A stretch of 64,000 nucleotides of DNA from assembly GCA_900142905.1 (NCBI GenBank), contig FSRV01000002.1:3224001-3288000 (forward strand). Direction: 5' to 3'. Within the stretch, counting starts at the first letter, position 1; each line of letters opens with the position of its first letter. Below the pieces are notes generated by a model. That model had not been told where the DNA came from and made no database searches. It saw nothing but the letters and a program-made list of their open reading frames with translations. The position numbers and the translations under genes are program-made. Shown in pieces: positions 1-64,000 of this stretch. The stretch comes from Burkholderia sp. GAS332. Lineage in GTDB: Bacteria; Pseudomonadota; Gammaproteobacteria; Burkholderiales; Burkholderiaceae.

Positions 1-117
1 CCCATTCCTTCTCGGCGCCGTGATCACGGCCACCCCTGTCGCAAACATCGACAACGCCGTCCGGAACTGACGCTGCGCGTCCGGGTTGCCGCTCGAGCTC
101 ACAGTGCTATCTCCCAT
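1..117 (-). CDS. Flavin reductase-like protein, N-terminal part (cut by left edge)
   Basis: Reading leftward from the ATG at 117 gives 39 codons that stay open to the edge of the window. The segment FRTALSMFATGVAVITA (residues 18-34) is the N-terminal signature of the flavin reductase-like FMN-binding domain found in the small components of two-component monooxygenases. A Shine-Dalgarno sequence GGAAGGAG lies just upstream of the ATG. The rest of the protein is outside the window, so its partner oxygenase and substrate are unknown. It is divergent from iscS, with an AT-rich inverted repeat between them. Confidence 0.75.
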   Translation of the reverse strand, partial: MGDSTVSSSGNPDAQRQFRTALSMFATGVAVITAPRRNG

Positions 118-195
118 CTCGCTCTCCTTCCAGCGCACCGCCGGCCCGGCGATGCTACAATTCATCACACAAAGCGTTGTTTATTAGCTTTGTTA

Positions 196-231
196 CTTAG
201 CTTTTATTAAATGCCTTTCAATAAAGCTAAG
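196..231. promoter_or_regulatory. AT-rich imperfect inverted repeat between flavin reductase gene and iscS
   Basis: The left arm CTTAGCTTTTATT (196-208) and right arm AATAAAGCTAAG (220-231) are complementary except for one extra T, with an 11-base loop. The site lies in the only AT-rich part of the 118-392 gap between two divergent genes, so it is a candidate operator. No regulator gene is next to it inside the window. The function is inferred from symmetry and position only. Confidence 0.45.
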
Positions 232-392
232 CAAGCTATCGTAAACCCCAATTTGAAGACCCGCGGGATGAGACGACCCTACTCGGCGGATGGATGTTGA
301 CGAGAATCAGTCGACGCCAAGCTAAACTGCGGTCGCACCATCTGCCGGCCTTCGTTCGATGTGAAGAAACCGGGCCCTCTGGAGTAAGAGCA

Positions 393-1616
393 ATGCAAAC
401 CAAACAGTCATCTCGTCCGATTTATATGGACTACAGTGCAACGACGCCGGTTGATCCAAGGGTCGTCGCAACCATGCTGCCGTTCCTGAACGAGAGCTTC
501 GGCAACCCCGCGTCGCGCAGCCACAGTTACGGATGGGAAGCGGACGACGCCGTGGAAACGGCTCGCGCGCACGTTGCCGGACTTCTCGGGGCCGACCCGC
601 GGGAGATCGTCTGGACCTCCGGCGCGACCGAAGGCAACAATCTGGCGATCAAGGGCGCGGCCAATTTCTATAAGGGAAAGGGCCGGCATATCGTGACGGT
701 GAAAACCGAGCACAAGGCGGTACTTGATACGTGTCGCGAGTTGGAGCGGCACGGTTTTGAAGTGACCTACCTGGATGTCCAGCAGGATGGCCTGCTAGAC
801 CTGAATGCACTGCAACAAGCGTTGCGCGCCGATACGATTCTCGTGTCGATCATGATGGTCAACAACGAAACCGGCGTGGTTCAACCCATCGCCGAAATTG
901 GCGCCCTATGTCGCGCCAAAGGCATCATTTTCCATTGCGATGCCGTGCAGGCGGCCGGCAAGATCGCCATTGATGTCAATGCGTTGAATGTGGACCTGCT
1001 GACCGTGACCGCGCATAAGGTGTATGGCCCAAAAGGCATTGGCGCCCTGTATGTCCGCCGCAAACCGCGCGTGCGGATCGAAGCGCAGATGCATGGCGGC
1101 GGCCATGAGCGGGGCATGCGCTCGGGAACGCTGCCCACCCATCAGATCGTCGGTATGGGTGAAGCGTTTCGAATCGCGAAGGAAGAAATGGTGTCCGAGA
1201 GCCGGCGCGTCGAGGCCTTGCGCAATCGACTGCTGGAAGGCCTGACGCAGATGAAGGAGGTTTACGTCAACGGCGACATGACGCAGCGCATTGCGCATAA
1301 CCTCAACGTCAGCTTCAATTTCGTGGAAGGCGAATCCTTGATCATGGGTATCAAGGGCGTCGCGGTGTCCTCAGGATCGGCGTGCACGTCGGCGTCGCTC
1401 GAGCCCTCGTATGTCTTGCGGGCGCTCGGCCGTAGCGACGAGCTGGCGCATAGCTCGATTCGCTTCACGTTGGGACGGTTCACCACGGAGGAAGAAGTAG
1501 ACGAGGTGATTCGCCAGGTGCAAGGCACCGTGGCGAAATTGCGTGCGCTGAGTCCGCTTTGGGATATGCACCTTGAAGGAATCGACATCAGCACGATCCA
1601 ATGGGCTGCGCACTAA
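393..1616 (+). CDS. iscS: Cysteine desulfurase, IscS type
   Basis: A PLP-dependent class V aminotransferase-fold enzyme that removes sulfur from L-cysteine for Fe-S cluster and thio-cofactor synthesis. With the start at 393 (GGAG eight bases upstream) the protein has 407 residues, close to E. coli IscS at 404. The PLP lysine is K209 in [10 protein letters not shown], and the sulfur-carrying cysteine is C331 in [14 protein letters not shown]. The C-terminal tail [15 protein letters not shown] is typical of IscS and argues against SufS. The upstream in-frame ATG at 294 would add 33 residues with no IscS character. No iscU, iscA, hscA or fdx is nearby, so this is a solitary extra copy. It may serve the many Fe-S and molybdenum enzymes of the region, which is inference. 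Confidence 0.93.
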
Positions 1617-1625
1617 CACCAGGAC

Positions 1626-1659
1626 ACGTGAAGGGACGCGCCGATCGGCGCCTTCACGT
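1626..1659. terminator. Hairpin between convergent iscS and marR genes
   Basis: ACGTGAAGG (1626-1634) pairs with CCTTCACGT (1651-1659), and an inner GC-rich palindrome GCGCCGATCGGCGC lies between them. It sits between the stop of iscS and the stop of the leftward MarR gene, so it may end transcription from both sides. There is no clear T-tract. Confidence 0.5.
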
Positions 1660-1681
1660 CAAAGAGCGGCGGGCGAATCGC

Positions 1682-2224
1682 TTAGCGCTTCTCCTGCCGC
1701 GCGATCAGGTGCGACAGATCGAGCGTGGCGCGATCGCCGTTGGCGACCAGTCGATCCACCACCGAACAGAGCACCTTGAACTCCGTTTTGGTCACCCCTT
1801 CAAACAGGACGTCGTTGATGTGCTGCTGCTTCGCGGCAAGCTCCTTGAGCAGTTTCGATCCCGCGGCTGTCACGGTCAGCCGCATCTTGCGCTTGTCGTC
1901 GGGGTGGGATCGTTTGTCGATCAATCCCAGTTTTTTAAGTTTTCCGGTTTCGATCGTAATGAACGCTCCGCTCAAATGCAGATGGTCCGCCAGCTGATTG
2001 ACGGTGACGACGTCCTCATGCGAGAGCTGGGCGATCGAGATAAGCAAGGAATACTGGATTCCCGTGAGGCCGATTAGCGTGCCGAAACCATCACGAACCG
2101 ATAGTAGCCGGGCTGCAAACGGCAGCAACCCGTTGACAAGATGCCGAAACTCCGCGTCCGTGCCGTCGACCAGACAGGCAGGATTTGTTACGGTCAAAAC
2201 GACCTCCTCTTGATGCTTGGCCAT
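1682..2224 (-). CDS. MarR-family transcriptional regulator
   Basis: A winged-helix regulator of 180 residues. The core runs from about residue 50 to 150 and includes SLLISIAQLSHEDVVTVNQLADHLHLSGAFITIETGKLKKLGLIDKRSHPDDKRKMRLTVTAAG split over the recognition helix and the wing, with the MarR wing hallmark DDKRKMRLT. It is divergent from the NTF2-like gene at 2349, and the intergenic space holds a perfect inverted repeat at 2257-2271. It probably represses itself and that neighbour in response to an aromatic or phenolic ligand, as is usual in the family. The ligand cannot be read from sequence. Confidence 0.88.
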   Translation of the reverse strand: MAKHQEEVVLTVTNPACLVDGTDAEFRHLVNGLLPFAARLLSVRDGFGTLIGLTGIQYSLLISIAQLSHEDVVTVNQLADHLHLSGAFITIETGKLKKLGLIDKRSHPDDKRKMRLTVTAAGSKLLKELAAKQQHINDVLFEGVTKTEFKVLCSVVDRLVANGDRATLDLSHLIARQEKR

Positions 2225-2256
2225 GACATCTCCACTCCAAATACTGCACGTACTTT

Positions 2257-2287
2257 TACCTTTGAAAGGTAATTATACTTCAAAGGT
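2257..2287. promoter_or_regulatory. Probable MarR operator between divergent genes
   Basis: TACCTTTGAAAGGTA at 2257-2271 is a perfect inverted repeat around one central base. A further half site AAAGGT lies at 2282-2287 in ACTTCAAAGGT. The spacing and symmetry fit a MarR dimer. The site lies 33 bases before the marR start and about 80 before the NTF2-like start, so it could control both promoters. Confidence 0.7.
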
Positions 2288-2348
2288 GAGTGGGCTCCGT
2301 GCAGGCTCCGCACCCGTCACCACTCTCACTTCGACCCGAGATTGAACT

Positions 2349-2945
2349 ATGAACACCGCCCCTGCCTCTTCGTCCGTCCAGTCCCTTCTCGAATGCTACC
2401 TTCGCGCCAAGGACCTGAACCACCCGGAGTTGATATCCGAGTGCTTCTCGCCCGATGCCGAGTTGAGCTTCTCGATTGCAACCGACGATATCGATTTTCC
2501 CCGGCGCGTGGTCGGCGCGCCGGCGATCGCCAAAACACTGGTGGCTGACTTCGGAGAACGCTTCGAGCGGTGCCGGACCTACTATGTCTGCGTGGAACCG
2601 CAGGTGGATGAAAGCGGCGCCTGTGTGATGCCATGGCTGGTGGTGATGCGGCAGAAGGACGCCGGGTCGCTGCGGATTGGAAAGGGTGTGTATCAATGGC
2701 GCTTCGGACGCGAGGCGGGCGGCGCAGATGCTATCGTCAGACTGCACATTCATATTGAACGCATGGACGCCGTCCCCGATCCAGACGCAGCAAAGCTAAG
2801 CGCGCTGCAGGGATCCTTGCCTTATCCGTGGCTGCCACCCGCCGCGCTGCGGGACGGCATGGCAAACTTTATCGCGACGTGTTCGGACGCTGCCTTCGCC
2901 CAACCGTTCCAACAACCCGCCACGCTCGATGGGACGTCGCAATAG
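2349..2945 (+). CDS. SnoaL/NTF2-like domain protein
   Basis: A 198-residue soluble protein. The first 140 residues show the SnoaL-like pattern: an N-terminal helix pair (SVQSLLECYLRAKDLNHPELISECFSPDAEL split here for reading), a conserved strand with PWLVVMRQ, and a late GVYQWRFGR strand. Members are small cone-shaped enzymes or binding proteins, and the reaction here is not predictable. It is divergently paired with the MarR gene and probably controlled by it. A perfect hairpin follows its stop codon. The start at 2349 has only a weak ribosome binding site. Confidence 0.75.
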   Translation: MNTAPASSSVQSLLECYLRAKDLNHPELISECFSPDAELSFSIATDDIDFPRRVVGAPAIAKTLVADFGERFERCRTYYVCVEPQVDESGACVMPWLVVMRQKDAGSLRIGKGVYQWRFGREAGGADAIVRLHIHIERMDAVPDPDAAKLSALQGSLPYPWLPPAALRDGMANFIATCSDAAFAQPFQQPATLDGTSQ

Positions 2946-2969
2946 GCTGCCCTGATTGACAGGGCAGCC
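2945..2969. terminator. Bidirectional terminator between convergent genes
   Basis: GGCTGCCCTG (2945-2954) and CAGGGCAGCC (2960-2969) form a perfect ten-pair stem with a five-base loop. It begins at the last base of the NTF2-like stop codon and ends nine bases before the icd stop codon, so it serves a convergent gene pair. The T-tract is weak. Confidence 0.72.
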
Positions 2970-2977
2970 GGACCTTC

Positions 2978-5215
2978 TTAAGCCTGAGTCGCCGACAACG
3001 CCGCATTCAGCGTCTTGCTCGGGCGCATCACGGCGTCCAGCTTGTCGCTGTCGGGCATGTAGTACCCACCAATGTCCACCGGCTGGCCTTGCACGGCCGA
3101 AAACTCAGCCACGATGGCCTCCTCGTTCTCAGTCAGTTGCTTCGCCAACGGCGCAAAATGCGCGGCAAGCTCGGCGTCGTCGGTTTGCGCAGCCAGTCCC
3201 TGGGCCCAGTACATGGCGAGATAAAACTGACTGCCGCGATTGTCCAGTTGTCCTGTCTTGGGCGACGGGTTCTTGTTGTATTCCAGCAGCTTGCCCGTGG
3301 CGGCATCCAGCGTCTTTGCCAGTATTTTGGCCTTGGCATTGCCGGTCTTGATGCCCAGGTCTTCCAGCGACACCGCCAGGGCCAGGAATTCACCCAGAGA
3401 ATCCCAGCGCAGGTGGTTCTCTTCCACCAGTTGCTTGACGTGCTTGGGCGCCGAGCCGCCTGCCCCGGTTTCGTACATGCCGCCGCCGGCCATCAGCGGC
3501 ACGATGGAGAGCATCTTGGCGCTGGTACCCAGCTCCATAATGGGGAACAGATCGGTCAGGTAGTCGCGCAGGATATTGCCCGTGACCGAGATGGTGTCCA
3601 GCCCGCGGATGACGCGCTCCAGCGTGTAACGCATGGCTCGCACCTGCGACATGATCTGAATGTCCAAACCGGTCGTGTCGTGGTCCTTGAGGTAGGTCTC
3701 GACCTTCTTGATCACCTCGGCCTCGTGGGGGCGGTACGGGTCCAGCCAGAAGATGGCCGGCATGCCGGAGTTGCGGGCGCGGGTGACCGCCAGTTTGACC
3801 CAGTCGCGGATCGGCGCGTCCTTGACCTGGCACATGCGCCAGATGTCACCCTCTTCGACGTTCTGCACGAGCAGCACTTCGCCTGTATCGATATCGACGA
3901 TGCGGGCTTCGCCTGCCTCTGGCACTTCAAAAGTCTTGTCGTGCGAGCCGTATTCCTCGGCCTGCTGGGCCATCAGCCCGACGTTGGGGACCGTGCCCAT
4001 CGTGACCGGATCGAAGTTGCCGTTGGTTTTGCAGAAGTTGATGATCTCCTGGTAGATGCGGGCGAACGTACTCTCCGGGATCACCGCTTTGGTGTCCTTC
4101 GGACGACCGTCGGCGCCCCACATCTTGCCGCCGATGCGGATCATGGCCGGCATCGAGGCGTCCACGATCACGTCGTTGGGTGCATGCAGGTTGGAGATAC
4201 CCTTGGCCGAGTCCACCATCGCCAGTTCGGGGCGATGCTCGTGGCAGGCGTGCAAATCGCGGATGATTTCTTCGCGCTTCGAGCTGGGCAGGCTTTCCAG
4301 CTTGTCGTACAGGTTGACGAGGCCGTTGTTGACGTTCACACCCAGTTCGTCGAACAGCTTGCCGTGCTTCTCGAAGGCTTCCTTGTAGAAAATCTTCACC
4401 GCGTGGCCAAAGACGATGGGGTGCGAGACCTTCATCATCGTGGCCTTGACGTGTAGCGACAGCATCACGCCGGTCTTGCGGGCGTCTTCCATCTGCTCTT
4501 CGTAGAAGTCGCACAGCGCATTCTTGCTCATGAACATGCTGTCGATGATCTCGCCGGCCAGCAGCGACACCTTGGGCTTGAGCACAATGGCCTTACCGCT
4601 TTGGGTCAGCAGTTCCATCTTCACGTTGCGGGCGTGGTCCACCGTCATGGACTTTTCGCCATGGTAGAAGTCGCCGTGCTTCATGTGGGCCACGTGAGTG
4701 CGCGACGCCATACTCCACTCGCCCATGCTGTGAGGGTGCTTGCGAGCGTAATTCTTCACGGCGGCGGGTGCGCGGCGGTCCGAGTTGCCCTCGCGCAGCA
4801 CGGGATTGACGGCACTGCCCAGACACCTGGAGTAACGCTGGCGGATGGCCTTCTCGGCTTCGGTCTTCGGTTCCTCAGGGAAATCCGGCACCTTGTAGCC
4901 CTTCCCCTGCAGCTCCTTGATCGCACCGACCAACTGATGCACTGAGGCGCTAATGTTAGGCAGTTTGATGATGTTGGTATCGGGCAGCAAGGTCAGACGA
5001 CCGAGTTCGGCCAGGTTGTCGGGCACCCGTTGCGCCTCAGTCAGAAATTCCGGAAATTCGCCCAGGATGCGGCCGGCCACTGAGATGTCGCTCGCGGTGA
5101 CCTGGATGCCGGCCGCCGCGGTGAATGTGCGGATGATGGGCAGGAAGGCACTCGTTGCCAGCAGCGGGGCCTCGTCGGTCAGGGTGTAGATGATGGTAGG
5201 TTGCTGGGTAGCCAT
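2978..5215 (-). CDS. icd: Isocitrate dehydrogenase [NADP+], monomeric type
   Basis: Oxidative decarboxylation of isocitrate to 2-oxoglutarate with NADP in the TCA cycle. The protein has 745 residues, the usual size of the monomeric (IDH-II) family of about 740. Recognisable family segments are the N-terminal [14 protein letters not shown], the [11 protein letters not shown] block near residue 85, [33 protein letters not shown], and the C-terminal [12 protein letters not shown]. It is unrelated in sequence to the dimeric Icd. It is monocistronic, with a terminator hairpin just past its stop. Confidence 0.96.
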
Positions 5216-5403
5216 TCATTGCCTCAAGAACGTGAAGTGGGTTGGCGAACTGCATCAAAGACCGACATCGATGCTGGAATTTTGCCTCACTTCGTGCTCC
5301 AGCGGAGCCGAACCGCACGCCCTTTTTACATTACGCTTGCATTGCAATCGCTGAATGGAGAATTCGCTTACAAACGAACCTTTCTATACGGGGATTGTGT
5401 CAA

Positions 5404-5736
5404 TCAATGACTGATCATCCACGGCCTCGTGCCGGGAAACGTTCGCGTGCTGCCGGCATTGCCGGCTTTCGCGGACTTCGCCGCACCGCAGCCACAACCC
5501 GGCCCATGTCGATGTCCATAAGCCTTCGAGCTCACCGGGGCATGCGCGCTGCGTTCGTTGGTCGAGTGCGCCGCGCGCTGCGCTTGCGGCATCAGTGCCA
5601 GCATGGCGCCGCTCGTGACGACCCGCGTCGTTTGCGTGCCGCACTGCGGGCAAAGGTGGGGCAGGTTGCGATCGGCAATACTGCGCATTGCATCGAAGCG
5701 GCCGCACGCGTCGCATTCGAATTGATAGATTGGCAT
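5404..5736 (-). CDS. fmdB: FmdB-family zinc-ribbon protein
   Basis: A 110-residue protein whose first 45 residues are the FmdB zinc ribbon: MPIYQFECDACGRF followed by a second CPQCG pair, so four cysteines can bind zinc. The rest is low-complexity and ends with a short CGCG motif. FmdB was named as a putative regulator of formamidase in Methylophilus. It is encoded 83 bases after the fmdA stop in the same direction, so it is probably the last gene of an amiS-fmdA-fmdB operon. The ATG at 5736 has GGAGAA eight bases upstream and begins the conserved MPIYQF. The ATG 14 codons earlier is less likely. Confidence 0.87.
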   Translation of the reverse strand: MPIYQFECDACGRFDAMRSIADRNLPHLCPQCGTQTTRVVTSGAMLALMPQAQRAAHSTNERSAHAPVSSKAYGHRHGPGCGCGAAKSAKAGNAGSTRTFPGTRPWMISH

Positions 5737-5819
5737 CGTCGCTGTTCTCCATGAGTTTGAGGCTGGCGAAGGCCCCATACTTCAGGCCTTCGCACAGCAC
5801 GGATCGATCGCGCGCCGCT

Positions 5820-7052
5820 TCAGTTCCGGTCGAGCGACAAGGGGAGGTCCACGCCGCCCTGGACATGGCGAATCGGGCCGTCGGCGTTGGGGCGAATGTC
5901 GAAGTCGAAGATCTGGGTCGGGAGCCACAGCGTCGCACAAGCGTTCGGGATATCGACGACACCGCTGATATGCCCCTGAACCGGCGCGGTGCCGAGAATC
6001 GAATAGGCCTGTGCGCGTGAGTAACCGAACTTGGTCAGATAGTCGATGGCGTTCAGACACGCCTGCCGGTATGCGACATGGACGTCGAGGTAGTGTTGCT
6101 TGCCCGCTTCGTCAACGGAAATGCCTTCGAAGATCAGGTAGTCGTCGTAACGCGGTGTGATCGGGCTGGGCTTGAAGATCGGGTTCTTGACGCCGTACTT
6201 GGCGATGCCGCCCTTGATTAAGCTGACCCTCATGTGAACCCATCCCGCCATCTCGATCGCACCGCAGAACGTGATTTCGCCGTCGCCCTGGCTGAAGTGG
6301 AGATCGCCGACGGACAGCCCCGCGCCGTCGACGTAAACCGGGAAGTAGATCTTCGAGCCTCGCGACAGATCCTTGATATCGCAGTTGCCGCCGTGCTCGC
6401 GCGGCGGCACGGTGCGTGCGCCTTCCGCCGCGGCCTTCTTGCGTGAATCGCCCGTCAGCTTACCCATGTGAGCGGTCGCTGCGAAGGGCGGATTCGCCAG
6501 CGGCGGCACACGATCCGGCTCAGTCTTGATGAAGTCGATCTCGCGATCGTTCCATGTTTTCAGCAGCTTCGGATCGGGCAGGCAACCAATCAGACCCGGG
6601 TGAATCAGACCGGCGAATTCGACGTTCGGGATGTGGCGAGACTTCGTGAACAAGCCGTGAAAATCCCAAATGGATTTTTGCGCGTGCGGAAAATGTTCGG
6701 TCAGGAAGCCGCCGCCATTCTGCTTCGAAAAGAAGCCGTTGAAACCCCACTGGCTATCCGCCTTCGTGCCGATGTCGAGCAGGTCCACCACCAGCAGGTC
6801 GCCTGGCTCGGCGCCATGCACACCGACGGGACCCGACAGGAAGTGGACGATGGATAGGTCGATGTCGCGTACGTCGTCGGCCGAATCGTTGTTCTTGATG
6901 AAGCCGCCGGTCCAGTCATAGGTCTCCAGAATGAAGTCATCGCCGGGTTTGACCCAGCATGCCATCGGAATGTCCGGGTGCCAGCGATTGTGAACCTGTT
7001 CGTTTTCGTACGCCGACTGCTTCAGGTCGACTTTGATGAGCGTCTCAGCCAT
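5820..7052 (-). CDS. fmdA: Formamidase
   Basis: Hydrolyses formamide to formate and ammonia. The product has 410 residues, the usual FmdA length, and belongs to the FmdA/AmdA acetamidase-formamidase family. Typical segments are MAETLIKVDLKQSA at the start, HNRWHPDIPMACWVKPGD, GPVGVHGAEPGDLLVVDLLDIG, PGLIGCLPDPKLL, ENGGNCDIKDL-like PREHGGNCDIKDLSRGSK and LHFSQGDGEITFCGAIEM. The ATG at 7052 has AAGGAGA upstream. The reading frame stays open some 560 bases further upstream, but that part is not FmdA-like. It follows the AmiS/UreI channel gene and precedes fmdB. Confidence 0.95.
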   Translation of the reverse strand: MAETLIKVDLKQSAYENEQVHNRWHPDIPMACWVKPGDDFILETYDWTGGFIKNNDSADDVRDIDLSIVHFLSGPVGVHGAEPGDLLVVDLLDIGTKADSQWGFNGFFSKQNGGGFLTEHFPHAQKSIWDFHGLFTKSRHIPNVEFAGLIHPGLIGCLPDPKLLKTWNDREIDFIKTEPDRVPPLANPPFAATAHMGKLTGDSRKKAAAEGARTVPPREHGGNCDIKDLSRGSKIYFPVYVDGAGLSVGDLHFSQGDGEITFCGAIEMAGWVHMRVSLIKGGIAKYGVKNPIFKPSPITPRYDDYLIFEGISVDEAGKQHYLDVHVAYRQACLNAIDYLTKFGYSRAQAYSILGTAPVQGHISGVVDIPNACATLWLPTQIFDFDIRPNADGPIRHVQGGVDLPLSLDRN

Positions 7053-7156
7053 GGCTAGTGTCTCCTTGCATTGGATCGATCCGGCGCGCATGCCGCCGTG
7101 GAAGTAGGCTTCTTGCGAAGCGCGTTGAGAATTCGTCGAGAACGGGTTGGACGCGA

Positions 7157-7669
7157 CTACTTGAGCGTGCCGCTCAATAACAGGTAACCTGGCAGCCAGC
7201 CGGTGAGGATCCCCGTAATCACGGTGACCGTGCCCGTCAATTTCACAATGGGGCGCTGCATGGCCAGCAAAACGAAGAACAGCAGCCACAGGAAAGCCCA
7301 GCCGAACCAGCACAGCGCAAACCAGATGCCCCACATCGTTGAGGCGTGCAGCAGTGCATCGATAGCGACGGGGACGGCGGTGATGGCGACGAAGAGACTG
7401 AACCAGCCCAGGCCTCGCCCGTCGGCGCCGTTGTAGCGGTTGATGGCCACCCAGAAATAGGTGAACGTGAAGAGCAGCGTGAGCGCCGCGGCCTTGATTG
7501 ACGCGAGGTCGGCGCCGGTCCCGAACGCCAGGTGTAGTGAGACGAGCAGCGTGATGCCGCCGGAGAACACGTTGATCACCCAGATCTCGCGATCGCCAAT
7601 TCGCCCGAGGAGCCACAGGCCGTTCAGGAACAACACGGCACCGACGTAAAGCAGACTCAGACCCAGCAT
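7157..7669 (-). CDS. AmiS/UreI-family amide or urea channel
   Basis: A 170-residue integral membrane protein with six predicted hydrophobic segments, starting MLGLSLLYVGAVLFLNGLWLLG. The sequence WVINVFSGGITLLVSLHLAFG and the late WFGWAFLWLLFFVLLAM are typical of the AmiS/UreI family of proton-gated or passive amide channels. The ATG at 7669 has GGAGGT just upstream. It lies about 100 bases before fmdA on the same strand, so the likely job is uptake of formamide or short aliphatic amides for the formamidase. Confidence 0.9.
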   Translation of the reverse strand: MLGLSLLYVGAVLFLNGLWLLGRIGDREIWVINVFSGGITLLVSLHLAFGTGADLASIKAAALTLLFTFTYFWVAINRYNGADGRGLGWFSLFVAITAVPVAIDALLHASTMWGIWFALCWFGWAFLWLLFFVLLAMQRPIVKLTGTVTVITGILTGWLPGYLLLSGTLK

Positions 7670-7952
7670 GGTGACCTCCATGGCTTCCACGCGCCGCCGT
7701 GCCGACAGGTCACATGCTGTGCCTGAGTACACCGCGTGTCCCGGTGACGTGGGGCGTCCGCTGGCAAGCTTCGAGATCGCCAGACGGCGCCGGGACAGGA
7801 AGCATCATAGGCAGATGAGAATTCACCCGAATCCCCCACCGCGATGATTCTCTTCTCACTTTGAAAGAGGAAGCAGATTCACCCAATTGGGTGAGGCGCC
7901 GTGTCGGCTACCGTGATAGCGTGGTTATGCGCGGGCGTGGCGGGAGCGAATC

Positions 7953-9104
7953 TCAGGAGGCAAGGCAGATTCGCCCGTGCAGGTGCACGAGTTCCATTTG
8001 GCCGTGGGTATCGGTTTTCAGGAAGATCTGCTTGAGATGACTACGCGCCGTGTTTTCGGATACGTGCAATTCGCGCGCTACGCTGGCAATCGAATGCCCT
8101 GTGACGATGAGCGCGCTCACGCGGGCTTGCGCCGGACTCAGGCCGAACTGGCGTGCGAACGAGCAATCGACGTGATCGTCCTCCGGGCGCGTATTGAGTG
8201 CGCTAACGATGGCGAGACCGCGAACTTCACCAAGCTCGGCGCAAAATGCCGCGCCAGCCGGACGTATCGACACGACCATCGGTTGAACGCCACCTGGCGC
8301 GGACAACGACAGGACTTTCGCCGCACCAGCGTGATCGTTTGCATTGGGGTGGGTGGCGCTGGCAATGGCTTGCTGGAATACGCGATCGTCGGCGGCCGCC
8401 GCGGCGGCAATGCAGCCCCCGTCGATGCGCAAGCCGGCCCCGCGCTCACAGATGCGCTGCGCACCACGATTGCCGAAGACCATTCTTGCATTGGCGTCGA
8501 CCAGCATGGCCGCGTGGGCATGCGCGTCGACGATGCTTTTGAGCGCGGTGTTCAGGTCGGCGGCTTCCCAACGCCGCCAGCGATTCTCGACCGCGAGCGC
8601 AAGGTGGGACAGCAGCGAGCCGAACGCGGTTTTCTCGCGCGGCCCGAAGCGGGGTTCGTCGGGGCCGCGATGCAGATCGACGTAGTAGACGAGTTCTCCG
8701 CGCCGCGCAACAACGCCGCACAGGCGGTGATACAGGCCATGCGGCAGCAGGAGGCCGTGATAGAAATCGGTCTTGACGAGATCTCTGTTGCTAAGCAGTT
8801 CCTCGCCGGCCATGACGCGGCCAGGCCGGTAAGCATCGCTCGACAGGAACCACGGATTGCGCGAGGCATAATCCGACAAGGCTGCGCACAACGCAGGATC
8901 GCGCGGCGCGGCATACAACGCGGCGCCTTGCCGGCTGACGAAATCGTGTTGGGCGAGGGCGGCCCAGCGAACGTGAAAACGCTCCCGAATCTGCGCGAAT
9001 ACCGCATGCCAGGCGTCTTCCGAATCGCCGGCTGCGTGGACACGGTAGACAAGGTCGTCGCTTGCGAAGGGGGCAAAGGCGCTGGCGGATAGCCGCGTCG
9101 TCAT
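7953..9104 (-). CDS. LuxR-family transcriptional regulator
   Basis: A 383-residue regulator. The C-terminal 65 residues form a LuxR helix-turn-helix: FGLSPAQARVSALIVTGHSIASVARELHVSENTARSHLKQIF read in pieces. The N-terminal region has no receiver aspartate pattern and looks like a ligand-sensing domain. It lies upstream of and in the same direction as the amiS-fmdA-fmdB genes with a 283-base gap, so it is the best candidate for their regulator. The ATG at 9104 is preceded by AGGACAG. Confidence 0.87.
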   Translation of the reverse strand: MTTRLSASAFAPFASDDLVYRVHAAGDSEDAWHAVFAQIRERFHVRWAALAQHDFVSRQGAALYAAPRDPALCAALSDYASRNPWFLSSDAYRPGRVMAGEELLSNRDLVKTDFYHGLLLPHGLYHRLCGVVARRGELVYYVDLHRGPDEPRFGPREKTAFGSLLSHLALAVENRWRRWEAADLNTALKSIVDAHAHAAMLVDANARMVFGNRGAQRICERGAGLRIDGGCIAAAAAADDRVFQQAIASATHPNANDHAGAAKVLSLSAPGGVQPMVVSIRPAGAAFCAELGEVRGLAIVSALNTRPEDDHVDCSFARQFGLSPAQARVSALIVTGHSIASVARELHVSENTARSHLKQIFLKTDTHGQMELVHLHGRICLAS

Positions 9105-9382
9105 GTCTGTCCTGATACAGGTTGGAGGTCCGACCGGCGCGGTATCGCTAGCAACATGCCGTCATGCCGGCGCCGAATGCGCTGCCGCCAGTGTTTCGAG
9201 TCAACCTCTGGAAGTCAACCCGAAAAAACCCTGCGGGCCGTGATCAGGATGCACTGCGAAGGTTGTGCCGGACATCCTGGCGGCGAGTTGCCGCGGTGCC
9301 TGTTTCAGCGAATAATCGAATCGGCTCCAGGACCTGCTGATGCCCGTTCACCTGCTTTAAGCCACTCCTCTAGCGTAAGGCC

Positions 9383-12130
9383 ATGCGAATCAAACGCGAC
9401 TATCAATCCTGGGTGGCCAACGAAACACTGGAGGATTATGCGTTGCGCTACGCAGCGCGTTCCTACCGGAGATGGTCGCCCTTTGCACTCGCCAACACGG
9501 CGCTGGGCGGCATCTCGTTCCTCGCGCTTGAGGCAATCGGCGCCAGCATCACACTAAGCTTCGGCTTCCACAACGCGTTTCCGGCCATTCTTCTGGTGTG
9601 CGCCCTGATCTTTCTGGTCAGCTTGCCGATTGCGTATTACTCGAGCGAAGCCAATGTCGACATCGACCTGCTCACGCGCGGCGCCGGCTTCGGCTACCTG
9701 GGTTCCACCATTACGTCGCTGATTTACGCGTCGTTCACGTTCATTTTTTTCGCGCTTGAATCCGCGATCCTGGCGCAGGCGCTCGAACTGGCCACTGGCA
9801 TCAACATCGTGGTCGGCTATTTGCTGTCATCGCTCCTGATCATTCCGCTGGTGTTTTTTGGTGTCACGTTGATCAACAAACTGCAGATGTGGACGCAACC
9901 GCTTTGGATGGTCCTGCTGCTCATGCCTTTTGTCTTCATCCTGTATAAGGAGCCTGGTGTGCTCAACCGCTGGGCTGCGTTTCCGGGGCTGGGTACCGGT
10001 AGCGAGCCGGGCGCAGGGCATGGAATCAACCTGCTGCTGTTCGGCACCGCCGCCGGCGTGCTCTTTTCGCTGATGGGGCAGATCGGCGAACAGGTCGACT
10101 ATCTACGCTTCCTGCCCGAACGGACGCCGCATAACCGATGGGCGTGGTGGAGCGCCATGCTGCTTGCCGGGCCAGGATGGATCGTGGTCGGCGGACTCAA
10201 ACTGCTGGCCGGCAGCCTGCTTGCGGTACTCGCCTTGCAAGACGGCGTTTCCGTAGGCGACGCGGTGGTCCCGGTGCGCATGTACGTGACGGCCTATGAG
10301 CACGTTTTCGACAACCCTACGATTGCGCTCGCCGTCGCGACCGTCTTCGTCGTCATATCGCAGGTCAAGATTAACGTCACGAATGCGTACGCGGGTTCGC
10401 TCGCCTGGTCCAATGTCTTTGCACGTTTGACGCACTATCACCCGGGACGTGTTGTGTGGTTGGTTTTCAACGTGCTGATTGCCCTCTTGCTCACGCTGCT
10501 CGGCATTTTCAAAACGCTCGAGACGGTCCTCGGGGTCTACTCGAACCTCGTCATTGCATGGCTCGGCGCGCTTGTCGCGGACCTGGTGGTGCTGAAGCCG
10601 CTGGGTATCAGCCCGCGCAAGATCGAGTTCAAGCGCGCACATCTGTACCAGATCAACCCGGTTGGTTGCGGCGCGATGCTGATCGCGTCGGTGGTGTCGA
10701 CCTGTGCGTTTGCGGGTCTGTTCGGCGACTATGCACGCGCGTATGCGGCGTTCATCGCGCTCTTGCTGGCGTTTGTCAGCGCGATCGTGATCGCCTATGC
10801 AACCGGCGGTCGCTATTACATCGCGCGTGCCGATCTGCAATACGGCGATGTGCGCCGTGACGAACTGGTTCGCTGCTGCATCTGCGAGCGCGACTACGAA
10901 GCCGCGGATATGGCCTATTGCCCTTTCAACCAAGGGCCGATCTGTTCGCTGTGCTGCGGCCTCGATAACCATTGCCGCGACTGCTGCAAACAGCCGGAAG
11001 CGGTGACCGCGCCGGTGCCCGGTAACGTGTTGCCGGGGCCCGCGACATTGGCGCCGGATTTCGGCCGCCGTATCGGGCGTTTCTTCGGCCTGTTCGTGAT
11101 TGCGTCGACGGCGACAGGCGCGGTGTTTCTGCTGTCGTATCGACTGATCGAGATGTCGGATGCCGCGACACGGGCGCAACTCGCCAGCGTGCTTCTGCAC
11201 ACCTACGCGGCGACCTTGCCGCTGCTCGCCTTCGGCGTCTCCTGGATCGTACTGTCGCAGGAAAGCCGCGAACTGGCGCAGGGTGACCTGATCCAGTCTT
11301 TGCACAACCTCGAGGAAACCCGCAAGGATCTGGTGGAGTCGGAAAAGATGGCGTCGCTGGGCGGCCTGGTCGCGGGCGTCGCCCACGAAATCAATACGCC
11401 GGTCGGCATTGTGGTCAGCGCGGCATCCTATCTGCGCGACCGCACCGAGGCGACCAGCGGCAAGCTGGCGCGTCAGGAGCTCACCGCGGACGAACTGGCG
11501 CACTACATGCGCGATGCCGCGCAGTCGGCGCGGCTGCTGCTGTCGAACGCTGACCGCGCTGCGCGGCTCGTGCAAAGCTTCAAGCAGGTGGCGGTCGACC
11601 AAGCGAGCGAAACACGACGTCAGTTCGATCTGAGCGACTATCTCCGCGAAACCGTCCTCAGTCTCGAACCGAAGCTTAAGGAGGCGCACGTGTCGCTGCG
11701 CGTCGACTGTCCGCCCGGCATCCGCATGGACACGTATCCAGGACCGCTTGCACAGGTGCTGACCAACCTCGTCGTCAATTCGCTGGTGCATGCGTTTGCG
11801 CCAGGCGCTGCCGGCCAGATCGTCATCTCGGCACGCAAGGCGGCAGATGACGACGTGCTGATCGAACATCGGGACGACGGCTGCGGTATCCCCGACGCAT
11901 TGCATGAGAAGGTCTTTGAACCGTTCTTCACCACGCGGCGCGGCTCGGGTGGCAGCGGCCTCGGCTTGCACCTTGCCTATGCCATCGTTACCCGTACGCT
12001 GAACGGCAGTTTGTCTGTGCGCAACGGGGTTCCGTCGGGCGCGGTGTTCGTCATGTGCCTGCCACGAGTCGTCGCGGCGCATAGCGGCCCGTCCAACGTG
12101 ATTCAGATCATTCCGGGGAGAGCACGATGA
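9383..12130 (+). CDS. NCS1-type permease fused to a sensor histidine kinase
   Basis: A 915-residue chimera. Residues 1 to about 490 resemble purine/cytosine permeases of the NCS1 family with about 12 membrane segments (MRIKRDYQSWVANETLEDYALRY, then ALGGISFLALEAIGASITL). Residues 498-535 hold ten cysteines in 38 residues (CCIC, YC, IC, LCC, HC, DCC), probably metal-binding. Two further membrane segments (about 565-625) precede the kinase. The phosphoacceptor is H668 in GVAHEINTPVG. The ATP-binding domain shows LTNLVVNSLVHAF, DDGCGIPD and GGSGLGLHLAY. The last four bases overlap the start of the response regulator gene. It probably senses or transports a nucleobase-like ligand. Transport activity and ligand are inference. 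Confidence 0.9.
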   Translation: MRIKRDYQSWVANETLEDYALRYAARSYRRWSPFALANTALGGISFLALEAIGASITLSFGFHNAFPAILLVCALIFLVSLPIAYYSSEANVDIDLLTRGAGFGYLGSTITSLIYASFTFIFFALESAILAQALELATGINIVVGYLLSSLLIIPLVFFGVTLINKLQMWTQPLWMVLLLMPFVFILYKEPGVLNRWAAFPGLGTGSEPGAGHGINLLLFGTAAGVLFSLMGQIGEQVDYLRFLPERTPHNRWAWWSAMLLAGPGWIVVGGLKLLAGSLLAVLALQDGVSVGDAVVPVRMYVTAYEHVFDNPTIALAVATVFVVISQVKINVTNAYAGSLAWSNVFARLTHYHPGRVVWLVFNVLIALLLTLLGIFKTLETVLGVYSNLVIAWLGALVADLVVLKPLGISPRKIEFKRAHLYQINPVGCGAMLIASVVSTCAFAGLFGDYARAYAAFIALLLAFVSAIVIAYATGGRYYIARADLQYGDVRRDELVRCCICERDYEAADMAYCPFNQGPICSLCCGLDNHCRDCCKQPEAVTAPVPGNVLPGPATLAPDFGRRIGRFFGLFVIASTATGAVFLLSYRLIEMSDAATRAQLASVLLHTYAATLPLLAFGVSWIVLSQESRELAQGDLIQSLHNLEETRKDLVESEKMASLGGLVAGVAHEINTPVGIVVSAASYLRDRTEATSGKLARQELTADELAHYMRDAAQSARLLLSNADRAARLVQSFKQVAVDQASETRRQFDLSDYLRETVLSLEPKLKEAHVSLRVDCPPGIRMDTYPGPLAQVLTNLVVNSLVHAFAPGAAGQIVISARKAADDDVLIEHRDDGCGIPDALHEKVFEPFFTTRRGSGGSGLGLHLAYAIVTRTLNGSLSVRNGVPSGAVFVMCLPRVVAAHSGPSNVIQIIPGRAR

Positions 12131-13401
12131 ATACGCCCTCGTGGCTGCGCCACGGCGTGACAACGGATGCCGGTCAACACGCGAGCATGCCGGCCGAATC
12201 GGGCTGGACGGTGTTGCTCGTCGACGACGATCCCGAGATTCACGAGGTCACGCGAATGGTGCTGGCCGACGCCACCTTCGCGAACCGACCCATCGAACTG
12301 GCCAGCGCATTCTCGGCAGCGGAGGCGAAGGCCTACTTGGCAACCCATCCGGACACCGCGCTGATTCTGCTCGACGTGGTCATGGAAGCGGATCATGCCG
12401 GGCTCGAACTCGTGCGCCATACCCGCGAAATCATCCGGAACCGGGACGTACAAATCGTGCTGCGCACAGGCCAGCCCGGCATGGCGCCCGAGCGCGACGT
12501 CATCGTGCAGTACGACATCAATGGATACTTCCTGAAGACCGAACTGACGGCGCAAAAGCTGACATCGATCGTGGTCGCGGGATTGCGTGCGTATCAGTAC
12601 ATCAAGGCGCTCCAGCCGGGTCACGCATCGCAGGCAAGCTCGTCGACGCGCAGTCTGGTGGAGCCGAAGGAGCTGGAGCGGCGCGCCCGGATCGCAGCGG
12701 ATCTCGCTGCCGCGGCCCAGAACGGGCTGGTCGGTTTGCAGGCATTGCCGCAAGTGGAACTCGCGTCCGGCGCGGTCGTTGGCGTCGAGATACAGCCGGC
12801 ATGGACAACGCGCGAAGGTGCGCTACGGCCGGTGGATATTGTCGCGCTAACCGACGACGCGGCACTGCATCTGTCGCTCGACACGCTGTTGCTGCGTCGC
12901 GCGTGCGGGCTCGCGTGCGACTGGCGCGATAGCAAAACAGACGCGCCACGCGTCTCCGTTCCGTTGCTGTCGACGCGCCTTGACGATGTCGAATTGACGG
13001 CGCTAGTCAAGCGATGTCTTGACGACGCCGGCTTGAATGGCACCGTTCTGGATTTGCAGTTGAGCGGTGCGCTCCTGGGCAAGACGCGCGCGGCGGCTCG
13101 CGCATTGCAGGCAGAAGGCGTGTCGATTACGCTGGTCGACTTCGGCCCTGAGTTGATCTCGTTGTCGGGTCTGCATCGCCTGGGACCCGACCGGATCAAG
13201 ATCCATCCCACCTTCGTGCGCGATGTGACTCACGAGCCCGAGCGGGCCGCCGTCGCACGCTCGATTGTGGCGCTCGCGCACACGCTCGGGATGAGCGCGA
13301 TTGCCGATGGCATCGCCAGCGACGACGATCTTCAGTTCTTCCGCTGGGAAGGCTGCGACTTCGGCCAGGGTGACGCACTCGCCGCCGCGTGGCCTTTGTG
13401 A
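12127..13401 (+). CDS. Response regulator with degenerate EAL-like output domain
   Basis: A 424-residue partner of the preceding kinase; the two genes overlap by ATGA. The receiver domain covers about residues 27-150 (VLLVDDDPEIHEVTRMVLAD, phosphoacceptor D83 in LILLDVVME, then a RTGQPG loop). The C-terminal 240 residues follow the EAL fold (QALPQVELASGAVVGVEIQPAW, then ITLVDFGPELISLSGLHRLGPDRIKI, then GMSAIADGIAS), but the signature EAL is EIQ and other catalytic acids appear changed. It is therefore probably not an active c-di-GMP phosphodiesterase, and may bind c-di-GMP or a protein partner. Confidence 0.87.
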   Translation: MNTPSWLRHGVTTDAGQHASMPAESGWTVLLVDDDPEIHEVTRMVLADATFANRPIELASAFSAAEAKAYLATHPDTALILLDVVMEADHAGLELVRHTREIIRNRDVQIVLRTGQPGMAPERDVIVQYDINGYFLKTELTAQKLTSIVVAGLRAYQYIKALQPGHASQASSSTRSLVEPKELERRARIAADLAAAAQNGLVGLQALPQVELASGAVVGVEIQPAWTTREGALRPVDIVALTDDAALHLSLDTLLLRRACGLACDWRDSKTDAPRVSVPLLSTRLDDVELTALVKRCLDDAGLNGTVLDLQLSGALLGKTRAAARALQAEGVSITLVDFGPELISLSGLHRLGPDRIKIHPTFVRDVTHEPERAAVARSIVALAHTLGMSAIADGIASDDDLQFFRWEGCDFGQGDALAAAWPL

Positions 13402-13431
13402 ACCCCCTGCGTCCGCCGGGGTACGCCGCGT

Positions 13432-13890
13432 TTAGACCGTGCCGCCTGACGAAGCGGCGCGACGATGCGCGACGAAGGCTTCAACATACTGGATTGCCTG
13501 CTCGCACTGGTCGAGTGACAGGTTGTGGATGGACGCCGGCACGGGCTCGAAGCCGAGTTCGCCCGAGACCCATCGGATGGCTTTCGCGCGGGCTTCGAAC
13601 GGATTGACGCGATCGCGCCTGATCTTGCCCGCGACCAGCGGCTCGAGCGTGTCGTGCAGACGGCTCTTCGCGTCGCGCAGCGCGCCGTCGGCGAGACGTC
13701 CCAGCGGCACATTCCGTGTACTACGCGCGTGGATGCCGATCCACGCCTGACACGCTGTGCAGATCCATACTGGTCCGTGGTCCTCGCGGTAGGGATACGG
13801 CGCCTCGCCGGATTTCACGAGCGCGGCGTGAGTACCGCAGTAATCGCACAGGGGCTGGGGTAATGCCTTGATCGGCCGACCGACACGCAC
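13432..13890 (-). CDS. DUF3268-like zinc-finger-containing protein
   Basis: A 152-residue protein with two cysteine pairs, LCDYCG near residue 14 and WICTACQAWIG near residue 43, followed by a helical region. This pattern matches the zinc-finger-containing DUF3268 family, often found in phage and Burkholderia genomes. The start is a GTG at 13890 with AAGGAG six bases upstream. The gene is convergent with the response regulator gene and divergent from the AraC gene. Function unknown. Confidence 0.7.
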   Translation of the reverse strand: MRVGRPIKALPQPLCDYCGTHAALVKSGEAPYPYREDHGPVWICTACQAWIGIHARSTRNVPLGRLADGALRDAKSRLHDTLEPLVAGKIRRDRVNPFEARAKAIRWVSGELGFEPVPASIHNLSLDQCEQAIQYVEAFVAHRRAASSGGTV

Positions 13891-14289
13891 CGGATACTCC
13901 TTCTCTCTGAAGCCAGTTCACATTATCCGTCATCGGCGGTTACGGCTGCCAGCCGCGACCCGTCATGGGCCACCGACAATTCTGACGTCAGGTTCCGCCT
14001 CTCCAGGGCGCGTCACTAAAACAAAGAGTCGGACGATTTTTCCATCGGAAAAGGAAAAAACGAAATTCAATTTCAACGGCGACGGTAATCCCGTTTTGTC
14101 GAAATCGCCGCCACTATCCGAATTTTGCCGTTCCGCCGACCGGATCTATCCTTTAATTGCAGAGTCTGTGACAAGTTCCTGCGCGAACCTTATGATCCGC
14201 ATAGAGCCTTGCGCGCACCTGTTGAGCTAGCGGGCAGCATCCCTGACGGTGCGGGTGCCTCCGGACGTTTTAGACACAGTGGAGCAAGC
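13891..14289. other. Intergenic region before the AraC regulator gene
   Basis: About 400 bases with an AT-rich patch near 14020-14130, unlike the GC-rich genes around it. The promoters of the DUF3268 gene (leftward) and of the AraC gene (rightward) should lie here. I see no gene and no strong palindrome. Confidence 0.4.
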
Positions 14290-15306
14290 ATGGCTTTGTC
14301 CCCCAAGACCGAAGTACTTGATGCGCTGCACCAGAACTGTGTGTTCAGGTCCGACAAGCGCGCGGAGGCGCACGAATACGTCACCCGGGAATTGGCGGAT
14401 CACGTGCTGCGCTGGAAACAGGGCGCACCGGATGCGGCGCTATACAAGGGGGAATTGAATCAACTGAAGATATATGAACTACGATACGGCGCCGAAGTGG
14501 AGGTCACGCCGCGCCCGTTCGATGGCTTCACCCTGCTGCACACCTCACTGTCCGGCTCCGCGGAATTCGAGTGCGACGGGCACGTCATGAGCGTGTACGA
14601 AGGCCGCACGGCAATACTCGCGCCCAAACAGCACGCCCGGCTGCGCTGGATGCCTGGCACACAGCAGTTGATCGTCCGCATTCCCGATTCGCTCATTCAG
14701 CAGGTTTCCGGGCAAGTCGAGGACAAGGCCGTCAGCCTCTCGCCGGGTCAGCTTCTGCCGCGCCATCTCGACATGCAATGGACGCTGATGGTGCAATCGT
14801 TGCTTAACATTTTGTCGATGTCCGGCGACCCTGGGATACGGGCGGAATGGCGCGATCACTTCGAGCGTAACGTGGCGCTCTTCGTTTTCGCCCATCAACC
14901 TGCGCCCTCCACCTCACCTGTGGCCCTCTGGGCCGCCGACTTCGTCGCCACCTCGAGCGATTCCAGACCACACAACACCGGTATCCGGCCCATGGACGCC
15001 ATGCTCGAATATATCGAGTCACGCCTTTGTGCGCCGATATCACTGGAAGATCTGGCACGGGTGGCCGGCGTCAGTTTTCGTACCCTCAACGTCATGTGCC
15101 ATCGGTACCATGGGGTGACCCCCATGGAATTGCTTCGCAATATACGTCTCGATGCCGTTCGGGCGCGCTTGCTAACCGACCTCAACGCGAGCGTCACGGA
15201 CACCGCGCTGACGTTCGACTTCGGGCATCTTGGCCGCTTCTCCGCGTACTATTTCGCGCGCTTCAATGAGTTGCCGAGCGAAACCCAAAGAAAGCGACAA
15301 CGCTAA
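14290..15306 (+). CDS. antR: AraC-family activator, probable regulator of anthranilate dioxygenase
   Basis: A 338-residue regulator with an N-terminal cupin-like AraC_binding domain (FDGFTLLHTSLSGSAEFECDG, then RTAILAPKQHARLRWMP) and a C-terminal double helix-turn-helix (LEDLARVAGVSFRTLNVMCHRYHGVTPMELL in two parts, then FDFGHLGRFSAYYFARFNELPSET). This is the XylS/AntR/FeaR layout. The ATG at 14290 follows GGAG. It is convergent with the dioxygenase operon, its stop being eight bases from the end of the small-subunit gene. AntR-type activators usually respond to anthranilate. The symbol is inferred from context. Confidence 0.78.
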   Translation: MALSPKTEVLDALHQNCVFRSDKRAEAHEYVTRELADHVLRWKQGAPDAALYKGELNQLKIYELRYGAEVEVTPRPFDGFTLLHTSLSGSAEFECDGHVMSVYEGRTAILAPKQHARLRWMPGTQQLIVRIPDSLIQQVSGQVEDKAVSLSPGQLLPRHLDMQWTLMVQSLLNILSMSGDPGIRAEWRDHFERNVALFVFAHQPAPSTSPVALWAADFVATSSDSRPHNTGIRPMDAMLEYIESRLCAPISLEDLARVAGVSFRTLNVMCHRYHGVTPMELLRNIRLDAVRARLLTDLNASVTDTALTFDFGHLGRFSAYYFARFNELPSETQRKRQR

Positions 15307-15314
15307 CACGCGTT

Positions 15315-15806
15315 CTAAACGTGGTAGAAGTCGAGCACGGAATCGATGGTGTCGTTAAGCAGGACGACATGCTTCTTGAGGATCACCCAGCTGAAGCCGA
15401 CCGGTTTCAGCAGATACGTTGCATCCCCGTAGAAATACGCCGACTGACCGAATCGATGGTAGAAGGTGACCCATTTGCACCTCGCCTCCAACTGGGAGTC
15501 GGACACCTGCTGGATCACTACGTTACTGATCTGGTGCAACGTGCGCGGCAACGGTGTGGACGCCGCCGACTTGCCGGTCCCGAGGCGAAACACACGATCT
15601 TCCAGACCGGCGCGGTCCGCGTAATACATCAGCGACATGCTGCGTTTCGGGTCGGTGGTGTACACATGTTCGGAGTCCCATTGTGGAATATGGAACTCTG
15701 AGTTCTCGTCGAACAGTTCGAGGTAATCGACCCATTGCCGCCTGTCGCACAACTCCGACTTGCGATACAGGAACTGTTCCACGCTACGCTGTAAATCGGC
15801 CATCAT
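15315..15806 (-). CDS. antB: Anthranilate 1,2-dioxygenase small subunit
   Basis: A 163-residue beta subunit of a ring-hydroxylating dioxygenase with a cone-shaped NTF2 fold. Family segments are LQRSVEQFLYRKSELCDRRQWVDYLELFDENSEFHIPQWDSEHVYTTDPKRSMSLMYYADRAGLEDRVFRL in order, and the late VILKKHVVLLNDTIDSVLDFYHV. The ATG overlaps the stop of antA by four bases, so the two are translationally coupled and form the alpha/beta terminal oxygenase. It converts anthranilate to catechol with release of CO2 and ammonia. A benzoate dioxygenase BenB is the main alternative. Confidence 0.88.
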   Translation of the reverse strand: MMADLQRSVEQFLYRKSELCDRRQWVDYLELFDENSEFHIPQWDSEHVYTTDPKRSMSLMYYADRAGLEDRVFRLGTGKSAASTPLPRTLHQISNVVIQQVSDSQLEARCKWVTFYHRFGQSAYFYGDATYLLKPVGFSWVILKKHVVLLNDTIDSVLDFYHV

Positions 15807-17197
15807 TGCTTCGCTCCTTCGGCGTTGCGGATTTTTGCTTCAAGCCCTTTGAGCAGGGCGTCTCGCCACTCGCTGTGCTGATTGACATAGAGCCCTTCAT
15901 GGGTCAGCTCGGCGCCGGTGAGCACGGGTGCGATGCCTAGCGTTTCCGCATTCGGCGTGCTGCCTGTAATCCACTTGTCGCAGCCCCGGGAGATGTCGTT
16001 CCACTTTTCCATCCGGCCTTGAAAGCCGCGTTGGGCTTCGCGAAACTCAGTCAGATCGTCAGGCGTCCCCATGCCGGAGACGTTGAAGAAATCCTCGAAC
16101 TGGCGGATGCGGTTTTCCCGATCCGCGTCGGACTCACCCTTGACGCCAATGCACTGGCTGAGGATCTCGGTCTTGTTCCAGGCGACGGGTCGGATAATCC
16201 GCAACTGCGAGCTGATCTGATCCATGAAGAACAAGCTTGGATAGACGTTCAGGTTCCGCAGCCGGTTCATCATCCACGCCGCCTTTTCCTGGCCATACTC
16301 TTTGATCAGCCGGGGCATGATGGTGGCGTAACCGGGGCGTACCTCCGGATTCGGCATTTCGCTGAACAGCACACTGTGGCCGTTGGGGAACGAGAACCAG
16401 CCGTCATCGGTCGCGTCATCGCCGGCGCCGAGCTTGCGGTAGTCGAGCGTGCTGTTGACGTCCGAACCCTTCTTCGCGTTGATCTCCATGCGATGCGTGG
16501 CCGTGGCGACGTAGTTGTAGTGCACGGTGCTCACGTGATAGCCATCGAGGCCGTTTTCGTTCTGCAGCTTCCAGTTGCCGGCATAGGTGTAGTGGCCCTT
16601 GCCCGGCAGCACCTCGAGCTCGCCCGTCGGCGACTGCGCGACCATCAGGTCGAGAAAGACCTTGGCGTCGCCCAGGTTCTCCTCCAGTGACGTCGTGCCT
16701 TCGGTGTCGAGACTCACGAAGACAAAGCCCTTGTAGCTCGCGACACGCGCCTTTTTCAGGTCCCGGCGCGAAAGGTCGAATCCCTCGGGGTACTCGGACG
16801 GTGCTTTCACCTTCAGCAGCTTGCCGTCGGAACGAAACGTCCACGCATGAAAGGAGCACGCGAAGGTGGACTGATGTCCTTTGCTCAGCCGGGTCAGCGT
16901 TGCGCCTCGGTGTGCGCACGCGTTGACGAGCGCATTCAAGTCCCCGTTGGCGCCGCGCGTGATGATCAGCGGCTGGCGGCCGGCCTGCATGGTGATGTAG
17001 TCATGCGGCTTGCTGATTTCGCTCTCGTGACAGGCGTAGATCCAGCGCTTCTCGAAGATCATCTCCATTTCGAGTTCGAACAGCTCGGGTTCGGTAAACA
17101 TGGCCCGGGCGACGCGATAGGTATTGTCGTCGGGACGGAAGTCCAGGCAACCTGTGACGAACTCTCGCCACTCGTTCTCTGTTCGTGTGATAGACAT
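15803..17197 (-). CDS. antA: Anthranilate 1,2-dioxygenase large subunit (Rieske oxygenase)
   Basis: A 464-residue alpha subunit. The Rieske 2Fe-2S centre is CAHRGATLTRLSKGHQSTFACSFH, read as CxH, 17 residues, CxxH. The mononuclear iron site is in NENGLDGYHVSTVHYNY. The stretches WIYACHESEI and VATATHRMEINAKKG resemble AntA more than BenA, so anthranilate is preferred over benzoate, from memory of the families. The ATG at 17197 has AAAGGAG six bases upstream. It follows the hemerythrin gene by 11 bases and is coupled to antB. Confidence 0.87.
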   Translation of the reverse strand: MSITRTENEWREFVTGCLDFRPDDNTYRVARAMFTEPELFELEMEMIFEKRWIYACHESEISKPHDYITMQAGRQPLIITRGANGDLNALVNACAHRGATLTRLSKGHQSTFACSFHAWTFRSDGKLLKVKAPSEYPEGFDLSRRDLKKARVASYKGFVFVSLDTEGTTSLEENLGDAKVFLDLMVAQSPTGELEVLPGKGHYTYAGNWKLQNENGLDGYHVSTVHYNYVATATHRMEINAKKGSDVNSTLDYRKLGAGDDATDDGWFSFPNGHSVLFSEMPNPEVRPGYATIMPRLIKEYGQEKAAWMMNRLRNLNVYPSLFFMDQISSQLRIIRPVAWNKTEILSQCIGVKGESDADRENRIRQFEDFFNVSGMGTPDDLTEFREAQRGFQGRMEKWNDISRGCDKWITGSTPNAETLGIAPVLTGAELTHEGLYVNQHSEWRDALLKGLEAKIRNAEGAKQ

Positions 17198-17208
17198 GAC
17201 GTCTCCTT

Positions 17209-17649
17209 TCAAGTGAGTTGCATCTCGCGGCGCAGCACGACGGGCGCGCCGCCAGCGACTTTCTTTACGACCCAGGCCGCAAGCGCGGAATCCATGTAAT
17301 CCGTGTGCCCCGGAAACCAGTCCGCCAGCGCCCGCGCCAGCTCACGGGCGACCTCGACATCGCCCGCGTTTACCAGCGTGTGCACCTCGCGCACTGACTC
17401 GAGTACCTTTTGATGCTCCTCGATGTGACACTCCGCCGCCGGAAACCCAAACGCCTTCATCAAATGCTCTTCATGCGCGAAATGCGCCTCGAGGTGGCGA
17501 ACAAATGCATGCAGCGTTGCCGGGACCTGTCGATCGTCCGCACGGAGGATCGCGTTCACCCGCTCAACGAACTCTTGATGACTGTCGTCCATCGCCTGAT
17601 GTCCAATCAGGTAGCCTTCGTTCCAACTGAGATCAGCGGCGATATCCAT
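17209..17649 (-). CDS. Bacteriohemerythrin inside the dioxygenase operon
   Basis: A 146-residue single-domain hemerythrin. The di-iron ligands are visible in order: HQAMDDSHQEF, HFAHEEHLM, HIEEHQKVLE and HTDYMDS, which supply the expected five histidines plus a glutamate and an aspartate. It binds O2 reversibly at a di-iron centre. The ATG at 17649 has AGGAG close upstream. It lies between the reductase gene antC (35 bases away) and antA (11 bases away), all in one direction. I infer that it stores or delivers O2 to the oxygenase, or protects it. This placement is not standard in ant or ben operons. Confidence 0.92.
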   Translation of the reverse strand: MDIAADLSWNEGYLIGHQAMDDSHQEFVERVNAILRADDRQVPATLHAFVRHLEAHFAHEEHLMKAFGFPAAECHIEEHQKVLESVREVHTLVNAGDVEVARELARALADWFPGHTDYMDSALAAWVVKKVAGGAPVVLRREMQLT

Positions 17650-17684
17650 CTGCACTCCTGCTCTAATCCGGTTAATCACGCCCG

Positions 17685-18704
17685 CTAGCTGAGGCTGGCG
17701 GCAAATTTTTCGAAATGGAACGACGCCGATTTCACGTTCACGTCGCGTAGATGCTGAGCAACCGCCTCGACCATGGGCGGAGGGCCGCACAGATAGATAT
17801 CGACGTCGCCGTCGTGGAGGTGCGCGGGTTCGATATGATGCGTGACGTACCCTTTCTTCGGCCTCTCGCTGTTTGCATCCACGACGCAGACTTCGAAAGT
17901 GAAGTTCGGGATGAGACCCGTGAAAGCGTCGAGCTTGTCGATCTCCACGACATCCCGATCGGTATTGACGCCATAGATCAGGTGAATCGGGAATGGACTG
18001 CCGCCGGCCGTGACGATCTTGTCGAGCATGGCGAGAAATGGCGCGAGACCCGTGCCGCCCGCCAGCATGAGGACCGGGCGCACCAACGGCCGCAGATAGA
18101 AGCTGCCGAAAGGTCCGTTCATGACCAACTCGCCCCCCGGCGCCGCCCGCTCCTTGAGAAAGCTGCTCATCAGGCCGCCCGGGACGTTGCGGATCAGGAA
18201 CGCCACGCTATCGCTGCGTGCTGTCATCGAACTGAACGAGTAGGCGCGTTGGCGTTGCTCCCCGCCCGGCACCTGCAGGTTGGCGTATTGGCCCGGGAGG
18301 AACACCAGGTCCTTGAGCCCATCGCCTTCGAGCACGAGCGAAAACGTGCTGTCGGAGAGGCGGCGCACGTCCTTGATCCGGGTAACGTAGCTCTCCTGCG
18401 GGGTGCTGCACGCGGCGGAGCTGGTCGGCACGAGGACGACGCAATCGGACTTCGGCCGCATCTGGCACGCCAGCGCGTAGCCCTCGTCCGCTTCACTGCT
18501 GCTGAGCGCATCGTCGATATAGTCGCCGAGCGAGTAACTGCCGGATTCGACACGGCACTTGCAGGTGGCGCAAGCGCCCTCCCGGCAGTCCATTGGAATG
18601 TTGATGCCCTGACGATAGGCGGCGTCCACCACGGATTCCATACTGCCGCAGTTGACGAAGCGGGTGACGCCGTCCTCGAAATTGAGCGCTATGCTAAAGC
18701 TCAT
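17685..18704 (-). CDS. antC: Anthranilate 1,2-dioxygenase reductase (ferredoxin-FAD/NAD)
   Basis: A 339-residue electron-transfer component. The N-terminal plant-type 2Fe-2S ferredoxin domain has CREGACATCKC plus a later cysteine in LACQM. Then come the FAD domain (RAYSFSS) and the NAD domain (MLAGGTGLAPFLAML, YLCGPPPMVEAV). It passes electrons from NADH to the AntAB oxygenase. The ATG at 18704 has GGAG eight bases before it; the ATG two codons upstream overlaps that site. It is the first gene of the operon, unlike the usual A-B-C order. Confidence 0.9.
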   Translation of the reverse strand: MSFSIALNFEDGVTRFVNCGSMESVVDAAYRQGINIPMDCREGACATCKCRVESGSYSLGDYIDDALSSSEADEGYALACQMRPKSDCVVLVPTSSAACSTPQESYVTRIKDVRRLSDSTFSLVLEGDGLKDLVFLPGQYANLQVPGGEQRQRAYSFSSMTARSDSVAFLIRNVPGGLMSSFLKERAAPGGELVMNGPFGSFYLRPLVRPVLMLAGGTGLAPFLAMLDKIVTAGGSPFPIHLIYGVNTDRDVVEIDKLDAFTGLIPNFTFEVCVVDANSERPKKGYVTHHIEPAHLHDGDVDIYLCGPPPMVEAVAQHLRDVNVKSASFHFEKFAASLS

Positions 18705-19113
18705 TGCCATGTCTCCAGTCTCATCTACGTTTATCGCGGCGTCCAATCGTCGGTGCGCTTCGCCAGAAATCGGCTGGACCAACGGCCCAGGTAGCGCATC
18801 CACCGAATCACGCAGCGGTTGATGAAAGTCTAGGGAGACAGGGGTAACCGGGCTATCCGGAATCTGCTGTGGAACCCGGTTGTTCTGTCCGTTTCTTGCA
18901 GGCCGGCTTGCGCAAATGACGAACCGAATCACGCAAACATGTGGCCTATACCAAAAGGATGGCGTGGGTCGGTGTGCGGCTATAGATGTCGTGAATGAGG
19001 CTATTTGAAACGGAAATTTAACAGCGAATCGCGGCCGCCCTATGCTGGTCTCAACACGCGGCGCCCGCAAGTGGCGCCCGCCCACGTTGGACATCAACTT
19101 ATCTGGAGGCTTT
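18705..19113. other. Divergent promoter region of the ant operon and the decarboxylase gene
   Basis: About 410 bases between two divergent starts with no gene. It contains the paired direct repeat listed at 18903-18937, and two promoters must lie here. A short reading frame runs through from the antC side but has no family character. Confidence 0.5.
18903..18937 (-). promoter_or_regulatory. Direct repeats with 21-base period, candidate AraC/XylS-type activator site
   Basis: On the minus strand TTTGCGTGATTCGG (18937-18924) is followed by TTTGCGCAAGCCGG (18916-18903). Both have the form TTTGCG-N5-CGG and their starts are exactly 21 bases apart, two helical turns. XylS-type activators bind direct half sites with this period. 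The position, 200 bases before antC, suggests an AntR site with a long leader or a promoter some way downstream of it. It could also act on the decarboxylase gene. Confidence 0.6.
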
Positions 19114-20094
19114 ATGCAGAACAAGATTGCGCTCGAAGAGCACTTCGCATCGCCCGACACGATTGGCGATTCTGAACATTACTTCACCCCTGACATCTGG
19201 CCGGAACGGCGCCGGCAACTGCTCGATGTTCAGGAGGAGCGTATCGAGCGTATGGACGCCTGCGGAATCGGCTACACGATCCTGTCGTTGAACGCGCCCG
19301 CCATTCAGGCGATTACCGACACCAAACGGGCAATCGATGTCGCGCGACGCGCGAACGATCTGCTGGCCGAGCAAGTGGCGCGCCGTCCGGACCGCTTCGG
19401 GGCATTTGCTGCGCTGCCGATGCAGGATCCGGACGCGGCCACCCGTGAGTTGCAGCGCACGGTGTCCGAACTCGGCTTCAAGGGGGCGCTTGTCAATGGC
19501 TTTTCGCAGGTCGGTAGCGCTGACAACGCAACCTATTGCGATCTGCCACAGTACTGGCCGTTCTGGGGTGAGGTTGCACGGCTAGGCGTGCCGTTCTACC
19601 TGCATCCGCGCAATCCGCTGCCGAGCCAGCAGCTTGCGCTGGAGGGACACCCGTGGCTGATGGGTCCGGCATGGGCGTTCTCTGCGGAAACCGGTGTACA
19701 CGCGTTACGCCTTATCGGCAGCGGTCTTTTTGACGCCTATCCCACGCTGCAGGTGATTCTCGGCCATCTGGGCGAGCTCGTGCAGAACAACATCTGGCGT
19801 ACGTCCCATTGGGCCTCCGCGGACGCAAAGAACCCGATGGGCGTCAAGGCGAAACGACCGTTCATCGATTACTTCCGGCAGAACTTCCACGTGACGACGA
19901 GCGGCAACTTCCGCACGATCGCCATGCGTAATGCGATGGACGAAATCGGCAGCGACCGTGTGCTGTTTTCGACCGATTACCCGTTCGAAACGATGGAAGA
20001 GGCGAGTACCTGGTTCGATGCCGCGGAGATCGGCGACAACGACCGGGAAAAGATTGGCCGCGACAACGCGAAGCGGCTGTTCCGGTTGTCTTGA
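19114..20094 (+). CDS. Amidohydrolase-2 family decarboxylase, gamma-resorcylate decarboxylase-like
   Basis: A 326-residue TIM-barrel enzyme closely resembling gamma-resorcylate (2,6-dihydroxybenzoate) and 2,3-dihydroxybenzoate decarboxylases. The metal ligands E8, H10 (ALEEH), H164 (FYLHPRNPLP) and D288 (FSTDYPFE) are all present, and the stretches SLNAPAIQAI and LVNGFSQ match the family. It catalyses non-oxidative, cofactor-free decarboxylation of an ortho-hydroxy aromatic acid. 3,6-dihydroxypicolinate decarboxylases of picolinate pathways belong to the same family, so a pyridine substrate is possible. The ATG at 19114 has GGAGG at good distance. It is divergent from the ant operon. Confidence 0.85.
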   Translation: MQNKIALEEHFASPDTIGDSEHYFTPDIWPERRRQLLDVQEERIERMDACGIGYTILSLNAPAIQAITDTKRAIDVARRANDLLAEQVARRPDRFGAFAALPMQDPDAATRELQRTVSELGFKGALVNGFSQVGSADNATYCDLPQYWPFWGEVARLGVPFYLHPRNPLPSQQLALEGHPWLMGPAWAFSAETGVHALRLIGSGLFDAYPTLQVILGHLGELVQNNIWRTSHWASADAKNPMGVKAKRPFIDYFRQNFHVTTSGNFRTIAMRNAMDEIGSDRVLFSTDYPFETMEEASTWFDAAEIGDNDREKIGRDNAKRLFRLS

Positions 20095-20178
20095 TCCCGT
20101 TCGCCGATGCCGCCGAGGTCGCACCGGTTGCTCATACGGTAGCGACAGTCCGACCATCGCATATCGGTAGCGAATTGC

Positions 20179-20206
20179 GGTGGCGGAGTAACGCTACGCC
20201 GCCACC
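20179..20206. terminator. Hairpin between the decarboxylase and porin genes
   Basis: GGTGGCGG (20179-20186) pairs with CCGCCACC (20199-20206) around a 12-base loop that can partly pair further. It lies between two convergent genes, so it may terminate both. No T-tract is evident. Confidence 0.55.
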
Positions 20207-20217
20207 ATCCTGCCCGG

Positions 20218-21417
20218 TTAGAACCGGTGAATGATGCCCACACCCACAGCGACCTGGCTGCGTGACGAGGACGGCGCGCTGTTCTGGCCGTCGCCGATAT
20301 CGGCCGTTGCGTTGATGATGCTCTTGCCGTTCGTCCCGAGCGTCTGGCCGCCCGCACGCTGATAGGCTTCCAGCGCGTACAGGCCGGTGCGCTTGGAAAG
20401 ACTGTAGTACTGCGAGAGGTTGAATTGCTGATAGCTGGCCGCGCTCCTAATGCCATTCGACTCTGTCGCGCGGGTATAGCTATAGCCGGCAGCCAGGTCT
20501 AGCGCTGTCAGCGGCTTGAAGTGCAGCACTGCGCCAGCCGTGTTGAAGATCGCCTCGCCGTGGAAGAACGAGTTGACGCCCGGGATGTATTGCACGTTCG
20601 AGTACGAGAACGAGACGTCCCATTGCGAGCTGAACGCATAGCCGCCCGTCACTGCAACGCGTTGCTGCGCTTGCGCCGTCTGGTAACCGTTGTTGATACC
20701 CGACACACCCGCCTGCGCGCCGGCATTCGACGTCGTGGAGTCTGCGCCCCACGCACCGCCGCCCGGCGTCGAGTTATTGATGCGCTGGTAGCCTGCCGCG
20801 ATACCGAACGGACCATTCAGGTACTGGATCGCCCCGCTAATCGTCGAACCCGCATTGGTGCTACCCGCCACACCGCCCAGCGAGTACGAACCGCTCACCG
20901 TCAAGCCGTACATGTTCGGCGACGTGTACACCAGCGAGTTATTCGCGCGATACAGCGTATCCAGCGAATCGATATCGCCCGGGTGCGCGCCGTAAGCGCC
21001 GGTCAGCCACGTGGTCGGGCTATAGGGCGACAGCAGCGAGTAGTACGCCGTGTACTGGCGGCCAGCGGTGAACGAACCGTAGGTGGCATTAGCCAACCCG
21101 ACATAGGCTTGCCGGTTGAACGCCAGACCGGAGACGGATTGTGCGCCCGTTGCACTGTTAAAGCCTTCTTCCAACTGGAAGATCGCCTTCGTGCCGCCGC
21201 CCAGATCCTCGGCGCCCTTCAGGCCGAAGCGGCTGCCCGCCCAGATGCCGTTGATCATCTTGACCACCGAGTGACCGCCCGTCGTCGAACCGAGCGACGT
21301 CTGGCTGCTCTGATAGCCGATCCCCGTGTCGACAATCCCGTACAGCGTCACGCTGCTTTGAGCATGCGCGCCGAGGGCGACCAACCCTAGGGCCGAGGTT
21401 GCGAGTGCCTTTTTCAT
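20218..21417 (-). CDS. Gram-negative porin (Burkholderia OmpC-like)
   Basis: A 399-residue general diffusion porin with a signal peptide MKKALATSALGLVALGAHAQ, then SSVTLYGIVDTGIGY, the standard opening of the Burkholderiales porin family. Alternating beta-strands end in the outer-membrane C-terminal signal VAVGVGIIHRF with a final phenylalanine. The start at 21417 has AGGAG upstream; the in-frame ATG eight codons earlier would break the signal peptide. It is monocistronic. It likely admits small aromatic or nitrogen compounds, though specificity cannot be read. Confidence 0.95.
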   Translation of the reverse strand: MKKALATSALGLVALGAHAQSSVTLYGIVDTGIGYQSSQTSLGSTTGGHSVVKMINGIWAGSRFGLKGAEDLGGGTKAIFQLEEGFNSATGAQSVSGLAFNRQAYVGLANATYGSFTAGRQYTAYYSLLSPYSPTTWLTGAYGAHPGDIDSLDTLYRANNSLVYTSPNMYGLTVSGSYSLGGVAGSTNAGSTISGAIQYLNGPFGIAAGYQRINNSTPGGGAWGADSTTSNAGAQAGVSGINNGYQTAQAQQRVAVTGGYAFSSQWDVSFSYSNVQYIPGVNSFFHGEAIFNTAGAVLHFKPLTALDLAAGYSYTRATESNGIRSAASYQQFNLSQYYSLSKRTGLYALEAYQRAGGQTLGTNGKSIINATADIGDGQNSAPSSSRSQVAVGVGIIHRF

Positions 21418-21602
21418 TTCTGCTCCTCTGTAAAAAATCATTTCTCAATCTCTAACGCCAGTCGTCGCCCCGGTAATCTAAGGTGTGCAGAGCTAGCCGG
21501 CTCAGCGTACCGATGCAAATGCGAAGAGGGGCGAGCACTGACCGGCGCCTGGATTTGCAAACCAGCTCGAAGTGTCGTTCAAACGCGATCTGATGTCTTT
21601 GA

Positions 21603-21691
21603 GGGTTTATACGAATTTGTACGATCTAGTTAGTTTTTTTATTGGCGTAGTTTCGGCTGAGCTAGAGTAGCCGCTTTGATTGTGGTGAAGC
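21603..21691. repeat. Direct repeat copy 1 of about 85 bases
   Basis: This copy shares an uninterrupted 27-base identical core (21614-21640) with copy 2, 208 bases away, and then diverges. Read leftward, both copies code for a related C-terminus (...TIKAATLAQPKLRQ stop here, ...AIKAAAVTQPTQKN stop in copy 2) followed by the same sequence past the stop. They are therefore duplicated ends of one gene family. Copy 1 has no gene body attached. Confidence 0.65.
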
Positions 21692-21810
21692 GAGATGGGG
21701 AACAAGCTGGAGGATCTGGACGAACTTTTAGCCTGCACAACCGTGTGGAGGAGCGCTCGCAAACGGTACCTTCGGGCGTCTCCGACCGTCGCATGAATTT
21801 TTGCGCTTCA

Positions 21811-21890
21811 GGGTTTACACCAATTTGTACGATCTAGTTAGTTTTTTTGCGTAGGTTGAGTTACAGCGGCCGCTTTGATCGCGGTGATGA
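21811..21890. repeat. Direct repeat copy 2
   Basis: It matches copy 1 over the core at 21822-21848 and less exactly up to about 21890. It contains the 3-prime end of the small leftward frame at 21838-22020. Confidence 0.65.
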
Positions 21891-22020
21891 GCCGCGTCGC
21901 CGCATGCTTGTCGCGCCGGCTTTGCACCAGTCCGTCAAGCAACGTCGAGCGGATATAGACTGTATTTGCACAACGAGCAGCATCGCAGCAATCGAAACGA
22001 CCGCTCGCCCCCACCATCAA
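21838..22020 (-). pseudogene. Small unknown gene remnant (60 codons)
   Basis: A leftward frame ending AATRLITAIKAAAVTQPTQKN. A second, diverged copy of its last 15 codons lies in the repeat at 21603-21691, which suggests real coding ancestry. I do not recognise the family, and no ribosome binding site is evident. It may be the C-terminal stub of a gene inactivated by deletion. Confidence 0.35.
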
Positions 22021-22037
22021 CCCGGTCTGCCTGCTTA

Positions 22038-22577
22038 TTACTTGATCAGCTTGAGGGCTTCCCTGAACCTCGGATGTTCACTCGTTCGCAACCATTCAAA
22101 CGCAACCATTTCCGATGTCACGATTTCCGCACCCGCCGATTTTGCGCGATCTATCGCAGCAATTTTGTTGGCACTCTGGCGGGACCCGATAGCATCGACG
22201 ACGAGCCGCACGCGCTGATTTCTTTCCCGCAGTCCCAAGACCGTCTGCAAAACACATACGTGCGCTTCACAACCCAGGACAATCAGATCGTCCCGATCTG
22301 GCCCCAGACATTCCGCAAAACCTGGTTCAGCACTCGCATCGAAATGATTTTTTTCGAACCGCCTGCTAAACATCTGTCCTATTTCAGGCAACGTGCCACC
22401 AAGGCGTAGTGGCTGCTGTTCCGTTCCAACGATGGGAACTTCAAGAAGCTTCGCCACCTGCGCCAGGATTAAGGCCCGTTTCACAACCTCGTTGCCCTCG
22501 GAAATGACAGGCATCAGCTTTTTTTGCAGGTCAATAATGATGAGCAACGAACGCGATGCGTCGCATAGAAGACTCAT
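22038..22577 (-). CDS. Isochorismatase-family cysteine hydrolase
   Basis: A 179-residue hydrolase of the isochorismatase/nicotinamidase superfamily. The triad residues are D16 (IIIDLQKKL), K76 (RRFEKNHFD) and C108 (GCEAHVCV). It has the YcaC/ISOC1-like organisation and lacks the nicotinamidase metal site pattern. The substrate is unknown; amides such as nicotinamide are possible, but nothing in the sequence points to that choice. It is encoded between the repeat region and the VOC gene on the same strand. Confidence 0.85.
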   Translation of the reverse strand: MSLLCDASRSLLIIIDLQKKLMPVISEGNEVVKRALILAQVAKLLEVPIVGTEQQPLRLGGTLPEIGQMFSRRFEKNHFDASAEPGFAECLGPDRDDLIVLGCEAHVCVLQTVLGLRERNQRVRLVVDAIGSRQSANKIAAIDRAKSAGAEIVTSEMVAFEWLRTSEHPRFREALKLIK

Positions 22578-22651
22578 AGTTGCCTCGCTTCAAAACGGGG
22601 TTACCGGGCTCGAACAGTACTCGATTCTCTCAGTCAGGTTCCCTTCACCAA

Positions 22652-23527
22652 TCAGAATACGCCGCCAAACCCCTCGCCGCCCATTCTGTAATTACGGTTA
22701 GTCATATCCGGGTTCCGGTTCACCAAGGGCCTCGCGTACAGCGGATGTCGCAAACTGCGTACTTCGTGCTCAAGCGTGAAGCAATGGGTTCCACTCACAG
22801 GATCAACGAGCTCGGCGAAGCGATATTGGTGAGTCTCCTCCCCATAACTCAACCCGCGTCCGGCGAGCCGCTCATAAGGTCCGGAAAAATCGGACACATA
22901 TATTTGAATGTGATGCCCATCGTATTCCTGGCTCGCCGAGAGCGTTTCCGTATAAACGAGCTGTTGATGCCTACCCACCGCGATCACGGCTTGTAGCGAA
23001 CCGTTGCGCTCACATACGTCGACAGCCGCATCGAATATCTCCCGATAGAACCCAGCAATCGACATCGCGCAGCCGACGGGCACATCGAGTTGCACATACC
23101 CGATGCCAAGATCAATGCCCGCCCACGGGTCGCTCGCCGTGCCCGCGTCGGGATCGAGGCAGTCGTAACGATTCCCCCAGGGACAGATCACTTCCACGCG
23201 GTCGTCCCGCTCGGTCCATGCGAATCGGGTCTGCGCCAGCACGGGCTCGATGGCGCGTAGCCGCTCGATCAGCGGCCCGCGCCTGCCCACGATCAGCCCG
23301 ACATGCCCGCGAAGGCACTGAGCGTCGCCGTGCGGCAAGTGAATCTGCGAGCGGCCAACGTTGATCCACATGTTGGTTACACCCGTCATCAGAAAGGGAT
23401 CGCGCGTGAGACCGAGTGCACTGACATAGAACGCGGTCGCGAGACGCTGGTCCGGGATCGTGAGATTGACGTGTTCGAGCAGCACAAGATTGCCGATGTC
23501 TTCACGTGTGTAGTTGGAAAGCCCCAT
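22652..23527 (-). CDS. VOC-family (glyoxalase/bleomycin-resistance fold) protein
   Basis: A 291-residue protein with two VOC modules: LLEHVNLTIPDQRLATAFYVSALGL at the start and YVQLDVPVGCAMSIAGFYREIFD later, with CFTLEHEVRSLRHPLY near the end. The fold binds a divalent metal with paired His/Glu residues and covers dioxygenases, isomerases and resistance proteins. I chose MGLSNY at 23527; an ATG 13 codons upstream is also open. It follows the gamma-glutamyltransferase/MFS remnant on the same strand. Function is not assignable. Confidence 0.75.
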   Translation of the reverse strand: MGLSNYTREDIGNLVLLEHVNLTIPDQRLATAFYVSALGLTRDPFLMTGVTNMWINVGRSQIHLPHGDAQCLRGHVGLIVGRRGPLIERLRAIEPVLAQTRFAWTERDDRVEVICPWGNRYDCLDPDAGTASDPWAGIDLGIGYVQLDVPVGCAMSIAGFYREIFDAAVDVCERNGSLQAVIAVGRHQQLVYTETLSASQEYDGHHIQIYVSDFSGPYERLAGRGLSYGEETHQYRFAELVDPVSGTHCFTLEHEVRSLRHPLYARPLVNRNPDMTNRNYRMGGEGFGGVF

Positions 23528-23584
23528 CTGTTTGCCCTCGAAGGATTGACGCGGTAGATCAAACATACACCACTCGCGCCGCCC

Positions 23585-23944
23585 TTACGACATCCATCCC
23601 GCGGCGACTGCCTCGGGCAATTCGATGCGCTTGATATCGCCTAGAATGACGATGCACGACGCCGCGCCTAGCACAGCCACCGCGCCGATGAACATGAGCC
23701 CCCAGTCGATCGCGCGCGCACCGGTATCGTGGATGCGCCGGTTGCGTACGAGGAACGCCTGTTTGGTAGATTCCACGAGCCCGTGCACGTAGACGAACGA
23801 TTCGGCTTCCGTGCAGCCAAGCCGTTCGAAGATGCCGAGAATCAGCATCGACGCAAGACCTTGTGTCGGCGGCGGCAGGTTGTAGACGGTGCCGGTCTTC
23901 AGCTGAAGGCTGAGCGGCTCGACGCAGCGTGATACTCTCAGCAA
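23585..23944 (-). pseudogene. Chimeric remnant: gamma-glutamyltransferase piece joined to an MFS C-terminus
   Basis: The 119-residue reading frame has two unrelated halves. Residues 15-75 (TGTVYNLPPPTQGLASMLIL, then YVHGLVESTKQAFLVRNR) match the middle of gamma-glutamyltransferases. Residues 76-119 (ARAIDWGLMFIGAVAVLGAA, then a short charged tail) look like the last membrane helix and tail of an MFS transporter. An internal deletion that fused two neighbouring genes explains this best. It has neither a normal start region nor any catalytic residue and is probably non-functional. Confidence 0.65.
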
Positions 23945-23989
23945 TCCTTATTTTATTTCATGTCGGCAGCTTCGCCGGCGCGCGCCGGA

Positions 23990-24262
23990 TCAACTTCCTC
24001 CGCCATATAGCAGCGAGTTCAGGCGTGCCATCGTGCCATCCTGCTGCGCCCGAATCAGTTCCTGGCGAACCTCCGCTCGAGTCTTGCCGGAAGAAGCTGT
24101 GCTGCCCTTCATAGGCGTGACAAGCTGTGCCGATGAGGGATCCGCTTGCGACACGGCGGCAGCATTTTCGTAGGTTCCGGCTGGGACGTCCATGTCGCCG
24201 GCATACGCGTTTGCAGCGCCCAGTGCGAGGGTAACAGCCGCAATCAGATTAAAATTTTTCAT
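23990..24262 (-). CDS. DUF4148 small exported protein
   Basis: A 90-residue protein with signal peptide MKNFNLIAAVTLALGAANAYAG and the DUF4148 helix KTRAEVRQELIRAQQDGTMARLN. This family of periplasmic proteins of unknown role is abundant in Burkholderia. The ATG at 24262 has GGAAG upstream. The leader carries a 14-base direct repeat (24270-24283 and 24288-24301), so the ribosome binding region is duplicated. Confidence 0.88.
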   Translation of the reverse strand: MKNFNLIAAVTLALGAANAYAGDMDVPAGTYENAAAVSQADPSSAQLVTPMKGSTASSGKTRAEVRQELIRAQQDGTMARLNSLLYGGGS

Positions 24263-24662
24263 CTTAAACTTCCAATTCAAAATTAATTTCCAATCCAAAA
24301 TATACGACGGTAGAGCAGTCGCTTCTGGAACGTCTCTTCGCACGATTCGGATGAGATCTTCTCGATCGATCCCAACCGTCCGGCGTGTACTTGTTAAACC
24401 GCAGCATCGTCGGTTCTATTCCCGACTAGGAACTTTAGGTGCTCACCTCTTCGAGAGCGGCCGCGCAGCCATCACTTTTGCGTGTTTGCTGGAAGCCACT
24501 ACGGGGCGTCGCCTTTAGCACGGGTTCGTTGTCTTGACAGGTGCCAAGGTTGCGCGGAGCATCGTCTTGGCATGTCTGGCAGCCGGTTGATCCAGGAATA
24601 ACCGAGCCCGCCGGTCGATCTCTCAACGTAATGCCTTTGATCGAGAGGGTGGAGAGCAGAGC
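24263..24662. other. Divergent intergenic region
   Basis: About 400 bases between the DUF4148 gene and the cyclase gene. The left end holds the short AT-rich direct repeat (TTCCAATTCAAAAT and TTCCAATCCAAAAT, 18 bases apart). A TTGACA at about 24533 could be a -35 element for the rightward gene. I see no gene. Confidence 0.4.
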
Positions 24663-26360
24663 ATGTTGCGCTTCCCCAGTATTCAAAGATGGCGGCCGGC
24701 GGGCGTGCGATCGGTTCGGCTGACCACCGGACTGGTGCTGTTCACGTATGTAGGGACACACCTCCTGAATCACTCACTAGGGAATATCTCCCTCGCGTGG
24801 CTGGAGCGTGGCCTGCTTGTACAGAAGTTCATCTGGCAGGGATGGCTTGGTACAGGCGTGCTGTACAGCGCGCTCGTGACGCATTTCTTCCTGGGTCTGT
24901 GGGCTCTGTACGAGCGGCGCTCGGTGCATTGGAATCGGGGTGAGGTGACGCAACTCGTCCTCGGTTTATGCATTCCGCCGCTGCTTGCCAACCATCTCGC
25001 CAATACGCGGGTCGCATTTGCCGCGTTCGGCCTGAACAAAGGTTACGCGCAGTTGTTGTACTCGTTCTGGATCGCTTCGCCGTTCTTCGGCCGAGTACAG
25101 TTGGTGCTGTTGGTGGTCGCCTGGTCGCATGGGTGTTGTGGCGTCTGGTTCTGGTTGCGGTTGAAGCCATGGTTTGGGGCGTGGCGGAGCGTGTTGCTGA
25201 GCGTCGCCGTGCTGCTCCCCGTGCTCGCTCTGCTAGGGTTCCTGCAAGGCGGACGGGAAGTGGTCGCGCTTGCGCAGGATCCCGTCTGGCGCGCCGCGGC
25301 GACTCGGTCGACGGTCGTCGGGACGGGACTGCAAAATCTCTGGCTCGCCGATCTGCGCAACGACTTTTTGCTCTTCGACGGTGGCGCGCTGCTGTTGGTA
25401 CTTGGGGCGCGGCTGCTGCGCACGGTCCGCGAGCGCCGACACGGACGGCTCTGTATCTTGTATCCAGAGGGGCGTAGGGTATTCGCGCCGCTCGGATTTT
25501 CAGTGCTGGAAGCTAGCCGGATGGCCGGCGTTCCCCATGCCAGCACGTGCGGTGGCCGTGCTCGCTGCACATTGTGCAGAGTGCGCGTGCTCAGCGATGT
25601 GCCGCTGCCCACGCCAGCCGAGGCGGAGCGGCGCGTCCTGGAGCGACTGGGAGTTGATGAGCTGTCAGTGCGTCTTGCGTGCCAGTTGCGGCCGATCCAT
25701 GATCTCTCCGTGTGGCCATTGGTGCCGCCGGCCGCATCCACGGCCTTCCTGCAACGGCGTCAGCGGGACGTCATGCCGCAAGAGCGATTCGCGGCGTTCA
25801 TGTTCGTGGACATGCGGGGTTCCACACAGCTTGCGGCGGCGCAACTACCGTTCGACAGCATATTCGTAGTCAGTCGCTTCCTGAGCGCTGTCTGTGCCGC
25901 GGTGGTCCAGGCGGGTGGTACGCCAAACCAGTTCATGGGCGACGCTGTGCTCGCGATCTTTGGCTTACGCGACGAGCCGGCCATTGCTTGTCGCCAGGCG
26001 CTCTGCGCGGTGCCGTTGGTGGCGGCCAACATTGATCAACTCAACGCTGCGCTCGAGCAGCAACTGCAAACGCCCATACGGTTCGGCATTGGATTACATT
26101 GCGGCCGGGCTGTAATGGGTGAGATTGGCTTTCGCGAGCATGTGACATTCACGGCAATTGGTGACCCACTGAACGTGGCCTCAAGACTTGAGGAACTGAC
26201 AAAAGAACTCGCTTGCGACGCTATCGTGTCCGAAGAGGTATTCCAGCATGCCGGCGTCTCGGCGGCAGACCTGCCGCAGCTTGATGCTCACCTGAAAGGT
26301 CGCCATGACCCGGTCCCCGTCCGCGTGCTGTCCAAGGCGTTCCAGATGCCTCAGAGCTGA
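24663..26360 (+). CDS. Membrane adenylate/guanylate cyclase with a 2Fe-2S ferredoxin domain
   Basis: A 565-residue protein in three parts. Residues 15-260 carry about six membrane helices; the opening TGLVLFTYVGTHLLNHSLGN resembles cytochrome b-type subunits of succinate dehydrogenase, with candidate heme histidines. Residues 268-350 are a plant-type ferredoxin with C296, C302, C305 and C340. Residues 370-555 are a class III nucleotidyl cyclase with metal ligands D383 (FVDMRGST) and D427 (FMGDAVLAIF), and the GDPLNVASRLEELTKE segment. The layout suggests that a redox or quinone signal sets cyclic nucleotide output. It stands alone between DUF4148 genes. Confidence 0.88.
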   Translation: MLRFPSIQRWRPAGVRSVRLTTGLVLFTYVGTHLLNHSLGNISLAWLERGLLVQKFIWQGWLGTGVLYSALVTHFFLGLWALYERRSVHWNRGEVTQLVLGLCIPPLLANHLANTRVAFAAFGLNKGYAQLLYSFWIASPFFGRVQLVLLVVAWSHGCCGVWFWLRLKPWFGAWRSVLLSVAVLLPVLALLGFLQGGREVVALAQDPVWRAAATRSTVVGTGLQNLWLADLRNDFLLFDGGALLLVLGARLLRTVRERRHGRLCILYPEGRRVFAPLGFSVLEASRMAGVPHASTCGGRARCTLCRVRVLSDVPLPTPAEAERRVLERLGVDELSVRLACQLRPIHDLSVWPLVPPAASTAFLQRRQRDVMPQERFAAFMFVDMRGSTQLAAAQLPFDSIFVVSRFLSAVCAAVVQAGGTPNQFMGDAVLAIFGLRDEPAIACRQALCAVPLVAANIDQLNAALEQQLQTPIRFGIGLHCGRAVMGEIGFREHVTFTAIGDPLNVASRLEELTKELACDAIVSEEVFQHAGVSAADLPQLDAHLKGRHDPVPVRVLSKAFQMPQS

Positions 26361-26473
26361 CAACAATTCGCGATATTGCGTGGCACTCGACGACCGCCGC
26401 GAAATAGCGGGTGGTGTCGCCAGCGAGTTGGCGAAAAACGGAAGCGCGTTACTGTACGCGCAATCCGTCGCAT

Positions 26474-26791
26474 TCATGGCGTGGGCTTCGTCTGTGCTAT
26501 CTGCCGCCCACCCGTCAGCGCATTCTTTTCCGCTTGATGTTTAGCCTCCAGCCTTTGTTCTGCCGCCTGAATGTCATCTGGGTAATAGAGATCGTTGGGA
26601 ATAGGGCGATATCCGACCGCCTCCAACTCCTTGAGTTCATTCCGCACTTCTGCACGGGTGATCTGATGCGTGCCGGTCCCCACCGATGTTTGCGCGTACA
26701 CACAGGCTGACGTTGCCATCAGCACCGCACTTACGATGAGCGAACCACGTGCGGATTGACCAACCAGCCGATTAAGCGAATTCGATTTCAT
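26474..26791 (-). CDS. DUF4148 small exported protein
   Basis: A 105-residue protein with a long signal peptide (MKSNSLNRLVGQSARGSLIV, then SAVLMATSACVYAQ) and the conserved ITRAEVRNELKELEAVGYRP followed by YYPDDIQAAEQRL, the classical DUF4148 pattern. It is convergent with the cyclase gene. The function of the family is unknown. Confidence 0.9.
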   Translation of the reverse strand: MKSNSLNRLVGQSARGSLIVSAVLMATSACVYAQTSVGTGTHQITRAEVRNELKELEAVGYRPIPNDLYYPDDIQAAEQRLEAKHQAEKNALTGGRQIAQTKPTP

Positions 26792-27189
26792 GTTGCTACT
26801 CCTCGGTTTTCGAGCGTGCGATGTCCACAGTCCACTTGACTCCGGCGCACGACGCTCTGCACGGGTTAACCGCGGGGCCGGCCTCCTTATTCCCTACTCT
26901 CTTTCGCAGACCTGAAACATTCATATCCGTTTCATCTTGTTACGCACAACATCCTCGATGACACGCGGACGCTGCCCTTCGCGCATCGCTCCAGTCCGCC
27001 TGAAGATGTGGCCAGATGACCCGGTCAACGGGACCATGGCTCGTTTACTTACATCGCAATTGACCTCACTTTCTGTGTGCTTCAGCCGTGCAAGTGTTCT
27101 TTTTTTCAGGACGCGGGAATATCCGGTGACGAAACGGAGTCTACTCATTGCGTATCGCACAATTCTCAATAAACACTAAGGAGTCTGAA
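26792..27189. other. Intergenic region
   Basis: About 400 bases between two divergently oriented DUF4148-type genes. Short frames on both strands lack family character. I see no clear regulatory symmetry. Confidence 0.35.
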
Positions 27190-27435
27190 ATTGATCAATC
27201 CATTGTGATCGTCATTTCCCTAGCCGCCCTCACATCATCGAGCGCATTTGCTCAAAGTAAGACCCGCGTCGAGGTCTACCACGAGCTGATCGAAGCACAG
27301 CAAAGCGGGCTGAACTACGCCACAGAAACGTCGTACCCCAAGGTCAACCCAATTTATGCAGCACAGGTCATGCACATCAAGCGCGACCATTCTGTGCAGC
27401 AGAGCGCGTCTATGGACGACCGCACGACTCATTGA
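27190..27435 (+). pseudogene. DUF4148-like gene with a disrupted start
   Basis: The frame encodes IVISLAALTSSSAFAQSKTR followed by VEVYHELIEAQQSGL, a DUF4148-type signal peptide and helix. A good AAGGAG sits at 27178-27183, but the codon at the right distance is ATT (27190) or, in another frame, TTG (27191), which leads to a stop after five codons. The first usable start in frame is GTG at 27205, which cuts the signal peptide short. A point mutation or one-base indel in the start region would explain this, or translation starts at the rare ATT. Confidence 0.55.
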
Positions 27436-27659
27436 ACTTGCGTCTTGTTAGCTCGAGCCAATGCTGACGCCTCATCACTGATCTGATTCTCGGCGTGGCC
27501 TGTCTGTCCTTGATCATGGATCGAGATAAATCGCTGCAGGCGGGGCGACGAACCCCATGTCCGGACCACCGTGTAGCGCCATGCATCGTGCCCTTCGCCC
27601 ACCCAGCGCGCCGCCGTGCCGAGCACATCGCGATCGATGCCCTGCATCGCCCCCCTCAA
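27429..27659 (-). pseudogene. Truncated XdhC/CoxI-family maturation factor
   Basis: The first 40 codons (AARWVGEGHDAWRYTVVRTWGSSPR) match the N-terminus of XdhC proteins, including the same TVVRTWGSSPR found in the intact copy at 46806-47804. After that the sequence departs from the family and stops. The start TTG overlaps the stop of nicB, so it was once translationally coupled. XdhC proteins deliver sulfurated molybdenum cofactor to molybdenum hydroxylases. This copy is only a stub. Confidence 0.7.
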
Positions 27660-30178
27660 TGCGCGTGCGCGCGCAAGCGTGCCGACGCCGACTCGAGATC
27701 ACGCCAGGCGGGCCGCCCGGGCGCATAGCGCGCCCGGATATACGACGCGAGCTCGGCCAGTTGACGGTCGTCAAACACGTCCTTGAAACCCGGCATGTAG
27801 CCAAGCTCCGCCGTCGCAGGCCGATCGATCCCATGCTGCAGCACGTGCAGCAGATTATCGGGGGTGGCCTGCGCGACACTGGTATTCAACCCCATCAACG
27901 GACGCACGCCGAAATGACCGACGCCGCCTGATTCCGCATGGCACACGGCACACGCCGATTCGAAGATGCGGCGTCCTCCCTCGTCATCCAGCGTCTGCGC
28001 AGCGCTCGCGCGGACTGCGTGCGCGGCCGCGGCATCCGCCGACACGGCGGGATCGACTGGCGGCGACAGCGACGCAATGTAGTGCGAGATCGCACGCACA
28101 TCGGATTCGGGCAAGGTCGAAAGTCCGGCTACAACCGGTCCCATCGGGCCGGCCGCGACGCCATGCTCAGCGGAGAAACCCGTGCGCAGATAGTCGAACA
28201 ATGCATCCTCGGTCCATGGCACTGGCGCCGCGCGCGATCCCACCAGCGAAGGTGCGTCCCACCCCTCAGCACTGCCGCCAGTCAGATAGGCGAAGCCGCC
28301 CTTTTCCGCGCCGATCGCATTGCGTGGGGTATGACACGCGCCGCAATGTCCGGCGCCATCCACGAGATACTTGCCGCGGTTCCATTGCGCCGAGCGCGTC
28401 TCGTCAGGCACGAACGCGCGCTCGTCATGAAAGAGCCAGTTCCATCCGGCTACGAGTGGCCGTTGATTCATCGGGAACGGCAGCTTCGTCCTGGGGGGCG
28501 CATTCTTCACCGCAGGCTGGGACATCAGATACGCATAGAGCGCCATCGTGTCCGACTCGCTCATCTTCGCGAACGCGGTGTACGGAAACGCCGGATAGAG
28601 ATGCGAGCCGTCGCGTGCAATGCCTTTGCGCATGGCGCGCTGAAACGCTTCATATGACCACGTGCCGATGCCGGTCTCGCGATCCGGTGTGAGGTTGGTC
28701 GAGTAGACGGTGCCGAACGGCGTCTCAAGCGCGAATCCCCCCGCATTGGTCTGGCCGCCTGGCGCGGTGTGGCATACCGCGCAATCACCGGCGGCGGCGA
28801 TCTGGCGGCCGCGTTCGAGGGTGGCCGCCGACCACAGCGACGTATCGACCGAGGACACAGGCGCGATCGGCGCGGGTCCCGGCAGCACCGCGCAGGCGAG
28901 GCCGATCAGTCCACCGAGCGCGCCGCCGATGCCGCCGCCGGCCATCCAGCGCCGCCAGCGCGACGGGCGGCGAGCGACAGCGGGCGCATTGGCGAGTGTC
29001 GCGGGAGCCGCCCCGGCCAGCGCGTGGCGGATGCGCTCCGTGTCGAAGCGTGGCGAACGGAAGCGCACGCCGGTTGCATCGAACACCGCATTCGCAATGG
29101 CTGCGGCGGCGGGCGCGGCCGAGCGTTCCACGTCGGCAGCTTCTTGCGGCGTCAATTCGCGCGAGACAAGCGCGGGCCACTCAGCGGAGGCGGCGCCAGA
29201 CAGCACCAACTCATGCGAGATCGCTGCGCTGTCGTGCGCCAGGCCCGTTTCGTCATAGGCGGTACGGGCAAGAAAACGCACGCCGGTCGAGCGTTCGATG
29301 GCCTGCGTCACATGGTGCGACGGCAGCCCCGACGCGAAGGCCGCGCCCGATTTGCCCGCACCCCGCCCCGCGACGACTCGCCGGACCGCCACGTCACCGG
29401 TCACGCGATTGACGTCGACGTCGACCACCCACGCGGTCCAGCTATCCGCGTGTCTGCCCGGCGCACCGTTAGCTGGCAGTACGGGTTCGGGTTGTACGGG
29501 TAATGCTGTGGAGCCGTTCTGCGAGGAAAACGATGCTTGCCGGCTTTCACCGTCGAACGCGAAACCGCGTCCGCGAACCCACGGCGACGCCGGTTCGATC
29601 GCGGCGGTAGACTCGCCGCCCCATGTAGCGCGTTCGGCCACCATTCGGATCACTTCACGCGCGCCGTCGTCGAGTTGCGCGTCGAGATGCTGCATACGCA
29701 GTTCCACCGGGTCGCGATGTAACTCGTGCGCCAGTTCGTCGATAAACGACTCTCGCGCGAACGCATGGGCATGCGCGGGAATGACATGCGCGGACGCTGC
29801 ATCCAGCGCGATCGACGCATCCGCATGCCGGTAGACCAGCAAGGGCACGGCGGCTGCGTCGTCACCGGGAGCCGTGGAAGACATTACGTCCGCGTGTTCG
29901 AGCGCGGCCCGGTATTGCCAGCGGGTCATCGTGCCGTCGGGTTCATGAGCCGTTCCGACATTCAGCTCCGCGTATGTCGACGCAGCCCACGCGTCCGGCT
30001 GTTTCGCCTGCGCCGGCAGCACCTTTAATTGCACCGGCCATTGATAGCTTTGCGATCGATACCGGCCCTCGCCCGCCGGGTGCTGCCCGGTGTTCCGCAC
30101 CGCCGCGCGCGTGCCTGCATGCGCGGCGGCCTGTTCATCGCCCTGCTCCGCCACGATCGCTTCACCGTTCTGATTCAT
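27656..30178 (-). CDS. nicB: Nicotinate dehydrogenase subunit with partial molybdenum domain and triheme cytochrome c
   Basis: An 840-residue protein. Residues 1-390 resemble only the C-terminal half of a molybdopterin-binding large subunit (SFIDELAHELHRDPVELRMQHL, then AAAAIANAVFDATGVRF), and the catalytic Gly-x-Gly-Glu region is changed to ADVERS. A membrane segment near 400 (GGGIGGALGGLIGLACAVLP) is followed by three c-type heme sites: CAVCHT, CGACHT and CAVCHA. Pseudomonas NicB is a single chain of about 1,190 residues, so this one is short. The missing molybdenum half is probably supplied by the protein at 35713. The ATG at 30178 overlaps the nicA stop by 17 bases. It passes electrons to the respiratory chain. 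Confidence 0.85.
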   Translation of the reverse strand: MNQNGEAIVAEQGDEQAAAHAGTRAAVRNTGQHPAGEGRYRSQSYQWPVQLKVLPAQAKQPDAWAASTYAELNVGTAHEPDGTMTRWQYRAALEHADVMSSTAPGDDAAAVPLLVYRHADASIALDAASAHVIPAHAHAFARESFIDELAHELHRDPVELRMQHLDAQLDDGAREVIRMVAERATWGGESTAAIEPASPWVRGRGFAFDGESRQASFSSQNGSTALPVQPEPVLPANGAPGRHADSWTAWVVDVDVNRVTGDVAVRRVVAGRGAGKSGAAFASGLPSHHVTQAIERSTGVRFLARTAYDETGLAHDSAAISHELVLSGAASAEWPALVSRELTPQEAADVERSAAPAAAAIANAVFDATGVRFRSPRFDTERIRHALAGAAPATLANAPAVARRPSRWRRWMAGGGIGGALGGLIGLACAVLPGPAPIAPVSSVDTSLWSAATLERGRQIAAAGDCAVCHTAPGGQTNAGGFALETPFGTVYSTNLTPDRETGIGTWSYEAFQRAMRKGIARDGSHLYPAFPYTAFAKMSESDTMALYAYLMSQPAVKNAPPRTKLPFPMNQRPLVAGWNWLFHDERAFVPDETRSAQWNRGKYLVDGAGHCGACHTPRNAIGAEKGGFAYLTGGSAEGWDAPSLVGSRAAPVPWTEDALFDYLRTGFSAEHGVAAGPMGPVVAGLSTLPESDVRAISHYIASLSPPVDPAVSADAAAAHAVRASAAQTLDDEGGRRIFESACAVCHAESGGVGHFGVRPLMGLNTSVAQATPDNLLHVLQHGIDRPATAELGYMPGFKDVFDDRQLAELASYIRARYAPGRPAWRDLESASARLRAHAH

Positions 30179-30680
30179 GCGCACGCTCAGCCCGCAGATA
30201 GTCGGCCGCGCGACGCACCGCCTTGACGATTTCAAAGTGCGTGCCGCAACGGCACAGGTTATAGCGCAGCGCATCGCGGATCGCGTCGTCGTCAGGATAC
30301 GGATTGCGATCGAGCAACGCCTTCGCGCTCATGATCATGCCGTTCAGACAGTAACCGCACTGGGCCGCCTGCTCATCGATGAACGCACGTTGCACGGGAT
30401 GCAGCGCAGTGGACGTCCCGAGTCCTTCGAGGGTCGTCACCTCGCGCCCGATCGCCACGCTTGCGGGCACCACGCACGAGCGCGTCGGCCGGCCGTCGAC
30501 GATAACCGCACAGGCGCCGCACTGCCCCAGCCCGCAACCGTACTTCGGGCCGTTCAGCTCGAAGTCGTTGCGCAGGATGTACAGCAAGGGCGTATCCGGC
30601 GAAGCACCCTCAATGGTGCGGCTCGCACCATTGACCGTCAGCGTCAGGGGACCGGCATGCGGAGTCGGGTGCGCCATCAT
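30162..30680 (-). CDS. nicA: Nicotinate dehydrogenase small subunit, [2Fe-2S]
   Basis: A 172-residue iron-sulfur subunit of a molybdenum hydroxylase. The first cluster ligands are C49, C54, C57 and C69 (YGCGLGQCGACAVIVDG). The second are C108, C111, C143 and C145 (QCGYC and LCRCG). It relays electrons from the molybdenum centre as nicotinate is hydroxylated to 6-hydroxynicotinate. The start could be either ATG at 30680 or 30677. It lies between nicC and nicB in one leftward operon. Confidence 0.92.
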   Translation of the reverse strand: MMAHPTPHAGPLTLTVNGASRTIEGASPDTPLLYILRNDFELNGPKYGCGLGQCGACAVIVDGRPTRSCVVPASVAIGREVTTLEGLGTSTALHPVQRAFIDEQAAQCGYCLNGMIMSAKALLDRNPYPDDDAIRDALRYNLCRCGTHFEIVKAVRRAADYLRAERAHESER

Positions 30681-30783
30681 CGAACCTGTTTGCGTGGGAT
30701 GCCTACATGCGTTGCGAATCGGGTACGCGGCCTTTGCTAAACCGCCGCGCGCTGCTTCGGCATGACTGTAATGCGTGTGCCGC

Positions 30784-31995
<1,212 letters not shown>

Positions 31996-32000
31996 TTAAA

Positions 32001-32024
32001 TGTAGCGTACACATTAGAAATTAT
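32001..32024 (-). promoter_or_regulatory. Operator-like element of the nicC promoter (site A)
   Basis: The plus strand has TGTAGCGTACA (32001-32011), a perfect inverted repeat TGTA-GCG-TACA, followed by CATTAGAAATTAT. Read toward nicC it is ATAATTTCTAATGTGTACG then CTACA. The same 26-base block, with a few changes, lies upstream of nicT in the same orientation relative to transcription (site C). NicR, a MarR repressor, is the probable ligand. Confidence 0.72.
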
Positions 32025-32140
32025 CTCGACAAGACTTTTTTGCCGCACGACGCCACCCGGCTAGAAATGGCTATATATGGTGAAAATGTCGTAGCTTCCA
32101 GCCAACCTAGGTCTGGACTATTTTTATTCTGTTGTGTTTT

Positions 32141-32163
32141 TATAACGTACACACTAGACTTTG
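32141..32163 (+). promoter_or_regulatory. Operator-like element of the nicE promoter (site B)
   Basis: TATAACGTACACACTAGACT (32141-32160) shares the core CGTACACAYTAGA with site A at 32001. It lies about 70 bases before the nicE start. The core reads TCTAGTGTGTACGTTATA on the other strand. Confidence 0.65.
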
Positions 32164-32231
32164 CCTCAACGTGCGACGCCTTTCGCAGTCGGGGCGTGTC
32201 GAGCACAGTCCACATCCACCGGAGCAGCGCT

Positions 32232-32984
32232 ATGACCAAGACGTACCGGATCGGCCAGATCGTGCCGAGTTCTAACACCACGATGGAAACGGAGATCCCG
32301 GCGATGCTCCGTCTGCGCGAAGCGATTCGCCCCGAGCGCTTCACGTTCCACTCGAGCCGCATGCGCATGAAGAAGGTCGTCAAGGAAGAACTCGCCGCGA
32401 TGGATGCCGAGTCCGACCGCTGCGCCGTCGAACTGTCCGACGCGCGGGTCGACGTGCTCGGCTATGCGTGTCTCGTCGCGATCATGGCGATGGGCCGCGG
32501 CTATCACCGCGTCTCGCAGGCTCGCCTGACACGGCACACCGCCGAGAACGGCGCACAAGCCCCGGTGCTGACCAGCGCGGGCGCCCTGGTGGACGCGCTA
32601 CGCGTGATCGGTGCGAAGCGCATCGTCGTGGTCGCCCCGTATATGAAGCCGCTGACCGAACTGGTGGTCGATTACATCCGCAGCGAAGGCTATGAGGTGA
32701 TCGACTATCGCGCGCTGGAAATCCCCGACAACCTCGAGGTGGGCCGTCACGATCCGGCGCGCCTGCCGGACATCGTCAAGACGCTGCCGTATCAGGACGC
32801 CGACGCCATCGTACTGTCCGCCTGCGTGCAGATGCCGTCGCTGCCGGTGGTCGCGAAAGTCGAAGCCATGACAGGCAAGCCGGTGATCACCGCGGCGATC
32901 GCGACCACCTACGCGATGCTGCGCGAACTCGACCTCGAGCCGATCGTGCCGGGCGCGGGCGCCCTGCTGTCGGGCGCGTACTGA
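32232..32984 (+). CDS. nicE: Maleate cis-trans isomerase
   Basis: A 250-residue Asp/Glu racemase-superfamily enzyme that turns maleate into fumarate, the last step of nicotinate breakdown. The two catalytic cysteines are C80 (LGYACLVAI) and C198 (SACVQMPS). SSNTTMETEIP at residues 13-23 is the family substrate-binding segment. The ATG at 32232 follows a purine-rich GGAGCAGCGCT. It leads the rightward nicE-D-X-F operon. The paralogue at 54463 differs at roughly one residue in eleven. Confidence 0.95.
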   Translation: MTKTYRIGQIVPSSNTTMETEIPAMLRLREAIRPERFTFHSSRMRMKKVVKEELAAMDAESDRCAVELSDARVDVLGYACLVAIMAMGRGYHRVSQARLTRHTAENGAQAPVLTSAGALVDALRVIGAKRIVVVAPYMKPLTELVVDYIRSEGYEVIDYRALEIPDNLEVGRHDPARLPDIVKTLPYQDADAIVLSACVQMPSLPVVAKVEAMTGKPVITAAIATTYAMLRELDLEPIVPGAGALLSGAY

Positions 32985-33011
32985 ACAGAGCGATCCGGAG
33001 CGAACGCCACT

Positions 33012-33839
33012 ATGACTACTTTCCTGTACGGCGCGAACATCGCAGCCAACGGCATCCGCCAGCACTACCTGCGCTATGGCGGCACCGCCGGCGCGCGCGC
33101 GGAGCGCCCCGCTATCGTGCTGGTTCCCGGCATCACCAGTCCGGCTATTACCTGGGGTTTTGTCGGTGAAGTGTTGGGTCGCACGCACGACACCTATGTA
33201 CTCGACGTGCGCGGTCGCGGTCTGTCGTCGGCATCGGACCTGCTCGACTACAGTCTCAACGCACAAGGCGCCGACGTCGCCGCATTCGTCACCGCGCTAG
33301 GCCTGCGCAACTTCAGCCTGGTCGGACATTCGATGGGCGCGCGTATTGCCGCGCGCGCAGCGATGCGCGAGCCGCGCGGGCTCGTGTCGGTCGTACTCGT
33401 CGACCCGCCCGTCTCAGGCCCCGGCCGCCGCCCCTATCCTGGCAAGCTGCCGTGGTACGTGGATTCAATGGCGCTCGCACGCGCCGGCACCGACGCGGAA
33501 GGCATGCGCGCATTCTGTCCGACCTGGACGGAAGCCCAGCTGCAGTTGCGCGCCGAGTGGCTGCACACCTGCGACGAGCGCGCAGTGCTGGGTTCCTATG
33601 AAGATTTCCATATCGACGATTTCCACGCGGACGCAGCGCGCCTCGGCGTGCCGTCGCTATTGATCACCGCACAACACGGCGACGTCGTGCGCGACGAAGA
33701 AGTTGCCGAGTTGCAACTCGCCACACCGGCCATGCGGCATGTACGCGTACCGGATGCCGGCCACATGATTCCTTGGGACAACGCTGCCGGTTTTTACGCC
33801 GCGTTCGGCGATTTCCTCGGCGCGCCGCTCGACCACTGA
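33012..33839 (+). CDS. nicD: N-formylmaleamate deformylase
   Basis: A 275-residue alpha/beta hydrolase that releases formate from N-formylmaleamate to give maleamate. The triad is S107 (GHSMGAR), D131 (VLVDPPVSG) and H251 (DAGHMIPWDN), each offset by six from the known S101, D125 and H245 of Pseudomonas NicD. It follows nicE by 27 bases and precedes nicX by 19. Confidence 0.95.
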   Translation: MTTFLYGANIAANGIRQHYLRYGGTAGARAERPAIVLVPGITSPAITWGFVGEVLGRTHDTYVLDVRGRGLSSASDLLDYSLNAQGADVAAFVTALGLRNFSLVGHSMGARIAARAAMREPRGLVSVVLVDPPVSGPGRRPYPGKLPWYVDSMALARAGTDAEGMRAFCPTWTEAQLQLRAEWLHTCDERAVLGSYEDFHIDDFHADAARLGVPSLLITAQHGDVVRDEEVAELQLATPAMRHVRVPDAGHMIPWDNAAGFYAAFGDFLGAPLDH

Positions 33840-33858
33840 CCCTGAATAGGAGCCGTCG

Positions 33859-34917
33859 ATGTCAGTCAGCGATTACCAGTTGATCGAAGCGTGGAAGGAA
33901 GTCCTCACGCTGTCCCGCCTCGAACCCGGCCAGGCCGTCACGATCCTGACGAGTCCAGCCACCCATCCGCAGACGCTCTCGTGCGCGCTCATCGCAACGC
34001 AGTCGATGGGCGCAATCGTCAACCGACTCGATCTGCCGCCCGTGAATGGCGAGAAAGCGTTCAGCCGCGACTCGCTCGCGTACCTCGGCACCACGCCGCT
34101 GACAGGTAACGCGCCCGCGATCGCGGCGCTGAAGGCCAGCGACCTCGTACTCGATCTGATGACGCTGCTGTTTTCGCCAGAGCAGCACGAGATCCTGAAG
34201 GGCGGCACAAAAATTCTGCTCGCGGTCGAACCGCCGGAAGTGCTCACGCGTATGGTGCCGACACTGGCCGACCGCACACGCGTGCTGGCCGCGGCGAAGC
34301 GCATCTCCGCCGCGCGGGAAATGCGTGTCACGTCGCCAGCCGGTACGTCGCTGGTGTGCCCGCTCGGCGAGTTCGGACCGACCGCCGAATACGGCTTTGT
34401 CGACGAACCGGGCCGCTGGGACCACTGGCCGAGCGGCTTCGCGCTGACTTATCCAAACGACTGCACCGCGCACGGCACGATCGTGATTGATCGCGGCGAT
34501 ATCCTGCTGCCCCAGAAGCGCTATGTGAGCGAGCCGATCGTGCTGACCGTCGAAGGCGGCTATGCGACGAAGATCGAAGGCGGTGTGGATGCCGCCTTAC
34601 TGCGCGACTACATGGAGACGTTCACGGATCCCGAAGGTTACGCGATCTCGCATATCGGCTGGGGCCTGCAGCCACGCGCACGCTGGTCGACGCTCGGCCT
34701 CTACGATCGTGAAGCCACGATCGGCATGGACGCGCGCGCATTCGAAGGCAACTTCCTGTTCTCGCTCGGACCAAACAACGAAGGCGGCGGCCAGCGCACC
34801 ACGACCTGTCACATCGATATTCCGCTGCGCCACTGCACGGTGATGCTCGACGATGAGGTCGTCGTGCGTGATGGACGTGTGATCGACACCGCTGAACCTG
34901 TCTTAACCAACCTGTGA
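33859..34917 (+). CDS. nicX: 2,5-dihydroxypyridine 5,6-dioxygenase
   Basis: A 352-residue non-heme iron dioxygenase that opens the ring of 2,5-dihydroxypyridine to N-formylmaleamate. It belongs to the M29-peptidase-like NicX family. The late HxD motif is H318-I-D320 in TTCHIDIPL, at the same positions as the iron ligands known for Pseudomonas NicX. The segment EYGFVDEPGRWDHWPSGFAL is highly conserved in the family. It has AGGAG upstream of its ATG. Confidence 0.95.
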   Translation: MSVSDYQLIEAWKEVLTLSRLEPGQAVTILTSPATHPQTLSCALIATQSMGAIVNRLDLPPVNGEKAFSRDSLAYLGTTPLTGNAPAIAALKASDLVLDLMTLLFSPEQHEILKGGTKILLAVEPPEVLTRMVPTLADRTRVLAAAKRISAAREMRVTSPAGTSLVCPLGEFGPTAEYGFVDEPGRWDHWPSGFALTYPNDCTAHGTIVIDRGDILLPQKRYVSEPIVLTVEGGYATKIEGGVDAALLRDYMETFTDPEGYAISHIGWGLQPRARWSTLGLYDREATIGMDARAFEGNFLFSLGPNNEGGGQRTTTCHIDIPLRHCTVMLDDEVVVRDGRVIDTAEPVLTNL

Positions 34918-34928
34918 GGCTCACCGCG

Positions 34929-35573
34929 ATGAACGCACCCGACACGCACGCCGAAGCCTATGTGTATCAGCAGCAAGGATTCGGCACGCCGCTGCCGCCG
35001 CTTGGCAACATCGGCCTGCTGATCGTCGATTTCGTGGTCGGCTTTGCCGATCCGCAGACTTTTGGCGGCGGCAATATCGCCCCAGCTATCACCCGCACCG
35101 TCGATGCGCTCGAACACGCGCGCCGCGCCGGCTGGCCGGTCGCGCACAGCCGCATCGTGTATGCCGCCGACGGCAGCGACGACAACGTGTTCTCGCTGAA
35201 GGTGCCCGGTATGGCAACGCTAACCGAGGAGCATCCCAATAGCGCGATCGTGCCCGAACTGACGCCCGAAAAAGGCGAACTGGTCGTGCGTAAGACGGTA
35301 CCGTCCGCGTTCTTCGGCACCCAGCTCGCGCCCTGGCTCACGCAGCGCGCCGTGCAAACGCTGCTGGTGGCCGGCGCGGTGACGAGCGGTTGCGTGCGGG
35401 CGAGCGTCGTCGACGCGATGTCGTTCGGGTTCCGTCCGCTGGTGCTGTCCGACTGTGTAGGCGATCGGGCAATCGCACCGCACGACGCAAGCCTGTTCGA
35501 CATGCAACAGAAATATGCGGCGGTCATGCCGTGGCGCGACGCGCTCGCCGCGCTCGACAAGCGGACTCGCTGA
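34929..35573 (+). CDS. nicF: Maleamate amidohydrolase
   Basis: A 214-residue isochorismatase-family cysteine hydrolase converting maleamate to maleate and ammonia. The catalytic residues are D34 (LLIVDFVVGF), K122 (VVRKTVPSAF) and C155 (AVTSGCVRAS). The ATG at 34929 has GAGG eight bases before it; a GTG at 34914 that overlaps the nicX stop is an alternative. It is the fourth gene of the nicE-D-X-F unit. Confidence 0.94.
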   Translation: MNAPDTHAEAYVYQQQGFGTPLPPLGNIGLLIVDFVVGFADPQTFGGGNIAPAITRTVDALEHARRAGWPVAHSRIVYAADGSDDNVFSLKVPGMATLTEEHPNSAIVPELTPEKGELVVRKTVPSAFFGTQLAPWLTQRAVQTLLVAGAVTSGCVRASVVDAMSFGFRPLVLSDCVGDRAIAPHDASLFDMQQKYAAVMPWRDALAALDKRTR

Positions 35574-35712
35574 GCCGCAGGAGTGGGCGCGAGCCCGCTT
35601 GATTGGCGCCCTGTTATTGGCCGTCTAACATCGACGATGACGGTCGGCTTGCACCCGGGGCAAAGACGCGTATAGCGTTCCCCGTCGCGCCGGCCACATC
35701 TGGAAACCGCCT

Positions 35713-37989
35713 GTGAACCGAACCGAACTTCTCGCACGGCCCGGCCGACTTGCTGTGATCCGCCAGCCAGCCCCGCCCGTGGGACCGGCGCCTGGTCAAC
35801 CGGGCAGCCCGTCCACCTATGTGCCGGACGTGCCAGAGGTGTTCGTCGCCCTGCTCGACGACGGGCGCATTCTGGCCTTCAACGGCCACGTGGACCTCGG
35901 CACGGGCATCCGCACCTCGCTGGGCCAGATCGTTGCGGAAGAACTCGATGTGCCGGCCACACGCGTCGAGATGCTGCTCGGACACACCGCCGCGACGCCG
36001 AACCAGGGGCCGACGATTGCGAGCGCGACGATCCAGATTTCCGCCGTGCCGTTGCGCTGCGCCGCCGCTCAGGCGCGCCGCGCGCTATTCGAACTCGCGT
36101 CACAACGCTTGGGCGTGGCCGCCGATCAGCTTTGCGCGGACAACGCCGTCATCGTGTCGCGCGCCGATCCATCCGGCGCGCGCGCGACGTTCGCGGAACT
36201 GCTCGGCGGGCAAACCATCACGCTCGAACTCGACATCGGCACGCCCGTTAAGGACCCTTCGACATACCGGCTGGTAGGACGCTCCTCGCCGCGAGTCGAT
36301 CTGCCGGACAAGGCGACCGGCAAGCTGACTTTCGTGCACGACATGCGGGTGCCCGGCATGCTGCACGGACGCGTGGTGCGGCCGCCGTATGGCGGTATCG
36401 ACGCCGGCGCGTTCGTCGGCACCTCGCTGGTCAGCGTCGATCGCGCATCCGTCGCCCATATTCCGGGCGCGCGCGACGTCGTGGTGATCGGTGATTTTGT
36501 CGGGGTGGTGGCGGAGCGCGAAGAACAGGCCATGCGGGCCGCGCGCGAGTTGCGCGTCGACTGGAAGCCGCTGCCGCCGCTTGCTTCGCTCGACGATCCC
36601 GCCAAAGCCATCGCGGCGGCGCCCGCGACACGACGGCTGCTGCTCGAGGAAGGCGATGTCGAAGCGATCCGCGGCCAGCCGGACACGATCACGCTGTCGC
36701 GCACTTATGTGTGGCCCTATCAGATGCACGGCTCGATCGGGCCGTCGTGCGCGCTGGCCGACTATCGCGAGCCCGGCAACGGGCGCATCACGGTGTGGTC
36801 TGGCACGCAGAATCCGGTGTCCCTACGCTGCGACCTCGCCACGCTGATGCAGCGCGACGAAGCCGATATCGACATCGTGCGCATGGAAGCCGCCGGCTGC
36901 TACGGCCGCAACTGTGCGGACGACGTGTGCGGCGACGCGTTACTGCTGTCGCGCGCGGTGAATGCGCCGGTACGGGTCCAGCTGTCGCGCGCCGATGAAC
37001 ACACATGGGAACCGAAAGGCGCCGGCCAGGTGGTGAACGTCACCGGCACCGTGAGTCGCGACGGTCAATTGCTCGGCTACGATTTTGTCACGCGCTATCC
37101 GTCCAACGACGCGCCTTTGCTCGCTTCACTGCTGAGCCGGGCGATTCCACCGCAGCCGCGCGTCTTCGAAATGGGGGACCGCACCGCCGTTTCGCCATAC
37201 GAGTGTGAGGACCGCCGCTTCGTTTGCGAAGACCTCGCGCCGCTCGTGCGTTCGTCGTGGTTTCGCGGCGTTTCGGCATTGCCCAATTCATTTGCGCACG
37301 ATTCCTTCGCCGATGAACTCGCGTCGCTGACGGGCTGCGATCCACTGGCGTTCCGGCTGCGCCACCTGAACGACACACGCGCGGCCGAACTGCTCGAAGC
37401 GGTTGCGGCCCGCGCCGGTTGGCAACACCGCGAGCGCGTCGGCCAGCCAGTCGACGCACGATACGCGCGAGGACACGGGATTGCATACGCGCGTTATGTG
37501 CACAGCCGCTTTCCGGGCTTCGGCGCGGCGTGGGCGGCGTGGGCCGTGCAACTCGTCGTGGATCGGGTAACGGGTGAAATCAAGGTGGAGCGCATTACCG
37601 TCGGCCAGGATACCGGCACCATCGTCAACCCCGACGGCGTGCGTCATCAGATACACGGCAATGTGGTCCAGGTGCTGAGCCGTTCGCTCAAGGAGCGTGT
37701 GCGGTTTGTCGATGGCAAGGTGGCGAGTCGTGAATGGGGCAGCTACCCGATCCTGACGTTTCCCGAGCTTCCCATCGTGGACGTGGTGCTGATGCCGCGC
37801 CAGGGCGAGCCGCCGCTAGGGGCGGGCGAATCGGCCTCGGTGCCCGGGCCCGCCGCGCTCGCCAACGCAATCTACGATGCCACCGGCGTGCGTCTGCTGG
37901 AACCGCCCTTCACCGCCGAAATCGTGCGCCACGCGCTGCGCGCCGCCGGCAAGCTGATCACGCTGTCCGAACTCGAAGCAGACGTATAG
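35713..37989 (+). CDS. Molybdopterin-binding large subunit, probable catalytic part of nicotinate dehydrogenase
   Basis: A 758-residue xanthine-dehydrogenase-family molybdenum subunit without a cytochrome tail. It shows VALLDDGRILAFNGHVDLGTGIRTSLGQIVAEELD, the GGRV-like RVVRPPYGG, YQMHGSIGPSCALADY, and the active-site loop PLGAGESASVPGPAALANAI with the catalytic glutamate. It aligns with the part of NicB missing at 27656-30178. It follows nicF by 139 bases on the same strand. The three-gene split (Fe-S, Mo, cytochrome) resembles the NdhS-NdhL-NdhC nicotinate dehydrogenase of Comamonas testosteroni as I recall it. The start is a GTG. Confidence 0.85.
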   Translation: MNRTELLARPGRLAVIRQPAPPVGPAPGQPGSPSTYVPDVPEVFVALLDDGRILAFNGHVDLGTGIRTSLGQIVAEELDVPATRVEMLLGHTAATPNQGPTIASATIQISAVPLRCAAAQARRALFELASQRLGVAADQLCADNAVIVSRADPSGARATFAELLGGQTITLELDIGTPVKDPSTYRLVGRSSPRVDLPDKATGKLTFVHDMRVPGMLHGRVVRPPYGGIDAGAFVGTSLVSVDRASVAHIPGARDVVVIGDFVGVVAEREEQAMRAARELRVDWKPLPPLASLDDPAKAIAAAPATRRLLLEEGDVEAIRGQPDTITLSRTYVWPYQMHGSIGPSCALADYREPGNGRITVWSGTQNPVSLRCDLATLMQRDEADIDIVRMEAAGCYGRNCADDVCGDALLLSRAVNAPVRVQLSRADEHTWEPKGAGQVVNVTGTVSRDGQLLGYDFVTRYPSNDAPLLASLLSRAIPPQPRVFEMGDRTAVSPYECEDRRFVCEDLAPLVRSSWFRGVSALPNSFAHDSFADELASLTGCDPLAFRLRHLNDTRAAELLEAVAARAGWQHRERVGQPVDARYARGHGIAYARYVHSRFPGFGAAWAAWAVQLVVDRVTGEIKVERITVGQDTGTIVNPDGVRHQIHGNVVQVLSRSLKERVRFVDGKVASREWGSYPILTFPELPIVDVVLMPRQGEPPLGAGESASVPGPAALANAIYDATGVRLLEPPFTAEIVRHALRAAGKLITLSELEADV

Positions 37990-38011
37990 AGCCGATTTCG
38001 CGAGCGGCGCG

Positions 38012-38455
38012 TTATTCGCCGTCCGACTCCATCATCTTGCGCAGCAGGAATTGCATGGCGATGCGCTCACCAGGATTGAGCGCACCGTACGTGCGCTCCG
38101 TCACCTGCTTCGCGAATGGCACCGTGCGCTCGATCAGCGCGAGGGCCGCCGCCGTGGGCCGCACGACGAGTTTGCGCCCGTCGTTCGGGTCCGCGCTGAC
38201 CTCGATCAACGCCCTTGCCTTAAGACGCTCGACGACGCCGCGAATGGTCGCCTGATCGATCGCGGTCGCCTTGACGATGTCATTCAGCGAGCACGGTTGC
38301 TGCTCCTTGACGGCGCATAGCGTAACGAACTGGGCGGCGGTCAGATCGGAATCCGGAATGGCCTCCTGGAAGAGTGCGATGTGACGCTGATAGGCACGAC
38401 GCAACAGGTGCCCGATCTGGTCGTGGAAATCGTATTGATCCTTATGCGACGGCAT
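38012..38455 (-). CDS. nicR: MarR-family repressor NicR
   Basis: A 147-residue MarR regulator with a winged helix (LNDIVKATAIDQATIRGVVERLKARALIEVSADPNDGRKLVVRPT in order). Its size and place between the nic operon and nicT match NicR of Pseudomonas putida, a repressor released by 6-hydroxynicotinate. The ATG at 38455 begins MPSHKDQYDFHDQIGHLL; the frame extends 17 codons upstream without family match. A GTGTACAC palindrome lies 44 bases upstream, so autoregulation is likely. Confidence 0.88.
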   Translation of the reverse strand: MPSHKDQYDFHDQIGHLLRRAYQRHIALFQEAIPDSDLTAAQFVTLCAVKEQQPCSLNDIVKATAIDQATIRGVVERLKARALIEVSADPNDGRKLVVRPTAAALALIERTVPFAKQVTERTYGALNPGERIAMQFLLRKMMESDGE

Positions 38456-38498
38456 GAATGTGGGTGGCCAAAAGGGCCGGAAGCCGAAAGAAAAAGAA

Positions 38499-38506
38499 GT
38501 GTACAC
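38499..38506 (-). promoter_or_regulatory. GTGTACAC palindrome upstream of nicR (site D)
   Basis: A perfect eight-base palindrome 44 bases before the nicR start. Its half TGTGTAC-like sequence is shared with the cores of sites A, B and C, so it may be an autoregulatory NicR half or weak site. Confidence 0.45.
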
Positions 38507-38738
38507 CCTTCAACTGCGGTGCAACCTTGGGTGGGTCAAAACGCTCGTGCCTCTCCGCCATTTATAGTGAACACGCTTTATAAGAAGAATGCTCACGTGA
38601 GGTGCGCCCTGCGCTCACGCGTGGTGCCTGACGCCCGTTAATGCAGCACAAATCTGTGGATTTTTCGCTGTTTTTTTGGTGTTGCCTCGGTGAGGTTGCT
38701 GGCAAAAACCGCACCATGACCAGTTCTCGATATCCATA

Positions 38739-38764
38739 ATAATTTCCAGTGTATACGCTACGTT
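38739..38764 (+). promoter_or_regulatory. Operator-like element of the nicT promoter (site C)
   Basis: ATAATTTCCAGTGTATACG followed by CTACGTT. Site A, read toward nicC, is ATAATTTCTAATGTGTACG followed by CTACATT, so the two agree at all but four of 26 positions and in the same orientation relative to the downstream gene. This argues for one shared regulator. Confidence 0.72.
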
Positions 38765-38858
38765 ATTAGCGTGATACATAGACATCTGCAAGCAGAGTGT
38801 GCGCAAAGCTTGTCGCACATCATTCACTTTTTTGCAGCGCCTTCCCGGAGTGGCAGTC

Positions 38859-40169
38859 ATGGAAAATGTGTTTCGAAGCAGTGCCGTGCTCGACGAGAGC
38901 AGCGTGGCCCAGAGCGACCTGTATCGCAAGGTGACGATCAGGCTCATCACCTTCTTTTGTCTGTGCTATTTCGCGGCGTATCTCGACCGCATCAATATCG
39001 GTCTCGCCAAGTTGCAGATGCTCGACGCGCTGAAGTTCAGCGACACGATCTACGGCCTCGGCGCGGGCCTGTTTTTCGCGGGCTACATCCTGTTCGAAGT
39101 GCCCAGCAACCTGATCCTGCAGCGCGTCGGCGCACGCCTATGGATCGCGCGGATCATGATCACGTGGGGCTTGCTGTCGGGCGCCACGATGTTCGTCACC
39201 ACGCCGATGCAGTTCTATATCGTGCGCTTCCTGCTGGGCGTCGCCGAAGCAGGTTTTCTGCCGGGCGTGCTGCTGTATCTGACGCAGTGGTATCCGGACG
39301 AGCGGCGTGCCCGCATCATCGCGTTGTTCATGGTCGGCCTGCCGCTGTCCAGCATGATCGGCAGCCCGATTTCTGGCTGGATCATGGCCACCTTCAACGG
39401 CACGCATGGATTGGGCGGCTGGCAGTGGCTCTTCCTGCTCGAAGCGTTGCCGTCCATCGCGCTCGGCGTGGCGATCTTCGCTTGCCTGCCTAACAATATC
39501 GAATCCGCGCGCTGGCTCACCGTAGAGGAAAAGAAGACGCTTCGCGCCAACCTCGACGCGGAGCCGTCGGACAACAAGCGCCATTCGCTCGCTGGCGCGT
39601 TTGTCGACTTCAAGGTCTGGGCGCTCGGTCTCATCGATCTGTGCGTGTTGCTCGGGTTGTACGCAACGAGCTTCTGGTTGCCGTCGATCTTGCGCGACAC
39701 CGGTGTGAAGGACACGTATCACATCGGCTGGCTGATGGCCGTGCCGAACGCGATCGCCGTGCTCGCCACGCTGTACTGCGGCAGCAGTTCGGATCGCATG
39801 GGTGAACGTCGCTGGCATATCGTCGTGCCGTTCCTCGTCGCGGCGCTGGCGCTGGTGATCGCGGCTTCCGGCAACCAGAGCACGCTGATGACCGTGGTCC
39901 TGTTCTCGCTGATCAATGCCGGCGCGGCCGCGGCGATGCCGGTCGTGTGGTCGTTGCCGTCCACTTTTCTTAAAGGCCCCGCTGCTGCCGCCGGCATCGC
40001 GTTTGCGTGCTCGATCGCCAACCTCGGCGGCTTCGGCAGCACCTATTTCATCGGCTGGCTGCGCGATACATTTCACTCGCAGAGCGCCGGGCTGTACGGC
40101 TTTGCCGTCTGCATGATCGTTGGTTGCCTGCTCGCACTGAGCTACTCGCCGAAGCTCGTCAACCGCTAG
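38859..40169 (+). CDS. nicT: MFS transporter, probable nicotinate permease
   Basis: A 436-residue major facilitator of the anion:cation symporter (phthalate permease-like) family with 12 membrane helices. Visible signatures are FFCLCYFAAYLDRINIGLAK, GLGAGLFFAGYILFEVPSN and RFLLGVAEAGFLPGVLLYLTQW. The ATG at 38859 has GGAG eight bases upstream. Its place beside nicR and the shared operator element indicate uptake of nicotinate or 6-hydroxynicotinate. Confidence 0.88.
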   Translation: MENVFRSSAVLDESSVAQSDLYRKVTIRLITFFCLCYFAAYLDRINIGLAKLQMLDALKFSDTIYGLGAGLFFAGYILFEVPSNLILQRVGARLWIARIMITWGLLSGATMFVTTPMQFYIVRFLLGVAEAGFLPGVLLYLTQWYPDERRARIIALFMVGLPLSSMIGSPISGWIMATFNGTHGLGGWQWLFLLEALPSIALGVAIFACLPNNIESARWLTVEEKKTLRANLDAEPSDNKRHSLAGAFVDFKVWALGLIDLCVLLGLYATSFWLPSILRDTGVKDTYHIGWLMAVPNAIAVLATLYCGSSSDRMGERRWHIVVPFLVAALALVIAASGNQSTLMTVVLFSLINAGAAAAMPVVWSLPSTFLKGPAAAAGIAFACSIANLGGFGSTYFIGWLRDTFHSQSAGLYGFAVCMIVGCLLALSYSPKLVNR

Positions 40170-40204
40170 CCTCGAAACTGGCTACGGCTCTGCTACGGGA
40201 TATG

Positions 40205-40226
40205 CCCTCGCGCTCCGGCGCGAGGG
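40205..40226. terminator. Hairpin downstream of nicT
   Basis: CCCTCGCGC (40205-40213), loop TCCG, GCGCGAGGG (40218-40226): a perfect nine-pair GC stem 36 bases after the nicT stop, followed by TTGC. A likely transcription end. Confidence 0.65.
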
Positions 40227-40481
40227 TTGCACGGATCGAAAGAGCGGCAGTCGCGTGGCTAAAACGCTTTCACGATAGAAATACACCCTCTCAGCACAAA
40301 CCTAAAAGAGCATCCTGGAGTGCCGCTTTACGTTCGCTCCCAATTGGATAGGAATCCAGCATCTGGGAATACCAGAAGCCATCCGCCGCGAGCCTGCATA
40401 GCAGCAGCCGGTTCGCCGTGTCGTCGTTCACTCCGTCGGCCGCTATTGCCGCGGTCACGACAGCACTCCACCTGTCGCGGC

Positions 40482-40802
40482 ATGGCGGCCATGGGGCTTG
40501 AGTTCTTCGATACGCTGCTGGTTGGGGCCGACATGAGCGGCGTTTCTTTCAGAAAGCAGCGACTGGTGAGGCTTGATTTTTCTGGTGCCGATTTGAGCGG
40601 CTGTGACTTCCGGGATACCGTGTTTGAGGGGGGCAGCCTGCGCGAAGCGCACCTCGCGAATACCCGGTTCGAGGGGGCCGATCTGCGCGACGCGGAGCTT
40701 GGAACGCTCCGCGTTCGTAATGCTTCAAGCTTCAAACGCGCAACGATCTCTCATGCGCAGGCGGCACTGCTGGCAAATGATCTGGGCATAACGGTGGCTT
40801 GA
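40482..40802 (+). CDS. Pentapeptide-repeat protein, probably a fragment
   Basis: About 106 residues with a run of pentapeptide repeats: LVGADMSGVSF, LVRLDFSGADLSGCDFRDTVFEGGSLREAHLANTRFEGADLRDAELGTLRV read as A(D/N)LxX units. These form a right-handed quadrilateral beta-helix. The frame is open further left to 40320, but that part has no repeat pattern, which suggests the 3-prime end of a longer gene. The tail ATISHAQAALLANDLGITVA matches ends seen in pentapeptide proteins. Function unknown. Confidence 0.6.
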   Translation: MAAMGLEFFDTLLVGADMSGVSFRKQRLVRLDFSGADLSGCDFRDTVFEGGSLREAHLANTRFEGADLRDAELGTLRVRNASSFKRATISHAQAALLANDLGITVA

Positions 40803-41184
40803 ACTGACCGTCGTTATGGGCGAATGCAACGTGGACTGCCTTCCATGTGCGTGGATACCCACTCAATTGACAACCACCTGCCGCAAAGCCAACGCTGAGC
40901 CTCGCTCGCGTCCCATTGCGCCCGCCGATAACGTCGGGTCATGACCTTTTTCAACGCGATTAACCCTGAACCGCCGTTTGAGCTTCTCTGACCGGAACGA
41001 CAACTTTTAAAGTACACCACCACTCGCCTAACTGAGTGCCTAAACAATGTCAGTGTTCTGCTTTGTCAGTAACGGTGCATCGATGGAACCGACGCACCGT
41101 CTCCCTCAAACTAGCGCACGACTCGTATCACACTCAGGCGAAGCGATGTCTGTCGTGCAGCAGCGTCTGGATGACACCGTGGGT
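40803..41184. other. Intergenic region
   Basis: About 380 bases between the pentapeptide gene and the end of the transketolase operon. I see no convincing gene or hairpin. Rightward frames starting at 41036 and 41047 run into the transketolase gene in antisense. Confidence 0.35.
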
Positions 41185-42189
41185 TCATCCAAGCCAGCCC
41201 TTGATGGTATTGACCATGACGTTGGTCGAGATGCCATAGCGATCGTGCAAAGTCGGCAGCGCGCCCGCACCGAGAAACTCATCGGGCAGTGCGATTTGAC
41301 GGTACATCGGCGTGACGCCGGCCGTGAGCAGCGTGGTCGCGACCGCTTCACCGAGACCGCCGATTACCGTGTGATTTTCGGCGACCACCACCATGCGACC
41401 CGTGCGCCGGGCTTCGCGCAAGATCGTCTCAGTGTCGAGCGGCTTGATGGTCGGCACATGCAACACCGCGACGCCGACGTTGTCCGCTTCCAGCGCCTTC
41501 GCGACTTCCAGCGAGCGCATCGTCATGATGCCCGACGAGATGATCAGCACCTCGGCGCCGTCGCGCAGCAGCTTCGCCTTGCCAAGTTCGAACTGGTAAT
41601 TGTATTCGTCGAGCACGGCCGGCACGTTGCCACGCAGCAGACGCGCATACACCGGGCCGTTATGCGCGGCGATCGCGGCCACCATCTGCTCGGTATCGAG
41701 CGCGTCGCACGGATCGATGACCGTCATGTTCGGCATCGCACGCATCAGGGCAAGATCCTCGGCCGCCTGATGACTCGGGCCGTAGCCGGTCGTGAGGCCA
41801 GGCAGTGCGCAGATGATCTTCACATCGAGGTTGTCTTCGGCGATGGCCTGATGCATAAAGTCATACGCACGGCGGGTTGCGAATACGGCGTACGTCGTGA
41901 CGAACGGTTGCGCGCCTTCATGTGCCATACCGGCGGCCGCGCCCATCAGCAGCTGCTCGGCCATGCCCATCTGGTAGTAGCGCTCGGGAAATTCCTTTCC
42001 GAAGATATGCAGGTCGGTGTACTTGCCGAGGTCAGCAGTCATACCAACCACGTTCGTCTTCTCCCGAGCCAGTTGGGCCAATGCATGACCGAACGGAGCG
42101 GAACGCGTGACCTGTCCAACGCCCGCGATAGAAGCGATCATCGCTGAGGTCTTCAGGCGCGGCTTCTTGGTGAGTGTGGTATCGCTCAT
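41185..42189 (-). CDS. Transketolase-like C-terminal subunit
   Basis: A 334-residue split-transketolase half with the pyrimidine-binding and C-terminal domains: VGMTADLGKYTDLHIFGKEFPERYYQMGMAEQLLMGAAAGMAHEG in order, then GPSHQAAEDLALMRAMPNMTVIDPCDA, and VVAENHTVIGGLGEAVA. The catalytic glutamate region is MGMAEQ. The ATG at 42189 overlaps the stop of the N-terminal subunit gene as ATGA, so both halves are made together. It transfers two-carbon ketol units; the sugar is unknown. Confidence 0.9.
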   Translation of the reverse strand: MSDTTLTKKPRLKTSAMIASIAGVGQVTRSAPFGHALAQLAREKTNVVGMTADLGKYTDLHIFGKEFPERYYQMGMAEQLLMGAAAGMAHEGAQPFVTTYAVFATRRAYDFMHQAIAEDNLDVKIICALPGLTTGYGPSHQAAEDLALMRAMPNMTVIDPCDALDTEQMVAAIAAHNGPVYARLLRGNVPAVLDEYNYQFELGKAKLLRDGAEVLIISSGIMTMRSLEVAKALEADNVGVAVLHVPTIKPLDTETILREARRTGRMVVVAENHTVIGGLGEAVATTLLTAGVTPMYRQIALPDEFLGAGALPTLHDRYGISTNVMVNTIKGWLG

Positions 42190-43028
42190 GCTTGTCTCCC
42201 TGCTTCGAGTGCTGCGAGCGCCAGTTGCCACTCATGGGCATCGACGCGGATGAAATGGTTCTTTTCCCGTTCTTCGAGGAACGACACGCCGCAGCCCATG
42301 CGGGTGTCGCAAACGATAATCCGAGGCTGCTGTTTCGGATGATTGCGTGCAGCATCGAAGGCCGCCTTCACTGCGTCGATGTCGTTGCCGTCCACGCGCT
42401 GCGTGAACCAGCCAAATGCTTCGAGCTTCTCGACGAGCGGCTCGAACGCCATGATCTTCGAGGAGGGACCGTCGGCTTGCTGGTTGTTGACGTCGACCAT
42501 GGCGATCAGGTTGTCCAGCTTCCAATGAGCGGCCGACATGAGGCCCTCCCAGATCGCGCCTTCATCGAGTTCACCGTCGGAGAAGAGCGTATAGACGAAG
42601 GCGTTTGAGCCCTTGCGCTTCAGTCCCAGGCAGCGGCCCACCGCGATCGTGAGACCGTGGCCGAGCGAGCCGCCGGACATCTCCATGCCGGGCGTGTAGC
42701 TCGCCATACCGGACATCGGCAACCGGCTGTCGTCGCTGCCGTAGGTTTCGAGTTCTTCCGGTGGCAGGAAGCCGGCTTCAAACAACGCGGCATAGAGCGC
42801 AATCGCATAATGTCCGTTGGACAGCAGGAAGCGGTCGCGGCCTTCCCAGTCGGGGTTATCGGGCTGGTAGCGCATCGCGCCGAAGTAGGCAACCGCGAGT
42901 ACATCGGCGATATCGAGTGCCTGGCCGATATAGCCCTGGCCCTGCACTTCGCCCATCAGCAAGGCGTTTCTGCGAATCCGATAGGCGCGCTCGGCGAGCG
43001 TCACCGCATCTGATGACGGACTGTTCAT
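42186..43028 (-). CDS. Transketolase-like N-terminal subunit (thiamine diphosphate-binding)
   Basis: A 280-residue half enzyme. The thiamine diphosphate site is FSDGELDEGAIWEGLMSAAHWKLDNLIAMVDVNNQQADG, a GDGELxEG-like motif followed by the VDxNxxQxDG pair. HYAIALYAALFEAGFL and SLGHGLTIAVG are further family marks. AAGGAGA precedes the ATG. It is the third gene of an SDR-MFS-transketolase operon transcribed leftward. Confidence 0.9.
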   Translation of the reverse strand: MNSPSSDAVTLAERAYRIRRNALLMGEVQGQGYIGQALDIADVLAVAYFGAMRYQPDNPDWEGRDRFLLSNGHYAIALYAALFEAGFLPPEELETYGSDDSRLPMSGMASYTPGMEMSGGSLGHGLTIAVGRCLGLKRKGSNAFVYTLFSDGELDEGAIWEGLMSAAHWKLDNLIAMVDVNNQQADGPSSKIMAFEPLVEKLEAFGWFTQRVDGNDIDAVKAAFDAARNHPKQQPRIIVCDTRMGCGVSFLEEREKNHFIRVDAHEWQLALAALEAGRQA

Positions 43029-43073
43029 GATGTCTCCTTGATTAAAAAAAGTGAGTCTTTGCAGCGAACGGTG

Positions 43074-44402
43074 TCAGCGATTGACGGTTTTGGCTGGCAC
43101 GAGGAAAACAAGCCCGGCACCGATGACGATAGCGACGGAGATGAAGATGAGCCCAGCCGTCGACTTACCGGTCAGGTCGTTCAACCAGCCCACGATGGCC
43201 GGCGAGAAGAAGCCCGCGAGATTGGCGAAACAGTTCACCGCGGCGATACCCGCTGCGGCGGACATGCCGCCGAGAAGCGCGGTCGGCAGTGACCAGAACT
43301 GCGACGACGAAGCAAGGATGCCGGCGGCGGCCACGCTGACACACACCAGCGACGCGCCGACTCCGCCCAGCATCGGCAGCGTTGCAAAGCCTGCCGCCGA
43401 TACGAGCATCGGGATCGCGAGATGCAGACGACGTTCGCGATGGCGGTCAGCGCTTGCGCCCACCAGCGGCAGCGCAATGATGGCGCACAGGTACGGGATG
43501 GCTGTGAAGACGCCCACCCACAGCGGGTCGGCCACGCCGGATTTGCGGATGATCGTCGGCAACCAGAACGTCAGCCCATACTGACCGAGCACGACGCAGA
43601 AGTAGATGGCAGCCATCAACCACAAACGACGATCGCCGATGAAAGACCGGATCGACACATGGGCGACCTTGTGGGCGTTGTCGTTCGCCACGTTGCGTGC
43701 GAGGAGCGCCTTCTCCGGATCAGTGAGCCATTTGGCGGCAGCGATACCGTTGTCGAGGTAGAGCAGGATGGCGACGCCAAGGAGCAACGACGGCAGCGCT
43801 TCGAGGATGAACAGCCACTTCCAGCCGGCGAGACCGTGCACGCCCTGGAACGCATGCAGGATGTAACCGGACAGCGGCCCGCCGACAATGCCGGCAAGCG
43901 GAATCGCCATGAAGAAGAGGGAGAGCGCCTTGGCGCGCCGCGCCGACGGAAACCAGTAAGTCAGATACAGGATGACGCCTGGCGCGAACCCAGCCTCGGC
44001 CACGCCCAATAGAAAGCGCAGAAAATAGAAGGTTATCGGTGACCTGACGAAGACGAAGCAGGCCGAGATTACAGCCCATGTCAGCATGATGCGAGCGAGC
44101 CAGTTTCGGGCGCCCACTTTGTGCAACATGAGATTGCTCGGTATCTCGAAGAGGAAATAACCGAGGAAGAAAATACCGGCGCCGAAGCCATACACGGTTT
44201 CGCTGAATCGAAGGTCGTTGAGCATCTGCAGTTTCGCGAAGCCCACGTTGACTCGATCGAGATAAGCGCCCAGATAGCACAGCATCAGGAACGGGATCAA
44301 GCGCCGTCCCACTTTCGCATACGTTTTTGATTCGAAGCTCGCCGGATCGGCGAGCGATGTGACATCGCCCGTCATTGACGGCGCAGTGGCCTTCGTTTTC
44401 AT
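43074..44402 (-). CDS. MFS transporter of the anion:cation symporter family
   Basis: A 442-residue, 12-helix transporter (FLMLCYLGAYLDRVNVGFAK, then GFGAGIFFLGYFLFEIPSNL and FLLGVAEAGFAPGVILYLTYW). It is related to NicT but lies in a sugar-type operon between an SDR gene and the split transketolase. It probably imports the polyol, sugar acid or related substrate of that pathway. AGGAGA precedes the ATG at 44402. Confidence 0.9.
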   Translation of the reverse strand: MKTKATAPSMTGDVTSLADPASFESKTYAKVGRRLIPFLMLCYLGAYLDRVNVGFAKLQMLNDLRFSETVYGFGAGIFFLGYFLFEIPSNLMLHKVGARNWLARIMLTWAVISACFVFVRSPITFYFLRFLLGVAEAGFAPGVILYLTYWFPSARRAKALSLFFMAIPLAGIVGGPLSGYILHAFQGVHGLAGWKWLFILEALPSLLLGVAILLYLDNGIAAAKWLTDPEKALLARNVANDNAHKVAHVSIRSFIGDRRLWLMAAIYFCVVLGQYGLTFWLPTIIRKSGVADPLWVGVFTAIPYLCAIIALPLVGASADRHRERRLHLAIPMLVSAAGFATLPMLGGVGASLVCVSVAAAGILASSSQFWSLPTALLGGMSAAAGIAAVNCFANLAGFFSPAIVGWLNDLTGKSTAGLIFISVAIVIGAGLVFLVPAKTVNR

Positions 44403-44483
44403 GGTTGTCTCCTGTCATATCGCCCCGGGGTTTTACCGCCGGGTGCATTGACCCATCCGCCGCAGTCGCGACGGATGCCGTAC

Positions 44484-45233
44484 TTAGTGGATCAACATGC
44501 CGCCGTTGACGTCGAGCGTGATGCCGGTGAGGTAGGCGGACAGGTCGCTCGAGAGGAACAGACAGGCGTTCGCGACGTCGGCCGCATCGCCGAGTCGGCC
44601 GAGCGGAATGCCCTTGATGATGTCGGCGCGCATCTCCGTTGTGAGCTTGTCGCCGGTGATATCGGTCTGGATCAGGCCCGGTGTGATCGAGTTGACGCGG
44701 ATGTTGTCCGCCCCGAGTTCACGCGCCATGGCGCGAGCGAGACCGAGTACGCCCGCCTTTGCAGCGCTGTAGTGAGGACCGCCGAAGATACCGCCGCCGC
44801 GTTGCGCGGAAACGGATGACATGCAGACGATGCTGCCGCTCTTTTGCTCTCTCATTTGCGGAATGACCGCTTGCGACATGTAGAGGGTACCGCGCAGGTT
44901 CACGTCGATGACCGCATCGAAGTTGTCGGCTCCGATGTCCATCGTCTTCAACGGCTGGGTGATACCTGCGTTGTTGATAAGGCCGTCGACACGGCCGTAC
45001 TTTTCGATGACCGCCCTGGCGGCAGCCATGCATGCGGCCTTGTCGGTCACATCGCAGGCGAGGCCGAGGTGTTCTTCGCCAAGATCGCGCGCGGCGCTCT
45101 CGGCGTCTTCCTGTCGAAGGTCCAGGATCACCACTCGTGCGCCCTGCGCGGCAAGCGCTTTGGCGGTTGCACGGCCGATGCCGCGCGGCGAAGCTGCACC
45201 CGTGACGATTACCACTTTGCTGTCGAGCAACAT
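44484..45233 (-). CDS. Short-chain dehydrogenase/reductase
   Basis: A 249-residue classical SDR. The cofactor site is TGAASPRGIGRATA, followed by NNAG and the active-site pair Y-x3-K in HYSAAKAG with the serine in SSVSAQ. D43 in VVILDLRQ favours NAD. The ATG at 45233 has GGAG six bases upstream; an ATG four codons earlier overlaps that ribosome site. It is the first gene of the leftward operon and would oxidise a hydroxyl to feed the transketolase with a keto sugar (inference). Confidence 0.9.
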   Translation of the reverse strand: MLLDSKVVIVTGAASPRGIGRATAKALAAQGARVVILDLRQEDAESAARDLGEEHLGLACDVTDKAACMAAARAVIEKYGRVDGLINNAGITQPLKTMDIGADNFDAVIDVNLRGTLYMSQAVIPQMREQKSGSIVCMSSVSAQRGGGIFGGPHYSAAKAGVLGLARAMARELGADNIRVNSITPGLIQTDITGDKLTTEMRADIIKGIPLGRLGDAADVANACLFLSSDLSAYLTGITLDVNGGMLIH

Positions 45234-45422
45234 GTTTGTCTCCATTGATCACGTTAGTTGGTAGATGCAGTTTCAGTGCTTCAACCATCTCGATCAATGC
45301 AGTTCGGCTCAACTATTGCTGAAGAATTTTCAGGTGTCGCTGCACCGCAAAGTCACAGCCGTCAGAAAGCGGCCCTTTCGCATAAGGTAGGGCGCTGGCG
45401 TCACGCCAGGCGCGGCCTGGCG

Positions 45423-46313
45423 CTATACGGCGTCACGGCTGATCTCTTGCTCGACCCAAGTCAAAAATTTGGCCACGCGCGGCAAATCCGCGTTCTGGGA
45501 AGGGTAAACGAGGTGATGGGCTCCGACCTCGACCGCATACGTGCGATCGAAGACCGGTACGAGCGAACCGCGTTTGAGATGGACCGATGCGAGCATCGTG
45601 CTTTCGAGCGCGACACCGTGTCCCAATGCCGCGGCTTCGAGCGACATGTACGAGCGGTCGAACGCGAAATCGTATGCCTTGGGCGAGACCGCGACGCCGA
45701 ACCTGCCGAACCACTGCTTCCACTGCACGAGGGGCGTCTCCGAGAAGATCAGGCGCCGCTCGAGCAGATCCTCGGGGGTACGCACAGGGTGTCTTCTCAG
45801 ATATTCCTCCGATGCAAGAGGCGCGATGAACTCGTTGCGTAGCGTTTTGATCTCGCCATCGGTCCAATGAGCGTAGCCATGCCGTACGTCGACGTCATAG
45901 AAGCCGGAGGTGAACGACACATCCTCATACGAGCAGGCGAGATTCAGCTGAATGTCGCCGTTCGCTTCCTGGAACAAAGCAAGCCGCGGTAGCAGCCACA
46001 TCAACCCAAAGCTGGGACTCGAGTGAATGCGAAGAATCTCGACACCCGACTGGCTCGATGCGCGCTCCGTCGCGCGGCTCAGATCGGCGAGCGAACCGGT
46101 GACATCGGCCAGATATTGCTGACCCGTTGGCGTCAGCACCAGTCCCCGCCCCAGTCTCGTGAACAGGGGTCTTCCGACCATGGATTCGAGGTTGGCAATT
46201 TGATGGCTGACCGCGGATGGCGTTAACCCTAATTCATCCGCCGCCCGATTGACGCTCTTTGTGCGGGCGACACTCTCGAACGCGACGATGGCTTTTAGTG
46301 GTGGAATGCGCAT
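45423..46313 (-). CDS. LysR-family regulator (GcvA-like)
   Basis: A 296-residue regulator with an N-terminal helix-turn-helix (AIVAFESVARTKSVNRAADELGLTPSAVSHQIANLE) and a substrate-binding domain (LRIHSSPSFGLMWLLPRL). The start MRIPPLKAIV at 46313 is typical of GcvA-like proteins; the frame is open 109 codons further upstream, but that stretch covers an integrase remnant in another frame. It lies upstream of and in the same direction as the SDR-MFS-transketolase operon and probably controls it. Confidence 0.9.
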   Translation of the reverse strand: MRIPPLKAIVAFESVARTKSVNRAADELGLTPSAVSHQIANLESMVGRPLFTRLGRGLVLTPTGQQYLADVTGSLADLSRATERASSQSGVEILRIHSSPSFGLMWLLPRLALFQEANGDIQLNLACSYEDVSFTSGFYDVDVRHGYAHWTDGEIKTLRNEFIAPLASEEYLRRHPVRTPEDLLERRLIFSETPLVQWKQWFGRFGVAVSPKAYDFAFDRSYMSLEAAALGHGVALESTMLASVHLKRGSLVPVFDRTYAVEVGAHHLVYPSQNADLPRVAKFLTWVEQEISRDAV

Positions 46314-46805
46314 TGTTCCTGGATGCAGAAGTTGTGAACCGTCGATCAGCGTGGTCAGCTTCGCAACTGGCGATTCCAGAAATGTCGCGTATCCGGGAGG
46401 TAAAGGCAAGTTGGCGTGCGGCCGGCCGTGGCTCAAACCTCGGTCTGTTCCGCCATCTCGAGCGCATCGTCGACCTCGATGCCGAGATATCGCACCGTAC
46501 TTTCCGGCTTCGTGCGACCGAGTAGCATCTGTACTGTCCGCAGGTTTTTCGTGCGGCGGAAGGCAGCCGACTCCAACAGTTGACCGCGAAGGCTCGCCAG
46601 GTTTGACTTCCGCGCTGCTAAACCGCACCGTACCCATCATCCTACCCGCACAGCAAAATCAATCGCCTGAACAGATCATAAAATGGCGCGCAGGCGCTTC
46701 CGATCCGGCCTTTTCGAACTGGCCTCGAGGTCCCCCTCGATCACTCTCAATCAATCGTCAATTGGCGGTGGGACCCCTTGTGCAGTCGGCGTTTCCCCCG
46801 GTCGG
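46314..46805. other. Region between lysR and xdhC with an integrase relic
   Basis: About 490 bases. Apart from the integrase C-terminus at 46433-46550 I see no gene. The stretch 46620-46800 shows nothing assignable. Confidence 0.45.
46433..46550 (-). pseudogene. C-terminal remnant of a tyrosine recombinase (phage-type integrase)
   Basis: Read leftward, the sequence encodes RRTKNLRTVQMLLGRTK, then PESTVRYLGIEVDDALEMAE and QTEV stop. This is the end of a site-specific integrase family common in Burkholderiales and Rhizobiales; the helix containing the catalytic tyrosine (VRYLGIEVDDAL) is present. Only about 40-60 codons remain and the N-terminal catalytic residues are absent. It marks a past insertion or rearrangement beside the lysR gene. 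Confidence 0.72.
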
Positions 46806-47804
46806 TTACCCAGCAATCGCTTTTCCAAGCCGCACATCAGCCAACTCGGTAATGGGAATACCGTTACGCCGCGCCGTGACATCGGCGACGATGGATAGCG
46901 CGATCTCAGGAGGCGAGTTTCCGCCAAGGTAGAGCCCTACCGGACAGCGCAAATTTGCCAGCGCGACGTCACGCAATCCAAATAGGCTTAGCCGCTCGCG
47001 GCGCGCGTCACTATTTCTGCGTGAACCAATAGCACCGACGTAGAACGCGCGTGTCTCAAGTGCCTCTATCAAAGCAAGGTCGTCAAGCTTTGGGTCATGG
47101 GTAAGCGCAACCACCGCGCTGCGCGCATCCAGTTTCATCTCAATCACCGCGTCGTCGGGCATCGTCCGCACAACTTTGACCCCGGGAATCTCCAATTCAG
47201 CTGCATATTCCGGTCGTGGGTCGCATAGCGTCACGGCATAGCCTAGCGGTATCGCCATCATTGAGACATAGGCGCTGAGGTTGCCGCCACCTATCAGTAA
47301 CATGCGCCAGGTCGGCCCATGAACCGTTGACAGCGTTGTCTTGTCGAATCGAATGGCGCCCGGCTCGTCTGAGGCGTCTGCCACATACGCCTCACCTGTG
47401 GAAAGTCTCAAAGTCCGGCGGACGATCTGGCCTCCTCTTAGCGCGCAGAGCAAAGCGTCGAGTCCGCTTTTAGAGCCAAGTCTTTCCTGCACCAATTGCA
47501 ACGTCCCCCCACACGGCAGGCCAAATCTATGAGCTTCGTCTGCGTTCAGCCCATACTCGACTATCGAAGGCTTGGCCTCGCTGGGTGGTCCTTTTGTCTG
47601 CAACTGGTCTATGAGGTCATCTTCGACGCAGCCACCGGACACAGACCCGACTACACGTCCATCGTCTCTCAACGCCATAACCGAACCAATTGGCCTCGGT
47701 GACGATCCCCACGTCCTCACGACCGTGTACAACCAGACGTTGAATCCCGATGACAGCCATGAGGAGGCTGCTTCAAACACTTCCCGCTCGGCATCGTAAA
47801 TCAC
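46806..47804 (-). CDS. XdhC/CoxI-family molybdenum hydroxylase maturation factor
   Basis: A 332-residue protein with an XdhC N-terminal domain (TVVRTWGSSPRPIGSVMAL, GSVSGGCVEDDL) and a C-terminal Rossmann domain (LLIGGGNLSAYV, ALTHDPKLDDLALIEALETRAFYVGAIGSRRNSDARRERL). It helps sulfurate and insert the molybdenum cofactor into hydroxylases such as NicAB. A GTG start at 47804 has AGGA upstream. It is not beside a hydroxylase gene, but the nic operon has only a broken xdhC, so this copy may serve both nic systems. Confidence 0.88.
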   Translation of the reverse strand: MIYDAEREVFEAASSWLSSGFNVWLYTVVRTWGSSPRPIGSVMALRDDGRVVGSVSGGCVEDDLIDQLQTKGPPSEAKPSIVEYGLNADEAHRFGLPCGGTLQLVQERLGSKSGLDALLCALRGGQIVRRTLRLSTGEAYVADASDEPGAIRFDKTTLSTVHGPTWRMLLIGGGNLSAYVSMMAIPLGYAVTLCDPRPEYAAELEIPGVKVVRTMPDDAVIEMKLDARSAVVALTHDPKLDDLALIEALETRAFYVGAIGSRRNSDARRERLSLFGLRDVALANLRCPVGLYLGGNSPPEIALSIVADVTARRNGIPITELADVRLGKAIAG

Positions 47805-47966
47805 GCTCAGCTTCCTGCAAAAGATGATACGTCGGCTACCAACCCACCGCAGCAACCGACGAACTACGGTGTAGCGTTCCCCGATCTCTACAATGCATAC
47901 GCGACCGTGCGCTCGCCTCCCACAAATGCCCGGCGGCTCACCGCAACGCCACTAGAGCGTGGCGAG

Positions 47967-47989
47967 CAGATCAGATCAGATCAGATCAG
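47967..47989. repeat. Tandem GATCA repeat at a gene end
   Basis: Four and a half units of the five-base word GATCA overlap the stop codon of the DUF1302 gene. A repeat of this length is prone to slippage, but changes here would fall at or after the stop codon. Confidence 0.7.
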
Positions 47990-49773
47990 AAATTGCGGGT
48001 CGCGAATATACCGATGAAGTTTCTGTCGCCATACACCTGGCTCGACGAGTTTCCGCCGAAGAACATCGCGAAGTTGATACCCGCTTGCCAGACGCTCGGG
48101 TTCTGGTTGAACAGCACGTAGAGGTTTGCCGACTTCGCGCCTGATGCATAGTTGTAGCTGAGCGTCGGTGTATAGCCATGCAGCGTGCTTTGGAAAGTCA
48201 CGCCAGGTGTCACCTGCCAGCCGGGAATCAATGAGCCGTCATAGGTCCAGTTGAAGTCGAGCGTCAACCCCATCGAGTTGGCCGTGCCCTGCCCTGCCAC
48301 ATTGCCGCCGTTCAGCCAGGTAACATAACCCGCATCGACGAGCTGATAAACAGGATGACCGTTAATCGTGCTGTAGTACTGCGTGTTGGGATCCACACCC
48401 GGATAGTTGATCCAGGTAAACTCAGCCGTGAACGTCGCCGCGTCTGCCTTCAAAAGTTTGATGATCGGATAGGTACTCGGCGTGAGGTTCAACTGGGCGT
48501 TGATGTCGTACTGGAACTTCTTGAAATCCCTGTAGCCATTGCAGGTCTGGCCCGCCACCCCGTTTGTGTTTGCGTCCGCCGGTCCGCCGGCGTTGAAACA
48601 CCCAGACATTGCCACAGCATCGTGCGGACGGTAGGAAAGCTCAGTACCGATTGCCCAGTTGCCGATCGGAAGATTGGCACTGGCGCCAATCAGACGCCGG
48701 TCCGACAGATAATGGTAGTCAGACACCCCATTGGCAAGATACGACACGACCGGAGCCTTATCCGTGTACTGGAGGTAATACAAACCGAAATTGACGTCCA
48801 GGTTTTGCGGCCGATAGCCCACGCGCACACCATATTGCGGACTGTCCCCGGCGTTGGTCGTCAGATATGGGACGCCGAGCGAGCCCGGATACGCGCCATT
48901 CACGAGCGCCGCGTTCGTCGCGTTGAGCGAACCAATGCCGACACGGCCAGGACCAGCCAGGGTACCGGCATCGAGACCACCCACATTGAAGTTATTCGTG
49001 TTCAGCGTCGCGGGTTGAAACCCCTTGCCAGACACGTCGGAAGTCGACCAGAAAGTACCCACCGGCGGATACCGGTTTGCCTGCCATGCCCACTGATAGT
49101 ACGCCTCCGTGTCAAACCCTTTGGGCAGGCTCGTCGAGAAATCAATCATGGGCGCGGGCAGGATGGCCTGCTTCAGCTGGGTACCGGGAATCGCCAGTTT
49201 CTGGTAATCCAGCGAGTTGGTGGCGTTGATACCCCCCGAGGCAAAGTAGCTCTCGCCCCAGTTGATTGCCTGGTTACCCACGCGGACTCGAGCTTGCTGG
49301 TCACCGATGTTGAAGCTCTTCTGAACCCAGAGGTCCAACAACTCGATATTATGAACGACCTGTCCATAGGCATCGCCAGAGAGATCCGTACGCTGCGTGT
49401 TCTTGGCCATGAAGTCATACAATCCAGTACCACGAACCATAAATTTAATGCCCGCCTCCTGGGAAGAAAGGAGTAGCTCGCTGGTAACGCCAAGGTAGGC
49501 TGAATAGGGCTTGAACTTTTTGTAGTTAAGATCGCCGTCGTCCCCATTGGCCCATTGTGCCGTATTGGCTCCCGCCCCGCAATTGGCAAAGTCTGGGTCT
49601 CCTGTGAGCGAGCAGCTTGGGTTCTTCGTTCGAGTTGCCATCCCGGCGGTGATGTTCGAATCCCATGAGCCCTGCAAATCACCTATTCCCGTGGAAAATG
49701 GGAAGGCATGGGCAGATGTGCAGGCCACTGCCAAAACAGCACCGGTGCACGCGCATATTGCTCTATTTTTCAC
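47986..49773 (-). CDS. DUF1302 outer-membrane protein
   Basis: A 595-residue protein with signal peptide MKNRAICACTGAVLAVACTSAHA. The body begins FPFSTGIGDLQGSWDSNITAG and contains RVRVGNQAINWGES, the hallmark of DUF1302 proteins, and it ends with FIGIFATRNF like a beta-barrel. Such proteins often accompany degradation of steroids, terpenes or other hydrophobic compounds and are thought to act in uptake. It leads a group of leftward genes but is separated by 163 bases from the NTF2-like gene upstream. Confidence 0.9.
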   Translation of the reverse strand: MKNRAICACTGAVLAVACTSAHAFPFSTGIGDLQGSWDSNITAGMATRTKNPSCSLTGDPDFANCGAGANTAQWANGDDGDLNYKKFKPYSAYLGVTSELLLSSQEAGIKFMVRGTGLYDFMAKNTQRTDLSGDAYGQVVHNIELLDLWVQKSFNIGDQQARVRVGNQAINWGESYFASGGINATNSLDYQKLAIPGTQLKQAILPAPMIDFSTSLPKGFDTEAYYQWAWQANRYPPVGTFWSTSDVSGKGFQPATLNTNNFNVGGLDAGTLAGPGRVGIGSLNATNAALVNGAYPGSLGVPYLTTNAGDSPQYGVRVGYRPQNLDVNFGLYYLQYTDKAPVVSYLANGVSDYHYLSDRRLIGASANLPIGNWAIGTELSYRPHDAVAMSGCFNAGGPADANTNGVAGQTCNGYRDFKKFQYDINAQLNLTPSTYPIIKLLKADAATFTAEFTWINYPGVDPNTQYYSTINGHPVYQLVDAGYVTWLNGGNVAGQGTANSMGLTLDFNWTYDGSLIPGWQVTPGVTFQSTLHGYTPTLSYNYASGAKSANLYVLFNQNPSVWQAGINFAMFFGGNSSSQVYGDRNFIGIFATRNF

Positions 49774-49936
49774 GGTAACTAACCCCTGTTAATTAGCATT
49801 ACTACGTACTAAACCGACGTAGAGGCGCCGGTCTTTTCGTTGTCGGACTTGTGCCCGAACTACGCCGGCACCTGCTTACAGGTGGCCGGCGCCGATCTCC
49901 TGTGTCACTTTTGTCACGCGATCGTTCGCAAACAAA

Positions 49937-50428
49937 CTATTTTCCAAAGCCGCCTGACTGCCACATCTCCATCGCGACTTTCCAACCCTCGGGCGTTTTC
50001 TTCCAGACAAAGAGCTGGCGGATTGTTTCGTTCTTCGTCAGCTTGGGTGGATTCGCCTTGCAGCTCAAAACCACAAACGTCGAGACGGTACTATCACTGC
50101 CGACCACTGGGTCTTCCAGTTCAAAGTGGCACTTCTTCTGGCCGCCAGGGCCAAGGTAGTCGTTCCAATCCACCATGGCCTTCACGGCGGAATCCATACC
50201 TCGACTGGGCTTCGCTTCACCCTCGCCGATAATGACGACATCATCGGTATAAAACCGGTGCGCGAGTTGCGCGGCATCCTCGCCTGCGGCGTTCGCAGCC
50301 TGTTGCGTGCGCAGCGCGGCCGCAATTGCGCTGCGGAACGAGCCCGTGCTTTCGTCCGCGTTGCACGCTGCGCTTGCGAATAGCGCGCAAAGCATCGCTG
50401 TCGTAACCACTAACCGACGTTTCGACAT
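49937..50428 (-). CDS. Exported SnoaL/DUF4440-like protein
   Basis: A 163-residue protein with a signal peptide (MSKRRLVVTTAMLCALFASA, cleavage near ACNA; a lipobox-like SAAC is also possible). The NTF2-like core is AQLAHRFYTDDVVIIGEGEAKPSRG, then VVLSCKANPP and GWKVAMEMWQSGGF. Probably periplasmic or lipid-anchored. Function unknown. Confidence 0.8.
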   Translation of the reverse strand: MSKRRLVVTTAMLCALFASAACNADESTGSFRSAIAAALRTQQAANAAGEDAAQLAHRFYTDDVVIIGEGEAKPSRGMDSAVKAMVDWNDYLGPGGQKKCHFELEDPVVGSDSTVSTFVVLSCKANPPKLTKNETIRQLFVWKKTPEGWKVAMEMWQSGGFGK

Positions 50429-50577
50429 CTCGATTTACTCCTTGATTACCGATTCCAATTTGACTGGACAATAAACGGCCAGACTACTCAAAGGTGGTCG
50501 TGTTGCTAATGGCCGGTGCGAGCAGGAAAACAGATGATTCGGGAGCTCTCTTCCCTTTAAATATGAATCTCAGTGTG

Positions 50578-52041
50578 TTAATTGAACCGTAGTGAAGAAA
50601 AGCGAGTTGGGTGGGCTTTCCTGAGCCAACTTGCGTAAGCAATTCCACCCAATAGCACAATCCCGAGGAGATACGGAAGCCTGTTGACCGTCGCGCTATT
50701 GCTACCACTCAGGAATTCGAAATTCTTCAGGGAAATCGCAAGTCCCACACCCAAACCGACAAGACTGAGTGACGGAGCGATGACGTGTTTCCACATACTC
50801 CGTGGTTCACGTGTTCTGAAATACGCCAGAACTGCCAGGCTGGTCAGAACCTGCATCAGCATCACGCCGACGGCGGCGAAGCCAAGCGCAACGGTACCGA
50901 GACCTAGCATGGGGTGCACCTTGAACGCGGCAGCAACAATCACGACCGTCGCCGAAATAAGCGATACGGCGACGCTCGCCACATGTGGCGACTGGAACCT
51001 CGGGTGAATACTCCCCAGCCGGCGCGGGAAGCAGCCTTGGCGCCCCAGCACGAATATGTAGCGGGAGGCCACGTTATGAATGGAAAGAACCGTAGCGAAC
51101 ATACTGGTCGCAACCGCCAGCTGAATAATGTGGGTAAAGACCCGGCCCACGTACTTGTCGCTGAGTTGGAAATAAATCAGACCCACCTGGTCTTCAGGAA
51201 TAGAGCGGATGTTCGACGGACCGATCGCCCCTACGGTGATCCACGAGGTGATGAAATAAAAAATACCAATCAGGGCAACCGCAATGTAAGTCGAACGCGC
51301 CACGCTTTTCTCGGGCGACTGCGCCTCTTCGGAATACAAGGCCGCCGATTCGATTCCAAAGTAGCACGTGAATGCGAGGAGGAGTGACACGCCGGGTGCG
51401 CCGTCCAACAGCGCCTTGAAATTCATCGCTTGTGCGGGCAGACTCGCAGCGTGAAGATGAAACACAATGCCCGAATCGAACACGAGCAGCAGCACGAATT
51501 CAAGCGATATCAACACGAGTACCAATCGCGAGCTGAAGTCCAGCTTCTGATAGCCAAGCAGTCCAACAGCGATCGCGGACACACCGCTGAACCACAACCA
51601 GTGAACGTCGACGCCGAGCATGTCGAGAACCAGCGTGTGAATGACAAAGCCGAGATAGCTGAGTCCGCCGGGCACAAACGTTACATACGACACCACCGCG
51701 GTAAACGCCGACCCAAGTCCAACCTGTCTCCCCAAGCCCTTTGCGATATAGATATAGAAGGCGCCACCGGAGGTCACTTCCCGGCTGATCGCCGAGTAAC
51801 CGACGCAAAAAAGCGCGACGACTATGGTGGTCAGAACGAAGGCGAGCGGCAACGCCGCTCCGCTTCCGAAAACCAGAGCGACCGGAAGCACACCAATGAC
51901 AGCGGCTAGCGGCGCCACAGCAGCAATCACGAACACGACCAGCTTGACCGTGCCGAGACTGCGCTTAAGCGAATCGACAGCATGCGTCTGCCCATTCGCT
52001 CCCTCCATTGCCTCGCCAGTCTCATTCGCTAAATGCTTCAT
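50578..52041 (-). CDS. APC-family amino acid/amine permease
   Basis: A 487-residue transporter with about 12 membrane segments, beginning SLKRSLGTVKLVVFVIAAVAPLAAVIG and containing GGAFYIYIAKGLGRQVGLG and CYFGIESAALYSEEAQSPEKSVARST, which are hallmarks of the APC superfamily. The ATG at 52041 has AAAGGACAG upstream; the frame runs 15 codons further. It is followed by the NTF2-like gene and preceded by the aminotransferase on the same strand, suggesting import of an amine or amino acid used by that enzyme. Confidence 0.88.
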   Translation of the reverse strand: MKHLANETGEAMEGANGQTHAVDSLKRSLGTVKLVVFVIAAVAPLAAVIGVLPVALVFGSGAALPLAFVLTTIVVALFCVGYSAISREVTSGGAFYIYIAKGLGRQVGLGSAFTAVVSYVTFVPGGLSYLGFVIHTLVLDMLGVDVHWLWFSGVSAIAVGLLGYQKLDFSSRLVLVLISLEFVLLLVFDSGIVFHLHAASLPAQAMNFKALLDGAPGVSLLLAFTCYFGIESAALYSEEAQSPEKSVARSTYIAVALIGIFYFITSWITVGAIGPSNIRSIPEDQVGLIYFQLSDKYVGRVFTHIIQLAVATSMFATVLSIHNVASRYIFVLGRQGCFPRRLGSIHPRFQSPHVASVAVSLISATVVIVAAAFKVHPMLGLGTVALGFAAVGVMLMQVLTSLAVLAYFRTREPRSMWKHVIAPSLSLVGLGVGLAISLKNFEFLSGSNSATVNRLPYLLGIVLLGGIAYASWLRKAHPTRFSSLRFN

Positions 52042-52531
52042 ATCTGTCCTTTCATCTGATGTAGATGCTCTTTTCGTCTTATCCAACGCGACCGATACAA
52101 GCGTAAAGATTGCCCCTTACATTCTCTTGTCATCGGAACTTCTTGATGAAACGATGGTAAGCGAGAGTCTTTTTTGATTTCAGGTGCTAAACGGCCAAAC
52201 GCCGGAAGAGTCGCAATACCACCCCATGCTTACCGCGACCCTACAATGTTTGTCATATGAGAATGGCGAGCGGAAAGTTTGACGCGTGGTCAGCAGGACA
52301 TATGCGAGAGAGCGAGCGCACTGTGCAGGTTCCACTGACGTGGAATAACCTGGCGTACCGAGACGGGATACCGTCGGTCACAAAAACCATGCGGCTGTGA
52401 ATGATGTTAAATTGCATGACATGCGACAGCAAGCGTCGCGAGACACCGCGCTCGTCAAGCGCGAAGACCGTGCAGCGCAGACGCGATGCACGGTTGCCCA
52501 GCGAATAAGTCTATTTGATCAGGACTCCACT
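52042..52531. other. Intergenic region
   Basis: About 490 bases between the permease and aminotransferase genes. A rightward frame at 52257-52400 codes for 47 residues (starting MRMASGKFDAWSAGHMRES) without a recognisable family or ribosome site. I see no operator or terminator. Confidence 0.35.
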
Positions 52532-53914
52532 TCAGCGCGCAGCCGCGACGGATTCGAGGGCGAAGTCCAGGCAATGCCGCGTAATCTCGACGAGACTGTC
52601 GATTTCCTGCTTCGTGATGGTCAGCGGCGGGGCAATGATCATCCTGTCGCCAATCGCGCGGAGGATCAGCCCCTTGCGATAAGCGATATCGCGGCAGACG
52701 ACGCCAACCTTGCTGCTCTCATCGAACAGCGTGTTGTTCGCCTTGTCCTTGACGAGTTGCACCGCCCACATGAGACCCACACCCTCGGTATAGCCGACCA
52801 GCGGATGGTCCTGGAGCGACTTCATTGCCTCGGCAAGGTAGGGTCCCGTTTCGTTGCGAACCGTTCCGACCAGGTTCAACTCTTCGGTTAGTTTGAGGTT
52901 TGCCACGCCCACCGCGCAGGCGACCGGGTGGCCGGCGTAGGTATAGCCGTGACGGAACTCGCCACCATGCTCAATCATGGCCGAAGCAATGCGCTCACCC
53001 ACCATGACGCCACCGAGCGGCACATAGCCGCTTGTAACGCCCTTGGCAAAGGTCATCAGATCGGGCCGCGAGCCGAAAGTCTGGGCGCCCCACCAGTTGC
53101 CGGTTCTGCCAAATCCGCAAATGACTTCATCGCTAACCAGCAAGATGCCGTACTTATCGCAGATACGCTGGATTTCCGGCCAGTAAGTCGGCGGAGGAAC
53201 GATGACGCCGCCGGCGCCCTGAACGGGCTCGCCGATAAACGCGGCCACGTTTTCCGGACCCAGCGCTTCAATCTTCTGTTCGAGCCACGACGCGGCAACC
53301 TTACCGAACTCGTCGAAACTCATGCCGGCGCCGTGCAACCGGTAGTGCGGCTGCTGGATATAGTCGATGCCCGGAATCGGCAGACCGCCCTGCTCGTGCA
53401 TCCACGGCATCCCACTCAGTGAAGCACCGCCAATGGTGGAACCATGGTAAGCATTGAAGCGGCTGATAATCGTTTTGCGCAACGGCTGCCCCACCACGTC
53501 CCAATAGCGTCGTACGAGACGAATGACTGTGTCGTTGCCTTCCGAACCCGAGTTCGCGTAGTACACGTGCTTGAAGTTAGGTGGGCTGACGCGGGCGAGA
53601 TTCTCCGCCAGTTCAATCGCCGACGGGACGGCCGTATGGAAGAACGCGTTGTAATACGCGAGCTGTTTCATCTGATCGTGTGATGCGTTAATCAGAGTCT
53701 CCTGTCCATAACCGACATTTACGTTCCAGAGGCCGGCCATCCCGTCGAGGAGCTTGTTTCCTTCGCTATCGAAGATGTAGACGCCTGACGCGCCGGTGAT
53801 GATTCTCGACCCTTCTTTTGCCAGCACTGCCGGGTCGGTGAAAGGGTGGAGAAAGTGTGCGGCGTCGGCCGCTTGCCATTGACTCGTCGTCCGTGTGGAA
53901 TTTTCAGCAGTCAT
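52532..53914 (-). CDS. Class III aminotransferase (omega-amino acid:pyruvate type)
   Basis: A 460-residue PLP enzyme. Family marks are GMAGLWNVNVGYG, YANSGSEGNDTVIRLVRRYW, FNAYHGSTIGGASLSG, GEPVQGAGGVIVPP, SDEVICGFGRTGNWWG, and the PLP lysine in MTFAKGVTSGYVPLGG. It transfers an amino group from a primary amine or beta-alanine-like substrate to pyruvate or a keto acid. The ATG at 53914 starts MTAENSTRTTSQWQ; the frame is open 41 codons upstream without family match. It is divergent from the second nic cluster. Confidence 0.92.
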   Translation of the reverse strand: MTAENSTRTTSQWQAADAAHFLHPFTDPAVLAKEGSRIITGASGVYIFDSEGNKLLDGMAGLWNVNVGYGQETLINASHDQMKQLAYYNAFFHTAVPSAIELAENLARVSPPNFKHVYYANSGSEGNDTVIRLVRRYWDVVGQPLRKTIISRFNAYHGSTIGGASLSGMPWMHEQGGLPIPGIDYIQQPHYRLHGAGMSFDEFGKVAASWLEQKIEALGPENVAAFIGEPVQGAGGVIVPPPTYWPEIQRICDKYGILLVSDEVICGFGRTGNWWGAQTFGSRPDLMTFAKGVTSGYVPLGGVMVGERIASAMIEHGGEFRHGYTYAGHPVACAVGVANLKLTEELNLVGTVRNETGPYLAEAMKSLQDHPLVGYTEGVGLMWAVQLVKDKANNTLFDESSKVGVVCRDIAYRKGLILRAIGDRMIIAPPLTITKQEIDSLVEITRHCLDFALESVAAAR

Positions 53915-54462
53915 TCTTGCCTCGCGTAAGTTCGTGTTTCGCTGGAGAGTGTTCCCCCGAGGCACACACCTTACGCATACAGCCGGGACCTCAGAAGGTG
54001 TTTTCCGGCCATCCGCCTTGCGCTCTGAAGCGTTCATCGGTTAAGCACCGACGAACGCCACGGCAAGTGCCCCCCTGCAATGCCCTTTCTATTGCCGGCA
54101 CGAGGAATGCCGAGCGACTAACACGTTAGCGCGCGTGTTTGGCCACTTTCAACCTAGTCTCCCAGGAGCAAGGTCCGCATATTGTTTCCGGTTAGTCCGG
54201 CAAAGCCGCCTGGCAGTCATCGCGCCCATTTGCGGAAGATCCCGACCCTCAAACCGGCATAAAGGTGACACCAGCGTCGTTCGCATGGCAGCGCTCTGAC
54301 GCTCTCCGGTGCCCGTCCGTGAACGCGCTTCCTTTAGCGCAAACTGCGTCGGAATACTCGGACCGGGTGCGTCGATTTTCACTTGAGTGCGAACACTCCA
54401 ATTGGCCGCTACTGCTGACTATCCATCGATTTCTCTCACACTATTTGCTCGGAGCAGACTCC
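53915..54462. other. Divergent control region before the second nic cluster
   Basis: About 550 bases without a gene. CTAACACGTTAG at 54118-54129 is an inverted repeat with a two-base centre. AACACG and CGTGTT flank its right side as a second, longer symmetry. I do not see the nicC/nicT-type element here, which suggests a different regulator. Confidence 0.45.
54118..54129. promoter_or_regulatory. Inverted repeat CTAACACGTTAG upstream of the second nicE
   Basis: Arms CTAAC and GTTAG flank AC. It lies between the divergent aminotransferase and nicE2 genes, 204 bases from the former start and 334 from the latter. A candidate operator, supported by symmetry only. Confidence 0.4.
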
Positions 54463-55215
54463 ATGACCAAGACCTTTCGCATCGGCCAAATCGTGCCCAG
54501 TTCAAACACTACGATGGAGACAGAAATCCCCACAATGCTCCGCCTGCGCGAAACGATTCGCCCCGAGCGATTCACGTTTCACTCCAGTCGCATGCGGATG
54601 AAGAAAGTCGTGAAAGAAGAACTCGCCGCGATGGACGCGGAATCGGACCGCTGCGCGCTTGAGCTCTCGGACGCCCGTGTCGACGTGCTCGGCTACGCAT
54701 GCCTTGTCGCCATCATGGCAATGGGTCATGGCTACCACCGCGTGTCGCAGGAACGACTGACGAAGCACACAGTCGGGAACGGCGCGCAGGCACCTGTCAT
54801 CACAAGCGCAGGAGCTCTGGTGGACGCCCTAAAGGTAATCGGCGCGAAACGAATCGTGGTCGTCGCGCCGTACATGAAGCCGCTCACCGAACTGGTAGTG
54901 AGTTACATCCGCAATGAAGGTTATGAGGTCCTCGACTATCGCGCATTGGAGATTCCCGACAACCTGGATGTCGGCCGGCACGATCCGGCGCGTCTCCCTG
55001 GAATCGTCAAGCAGCTCGACTATGCCGACGCGGACGCGATCGTGCTGTCGGCGTGTGTGCAGATGCCGTCGCTTCCCGCAGTCGCTCAGGTAGAAGCCAT
55101 GACCGGTAAACCGGTAATCACAGCCGCCATCGCGACGACCTACGCGATGTTGCGCGAACTCGACCTTGAGCCGGTCGTTCCGGGCGCGGGCGCGCTCCTC
55201 TCGGGTGCATTCTGA
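54463..55215 (+). CDS. nicE: Maleate cis-trans isomerase, second copy
   Basis: A 250-residue paralogue of the protein at 32232 with the same two catalytic cysteines C80 and C198 and SSNTTMETEIP. About 90 percent of residues are identical by eye, but many third codon positions differ, so the copies are old or were acquired separately. The ATG at 54463 follows GGAGCAGACTCC. It starts a nicE-D-X-F unit with the same order as the first cluster. Confidence 0.94.
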   Translation: MTKTFRIGQIVPSSNTTMETEIPTMLRLRETIRPERFTFHSSRMRMKKVVKEELAAMDAESDRCALELSDARVDVLGYACLVAIMAMGHGYHRVSQERLTKHTVGNGAQAPVITSAGALVDALKVIGAKRIVVVAPYMKPLTELVVSYIRNEGYEVLDYRALEIPDNLDVGRHDPARLPGIVKQLDYADADAIVLSACVQMPSLPAVAQVEAMTGKPVITAAIATTYAMLRELDLEPVVPGAGALLSGAF

Positions 55216-55256
55216 ACCGCGAGCTAGCGGCCGAACCGTCCCATTGGAGCCATTGC

Positions 55257-56102
55257 ATGTCGACCACCTTCCTGTATGGCGCGAACGTTTATGCCAACAA
55301 CATCCGCCAGCACTACCTTCGATACCACCACGCCACGAGCGAGACGTCGCAACGGCCTTCCGTCGTCATCGTCCCTGGCATTACAAGTCCGGCCGTGACA
55401 TGGGGATTTGTCGGCGAAGTGTTTGGCCGACAATTCGATACCTATGTACTCGACGTTCGGGGTCGCGGCCTCTCCGAAGCGTCGGACGAACTTGATTACA
55501 GCCTTGGCGCCCAGGCAGACGACCTTGCGGGATTCGTCGCGGCTCTCGGCCTCGATCGCTTTGCATTCGTCGGGCACTCCATGGGCGCGCGCATTGCGGC
55601 AAGAGCCGCCCGACGCGCACCGCGAGGCCTTACGTCGGTCGTGCTCGTCGACCCGCCGGTCTCCGGTCCGGGGCGTCGAGCGTACCCAGGCCAATTGCCC
55701 TGGTACATCAATTCGATGGCCCTCGCCCGCAAAGGCACCGACGCCGAGGGTATGCGCGAATTTTGTCCCACCTGGACAGAGGAGGAACGCCAGCTGCGCG
55801 CGGAATGGCTACACACCTGCGACGAGCGTGCGGTGATTGCTTCTTATGAAGGCTTTCATAGCGATGACTTCCACGCGGATGCAGCGCATCTTGAAGTCCC
55901 GTCATTTCTGATTACAGCGGAACGAGGCGATGTGGTTCGCGACGAAGACGTCGTTGAACTGCAAGGGCTGAATCAATCGATGGAGCATGTTCGCGTACCT
56001 GATGCCGGCCACATGATTCCCTGGGACAACGCCGAAGGTTTTTACGAAGCGTTCGGCACATTCCTTGGCGCAAAACTTGTCTATGAGCGCCTGATCGCCT
56101 AG
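55257..56102 (+). CDS. nicD: N-formylmaleamate deformylase, second copy
   Basis: A 281-residue alpha/beta hydrolase paralogous to 33012-33839. GHSMGARIAARAA, VVLVDPPVSGPG and VPDAGHMIPWDN carry the Ser, Asp and His of the triad. The ATG at 55257 has GGAG eight bases upstream. The C-terminus is a few residues longer (AKLVYERLIA). Confidence 0.94.
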   Translation: MSTTFLYGANVYANNIRQHYLRYHHATSETSQRPSVVIVPGITSPAVTWGFVGEVFGRQFDTYVLDVRGRGLSEASDELDYSLGAQADDLAGFVAALGLDRFAFVGHSMGARIAARAARRAPRGLTSVVLVDPPVSGPGRRAYPGQLPWYINSMALARKGTDAEGMREFCPTWTEEERQLRAEWLHTCDERAVIASYEGFHSDDFHADAAHLEVPSFLITAERGDVVRDEDVVELQGLNQSMEHVRVPDAGHMIPWDNAEGFYEAFGTFLGAKLVYERLIA

Positions 56103-56132
56103 CACATCCATGCCCGCCAAAAGGAGAACCTG

Positions 56133-57182
56133 ATGTCCATTAGCGACTATGAGCTTATCGAGGCCTGGAAAAAAGTCCTCAAACTTTCGCGCCTTGAGCC
56201 CGGCCAGAACGTCACCATCCTGACAAGCGCTGCCACGCACCCGCAAACCCTGGCATGCGCCCTGATAGCAACGCAGGCGATGGGGGCGGTGGTCAACCGG
56301 TTGGATCTGCCGCCGGTGAATGGTGAGAAAGCATTCAGCCGGGATTCGCTGTCGTACCTGGGGACAACACCGCTTACAGGCAATCGCTCTGCTATTGCGG
56401 CTCTGAAAGAGAGCGACCTCGTACTGGACCTCATGACGTTGCTTTTCTCTCCAGAACAGCACGACATCCTGAAGTCCGGCACCAAGATCCTTCTTGCGGT
56501 GGAGCCACCCGAAGTTTTGGCCCGTCTCGTCCCATCCAGGGAAGACCGAACTCGCGTGCTCAGCGCTGCCAGCAAGATTGGTCGCGCTCGCGAAATGCGT
56601 GTGCATTCCCACGCGGGAACCTCGCTTGTCTGTCCGCTCGGAGAATTCGGACCTACCGCCGAATACGGCTTCGTCGATGAGCCCGGGCGCTGGGACCACT
56701 GGCCGAGCGGTTTCGCGCTGACCTATCCGAACGACCGGACCGCACACGGCACGATCGTGATCGACCGCGGCGACATTCTTTTGCCGCAAAAACGATACGT
56801 GAGCGACCCCATTCAGTTGACGGTCGAAGACGGTTACGCAACGAGAATCGAGGGCGGCGTCGACGCCGCCCTCCTGCGCGATTATATGGAGACTTTTGGC
56901 GACCCCGAGGGCTACGCCATCTCTCACATCGGCTGGGGGCTTCAGCCTCGCGCGCGTTGGTCAACGCTCGGTCTATACGATCGCGAGGCAACCATCGGCA
57001 TGGACGCCCGCGCCTTTGATGGCAATTTCCTCTTTTCGCTCGGACCGAACAACGAAGGCGGAGGTACTCGCACGACGACATGTCACATCGACATTCCCCT
57101 GCGTGCTTGCACGGTCGAACTCGACGGCACGCCGGTAGTTAAGGAAGGCCGCGTCATCCATACCTTGAACGACAAGTCGTAA
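56133..57182 (+). CDS. nicX: 2,5-dihydroxypyridine 5,6-dioxygenase, second copy
   Basis: A 349-residue paralogue of 33859-34917 with the late HxD iron motif in TTCHIDIPL and the conserved EYGFVDEPGRWDHWPSGFAL. AAGGAGAA precedes the ATG. It stops one base before the nicF copy. Presence of a second ring-opening enzyme means this cluster also handles 2,5-dihydroxypyridine. Confidence 0.94.
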   Translation: MSISDYELIEAWKKVLKLSRLEPGQNVTILTSAATHPQTLACALIATQAMGAVVNRLDLPPVNGEKAFSRDSLSYLGTTPLTGNRSAIAALKESDLVLDLMTLLFSPEQHDILKSGTKILLAVEPPEVLARLVPSREDRTRVLSAASKIGRAREMRVHSHAGTSLVCPLGEFGPTAEYGFVDEPGRWDHWPSGFALTYPNDRTAHGTIVIDRGDILLPQKRYVSDPIQLTVEDGYATRIEGGVDAALLRDYMETFGDPEGYAISHIGWGLQPRARWSTLGLYDREATIGMDARAFDGNFLFSLGPNNEGGGTRTTTCHIDIPLRACTVELDGTPVVKEGRVIHTLNDKS

Positions 57183-57183
57183 C

Positions 57184-57834
57184 ATGAAACACATCTCTGA
57201 ACATGCCGAATCGCTCGTCTACCAGAACCAGGGGTTCGGCACTCCCCTTGAACCCAAGGGAAATGTTGCGCTCCTCATTGTCGATTTCGTAGTGGGCTTC
57301 GCCGACCCGCAGGTGTTCGGCGGCGGGAATATCCCCCTCGCAATCGAACGCACACGCTTCGCCCTTTCCACTGCCCGACAGCGCGGCTGGCCCGTTGCTC
57401 ACAGCAGAATCGTCTACGCCGACAACAGAAGCGATGACAACGTTTTCTCGCTGAAAGTGCCCGGCATGGCGACACTCACTGAGCACAATCCAAACAGCGC
57501 GATCGTGCCCGAGCTTGCTCCCGAAGAGGGCGAGATCGTTGTGCGCAAAACAGTGCCTAGTGCGTTCTTCGGGACACAACTGGCTCCCTGGTTGTCCCAA
57601 CGCGCTGTGCAGACTCTTCTCGTGGCGGGCGCCGTAACCAGCGGATGCGTCCGTGCAAGCGTGGTGGACGCGATGTCGTTCGGCTTCCGTCCATTGGTGC
57701 TTTCGGATTGTGTCGGCGACAGGGCCATCGCACCTCACGACGCGAGCCTATTCGATATGGCGCAGAAGTACGCAGCAGTCTTGCCTTTCGATCAAGCGCT
57801 TGCCGCAATTGACTTCGCTGCTCGGCGTGACTGA
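57184..57834 (+). CDS. nicF: Maleamate amidohydrolase, second copy
   Basis: A 216-residue cysteine hydrolase paralogous to 34929-35573, with LLIVDFVVGFADP (Asp), VVRKTVPSAF (Lys) and AVTSGCVRASVVDAM (Cys). Only one base separates it from nicX, which suggests translational coupling. It is the last gene of the second lower pathway. Confidence 0.94.
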   Translation: MKHISEHAESLVYQNQGFGTPLEPKGNVALLIVDFVVGFADPQVFGGGNIPLAIERTRFALSTARQRGWPVAHSRIVYADNRSDDNVFSLKVPGMATLTEHNPNSAIVPELAPEEGEIVVRKTVPSAFFGTQLAPWLSQRAVQTLLVAGAVTSGCVRASVVDAMSFGFRPLVLSDCVGDRAIAPHDASLFDMAQKYAAVLPFDQALAAIDFAARRD

Positions 57835-58040
57835 TTGGCAACCTGCCTGAGTACAGAGTGCCTCCCACAGCCCGCTCAATATGCTCCCCATTCCAACCAA
57901 CAGAAAACGAGGATGTCCTGTCGTCGCCCGAACCCAAGGGATTGCGAGAAGATCGCGCGCACAGTTCAACAGACGAAGGTTCTTCTCGCTCGCAGGTTCA
58001 CGCGAGCGTCGCTACTCGATAGAACTCAACTTCTAAGCAG

Positions 58041-59334
58041 ATGACCATAATCGAGAACCCGCGCTTGTCCCGATGTCTGATCGCGACCGCGGCCGCGATT
58101 GCACTGACATCCCCAAAGGCTTCCGCAACGGACTACGCTGCTCCTTTGGCTCGCGGCGAATATCTGGCGCGCGCTGGGGATTGCGCCGCATGCCATACGA
58201 CGGCCGCGCAAAAGCCTTTCGGCGGCGGCCTGGCGATGAAGACACCCCTTGGTATCGTCTACTCGACCAATATCTCTCCCGATCCGGTCAAGGGCATCGG
58301 GAGCTACACGGAAGCGGATTTCGGCCGCGCGCTGCGTGAAGGCGTTGCCAGGGACGGCCATAATCTTTACCCGGCGATGCCCTATCCTTCTTATGCGAAG
58401 GTGTCGGATGCTGACGTCAAAGCGCTCTACGCCTACTTCATGCACGGTGTAAAGCCGGTTCGCGAACCGAACCGACCTACCTCTATACCCTGGCCGCTTA
58501 GCATGCGTTGGCCACTGAAAATCTGGAAATCTTTTCTTCCTTGAGCAGCGCGTGTATCAGCCCAAAGAAGGGCGCGGAAAAGATTGGAATCGCGGCGCTT
58601 ATCTTGTACAGGGTCTGGGACATTGCGGCTCGTGCCATACGCCGCGTGGATTTGGATTCCAGGAAAAGGCGCTTGATGAGACAGGCGATGCCTACCTGAG
58701 CGGCGCGCCGATTGAAAACTGGTATGCGTCGAACCTCACTGCTGGCAAGCGAACTGGTCTGGGACGCTGGAGCAGCGCCGACATCACCGCGTTTCTCAAA
58801 ACCGGTACCAGTTCACAGGCTTCAGCGTTCGGCTCGATGACCGAAGTCATCAACAACAGCACACAGTTTCTGTCCGACGAAGACCTGCGGAGCATCGCTG
58901 TCTATCTGACGTCTTTAAAGCCTGCGAAGGGTTCCGATTCTCCGCCGTACGTGTACAAAGCTTCGAATACCCAGTCTCTCATGCGCGCGACGCTGACTGA
59001 TGAAGGCGCTCGCGTTTACACCAAGTTCTGCATGCACTGCCATGGAGCCGATGGACAGTCTCGTTCCCCGTTTATTTCTCCACTCGCTGGCAACCCAAAC
59101 TTACTTGAAAAGGATGATTCTTCCGCAATCAACGTGACGCTCAATGGGACTTCGGATATCGTGCTTCGCGGGGTGGCTGCACCTTACGTGATGCCCGGTT
59201 TCCGGCTAACACTGAGCGACACGCAGATTGCTCAGGTTGTTTCCTTTATCCGACGCAGTTGGGGGAATGAAGCTCCATTGACGTCAACAGGGGCGGTATC
59301 GAAACTTCGGAAATCCACCGAAGTGCCGCGATAA
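58041..59334 (+). pseudogene. Triheme cytochrome c, frameshifted
   Basis: Two adjoining frames together make one alcohol-dehydrogenase-type triheme cytochrome c of about 430 residues. The first (58041-58544) has a signal peptide and CAACHT, then MPYPSYAKVSDADVKALYAYF, and ends at ...RWPLKIWKSFLP stop. The second (from about 58531) continues LEQRVYQPKEG with CGSCHT and CMHCHG. One extra or two missing bases at 58530-58541 explain the break. It resembles the cytochrome half of nicB and would accept electrons from a molybdenum hydroxylase. If real, the shift removes two hemes. Confidence 0.82.
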
Positions 59335-59382
59335 TCCCTGCAGCGACCCGCAGCCCCATGTGATTTGGCCTGACCGGCAGAC

Positions 59383-60807
59383 CTAACTCCGCGGAACGCT
59401 TGCTTCGACAACCCGTCCGCGCACGATCCATTCAGCGTAGATGACAACAAAAACGAGCAGGCCAATAGCGAACCACGAAGCGACATCGAAAGGCGGCGGC
59501 GGCAACGGGGTCAACTCTGCCTTTGTTGCAAGCAACATGATGCCCAAGGTGACAAAAGGTGCGATATAGGTCCGAAGACCCGAATTACCTTTCGACTTTC
59601 CATGGACGACAGCACTGACGCAGATGAGGATGTAGTTTGAGATCAGGAAGAGCGTGACGCCGAAATAGAGCCAGGTGAAAAAGGTGATGGCGCCATCCGG
59701 GCGGTCACCGAGCATGCAATACCCGATCGCAAAGGAAGCGACCGTCAAGACCGCCAGCACGGTAATGGATATCCAGGGTGACTGCCGGGAATCAAGAACA
59801 GCGAAGCTTGCGGGCAGATAACGGTCCTCCGCCATGGCGAGCATCACTCTCGCGATGTAGTTGATGAAGCTGATCACGCCGGCGAACGCCGAAGCCGCAA
59901 CGAGCGTAAGGGTGGCAATGGCAAACCCCTTGCCTACATAGGTCGTTCCGAGTTTGCTGATGACTTCGGGTCCGTTTTTCCCCCAGAGATCGGCGAGCGA
60001 ATTGGAAGGCAGAGCAGCCGAGAACGCCAGCGACGTGAGCAGGTAGAAGAGCGCTGCGGCGCCAATACTTCCATAGACGGCCCACGGAATATGCCGCTTC
60101 GGATTTCTTGCCTCCCCGGCGAGATAGATGGCGCTCTCGCTGCCCGCCAGCGTAATCACAGCGACGCCGACCGAAAGCATCATGCCCGACTCACCTGCCC
60201 CGCCTTGGGGTGACTGATACAGCGTTGACCACGGGACAGCGTTCAACCCGACATGCCCAATGATCGTCACATCAAGAAAAATGATGGCAATCATCCCGCA
60301 GCCGATAATTGTTAACACGACGCGAGCCGAGACGTCCGCGCCCAGATACGAAACGAGGAACGCGAGCGGAGTCAGAATCGCCACCCACAGCAACCAGCTC
60401 TGTGCGAATACGTTGGATGGCGCCCATGCTCCGACGATAAGCTGGAGAAGGTAGGCCGCCGACACCACCGTCGCAGGTATCGAGAAGAGACCATTCAGCA
60501 CGAGCGCCCCGCCGAACCATAATGCGGCGCGCCGCCCGAGTGTCGAGCCGACCATACCGTAGAGACCGCCCGTCGAGGTCACGTTGTCGGCCAGCGAAAC
60601 GATGGTGATACCGTAGAACATCATGGCGAAGCCGGCCAGCAGAAATGCCGCTGCAATGCCGTGACCGGAAAGTGCAGCGATCACCGATCCGACAACAATG
60701 CAGTTGTAGGGCGGCGCCATCGATCCCAGGGCCTGCGCATACAAGCCGGCGAACCCGAGTCCTTCGGAGCGTACCTCGACCTCTCCGATACCATTCACTT
60801 CATTCAT
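59383..60807 (-). CDS. APC-family permease
   Basis: A 474-residue membrane transporter with about 12 helices. Family marks are GLYAQALGSMAPPYNCIVVGS, NVTSTGGLYGMVGSTLGRRAA, ITLAGSESAIYLAGEARNPKRHIPWA and INYIARVMLAMAEDRYLP. The ATG at 60807 starts MNEVNGIGEVEV; a TTG 11 codons earlier is also open. It lies between the second nic unit and the oxygenase and molybdenum subunit genes, so uptake of the N-heterocyclic substrate is plausible but not shown. Confidence 0.85.
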   Translation of the reverse strand: MNEVNGIGEVEVRSEGLGFAGLYAQALGSMAPPYNCIVVGSVIAALSGHGIAAAFLLAGFAMMFYGITIVSLADNVTSTGGLYGMVGSTLGRRAALWFGGALVLNGLFSIPATVVSAAYLLQLIVGAWAPSNVFAQSWLLWVAILTPLAFLVSYLGADVSARVVLTIIGCGMIAIIFLDVTIIGHVGLNAVPWSTLYQSPQGGAGESGMMLSVGVAVITLAGSESAIYLAGEARNPKRHIPWAVYGSIGAAALFYLLTSLAFSAALPSNSLADLWGKNGPEVISKLGTTYVGKGFAIATLTLVAASAFAGVISFINYIARVMLAMAEDRYLPASFAVLDSRQSPWISITVLAVLTVASFAIGYCMLGDRPDGAITFFTWLYFGVTLFLISNYILICVSAVVHGKSKGNSGLRTYIAPFVTLGIMLLATKAELTPLPPPPFDVASWFAIGLLVFVVIYAEWIVRGRVVEASVPRS

Positions 60808-60889
60808 AGTGGCCACTTCTGTTAACCGAGAGTAATGCAAGGGAGCGATTCGCCGTTACTTCGCCGCCCGAAGCCGCGGCCGTCAGCAC

Positions 60890-61807
60890 TCACGGCATTC
60901 CAGCAGCGTGCTTTCCTTCGGCAAGAATATTCTCATCATAAGGACTCGCCGCCGCGGCAATGCTGAAGTCGGCGCCCTTGAGAACGATGCTAGGTTCATT
61001 CATTTCCACCCAGCCGCAGTACGGTGTGCACATCTTGTAGCCGAGCAGTTCCTGAACACGCTCAGGGTACTTCTTCACGGTTTCCTTCGGCACAACGAGG
61101 TATTGGTTCTCTTCCTGACGTCGATATCCCTGAGTAAACGAGAGTGCAACTGCGACACGACGCTGGTTCTCGGTCGAGTTAGCGCCGCCGCCGTGATAGC
61201 AGCTACCGAAGTACATGAGTCCGGAGCCACGCTTCATCTCGGTCGGAACCGCTTCCTCTAGCCGCGGACGCCGGTCCATGTCCCATTTGTGGCTGCCCGG
61301 GATAACCATCGTTCCGCCATTGGTAGCCGTGAAGTCCGTGCCGGCAAACAGCGTTTGCAGCAGTGTCTGTTGCAGCGCAGGGTGATGAACATGGAACATG
61401 CCATCGTCGCGGTGAAGATCCTGCGCTTTCTGCCCCGGCCAGATGTCGATCGCCTGGGTGCAGCATACCTGAATGGTCGGCTTCACCATGACACGCGCCT
61501 CACCCGACATCATCGGAAAAGGATACGCCAGCGAACGCTCCGCCGTGGCGATGAATTGCGGTTGCGTAATCATCTCCGCAGTGTGCAACGATTTGGCGAA
61601 CAGTGCGGACACACGTCGCGTTCTCGCACCTGAGAAACCATCGGCACTGAACGGCACTCGATCGAGGAAAGGTTGAACATCTGCAAAGAACGCGTCGAGC
61701 GTCTTCTGGGAGATCATGTCCTCGATGATAATCGCGCCGTCACGCTCGAGAATCTCGCAGATGTTGTCGACTGACGTGGTATTGGATACTCGCTGCAGGG
61801 CACTCAT
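60890..61807 (-). CDS. Phytanoyl-CoA dioxygenase (PhyH)-family Fe(II)/2-oxoglutarate oxygenase
   Basis: A 305-residue enzyme of the PhyH family. The iron ligands are visible as LHRDDGMF (HxD) and a distal histidine in GSCYHGGGANSTENQRRVAVALSF, with an arginine nearby to hold 2-oxoglutarate. NGGTMVIPGSHKWD is a typical family loop. It would hydroxylate a small organic substrate with O2 and 2-oxoglutarate. It shares a strand with the molybdenum subunit and APC genes and may act in the same pathway. The substrate is unknown. Confidence 0.87.
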   Translation of the reverse strand: MSALQRVSNTTSVDNICEILERDGAIIIEDMISQKTLDAFFADVQPFLDRVPFSADGFSGARTRRVSALFAKSLHTAEMITQPQFIATAERSLAYPFPMMSGEARVMVKPTIQVCCTQAIDIWPGQKAQDLHRDDGMFHVHHPALQQTLLQTLFAGTDFTATNGGTMVIPGSHKWDMDRRPRLEEAVPTEMKRGSGLMYFGSCYHGGGANSTENQRRVAVALSFTQGYRRQEENQYLVVPKETVKKYPERVQELLGYKMCTPYCGWVEMNEPSIVLKGADFSIAAAASPYDENILAEGKHAAGMP

Positions 61808-62159
61808 ATAAACTCCATCCTAGACTAACGGCTTTCACCAGATTATTTACTGAACAAAAGATTCTTCACGCACCGTGATAGCGGACGGAGCCTCGTCGAA
61901 CAAGTTATCGTCAGAACAATATTGATTCCTTGGACACAGGCGCCGAGGTCCACCAGGCTCCGCACACGTCATTCAAAAAGCCACGCTTTATCGTATTCCT
62001 GTTAGTCCCGTCCGCTCAGGTGTCAAACGGCCAATTGCTGCATCCATCAAGCGATGTGCAGCCTGCAGCCTGATTGCGACGCAAGTCTGCCGATAGCCGT
62101 TACCCAATGAGTTGGCAGTTCCCAGGAACCGTCGGAAGTTCGCTCAAATCAACTGACCA
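61808..62159. other. Intergenic region
   Basis: About 350 bases between two leftward genes. It is AT-richer near 61840-61990 and probably holds the promoter of the PhyH gene. I see no gene or clear palindrome. Confidence 0.35.
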
Positions 62160-64000
62160 TCAGGCTGCCTGCAGCTTTGCGTGCTTGATTGGAAGCTGTC
62201 GAATGCGCGGGCCGCCCGCAGCAAAAATAGCGTTGACGACGGCGGACATCGTCAACGGCACTGCCGTCTCGCCAAGCCCGTGCGGCGGCGTATCGCTTTT
62301 CAGGAAATGAACATCGATCTTTGGCATCTGCGCGAGCCGAAGGACTGGGTAGTCGTTGAAGTTGGACTGTTCCACGCGCCCGCCGGCAATCGTTAGCTCT
62401 GCAAACATGATGTCCGAAAGCGCGTAGGCCGCACCACCCTGTAATTGGGCCAGCGCCGCATCAGGGTTGATTACGGGGCCGCAATCGAGTGCTATCGTCA
62501 GTTTCGTGACCGACACATTGCCATGTGTGTCAATGCGGACTTCGGCGATAGCAGCTGCTGCGGTTGCCTGGTCTTCTGGCCAGTAACTCATGTCATGCAC
62601 GGCGATTCCCTTGCCGTGCCCTGAAGGGACAGGATTAGACCAACCCGCGATTTCGGCAACGGCAACAAGCACTCTGCGCTGCTTTATGACCCTGCTTACC
62701 TCCAGCTCCCGCTTTTCAAAATCCTTGGGGACTTTATCCGGGTTCAACAGCGACAGCTGTACCTCATACGGATCCTTTCCCGCGGCATGGGCCAGTTCGT
62801 CGATAAACGACATGTTCATCCACGTCTGCTGCGTAAAGGCCACACCGCGTTTCCACCCAAACGGCGGCGGCGTTTCGATCTGCTGGTAGTCGATGCGGAT
62901 GTTGGGAAACGTCTGGACCATTCTCCCTGTTCCGTAGGTCTGGTCAGGCGCGCGGCCGCCGGCGGAATTCGACATCCAGCTCGTGATATTTCCGCTGGAA
63001 TCGAGGCCGCCTTTGAACCGCGTCACGGTGATCGGTGGGTTATAGCCGCGATGGAAACACTCTTCCCGGCTCCAGAGGAGTTTGACCGGCACTCCGGGCA
63101 TGGTCTTCGCAATCTGGACGGCCTGCCCGACAAAGTCGCTGTTGATGCGTCGTCCGAAAGCACCGCCGCATAACATCAGATTGAGACGTCCTTTCGAGGG
63201 CGGCAGCCCGGCATAGTGGCAGGCGATGCGTAGCGCCTCATCGGCGAACTGCGTACCGGTCCATACTTCCACGCTATCTGCAGTAACCAGCGCCGTGCAG
63301 TTCAGCGGCTCCATGGGCGCGTGTTCCGTGAACGGCACCCAATACTCCGCCTCGAGAACCTTATGCGCGCTTTTGAGCGCGCCAACAGCATCGCCCTGGA
63401 CGCGCACAGGCGGAAATGGCAGCGGCGGATGTTCAAGAGCATGCACAAGCTCGTGGGCAATCGTGGCAGTACTACTTTTCGCAAACCTGCCCTCGCTCCA
63501 CTCAATGGGCAATGTGCGCAACGCACGATTGGCCGTCCACCAGTCGTCGGCTACGACTGCGACGGCGTCGTCCATCCCGTAGTCGATACCCCAGCCGGCT
63601 TCAGCTTCGTTGAGGCCAGATTTTCCGGCGCTAATCTTGAGTACTTTGAGAATGCCGGCGTTCGCCGGGATCGCCTTTTCGTCGAAAGACTTCAGCCGCC
63701 CTCCGAATACCGGCGACTGTTGCACCGAGGCATATTTCATCCCGGGCAGCCGCACGTCGATTCCGTAAACGGCCGACCCGTCAATTTTTGACGGTATGTC
63801 TATACGCGGGACGCTCTTTCCAATGAAAGTCCAATCGACCGGGCGCTTCAGTTTCACAAGCTTCGGGTCCGGAATCGGCTTTTTCGCCGCAAGCGCGGCC
63901 AGCCGAGCATACTCAATCGATCTGCCGCCCACCTGGTCGATAACGCGTCCGTTCCTCGCGATGAGATGATCGACGGGCGTGCCCCATGCGTCCGCAGCAG
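62160..64000 (-). CDS. Molybdopterin-binding large subunit of an aldehyde/isoquinoline oxidoreductase, cut by right edge
   Basis: The frame is open from the right edge, giving about 613 residues of the C-terminal part. The first visible residues, AADAWGTPVDHLIARNGRVI, and then DWTFIGKSVPRIDIPSKIDGSAVYGIDVRLPGM, EHAPMEPLNCTALV, GGAFGRRINSDFVGQAV, MNMSFIDELAHAAGKDPYEVQL and PPHGLGETAVPLTMSAVVNAIF are those of IorB-type subunits. The late GLGE supplies the catalytic glutamate. The family works with a 2Fe-2S subunit and often a cytochrome c. It probably pairs with the triheme cytochrome at 58041. An N-heterocycle hydroxylase is likely. Confidence 0.88.
   Translation of the reverse strand, partial: AADAWGTPVDHLIARNGRVIDQVGGRSIEYARLAALAAKKPIPDPKLVKLKRPVDWTFIGKSVPRIDIPSKIDGSAVYGIDVRLPGMKYASVQQSPVFGGRLKSFDEKAIPANAGILKVLKISAGKSGLNEAEAGWGIDYGMDDAVAVVADDWWTANRALRTLPIEWSEGRFAKSSTATIAHELVHALEHPPLPFPPVRVQGDAVGALKSAHKVLEAEYWVPFTEHAPMEPLNCTALVTADSVEVWTGTQFADEALRIACHYAGLPPSKGRLNLMLCGGAFGRRINSDFVGQAVQIAKTMPGVPVKLLWSREECFHRGYNPPITVTRFKGGLDSSGNITSWMSNSAGGRAPDQTYGTGRMVQTFPNIRIDYQQIETPPPFGWKRGVAFTQQTWMNMSFIDELAHAAGKDPYEVQLSLLNPDKVPKDFEKRELEVSRVIKQRRVLVAVAEIAGWSNPVPSGHGKGIAVHDMSYWPEDQATAAAAIAEVRIDTHGNVSVTKLTIALDCGPVINPDAALAQLQGGAAYALSDIMFAELTIAGGRVEQSNFNDYPVLRLAQMPKIDVHFLKSDTPPHGLGETAVPLTMSAVVNAIFAAGGPRIRQLPIKHAKLQAA

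Follow-up and report, generated by a model that had tools for sequence, protein, structure and literature searches.

Within the window, the whole 64,000-nt stretch of Burkholderia sp. GAS332 DNA that was analyzed, we found a single gene that joins an NCS1-related permease, a cysteine module, two further helices and a histidine kinase (9383..12130, + strand, 915 aa). The best explanation, and in our judgment a probable one, is a transporter-like receptor kinase that senses urea or a short-chain amide and relays the signal to a receiver-EAL partner protein and the nearby amiS-fmdA-fmdB genes. Relatives usually lie beside genes for the use of urea and simple amides, so the fusion kinase probably senses these nitrogen compounds. 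We infer that it detects urea or short-chain amides and governs how they are used, rather than being a nucleobase or hydantoin sensor.

Architecture of the Fusion Protein

The fusion gene is followed by an ORF of 424 aa (12127-13401, +), and the two overlap by ATGA, as an earlier note on this DNA had reported. The single continuous 915-residue frame described in that note was borne out by homologues covering 97-100% of it at 60-100% identity (120 among the matches listed, including P0002, the window's own protein), and the order of the parts is the same in relatives from many genera. These full-length relatives with the same frame for practical purposes rule out a sequencing error as the origin of the joined frame. 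Besides ten cysteines within residues 498-535, the protein has cysteines at 73, 429, 441, 776, 834, and 892.

Pfam gave no match in residues 1-636 of the fusion protein. PF02133 specifically was absent both from the window protein and from the N-terminal parts of 11 relatives, the fusion protein is not among the genome's ten PF02133 matches, and NCS1 was absent among the best 25 of 72 NCBIfam families for it. Because neither Pfam nor NCBIfam returned an NCS1 match, the relation was examined by profile and fold. Profile comparison linked the kinase family to NCS1 (hhalign 97.0%, E 1e-10 for the single pair, 351 columns), and in an AlphaFold2 model built from a 66-row alignment (pLDDT 86.1), which superseded a poor model from 11 sequences (pLDDT 69.7), the fold is of the LeuT type with NCS1 as the best match, closest to CodB and Mhp1. 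When the 66-row profile was searched against PDB sequences, no permease was matched. The domain (residues 15-477; 9425..10813, +) thus has an NCS1-type fold and a distant sequence relation to NCS1. The earlier proposal of an NCS1-type permease is supported on both counts, although the Pfam search suggested as its check missed NCS1, and it was the more sensitive profile and fold comparisons that revealed it. An SLC5 (SSF) identity of the permease was also considered and rejected (hhalign 0.14% against seven SLC5 proteins that this genome encodes).

The cysteine module (residues 498-535; 10874..10987, +) contains ten cysteines, in agreement with the earlier count, at positions 498, 499, 501, 513, 521, 524, 525, 531, 534, and 535. 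Eight of them (498, 501, 513, 521, 524, 525, 531, and 535) are all kept in 120/121 sequences, window included; the sole exception, L104, lacks the last two of the eight. C499 is Cys in 31/66 rows and C534 is variable. The module has no other match in its own genome, and RING domains were represented by only two weak PDB sequence matches to the 66-row profile (E 2.8 and 6.8). In the full-chain model it forms a hairpin followed by a CxxC at the start of a helix, and this putative hairpin-helix metal site suggests a structural role. Two extra helices come next (residues 559-635; 11057..11287, +), modeled at 559-588 and 594-635 as the earlier note had anticipated; they are probably transmembrane, judging from the sequence.

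In the kinase core, the HATPase_c ATP-binding domain is clear (PF02518, residues 788-895; 11744..12067, +; E 4.7e-22), while the HisKA region (PF00512, residues 660-721; 11360..11545, +) scores 20.9 bits, under the cut-off of 26.9. It contains the kinase histidine, H668 (11384-11386), so the fused kinase core with this histidine that had been proposed stands, with a sub-cut-off HisKA. The input half shows a median identity of 53-59% across the family, while the kinase halves differ, as would be expected of a receptor cassette; the same input cassette is joined to kinase cores of different kinds.

Genomic Context of the Kinase Family

The kinase was found in 52/398 genomes sampled in the phylum, own genome included; G011 (E 4.4e-7, 28% identity) was taken as an ordinary permease and excluded from this count. 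FmdA occurs in 39/52 genomes with the kinase vs 1/346 without it. When distances were considered, 39 of 57 kinase genes lay 2.3-11.8 kb from fmdA, and 16 of the remaining 18 lay 1.0-15.7 kb from urease alpha. Of 43 FmdA genes across the 398 genomes, four had no kinase gene nearby. The GAS332 genome has ten ordinary NCS1 permeases, and none is near fmdA, the nearest being ~377 kb away.

Reference proteins, run in tblastn with identity limits set by hand, were also used to count neighbors in 81 loci. Eighty of these were retrieved from elsewhere and the other is the window, where the references match themselves. FmdA or AmiE was present in 53 loci, UrtA or UrtB in 53, and either in 65. None of the amide and urea-transport genes that this search covered was detected in 11/81 loci, which belong to four cyanobacteria, four Sulfurimonas, two myxobacteria, and one Azonexus, three of them on contigs <15 kb. 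The kinase family also extends to cyanobacteria, Sulfurimonas, and myxobacteria. Among the annotated neighbor families, the ones that recurred concern amides, urea, and urease or encode response regulators. The neighbor type switches often on a quick tree (19 changes for the fmdA label). Together, the counts tie the family genomically to formamidase, to urease, and to ABC transporters of the urea type. The amide link, first noted from the formamidase operon beside this one gene, holds family-wide.

Pocket Residues and the Nature of the Ligand

The position of CodB Phe204, the TM6 aromatic, is Leu in 120/121 sequences, while the TM3 aromatic position is Phe in 111/121; the NCS1 aromatic pair around the substrate is therefore not found in the kinase family. 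F228, which adjoins the lost TM6 aromatic, is Phe in 42/66 rows and may stand in for it. The aligned TM6 column also lacks an aromatic in six of this genome's ten ordinary NCS1 permeases, five of those six having one in the adjacent position. The Leu would fit a small non-aromatic ligand. Of the two CodB sodium-binding Thr positions, one is Thr in 113/121 and the other is Val, Leu, Met, or Ile in 121/121, and K329 is invariant at the position of CodB Asn275. Given the replaced second Thr and the invariant K329, sodium coupling may be lost.

Two pocket substitutions were distributed unevenly between clades on a quick tree with long branches: F122L was seen in 7/20 urease-linked vs 1/77 amide-linked sequences, and T333M/A in 8/20 vs 0/77.

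A sensor for nucleobases, hydantoin, or allantoin, the usual type of NCS1 substrate, with the amide genes handling only breakdown products, would agree with a fold closest to CodB and Mhp1. The allantoin and hydantoin pathways also lead to urea-like end compounds. We nevertheless consider such a sensor very unlikely, as the annotated neighbors that recur concern amides, urea, and urease or are response regulators, and as the TM6 aromatic replaced by Leu is part of the pi-sandwich of NCS1 transporters (PMC9379551). The same neighbors and the same Leu speak against the nucleobase or hydantoin ligand entertained in the earlier note, while its amide alternative gains from the family-wide context. 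It is also unlikely that sensing (of zinc, another metal, or redox state) lies primarily in the cysteine module, with the permease as an anchor or modulator. Eight cysteines kept in nearly all sequences, at a site between permease and kinase, would suit that role, but the permease part is itself conserved (median identity 53-59%) and its pocket contains invariant residues, the predicted metal site suggests structure, and the neighbors indicate amides or urea, with no metal or redox family recurring among those annotated.

A more serious competitor, although we hold it for somewhat doubtful, is a working transceptor, which would take up the amide or urea and derive its signal from the transport cycle, as proposed for CbrA. 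The NCS1-type fold and the largely retained sodium-binding Thr are consistent with transport, whereas the invariably hydrophobic second Thr position, K329 at the Asn275 position, and the dedicated Urt or AmiS uptake genes that usually adjoin argue for a receptor.

Partner Protein and Proposed Signaling Route

The partner (12127..13401, +) is a response regulator with a receiver (residues 29-146) and a degenerate EAL domain (192-419); Asp83 (12373-12375) was assigned by reading the sequence. The EAL domain has lost five positions on which six EAL domains from its own genome agree, and these are altered in all 5 relatives aligned, of 7 found: the Asn of NLS, the second Glu of LELE, the first Asp of DDFG, the Asp of KID, and the Glu of AEGVE. 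In the EAL motif itself, the Glu is retained in 4/5, and the Gln of QG is present in 5/5. These motifs hold catalytic residues of EAL domains, and the domain, rightly called degenerate in the earlier note, is probably not catalytic. Since Pfam detected no DNA-binding domain in the receiver-EAL protein, its output is a guess.

On the minus strand lie a LuxR-type (GerE) regulator gene divergent from the kinase (7953..9104; PF00196, E 8.6e-07), an amiS/ureI-type channel gene (7157..7672; PF02293, E 1.4e-58), fmdA for formamidase (5820..7052; NF045496, 777.5 bits, cut-off 500), and a gene for an fmdB-type zinc-ribbon protein (5404..5736; PF09723, NF053663, TIGR02605); the starts of the last three are inferred, within ORFs that extend to 7732, 7616, and 5778, respectively. 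The LuxR-type and receiver-EAL genes co-occur in the same 7/81 loci. Inverted-repeat and promoter scans upstream gave nothing decisive, with one weak sigma-70-like site.

We infer the following route, including its ligand, zinc, phosphotransfer steps, and LuxR output. The NCS1-related domain would bind urea or an amide with a short chain (formamide or acetamide). Its movement on binding would be carried to the kinase by the eight-cysteine module, which would be rigid and probably holds zinc, together with the two extra membrane helices, and would change autophosphorylation at H668. The phosphoryl group would then go to the co-translated partner, at its receiver, and the probably non-catalytic EAL domain of this partner would act by binding, most likely to the adjoining LuxR-type regulator, and this binding would switch on amiS-fmdA-fmdB.

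More tentatively, these proteins may make up a large, as yet unnamed class of receptor kinases. Each would use an NCS1 domain as its dedicated urea/short-amide receptor, the invariant K329 near the sodium site would replace sodium coupling, and an eight-Cys zinc module would be the mechanical joint through which one receptor cassette can drive several kinase cores; we regard this as plausible but somewhat short of an even chance. The family is common and invisible to Pfam over 636 residues, with a specific proposed ligand class. If the receptor reading is true, it would explain how many bacteria detect urea or simple amides and induce their urt, fmd, ami, or ure genes, and provide a second model for a transporter turned receptor.

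Comparison With Known Systems

No paper on an NCS1-kinase fusion was found among the matches listed from the open-licence literature. A review (PMC8399564) cites a thesis from Leeds, dated 2010, that deals with NCS1 transporters and sensor kinases, and passages from PMC12918730, PMC6368324, and PMC5424462 had no bearing on the NCS1-kinase family. A Bradyrhizobium cluster, blr0968-0973, is of the same kind as those beside the long kinases here: it combines FmdA and AmiE with a urea-like ABC transporter, which was argued to be an amide rather than a urea carrier. In that article, its sensor is undescribed and the term "histidine kinase" is absent (PMC3098086).

Compared with CodB and Mhp1, the permease domain shares the fold, the family profile relation, the TM3 aromatic, and a TM6 Asp-x-x-Arg motif, but it is fused to a kinase, has Leu for the TM6 aromatic and one sodium-site Thr replaced, and is PF02133-negative. 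The Amt-fused ammonium sensor kinase, Ks-Amt5, has a transporter fold different from that of the NCS1-related permease and is not known to have a cysteine module. It resembles the fusion kinase in combining a nitrogen-compound transporter domain with a kinase (PMC5764959). The SLC5/STAC histidine kinases CbrA, CrbS, and RpuS likewise join a LeuT-fold transporter to a kinase and control the use of small nutrients (PMC13022988, PMC9100948, and PMC5715377). The comparison with CbrA made in the earlier note holds only by analogy, as by profile the permease is not SLC5; here it is NCS1-related, the cysteine module and two helices take the place of STAC, and the nutrient class would be urea and amides. 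The transporter-fused kinases that we found in print are of the SLC5 or Amt type, and the NCS1 input of the present family is drawn from another transporter family.

Architecture of the kinase and its input cassette

The 915-aa kinase is encoded at 9383-12130 and overlaps its partner frame (12127-13401) by ATGA, as the earlier note had described; the cluster of ten cysteines within residues 498-535 and the phosphoacceptor histidine at 668 were likewise found in the sequence. In the Pfam search residues 1-636 matched nothing; the C-terminal part gave HATPase_c and, with a score below threshold, HisKA. At least 8000 homologue candidates were scored, all passing E 0.001 and some possibly through the kinase part only; among the 120 matches listed, the window's own protein included, query coverage was 97-100% and identity 60-100%. 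Homologues spanning 97-100% of the kinase rule out a sequencing error that joined two frames, and the proposed permease-kinase architecture is correct. It was already known to automatic annotation, since many of the homologues listed bear the JGI name "signal transduction histidine kinase/purine-cytosine permease-like protein"; no study of an NCS1-kinase fusion was found among the matches listed from the open-licence literature.

We compared the window protein with 74 complete relatives, 18 under 1010 aa and 56 longer. Over residues 1-636, median identity was 59.3% for the short and 52.8% for the long relatives. The kinase halves of the short relatives were 47-77% identical in seven cases and 24-30% in ten, with one unmatched, and those of the long relatives had a median identity of 23.8%. 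Given this conserved input half and the divergent kinase halves, the permease-cysteine-helix unit looks, on sequence comparison, like a cassette joined to different kinase cores. It occurs in 9 of 35 same-genus genomes (own included), the other eight all having the long form at 53-55% identity; the nearest relatives in a scan of named genomes were from Caballeronia (85-86% over residues 1-636).

The cysteine module is confined to the kinase protein in a search of the window's genome. Eight of its cysteines are kept in 120 of 121 kinase sequences; C499 and C534 vary in the family, so finding exactly ten here is in part a matter of chance. In the predicted structure a hairpin is followed by a CxxC at a helix start, as in a treble clef, and a PDB sequence search returned two weak RING matches only. 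We predict, as the most likely option, that these cysteines form a structural zinc site. The kinase of locus L104 (9971-13315), the sole sequence lacking the last two conserved cysteines, is a natural variant suited to testing the module.

Association with amide and urea genes

Neighbouring genes were sought by tblastn in 81 loci (80 fetched plus the window), where loci that supplied reference proteins match their own references by construction. We detected FmdA (formamidase) in 52, UrtA in 52, UrtB in 49, FmdB in 42, AmiE in 16 and AmiS in 12. FmdA or AmiE was present in 53 loci, UrtA or UrtB in 53, and either group in 65; NCBIfam confirmed representatives as UrtA, UrtB, UrtC, UrtD, formamidase and aliphatic amidase. 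Urease genes occur in four loci (L090, L092, L093 and L103). The FmdB proteins at window 5404-5778 (-) and L086:3043-3414 (-) carry the NCBIfam RPWMISH domain (NF053663), that of a zinc-ribbon protein accompanying formamidase.

Fifteen of the 81 loci lacked every amide and urea-transport gene sought. Two of these are urease loci, and two more belong to the window's own clade but lie on truncated contigs. The other eleven, searched for amide and urea-transport genes only, come from cyanobacteria (4), Sulfurimonas (4), Azonexus (1) and the pair Polyangium and Sorangium (2); three of these eleven are on contigs shorter than 15 kb. The cyanobacterial, Sulfurimonas and Polyangium/Sorangium kinases (L038, L043, L046, L058, L067, L083, L094, L101, L039 and L065) may have a different ligand or, alternatively, the amide and urea genes may lie elsewhere in those genomes.

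The association was then counted in 398 genomes across the phylum, own included, with a cassette threshold of E <= 1e-60. Cassette genes numbered 57, spread over 52 genomes, and FmdA genes 43, over 40 genomes; 39 genomes had both, 13 the kinase only, one FmdA only and 345 neither (Fisher p 1.4e-41). For a set of 59 close relatives that again contained the window's own genome, the corresponding numbers were 10, 1, 1 and 47 (p 1.9e-9). Both p values overstate independence because the sampled genomes share ancestry. The weight of the link is carried instead by the number of families and by gene distances: fmdA is 2.3-11.8 kb away from 39 of the kinase genes, and the ten pairs among close relatives are 2.3-6.6 kb apart. 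Four of the 43 fmdA genes have no kinase gene close by. By coordinates, all ten ordinary NCS1 permeases encoded in the window's genome are more than 370 kb away from fmdA. Urease alpha, sought only in the genomes of the 18 kinase genes not near fmdA, was 1.0-15.7 kb from 16 of them; the two genomes with none near the kinase, G168 and G280, have fragmented assemblies, G168 with its fmdA and kinase genes on different contigs. UrtA was present somewhere in 12 of the 13 kinase-only genomes.

Predicted pocket of the permease domain

Pocket positions were assigned from sequence alone, by aligning motifs with those of CodB and Mhp1. Residue roles follow PMC9379551, except that some of those for Mhp1 are general background. 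In this alignment F122 occupies the TM3 tryptophan position and L230 the TM6 aromatic position, E126 aligns with Mhp1 Gln121, K329 with CodB Asn275, and T333 and V332 with the two sodium-binding threonines of CodB. Across the 121 kinase sequences (window included) F46, E126, Q233, K329 and N334 are invariant, position 122 is Phe in 111, 230 Leu in 120 and 333 Thr in 113. The ten ordinary permeases all have Trp or Phe at the TM3 position; four are aromatic in the TM6 column, and five of the other six have an aromatic one residue earlier, a column that is Ser or Ala in all 66 kinase-family rows. Without an aromatic in TM6, the pocket would suit a ligand that is small and itself non-aromatic, although the nearby F228 is Phe in 42 of 66 kinase rows.

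Among the 121 aligned rows, F122L occurs in 7 of 20 urease-linked versus 1 of 77 amide-linked kinases, and T333M/A in 8 of 20 versus 0 of 77. Both are possible specificity residues for urea versus amides.

Signalling output and adjacent genes

Six EAL domains of the window's genome share five positions that the receiver-EAL partner has lost, which bears out the degenerate EAL domain proposed earlier; four other aligned group members, of six found, have lost them too. Judged by the positions regarded as catalytic in EAL domains, the partner is probably no phosphodiesterase. Its gene occurs in seven of the 81 loci, the window among them, and a particular LuxR-type gene is present in exactly those seven. 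The LuxR-type gene is upstream of the kinase and divergent, and the minus-strand order LuxR, amiS, fmdA, fmdB leads away from the kinase pair; the phosphorylated receiver-EAL protein might act on this regulator. A receiver-LuxR response regulator, found in 47 of 81 loci, tends to accompany long kinases and is their predicted direct DNA-binding output. In seven loci from what we take, by genus name, to be alphaproteobacteria (L036, L037, L040, L041, L042, L044 and L051), the neighbouring response protein is a receiver plus histidine kinase, suggesting a phosphorelay.

Directly downstream of the receiver-EAL gene, Pfam identified a DUF3268 zinc-finger protein (13432-13890, -). In the region 14125-19160, a regulator of the AraC type that resembles AndR (E 1.3e-32, with a score under the cut-off) adjoins genes that by eye look like those of a Rieske-type dioxygenase and reductase, possibly an aromatic-acid dioxygenase cluster. 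By its sequence, a 745-aa ORF at 2978-5215 (-) resembles monomeric isocitrate dehydrogenase.

Ligand and comparison with known systems

Of the ligands suggested in the earlier note, nucleobase or hydantoin found no support, and the amide link proved right: the census, with kinase and FmdA together in 39 of 398 genomes, extends it family-wide. A local hint at the window thereby becomes the prediction that this family consists of urea/short-chain-amide receptor kinases. A 2010 paper (PMC3098086) describes, for Bradyrhizobium, a cluster that encodes a urea-like ABC transporter together with FmdA and AmiE and probably carries amides, and in the Bradyrhizobium loci here this kind of cluster adjoins long kinases. 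In CbrA, CrbS and RpuS, according to PMC13022988, PMC9100948 and PMC5715377, an SLC5 domain is joined via a STAC domain to a kinase; histidine is the nutrient linked to CbrA/B and acetate that linked to CrbS/R, and RpuS/R is associated with a pyruvate symporter. The window's kinase family would work in a similar way, yet stands outside that group because its permease is not SLC5.
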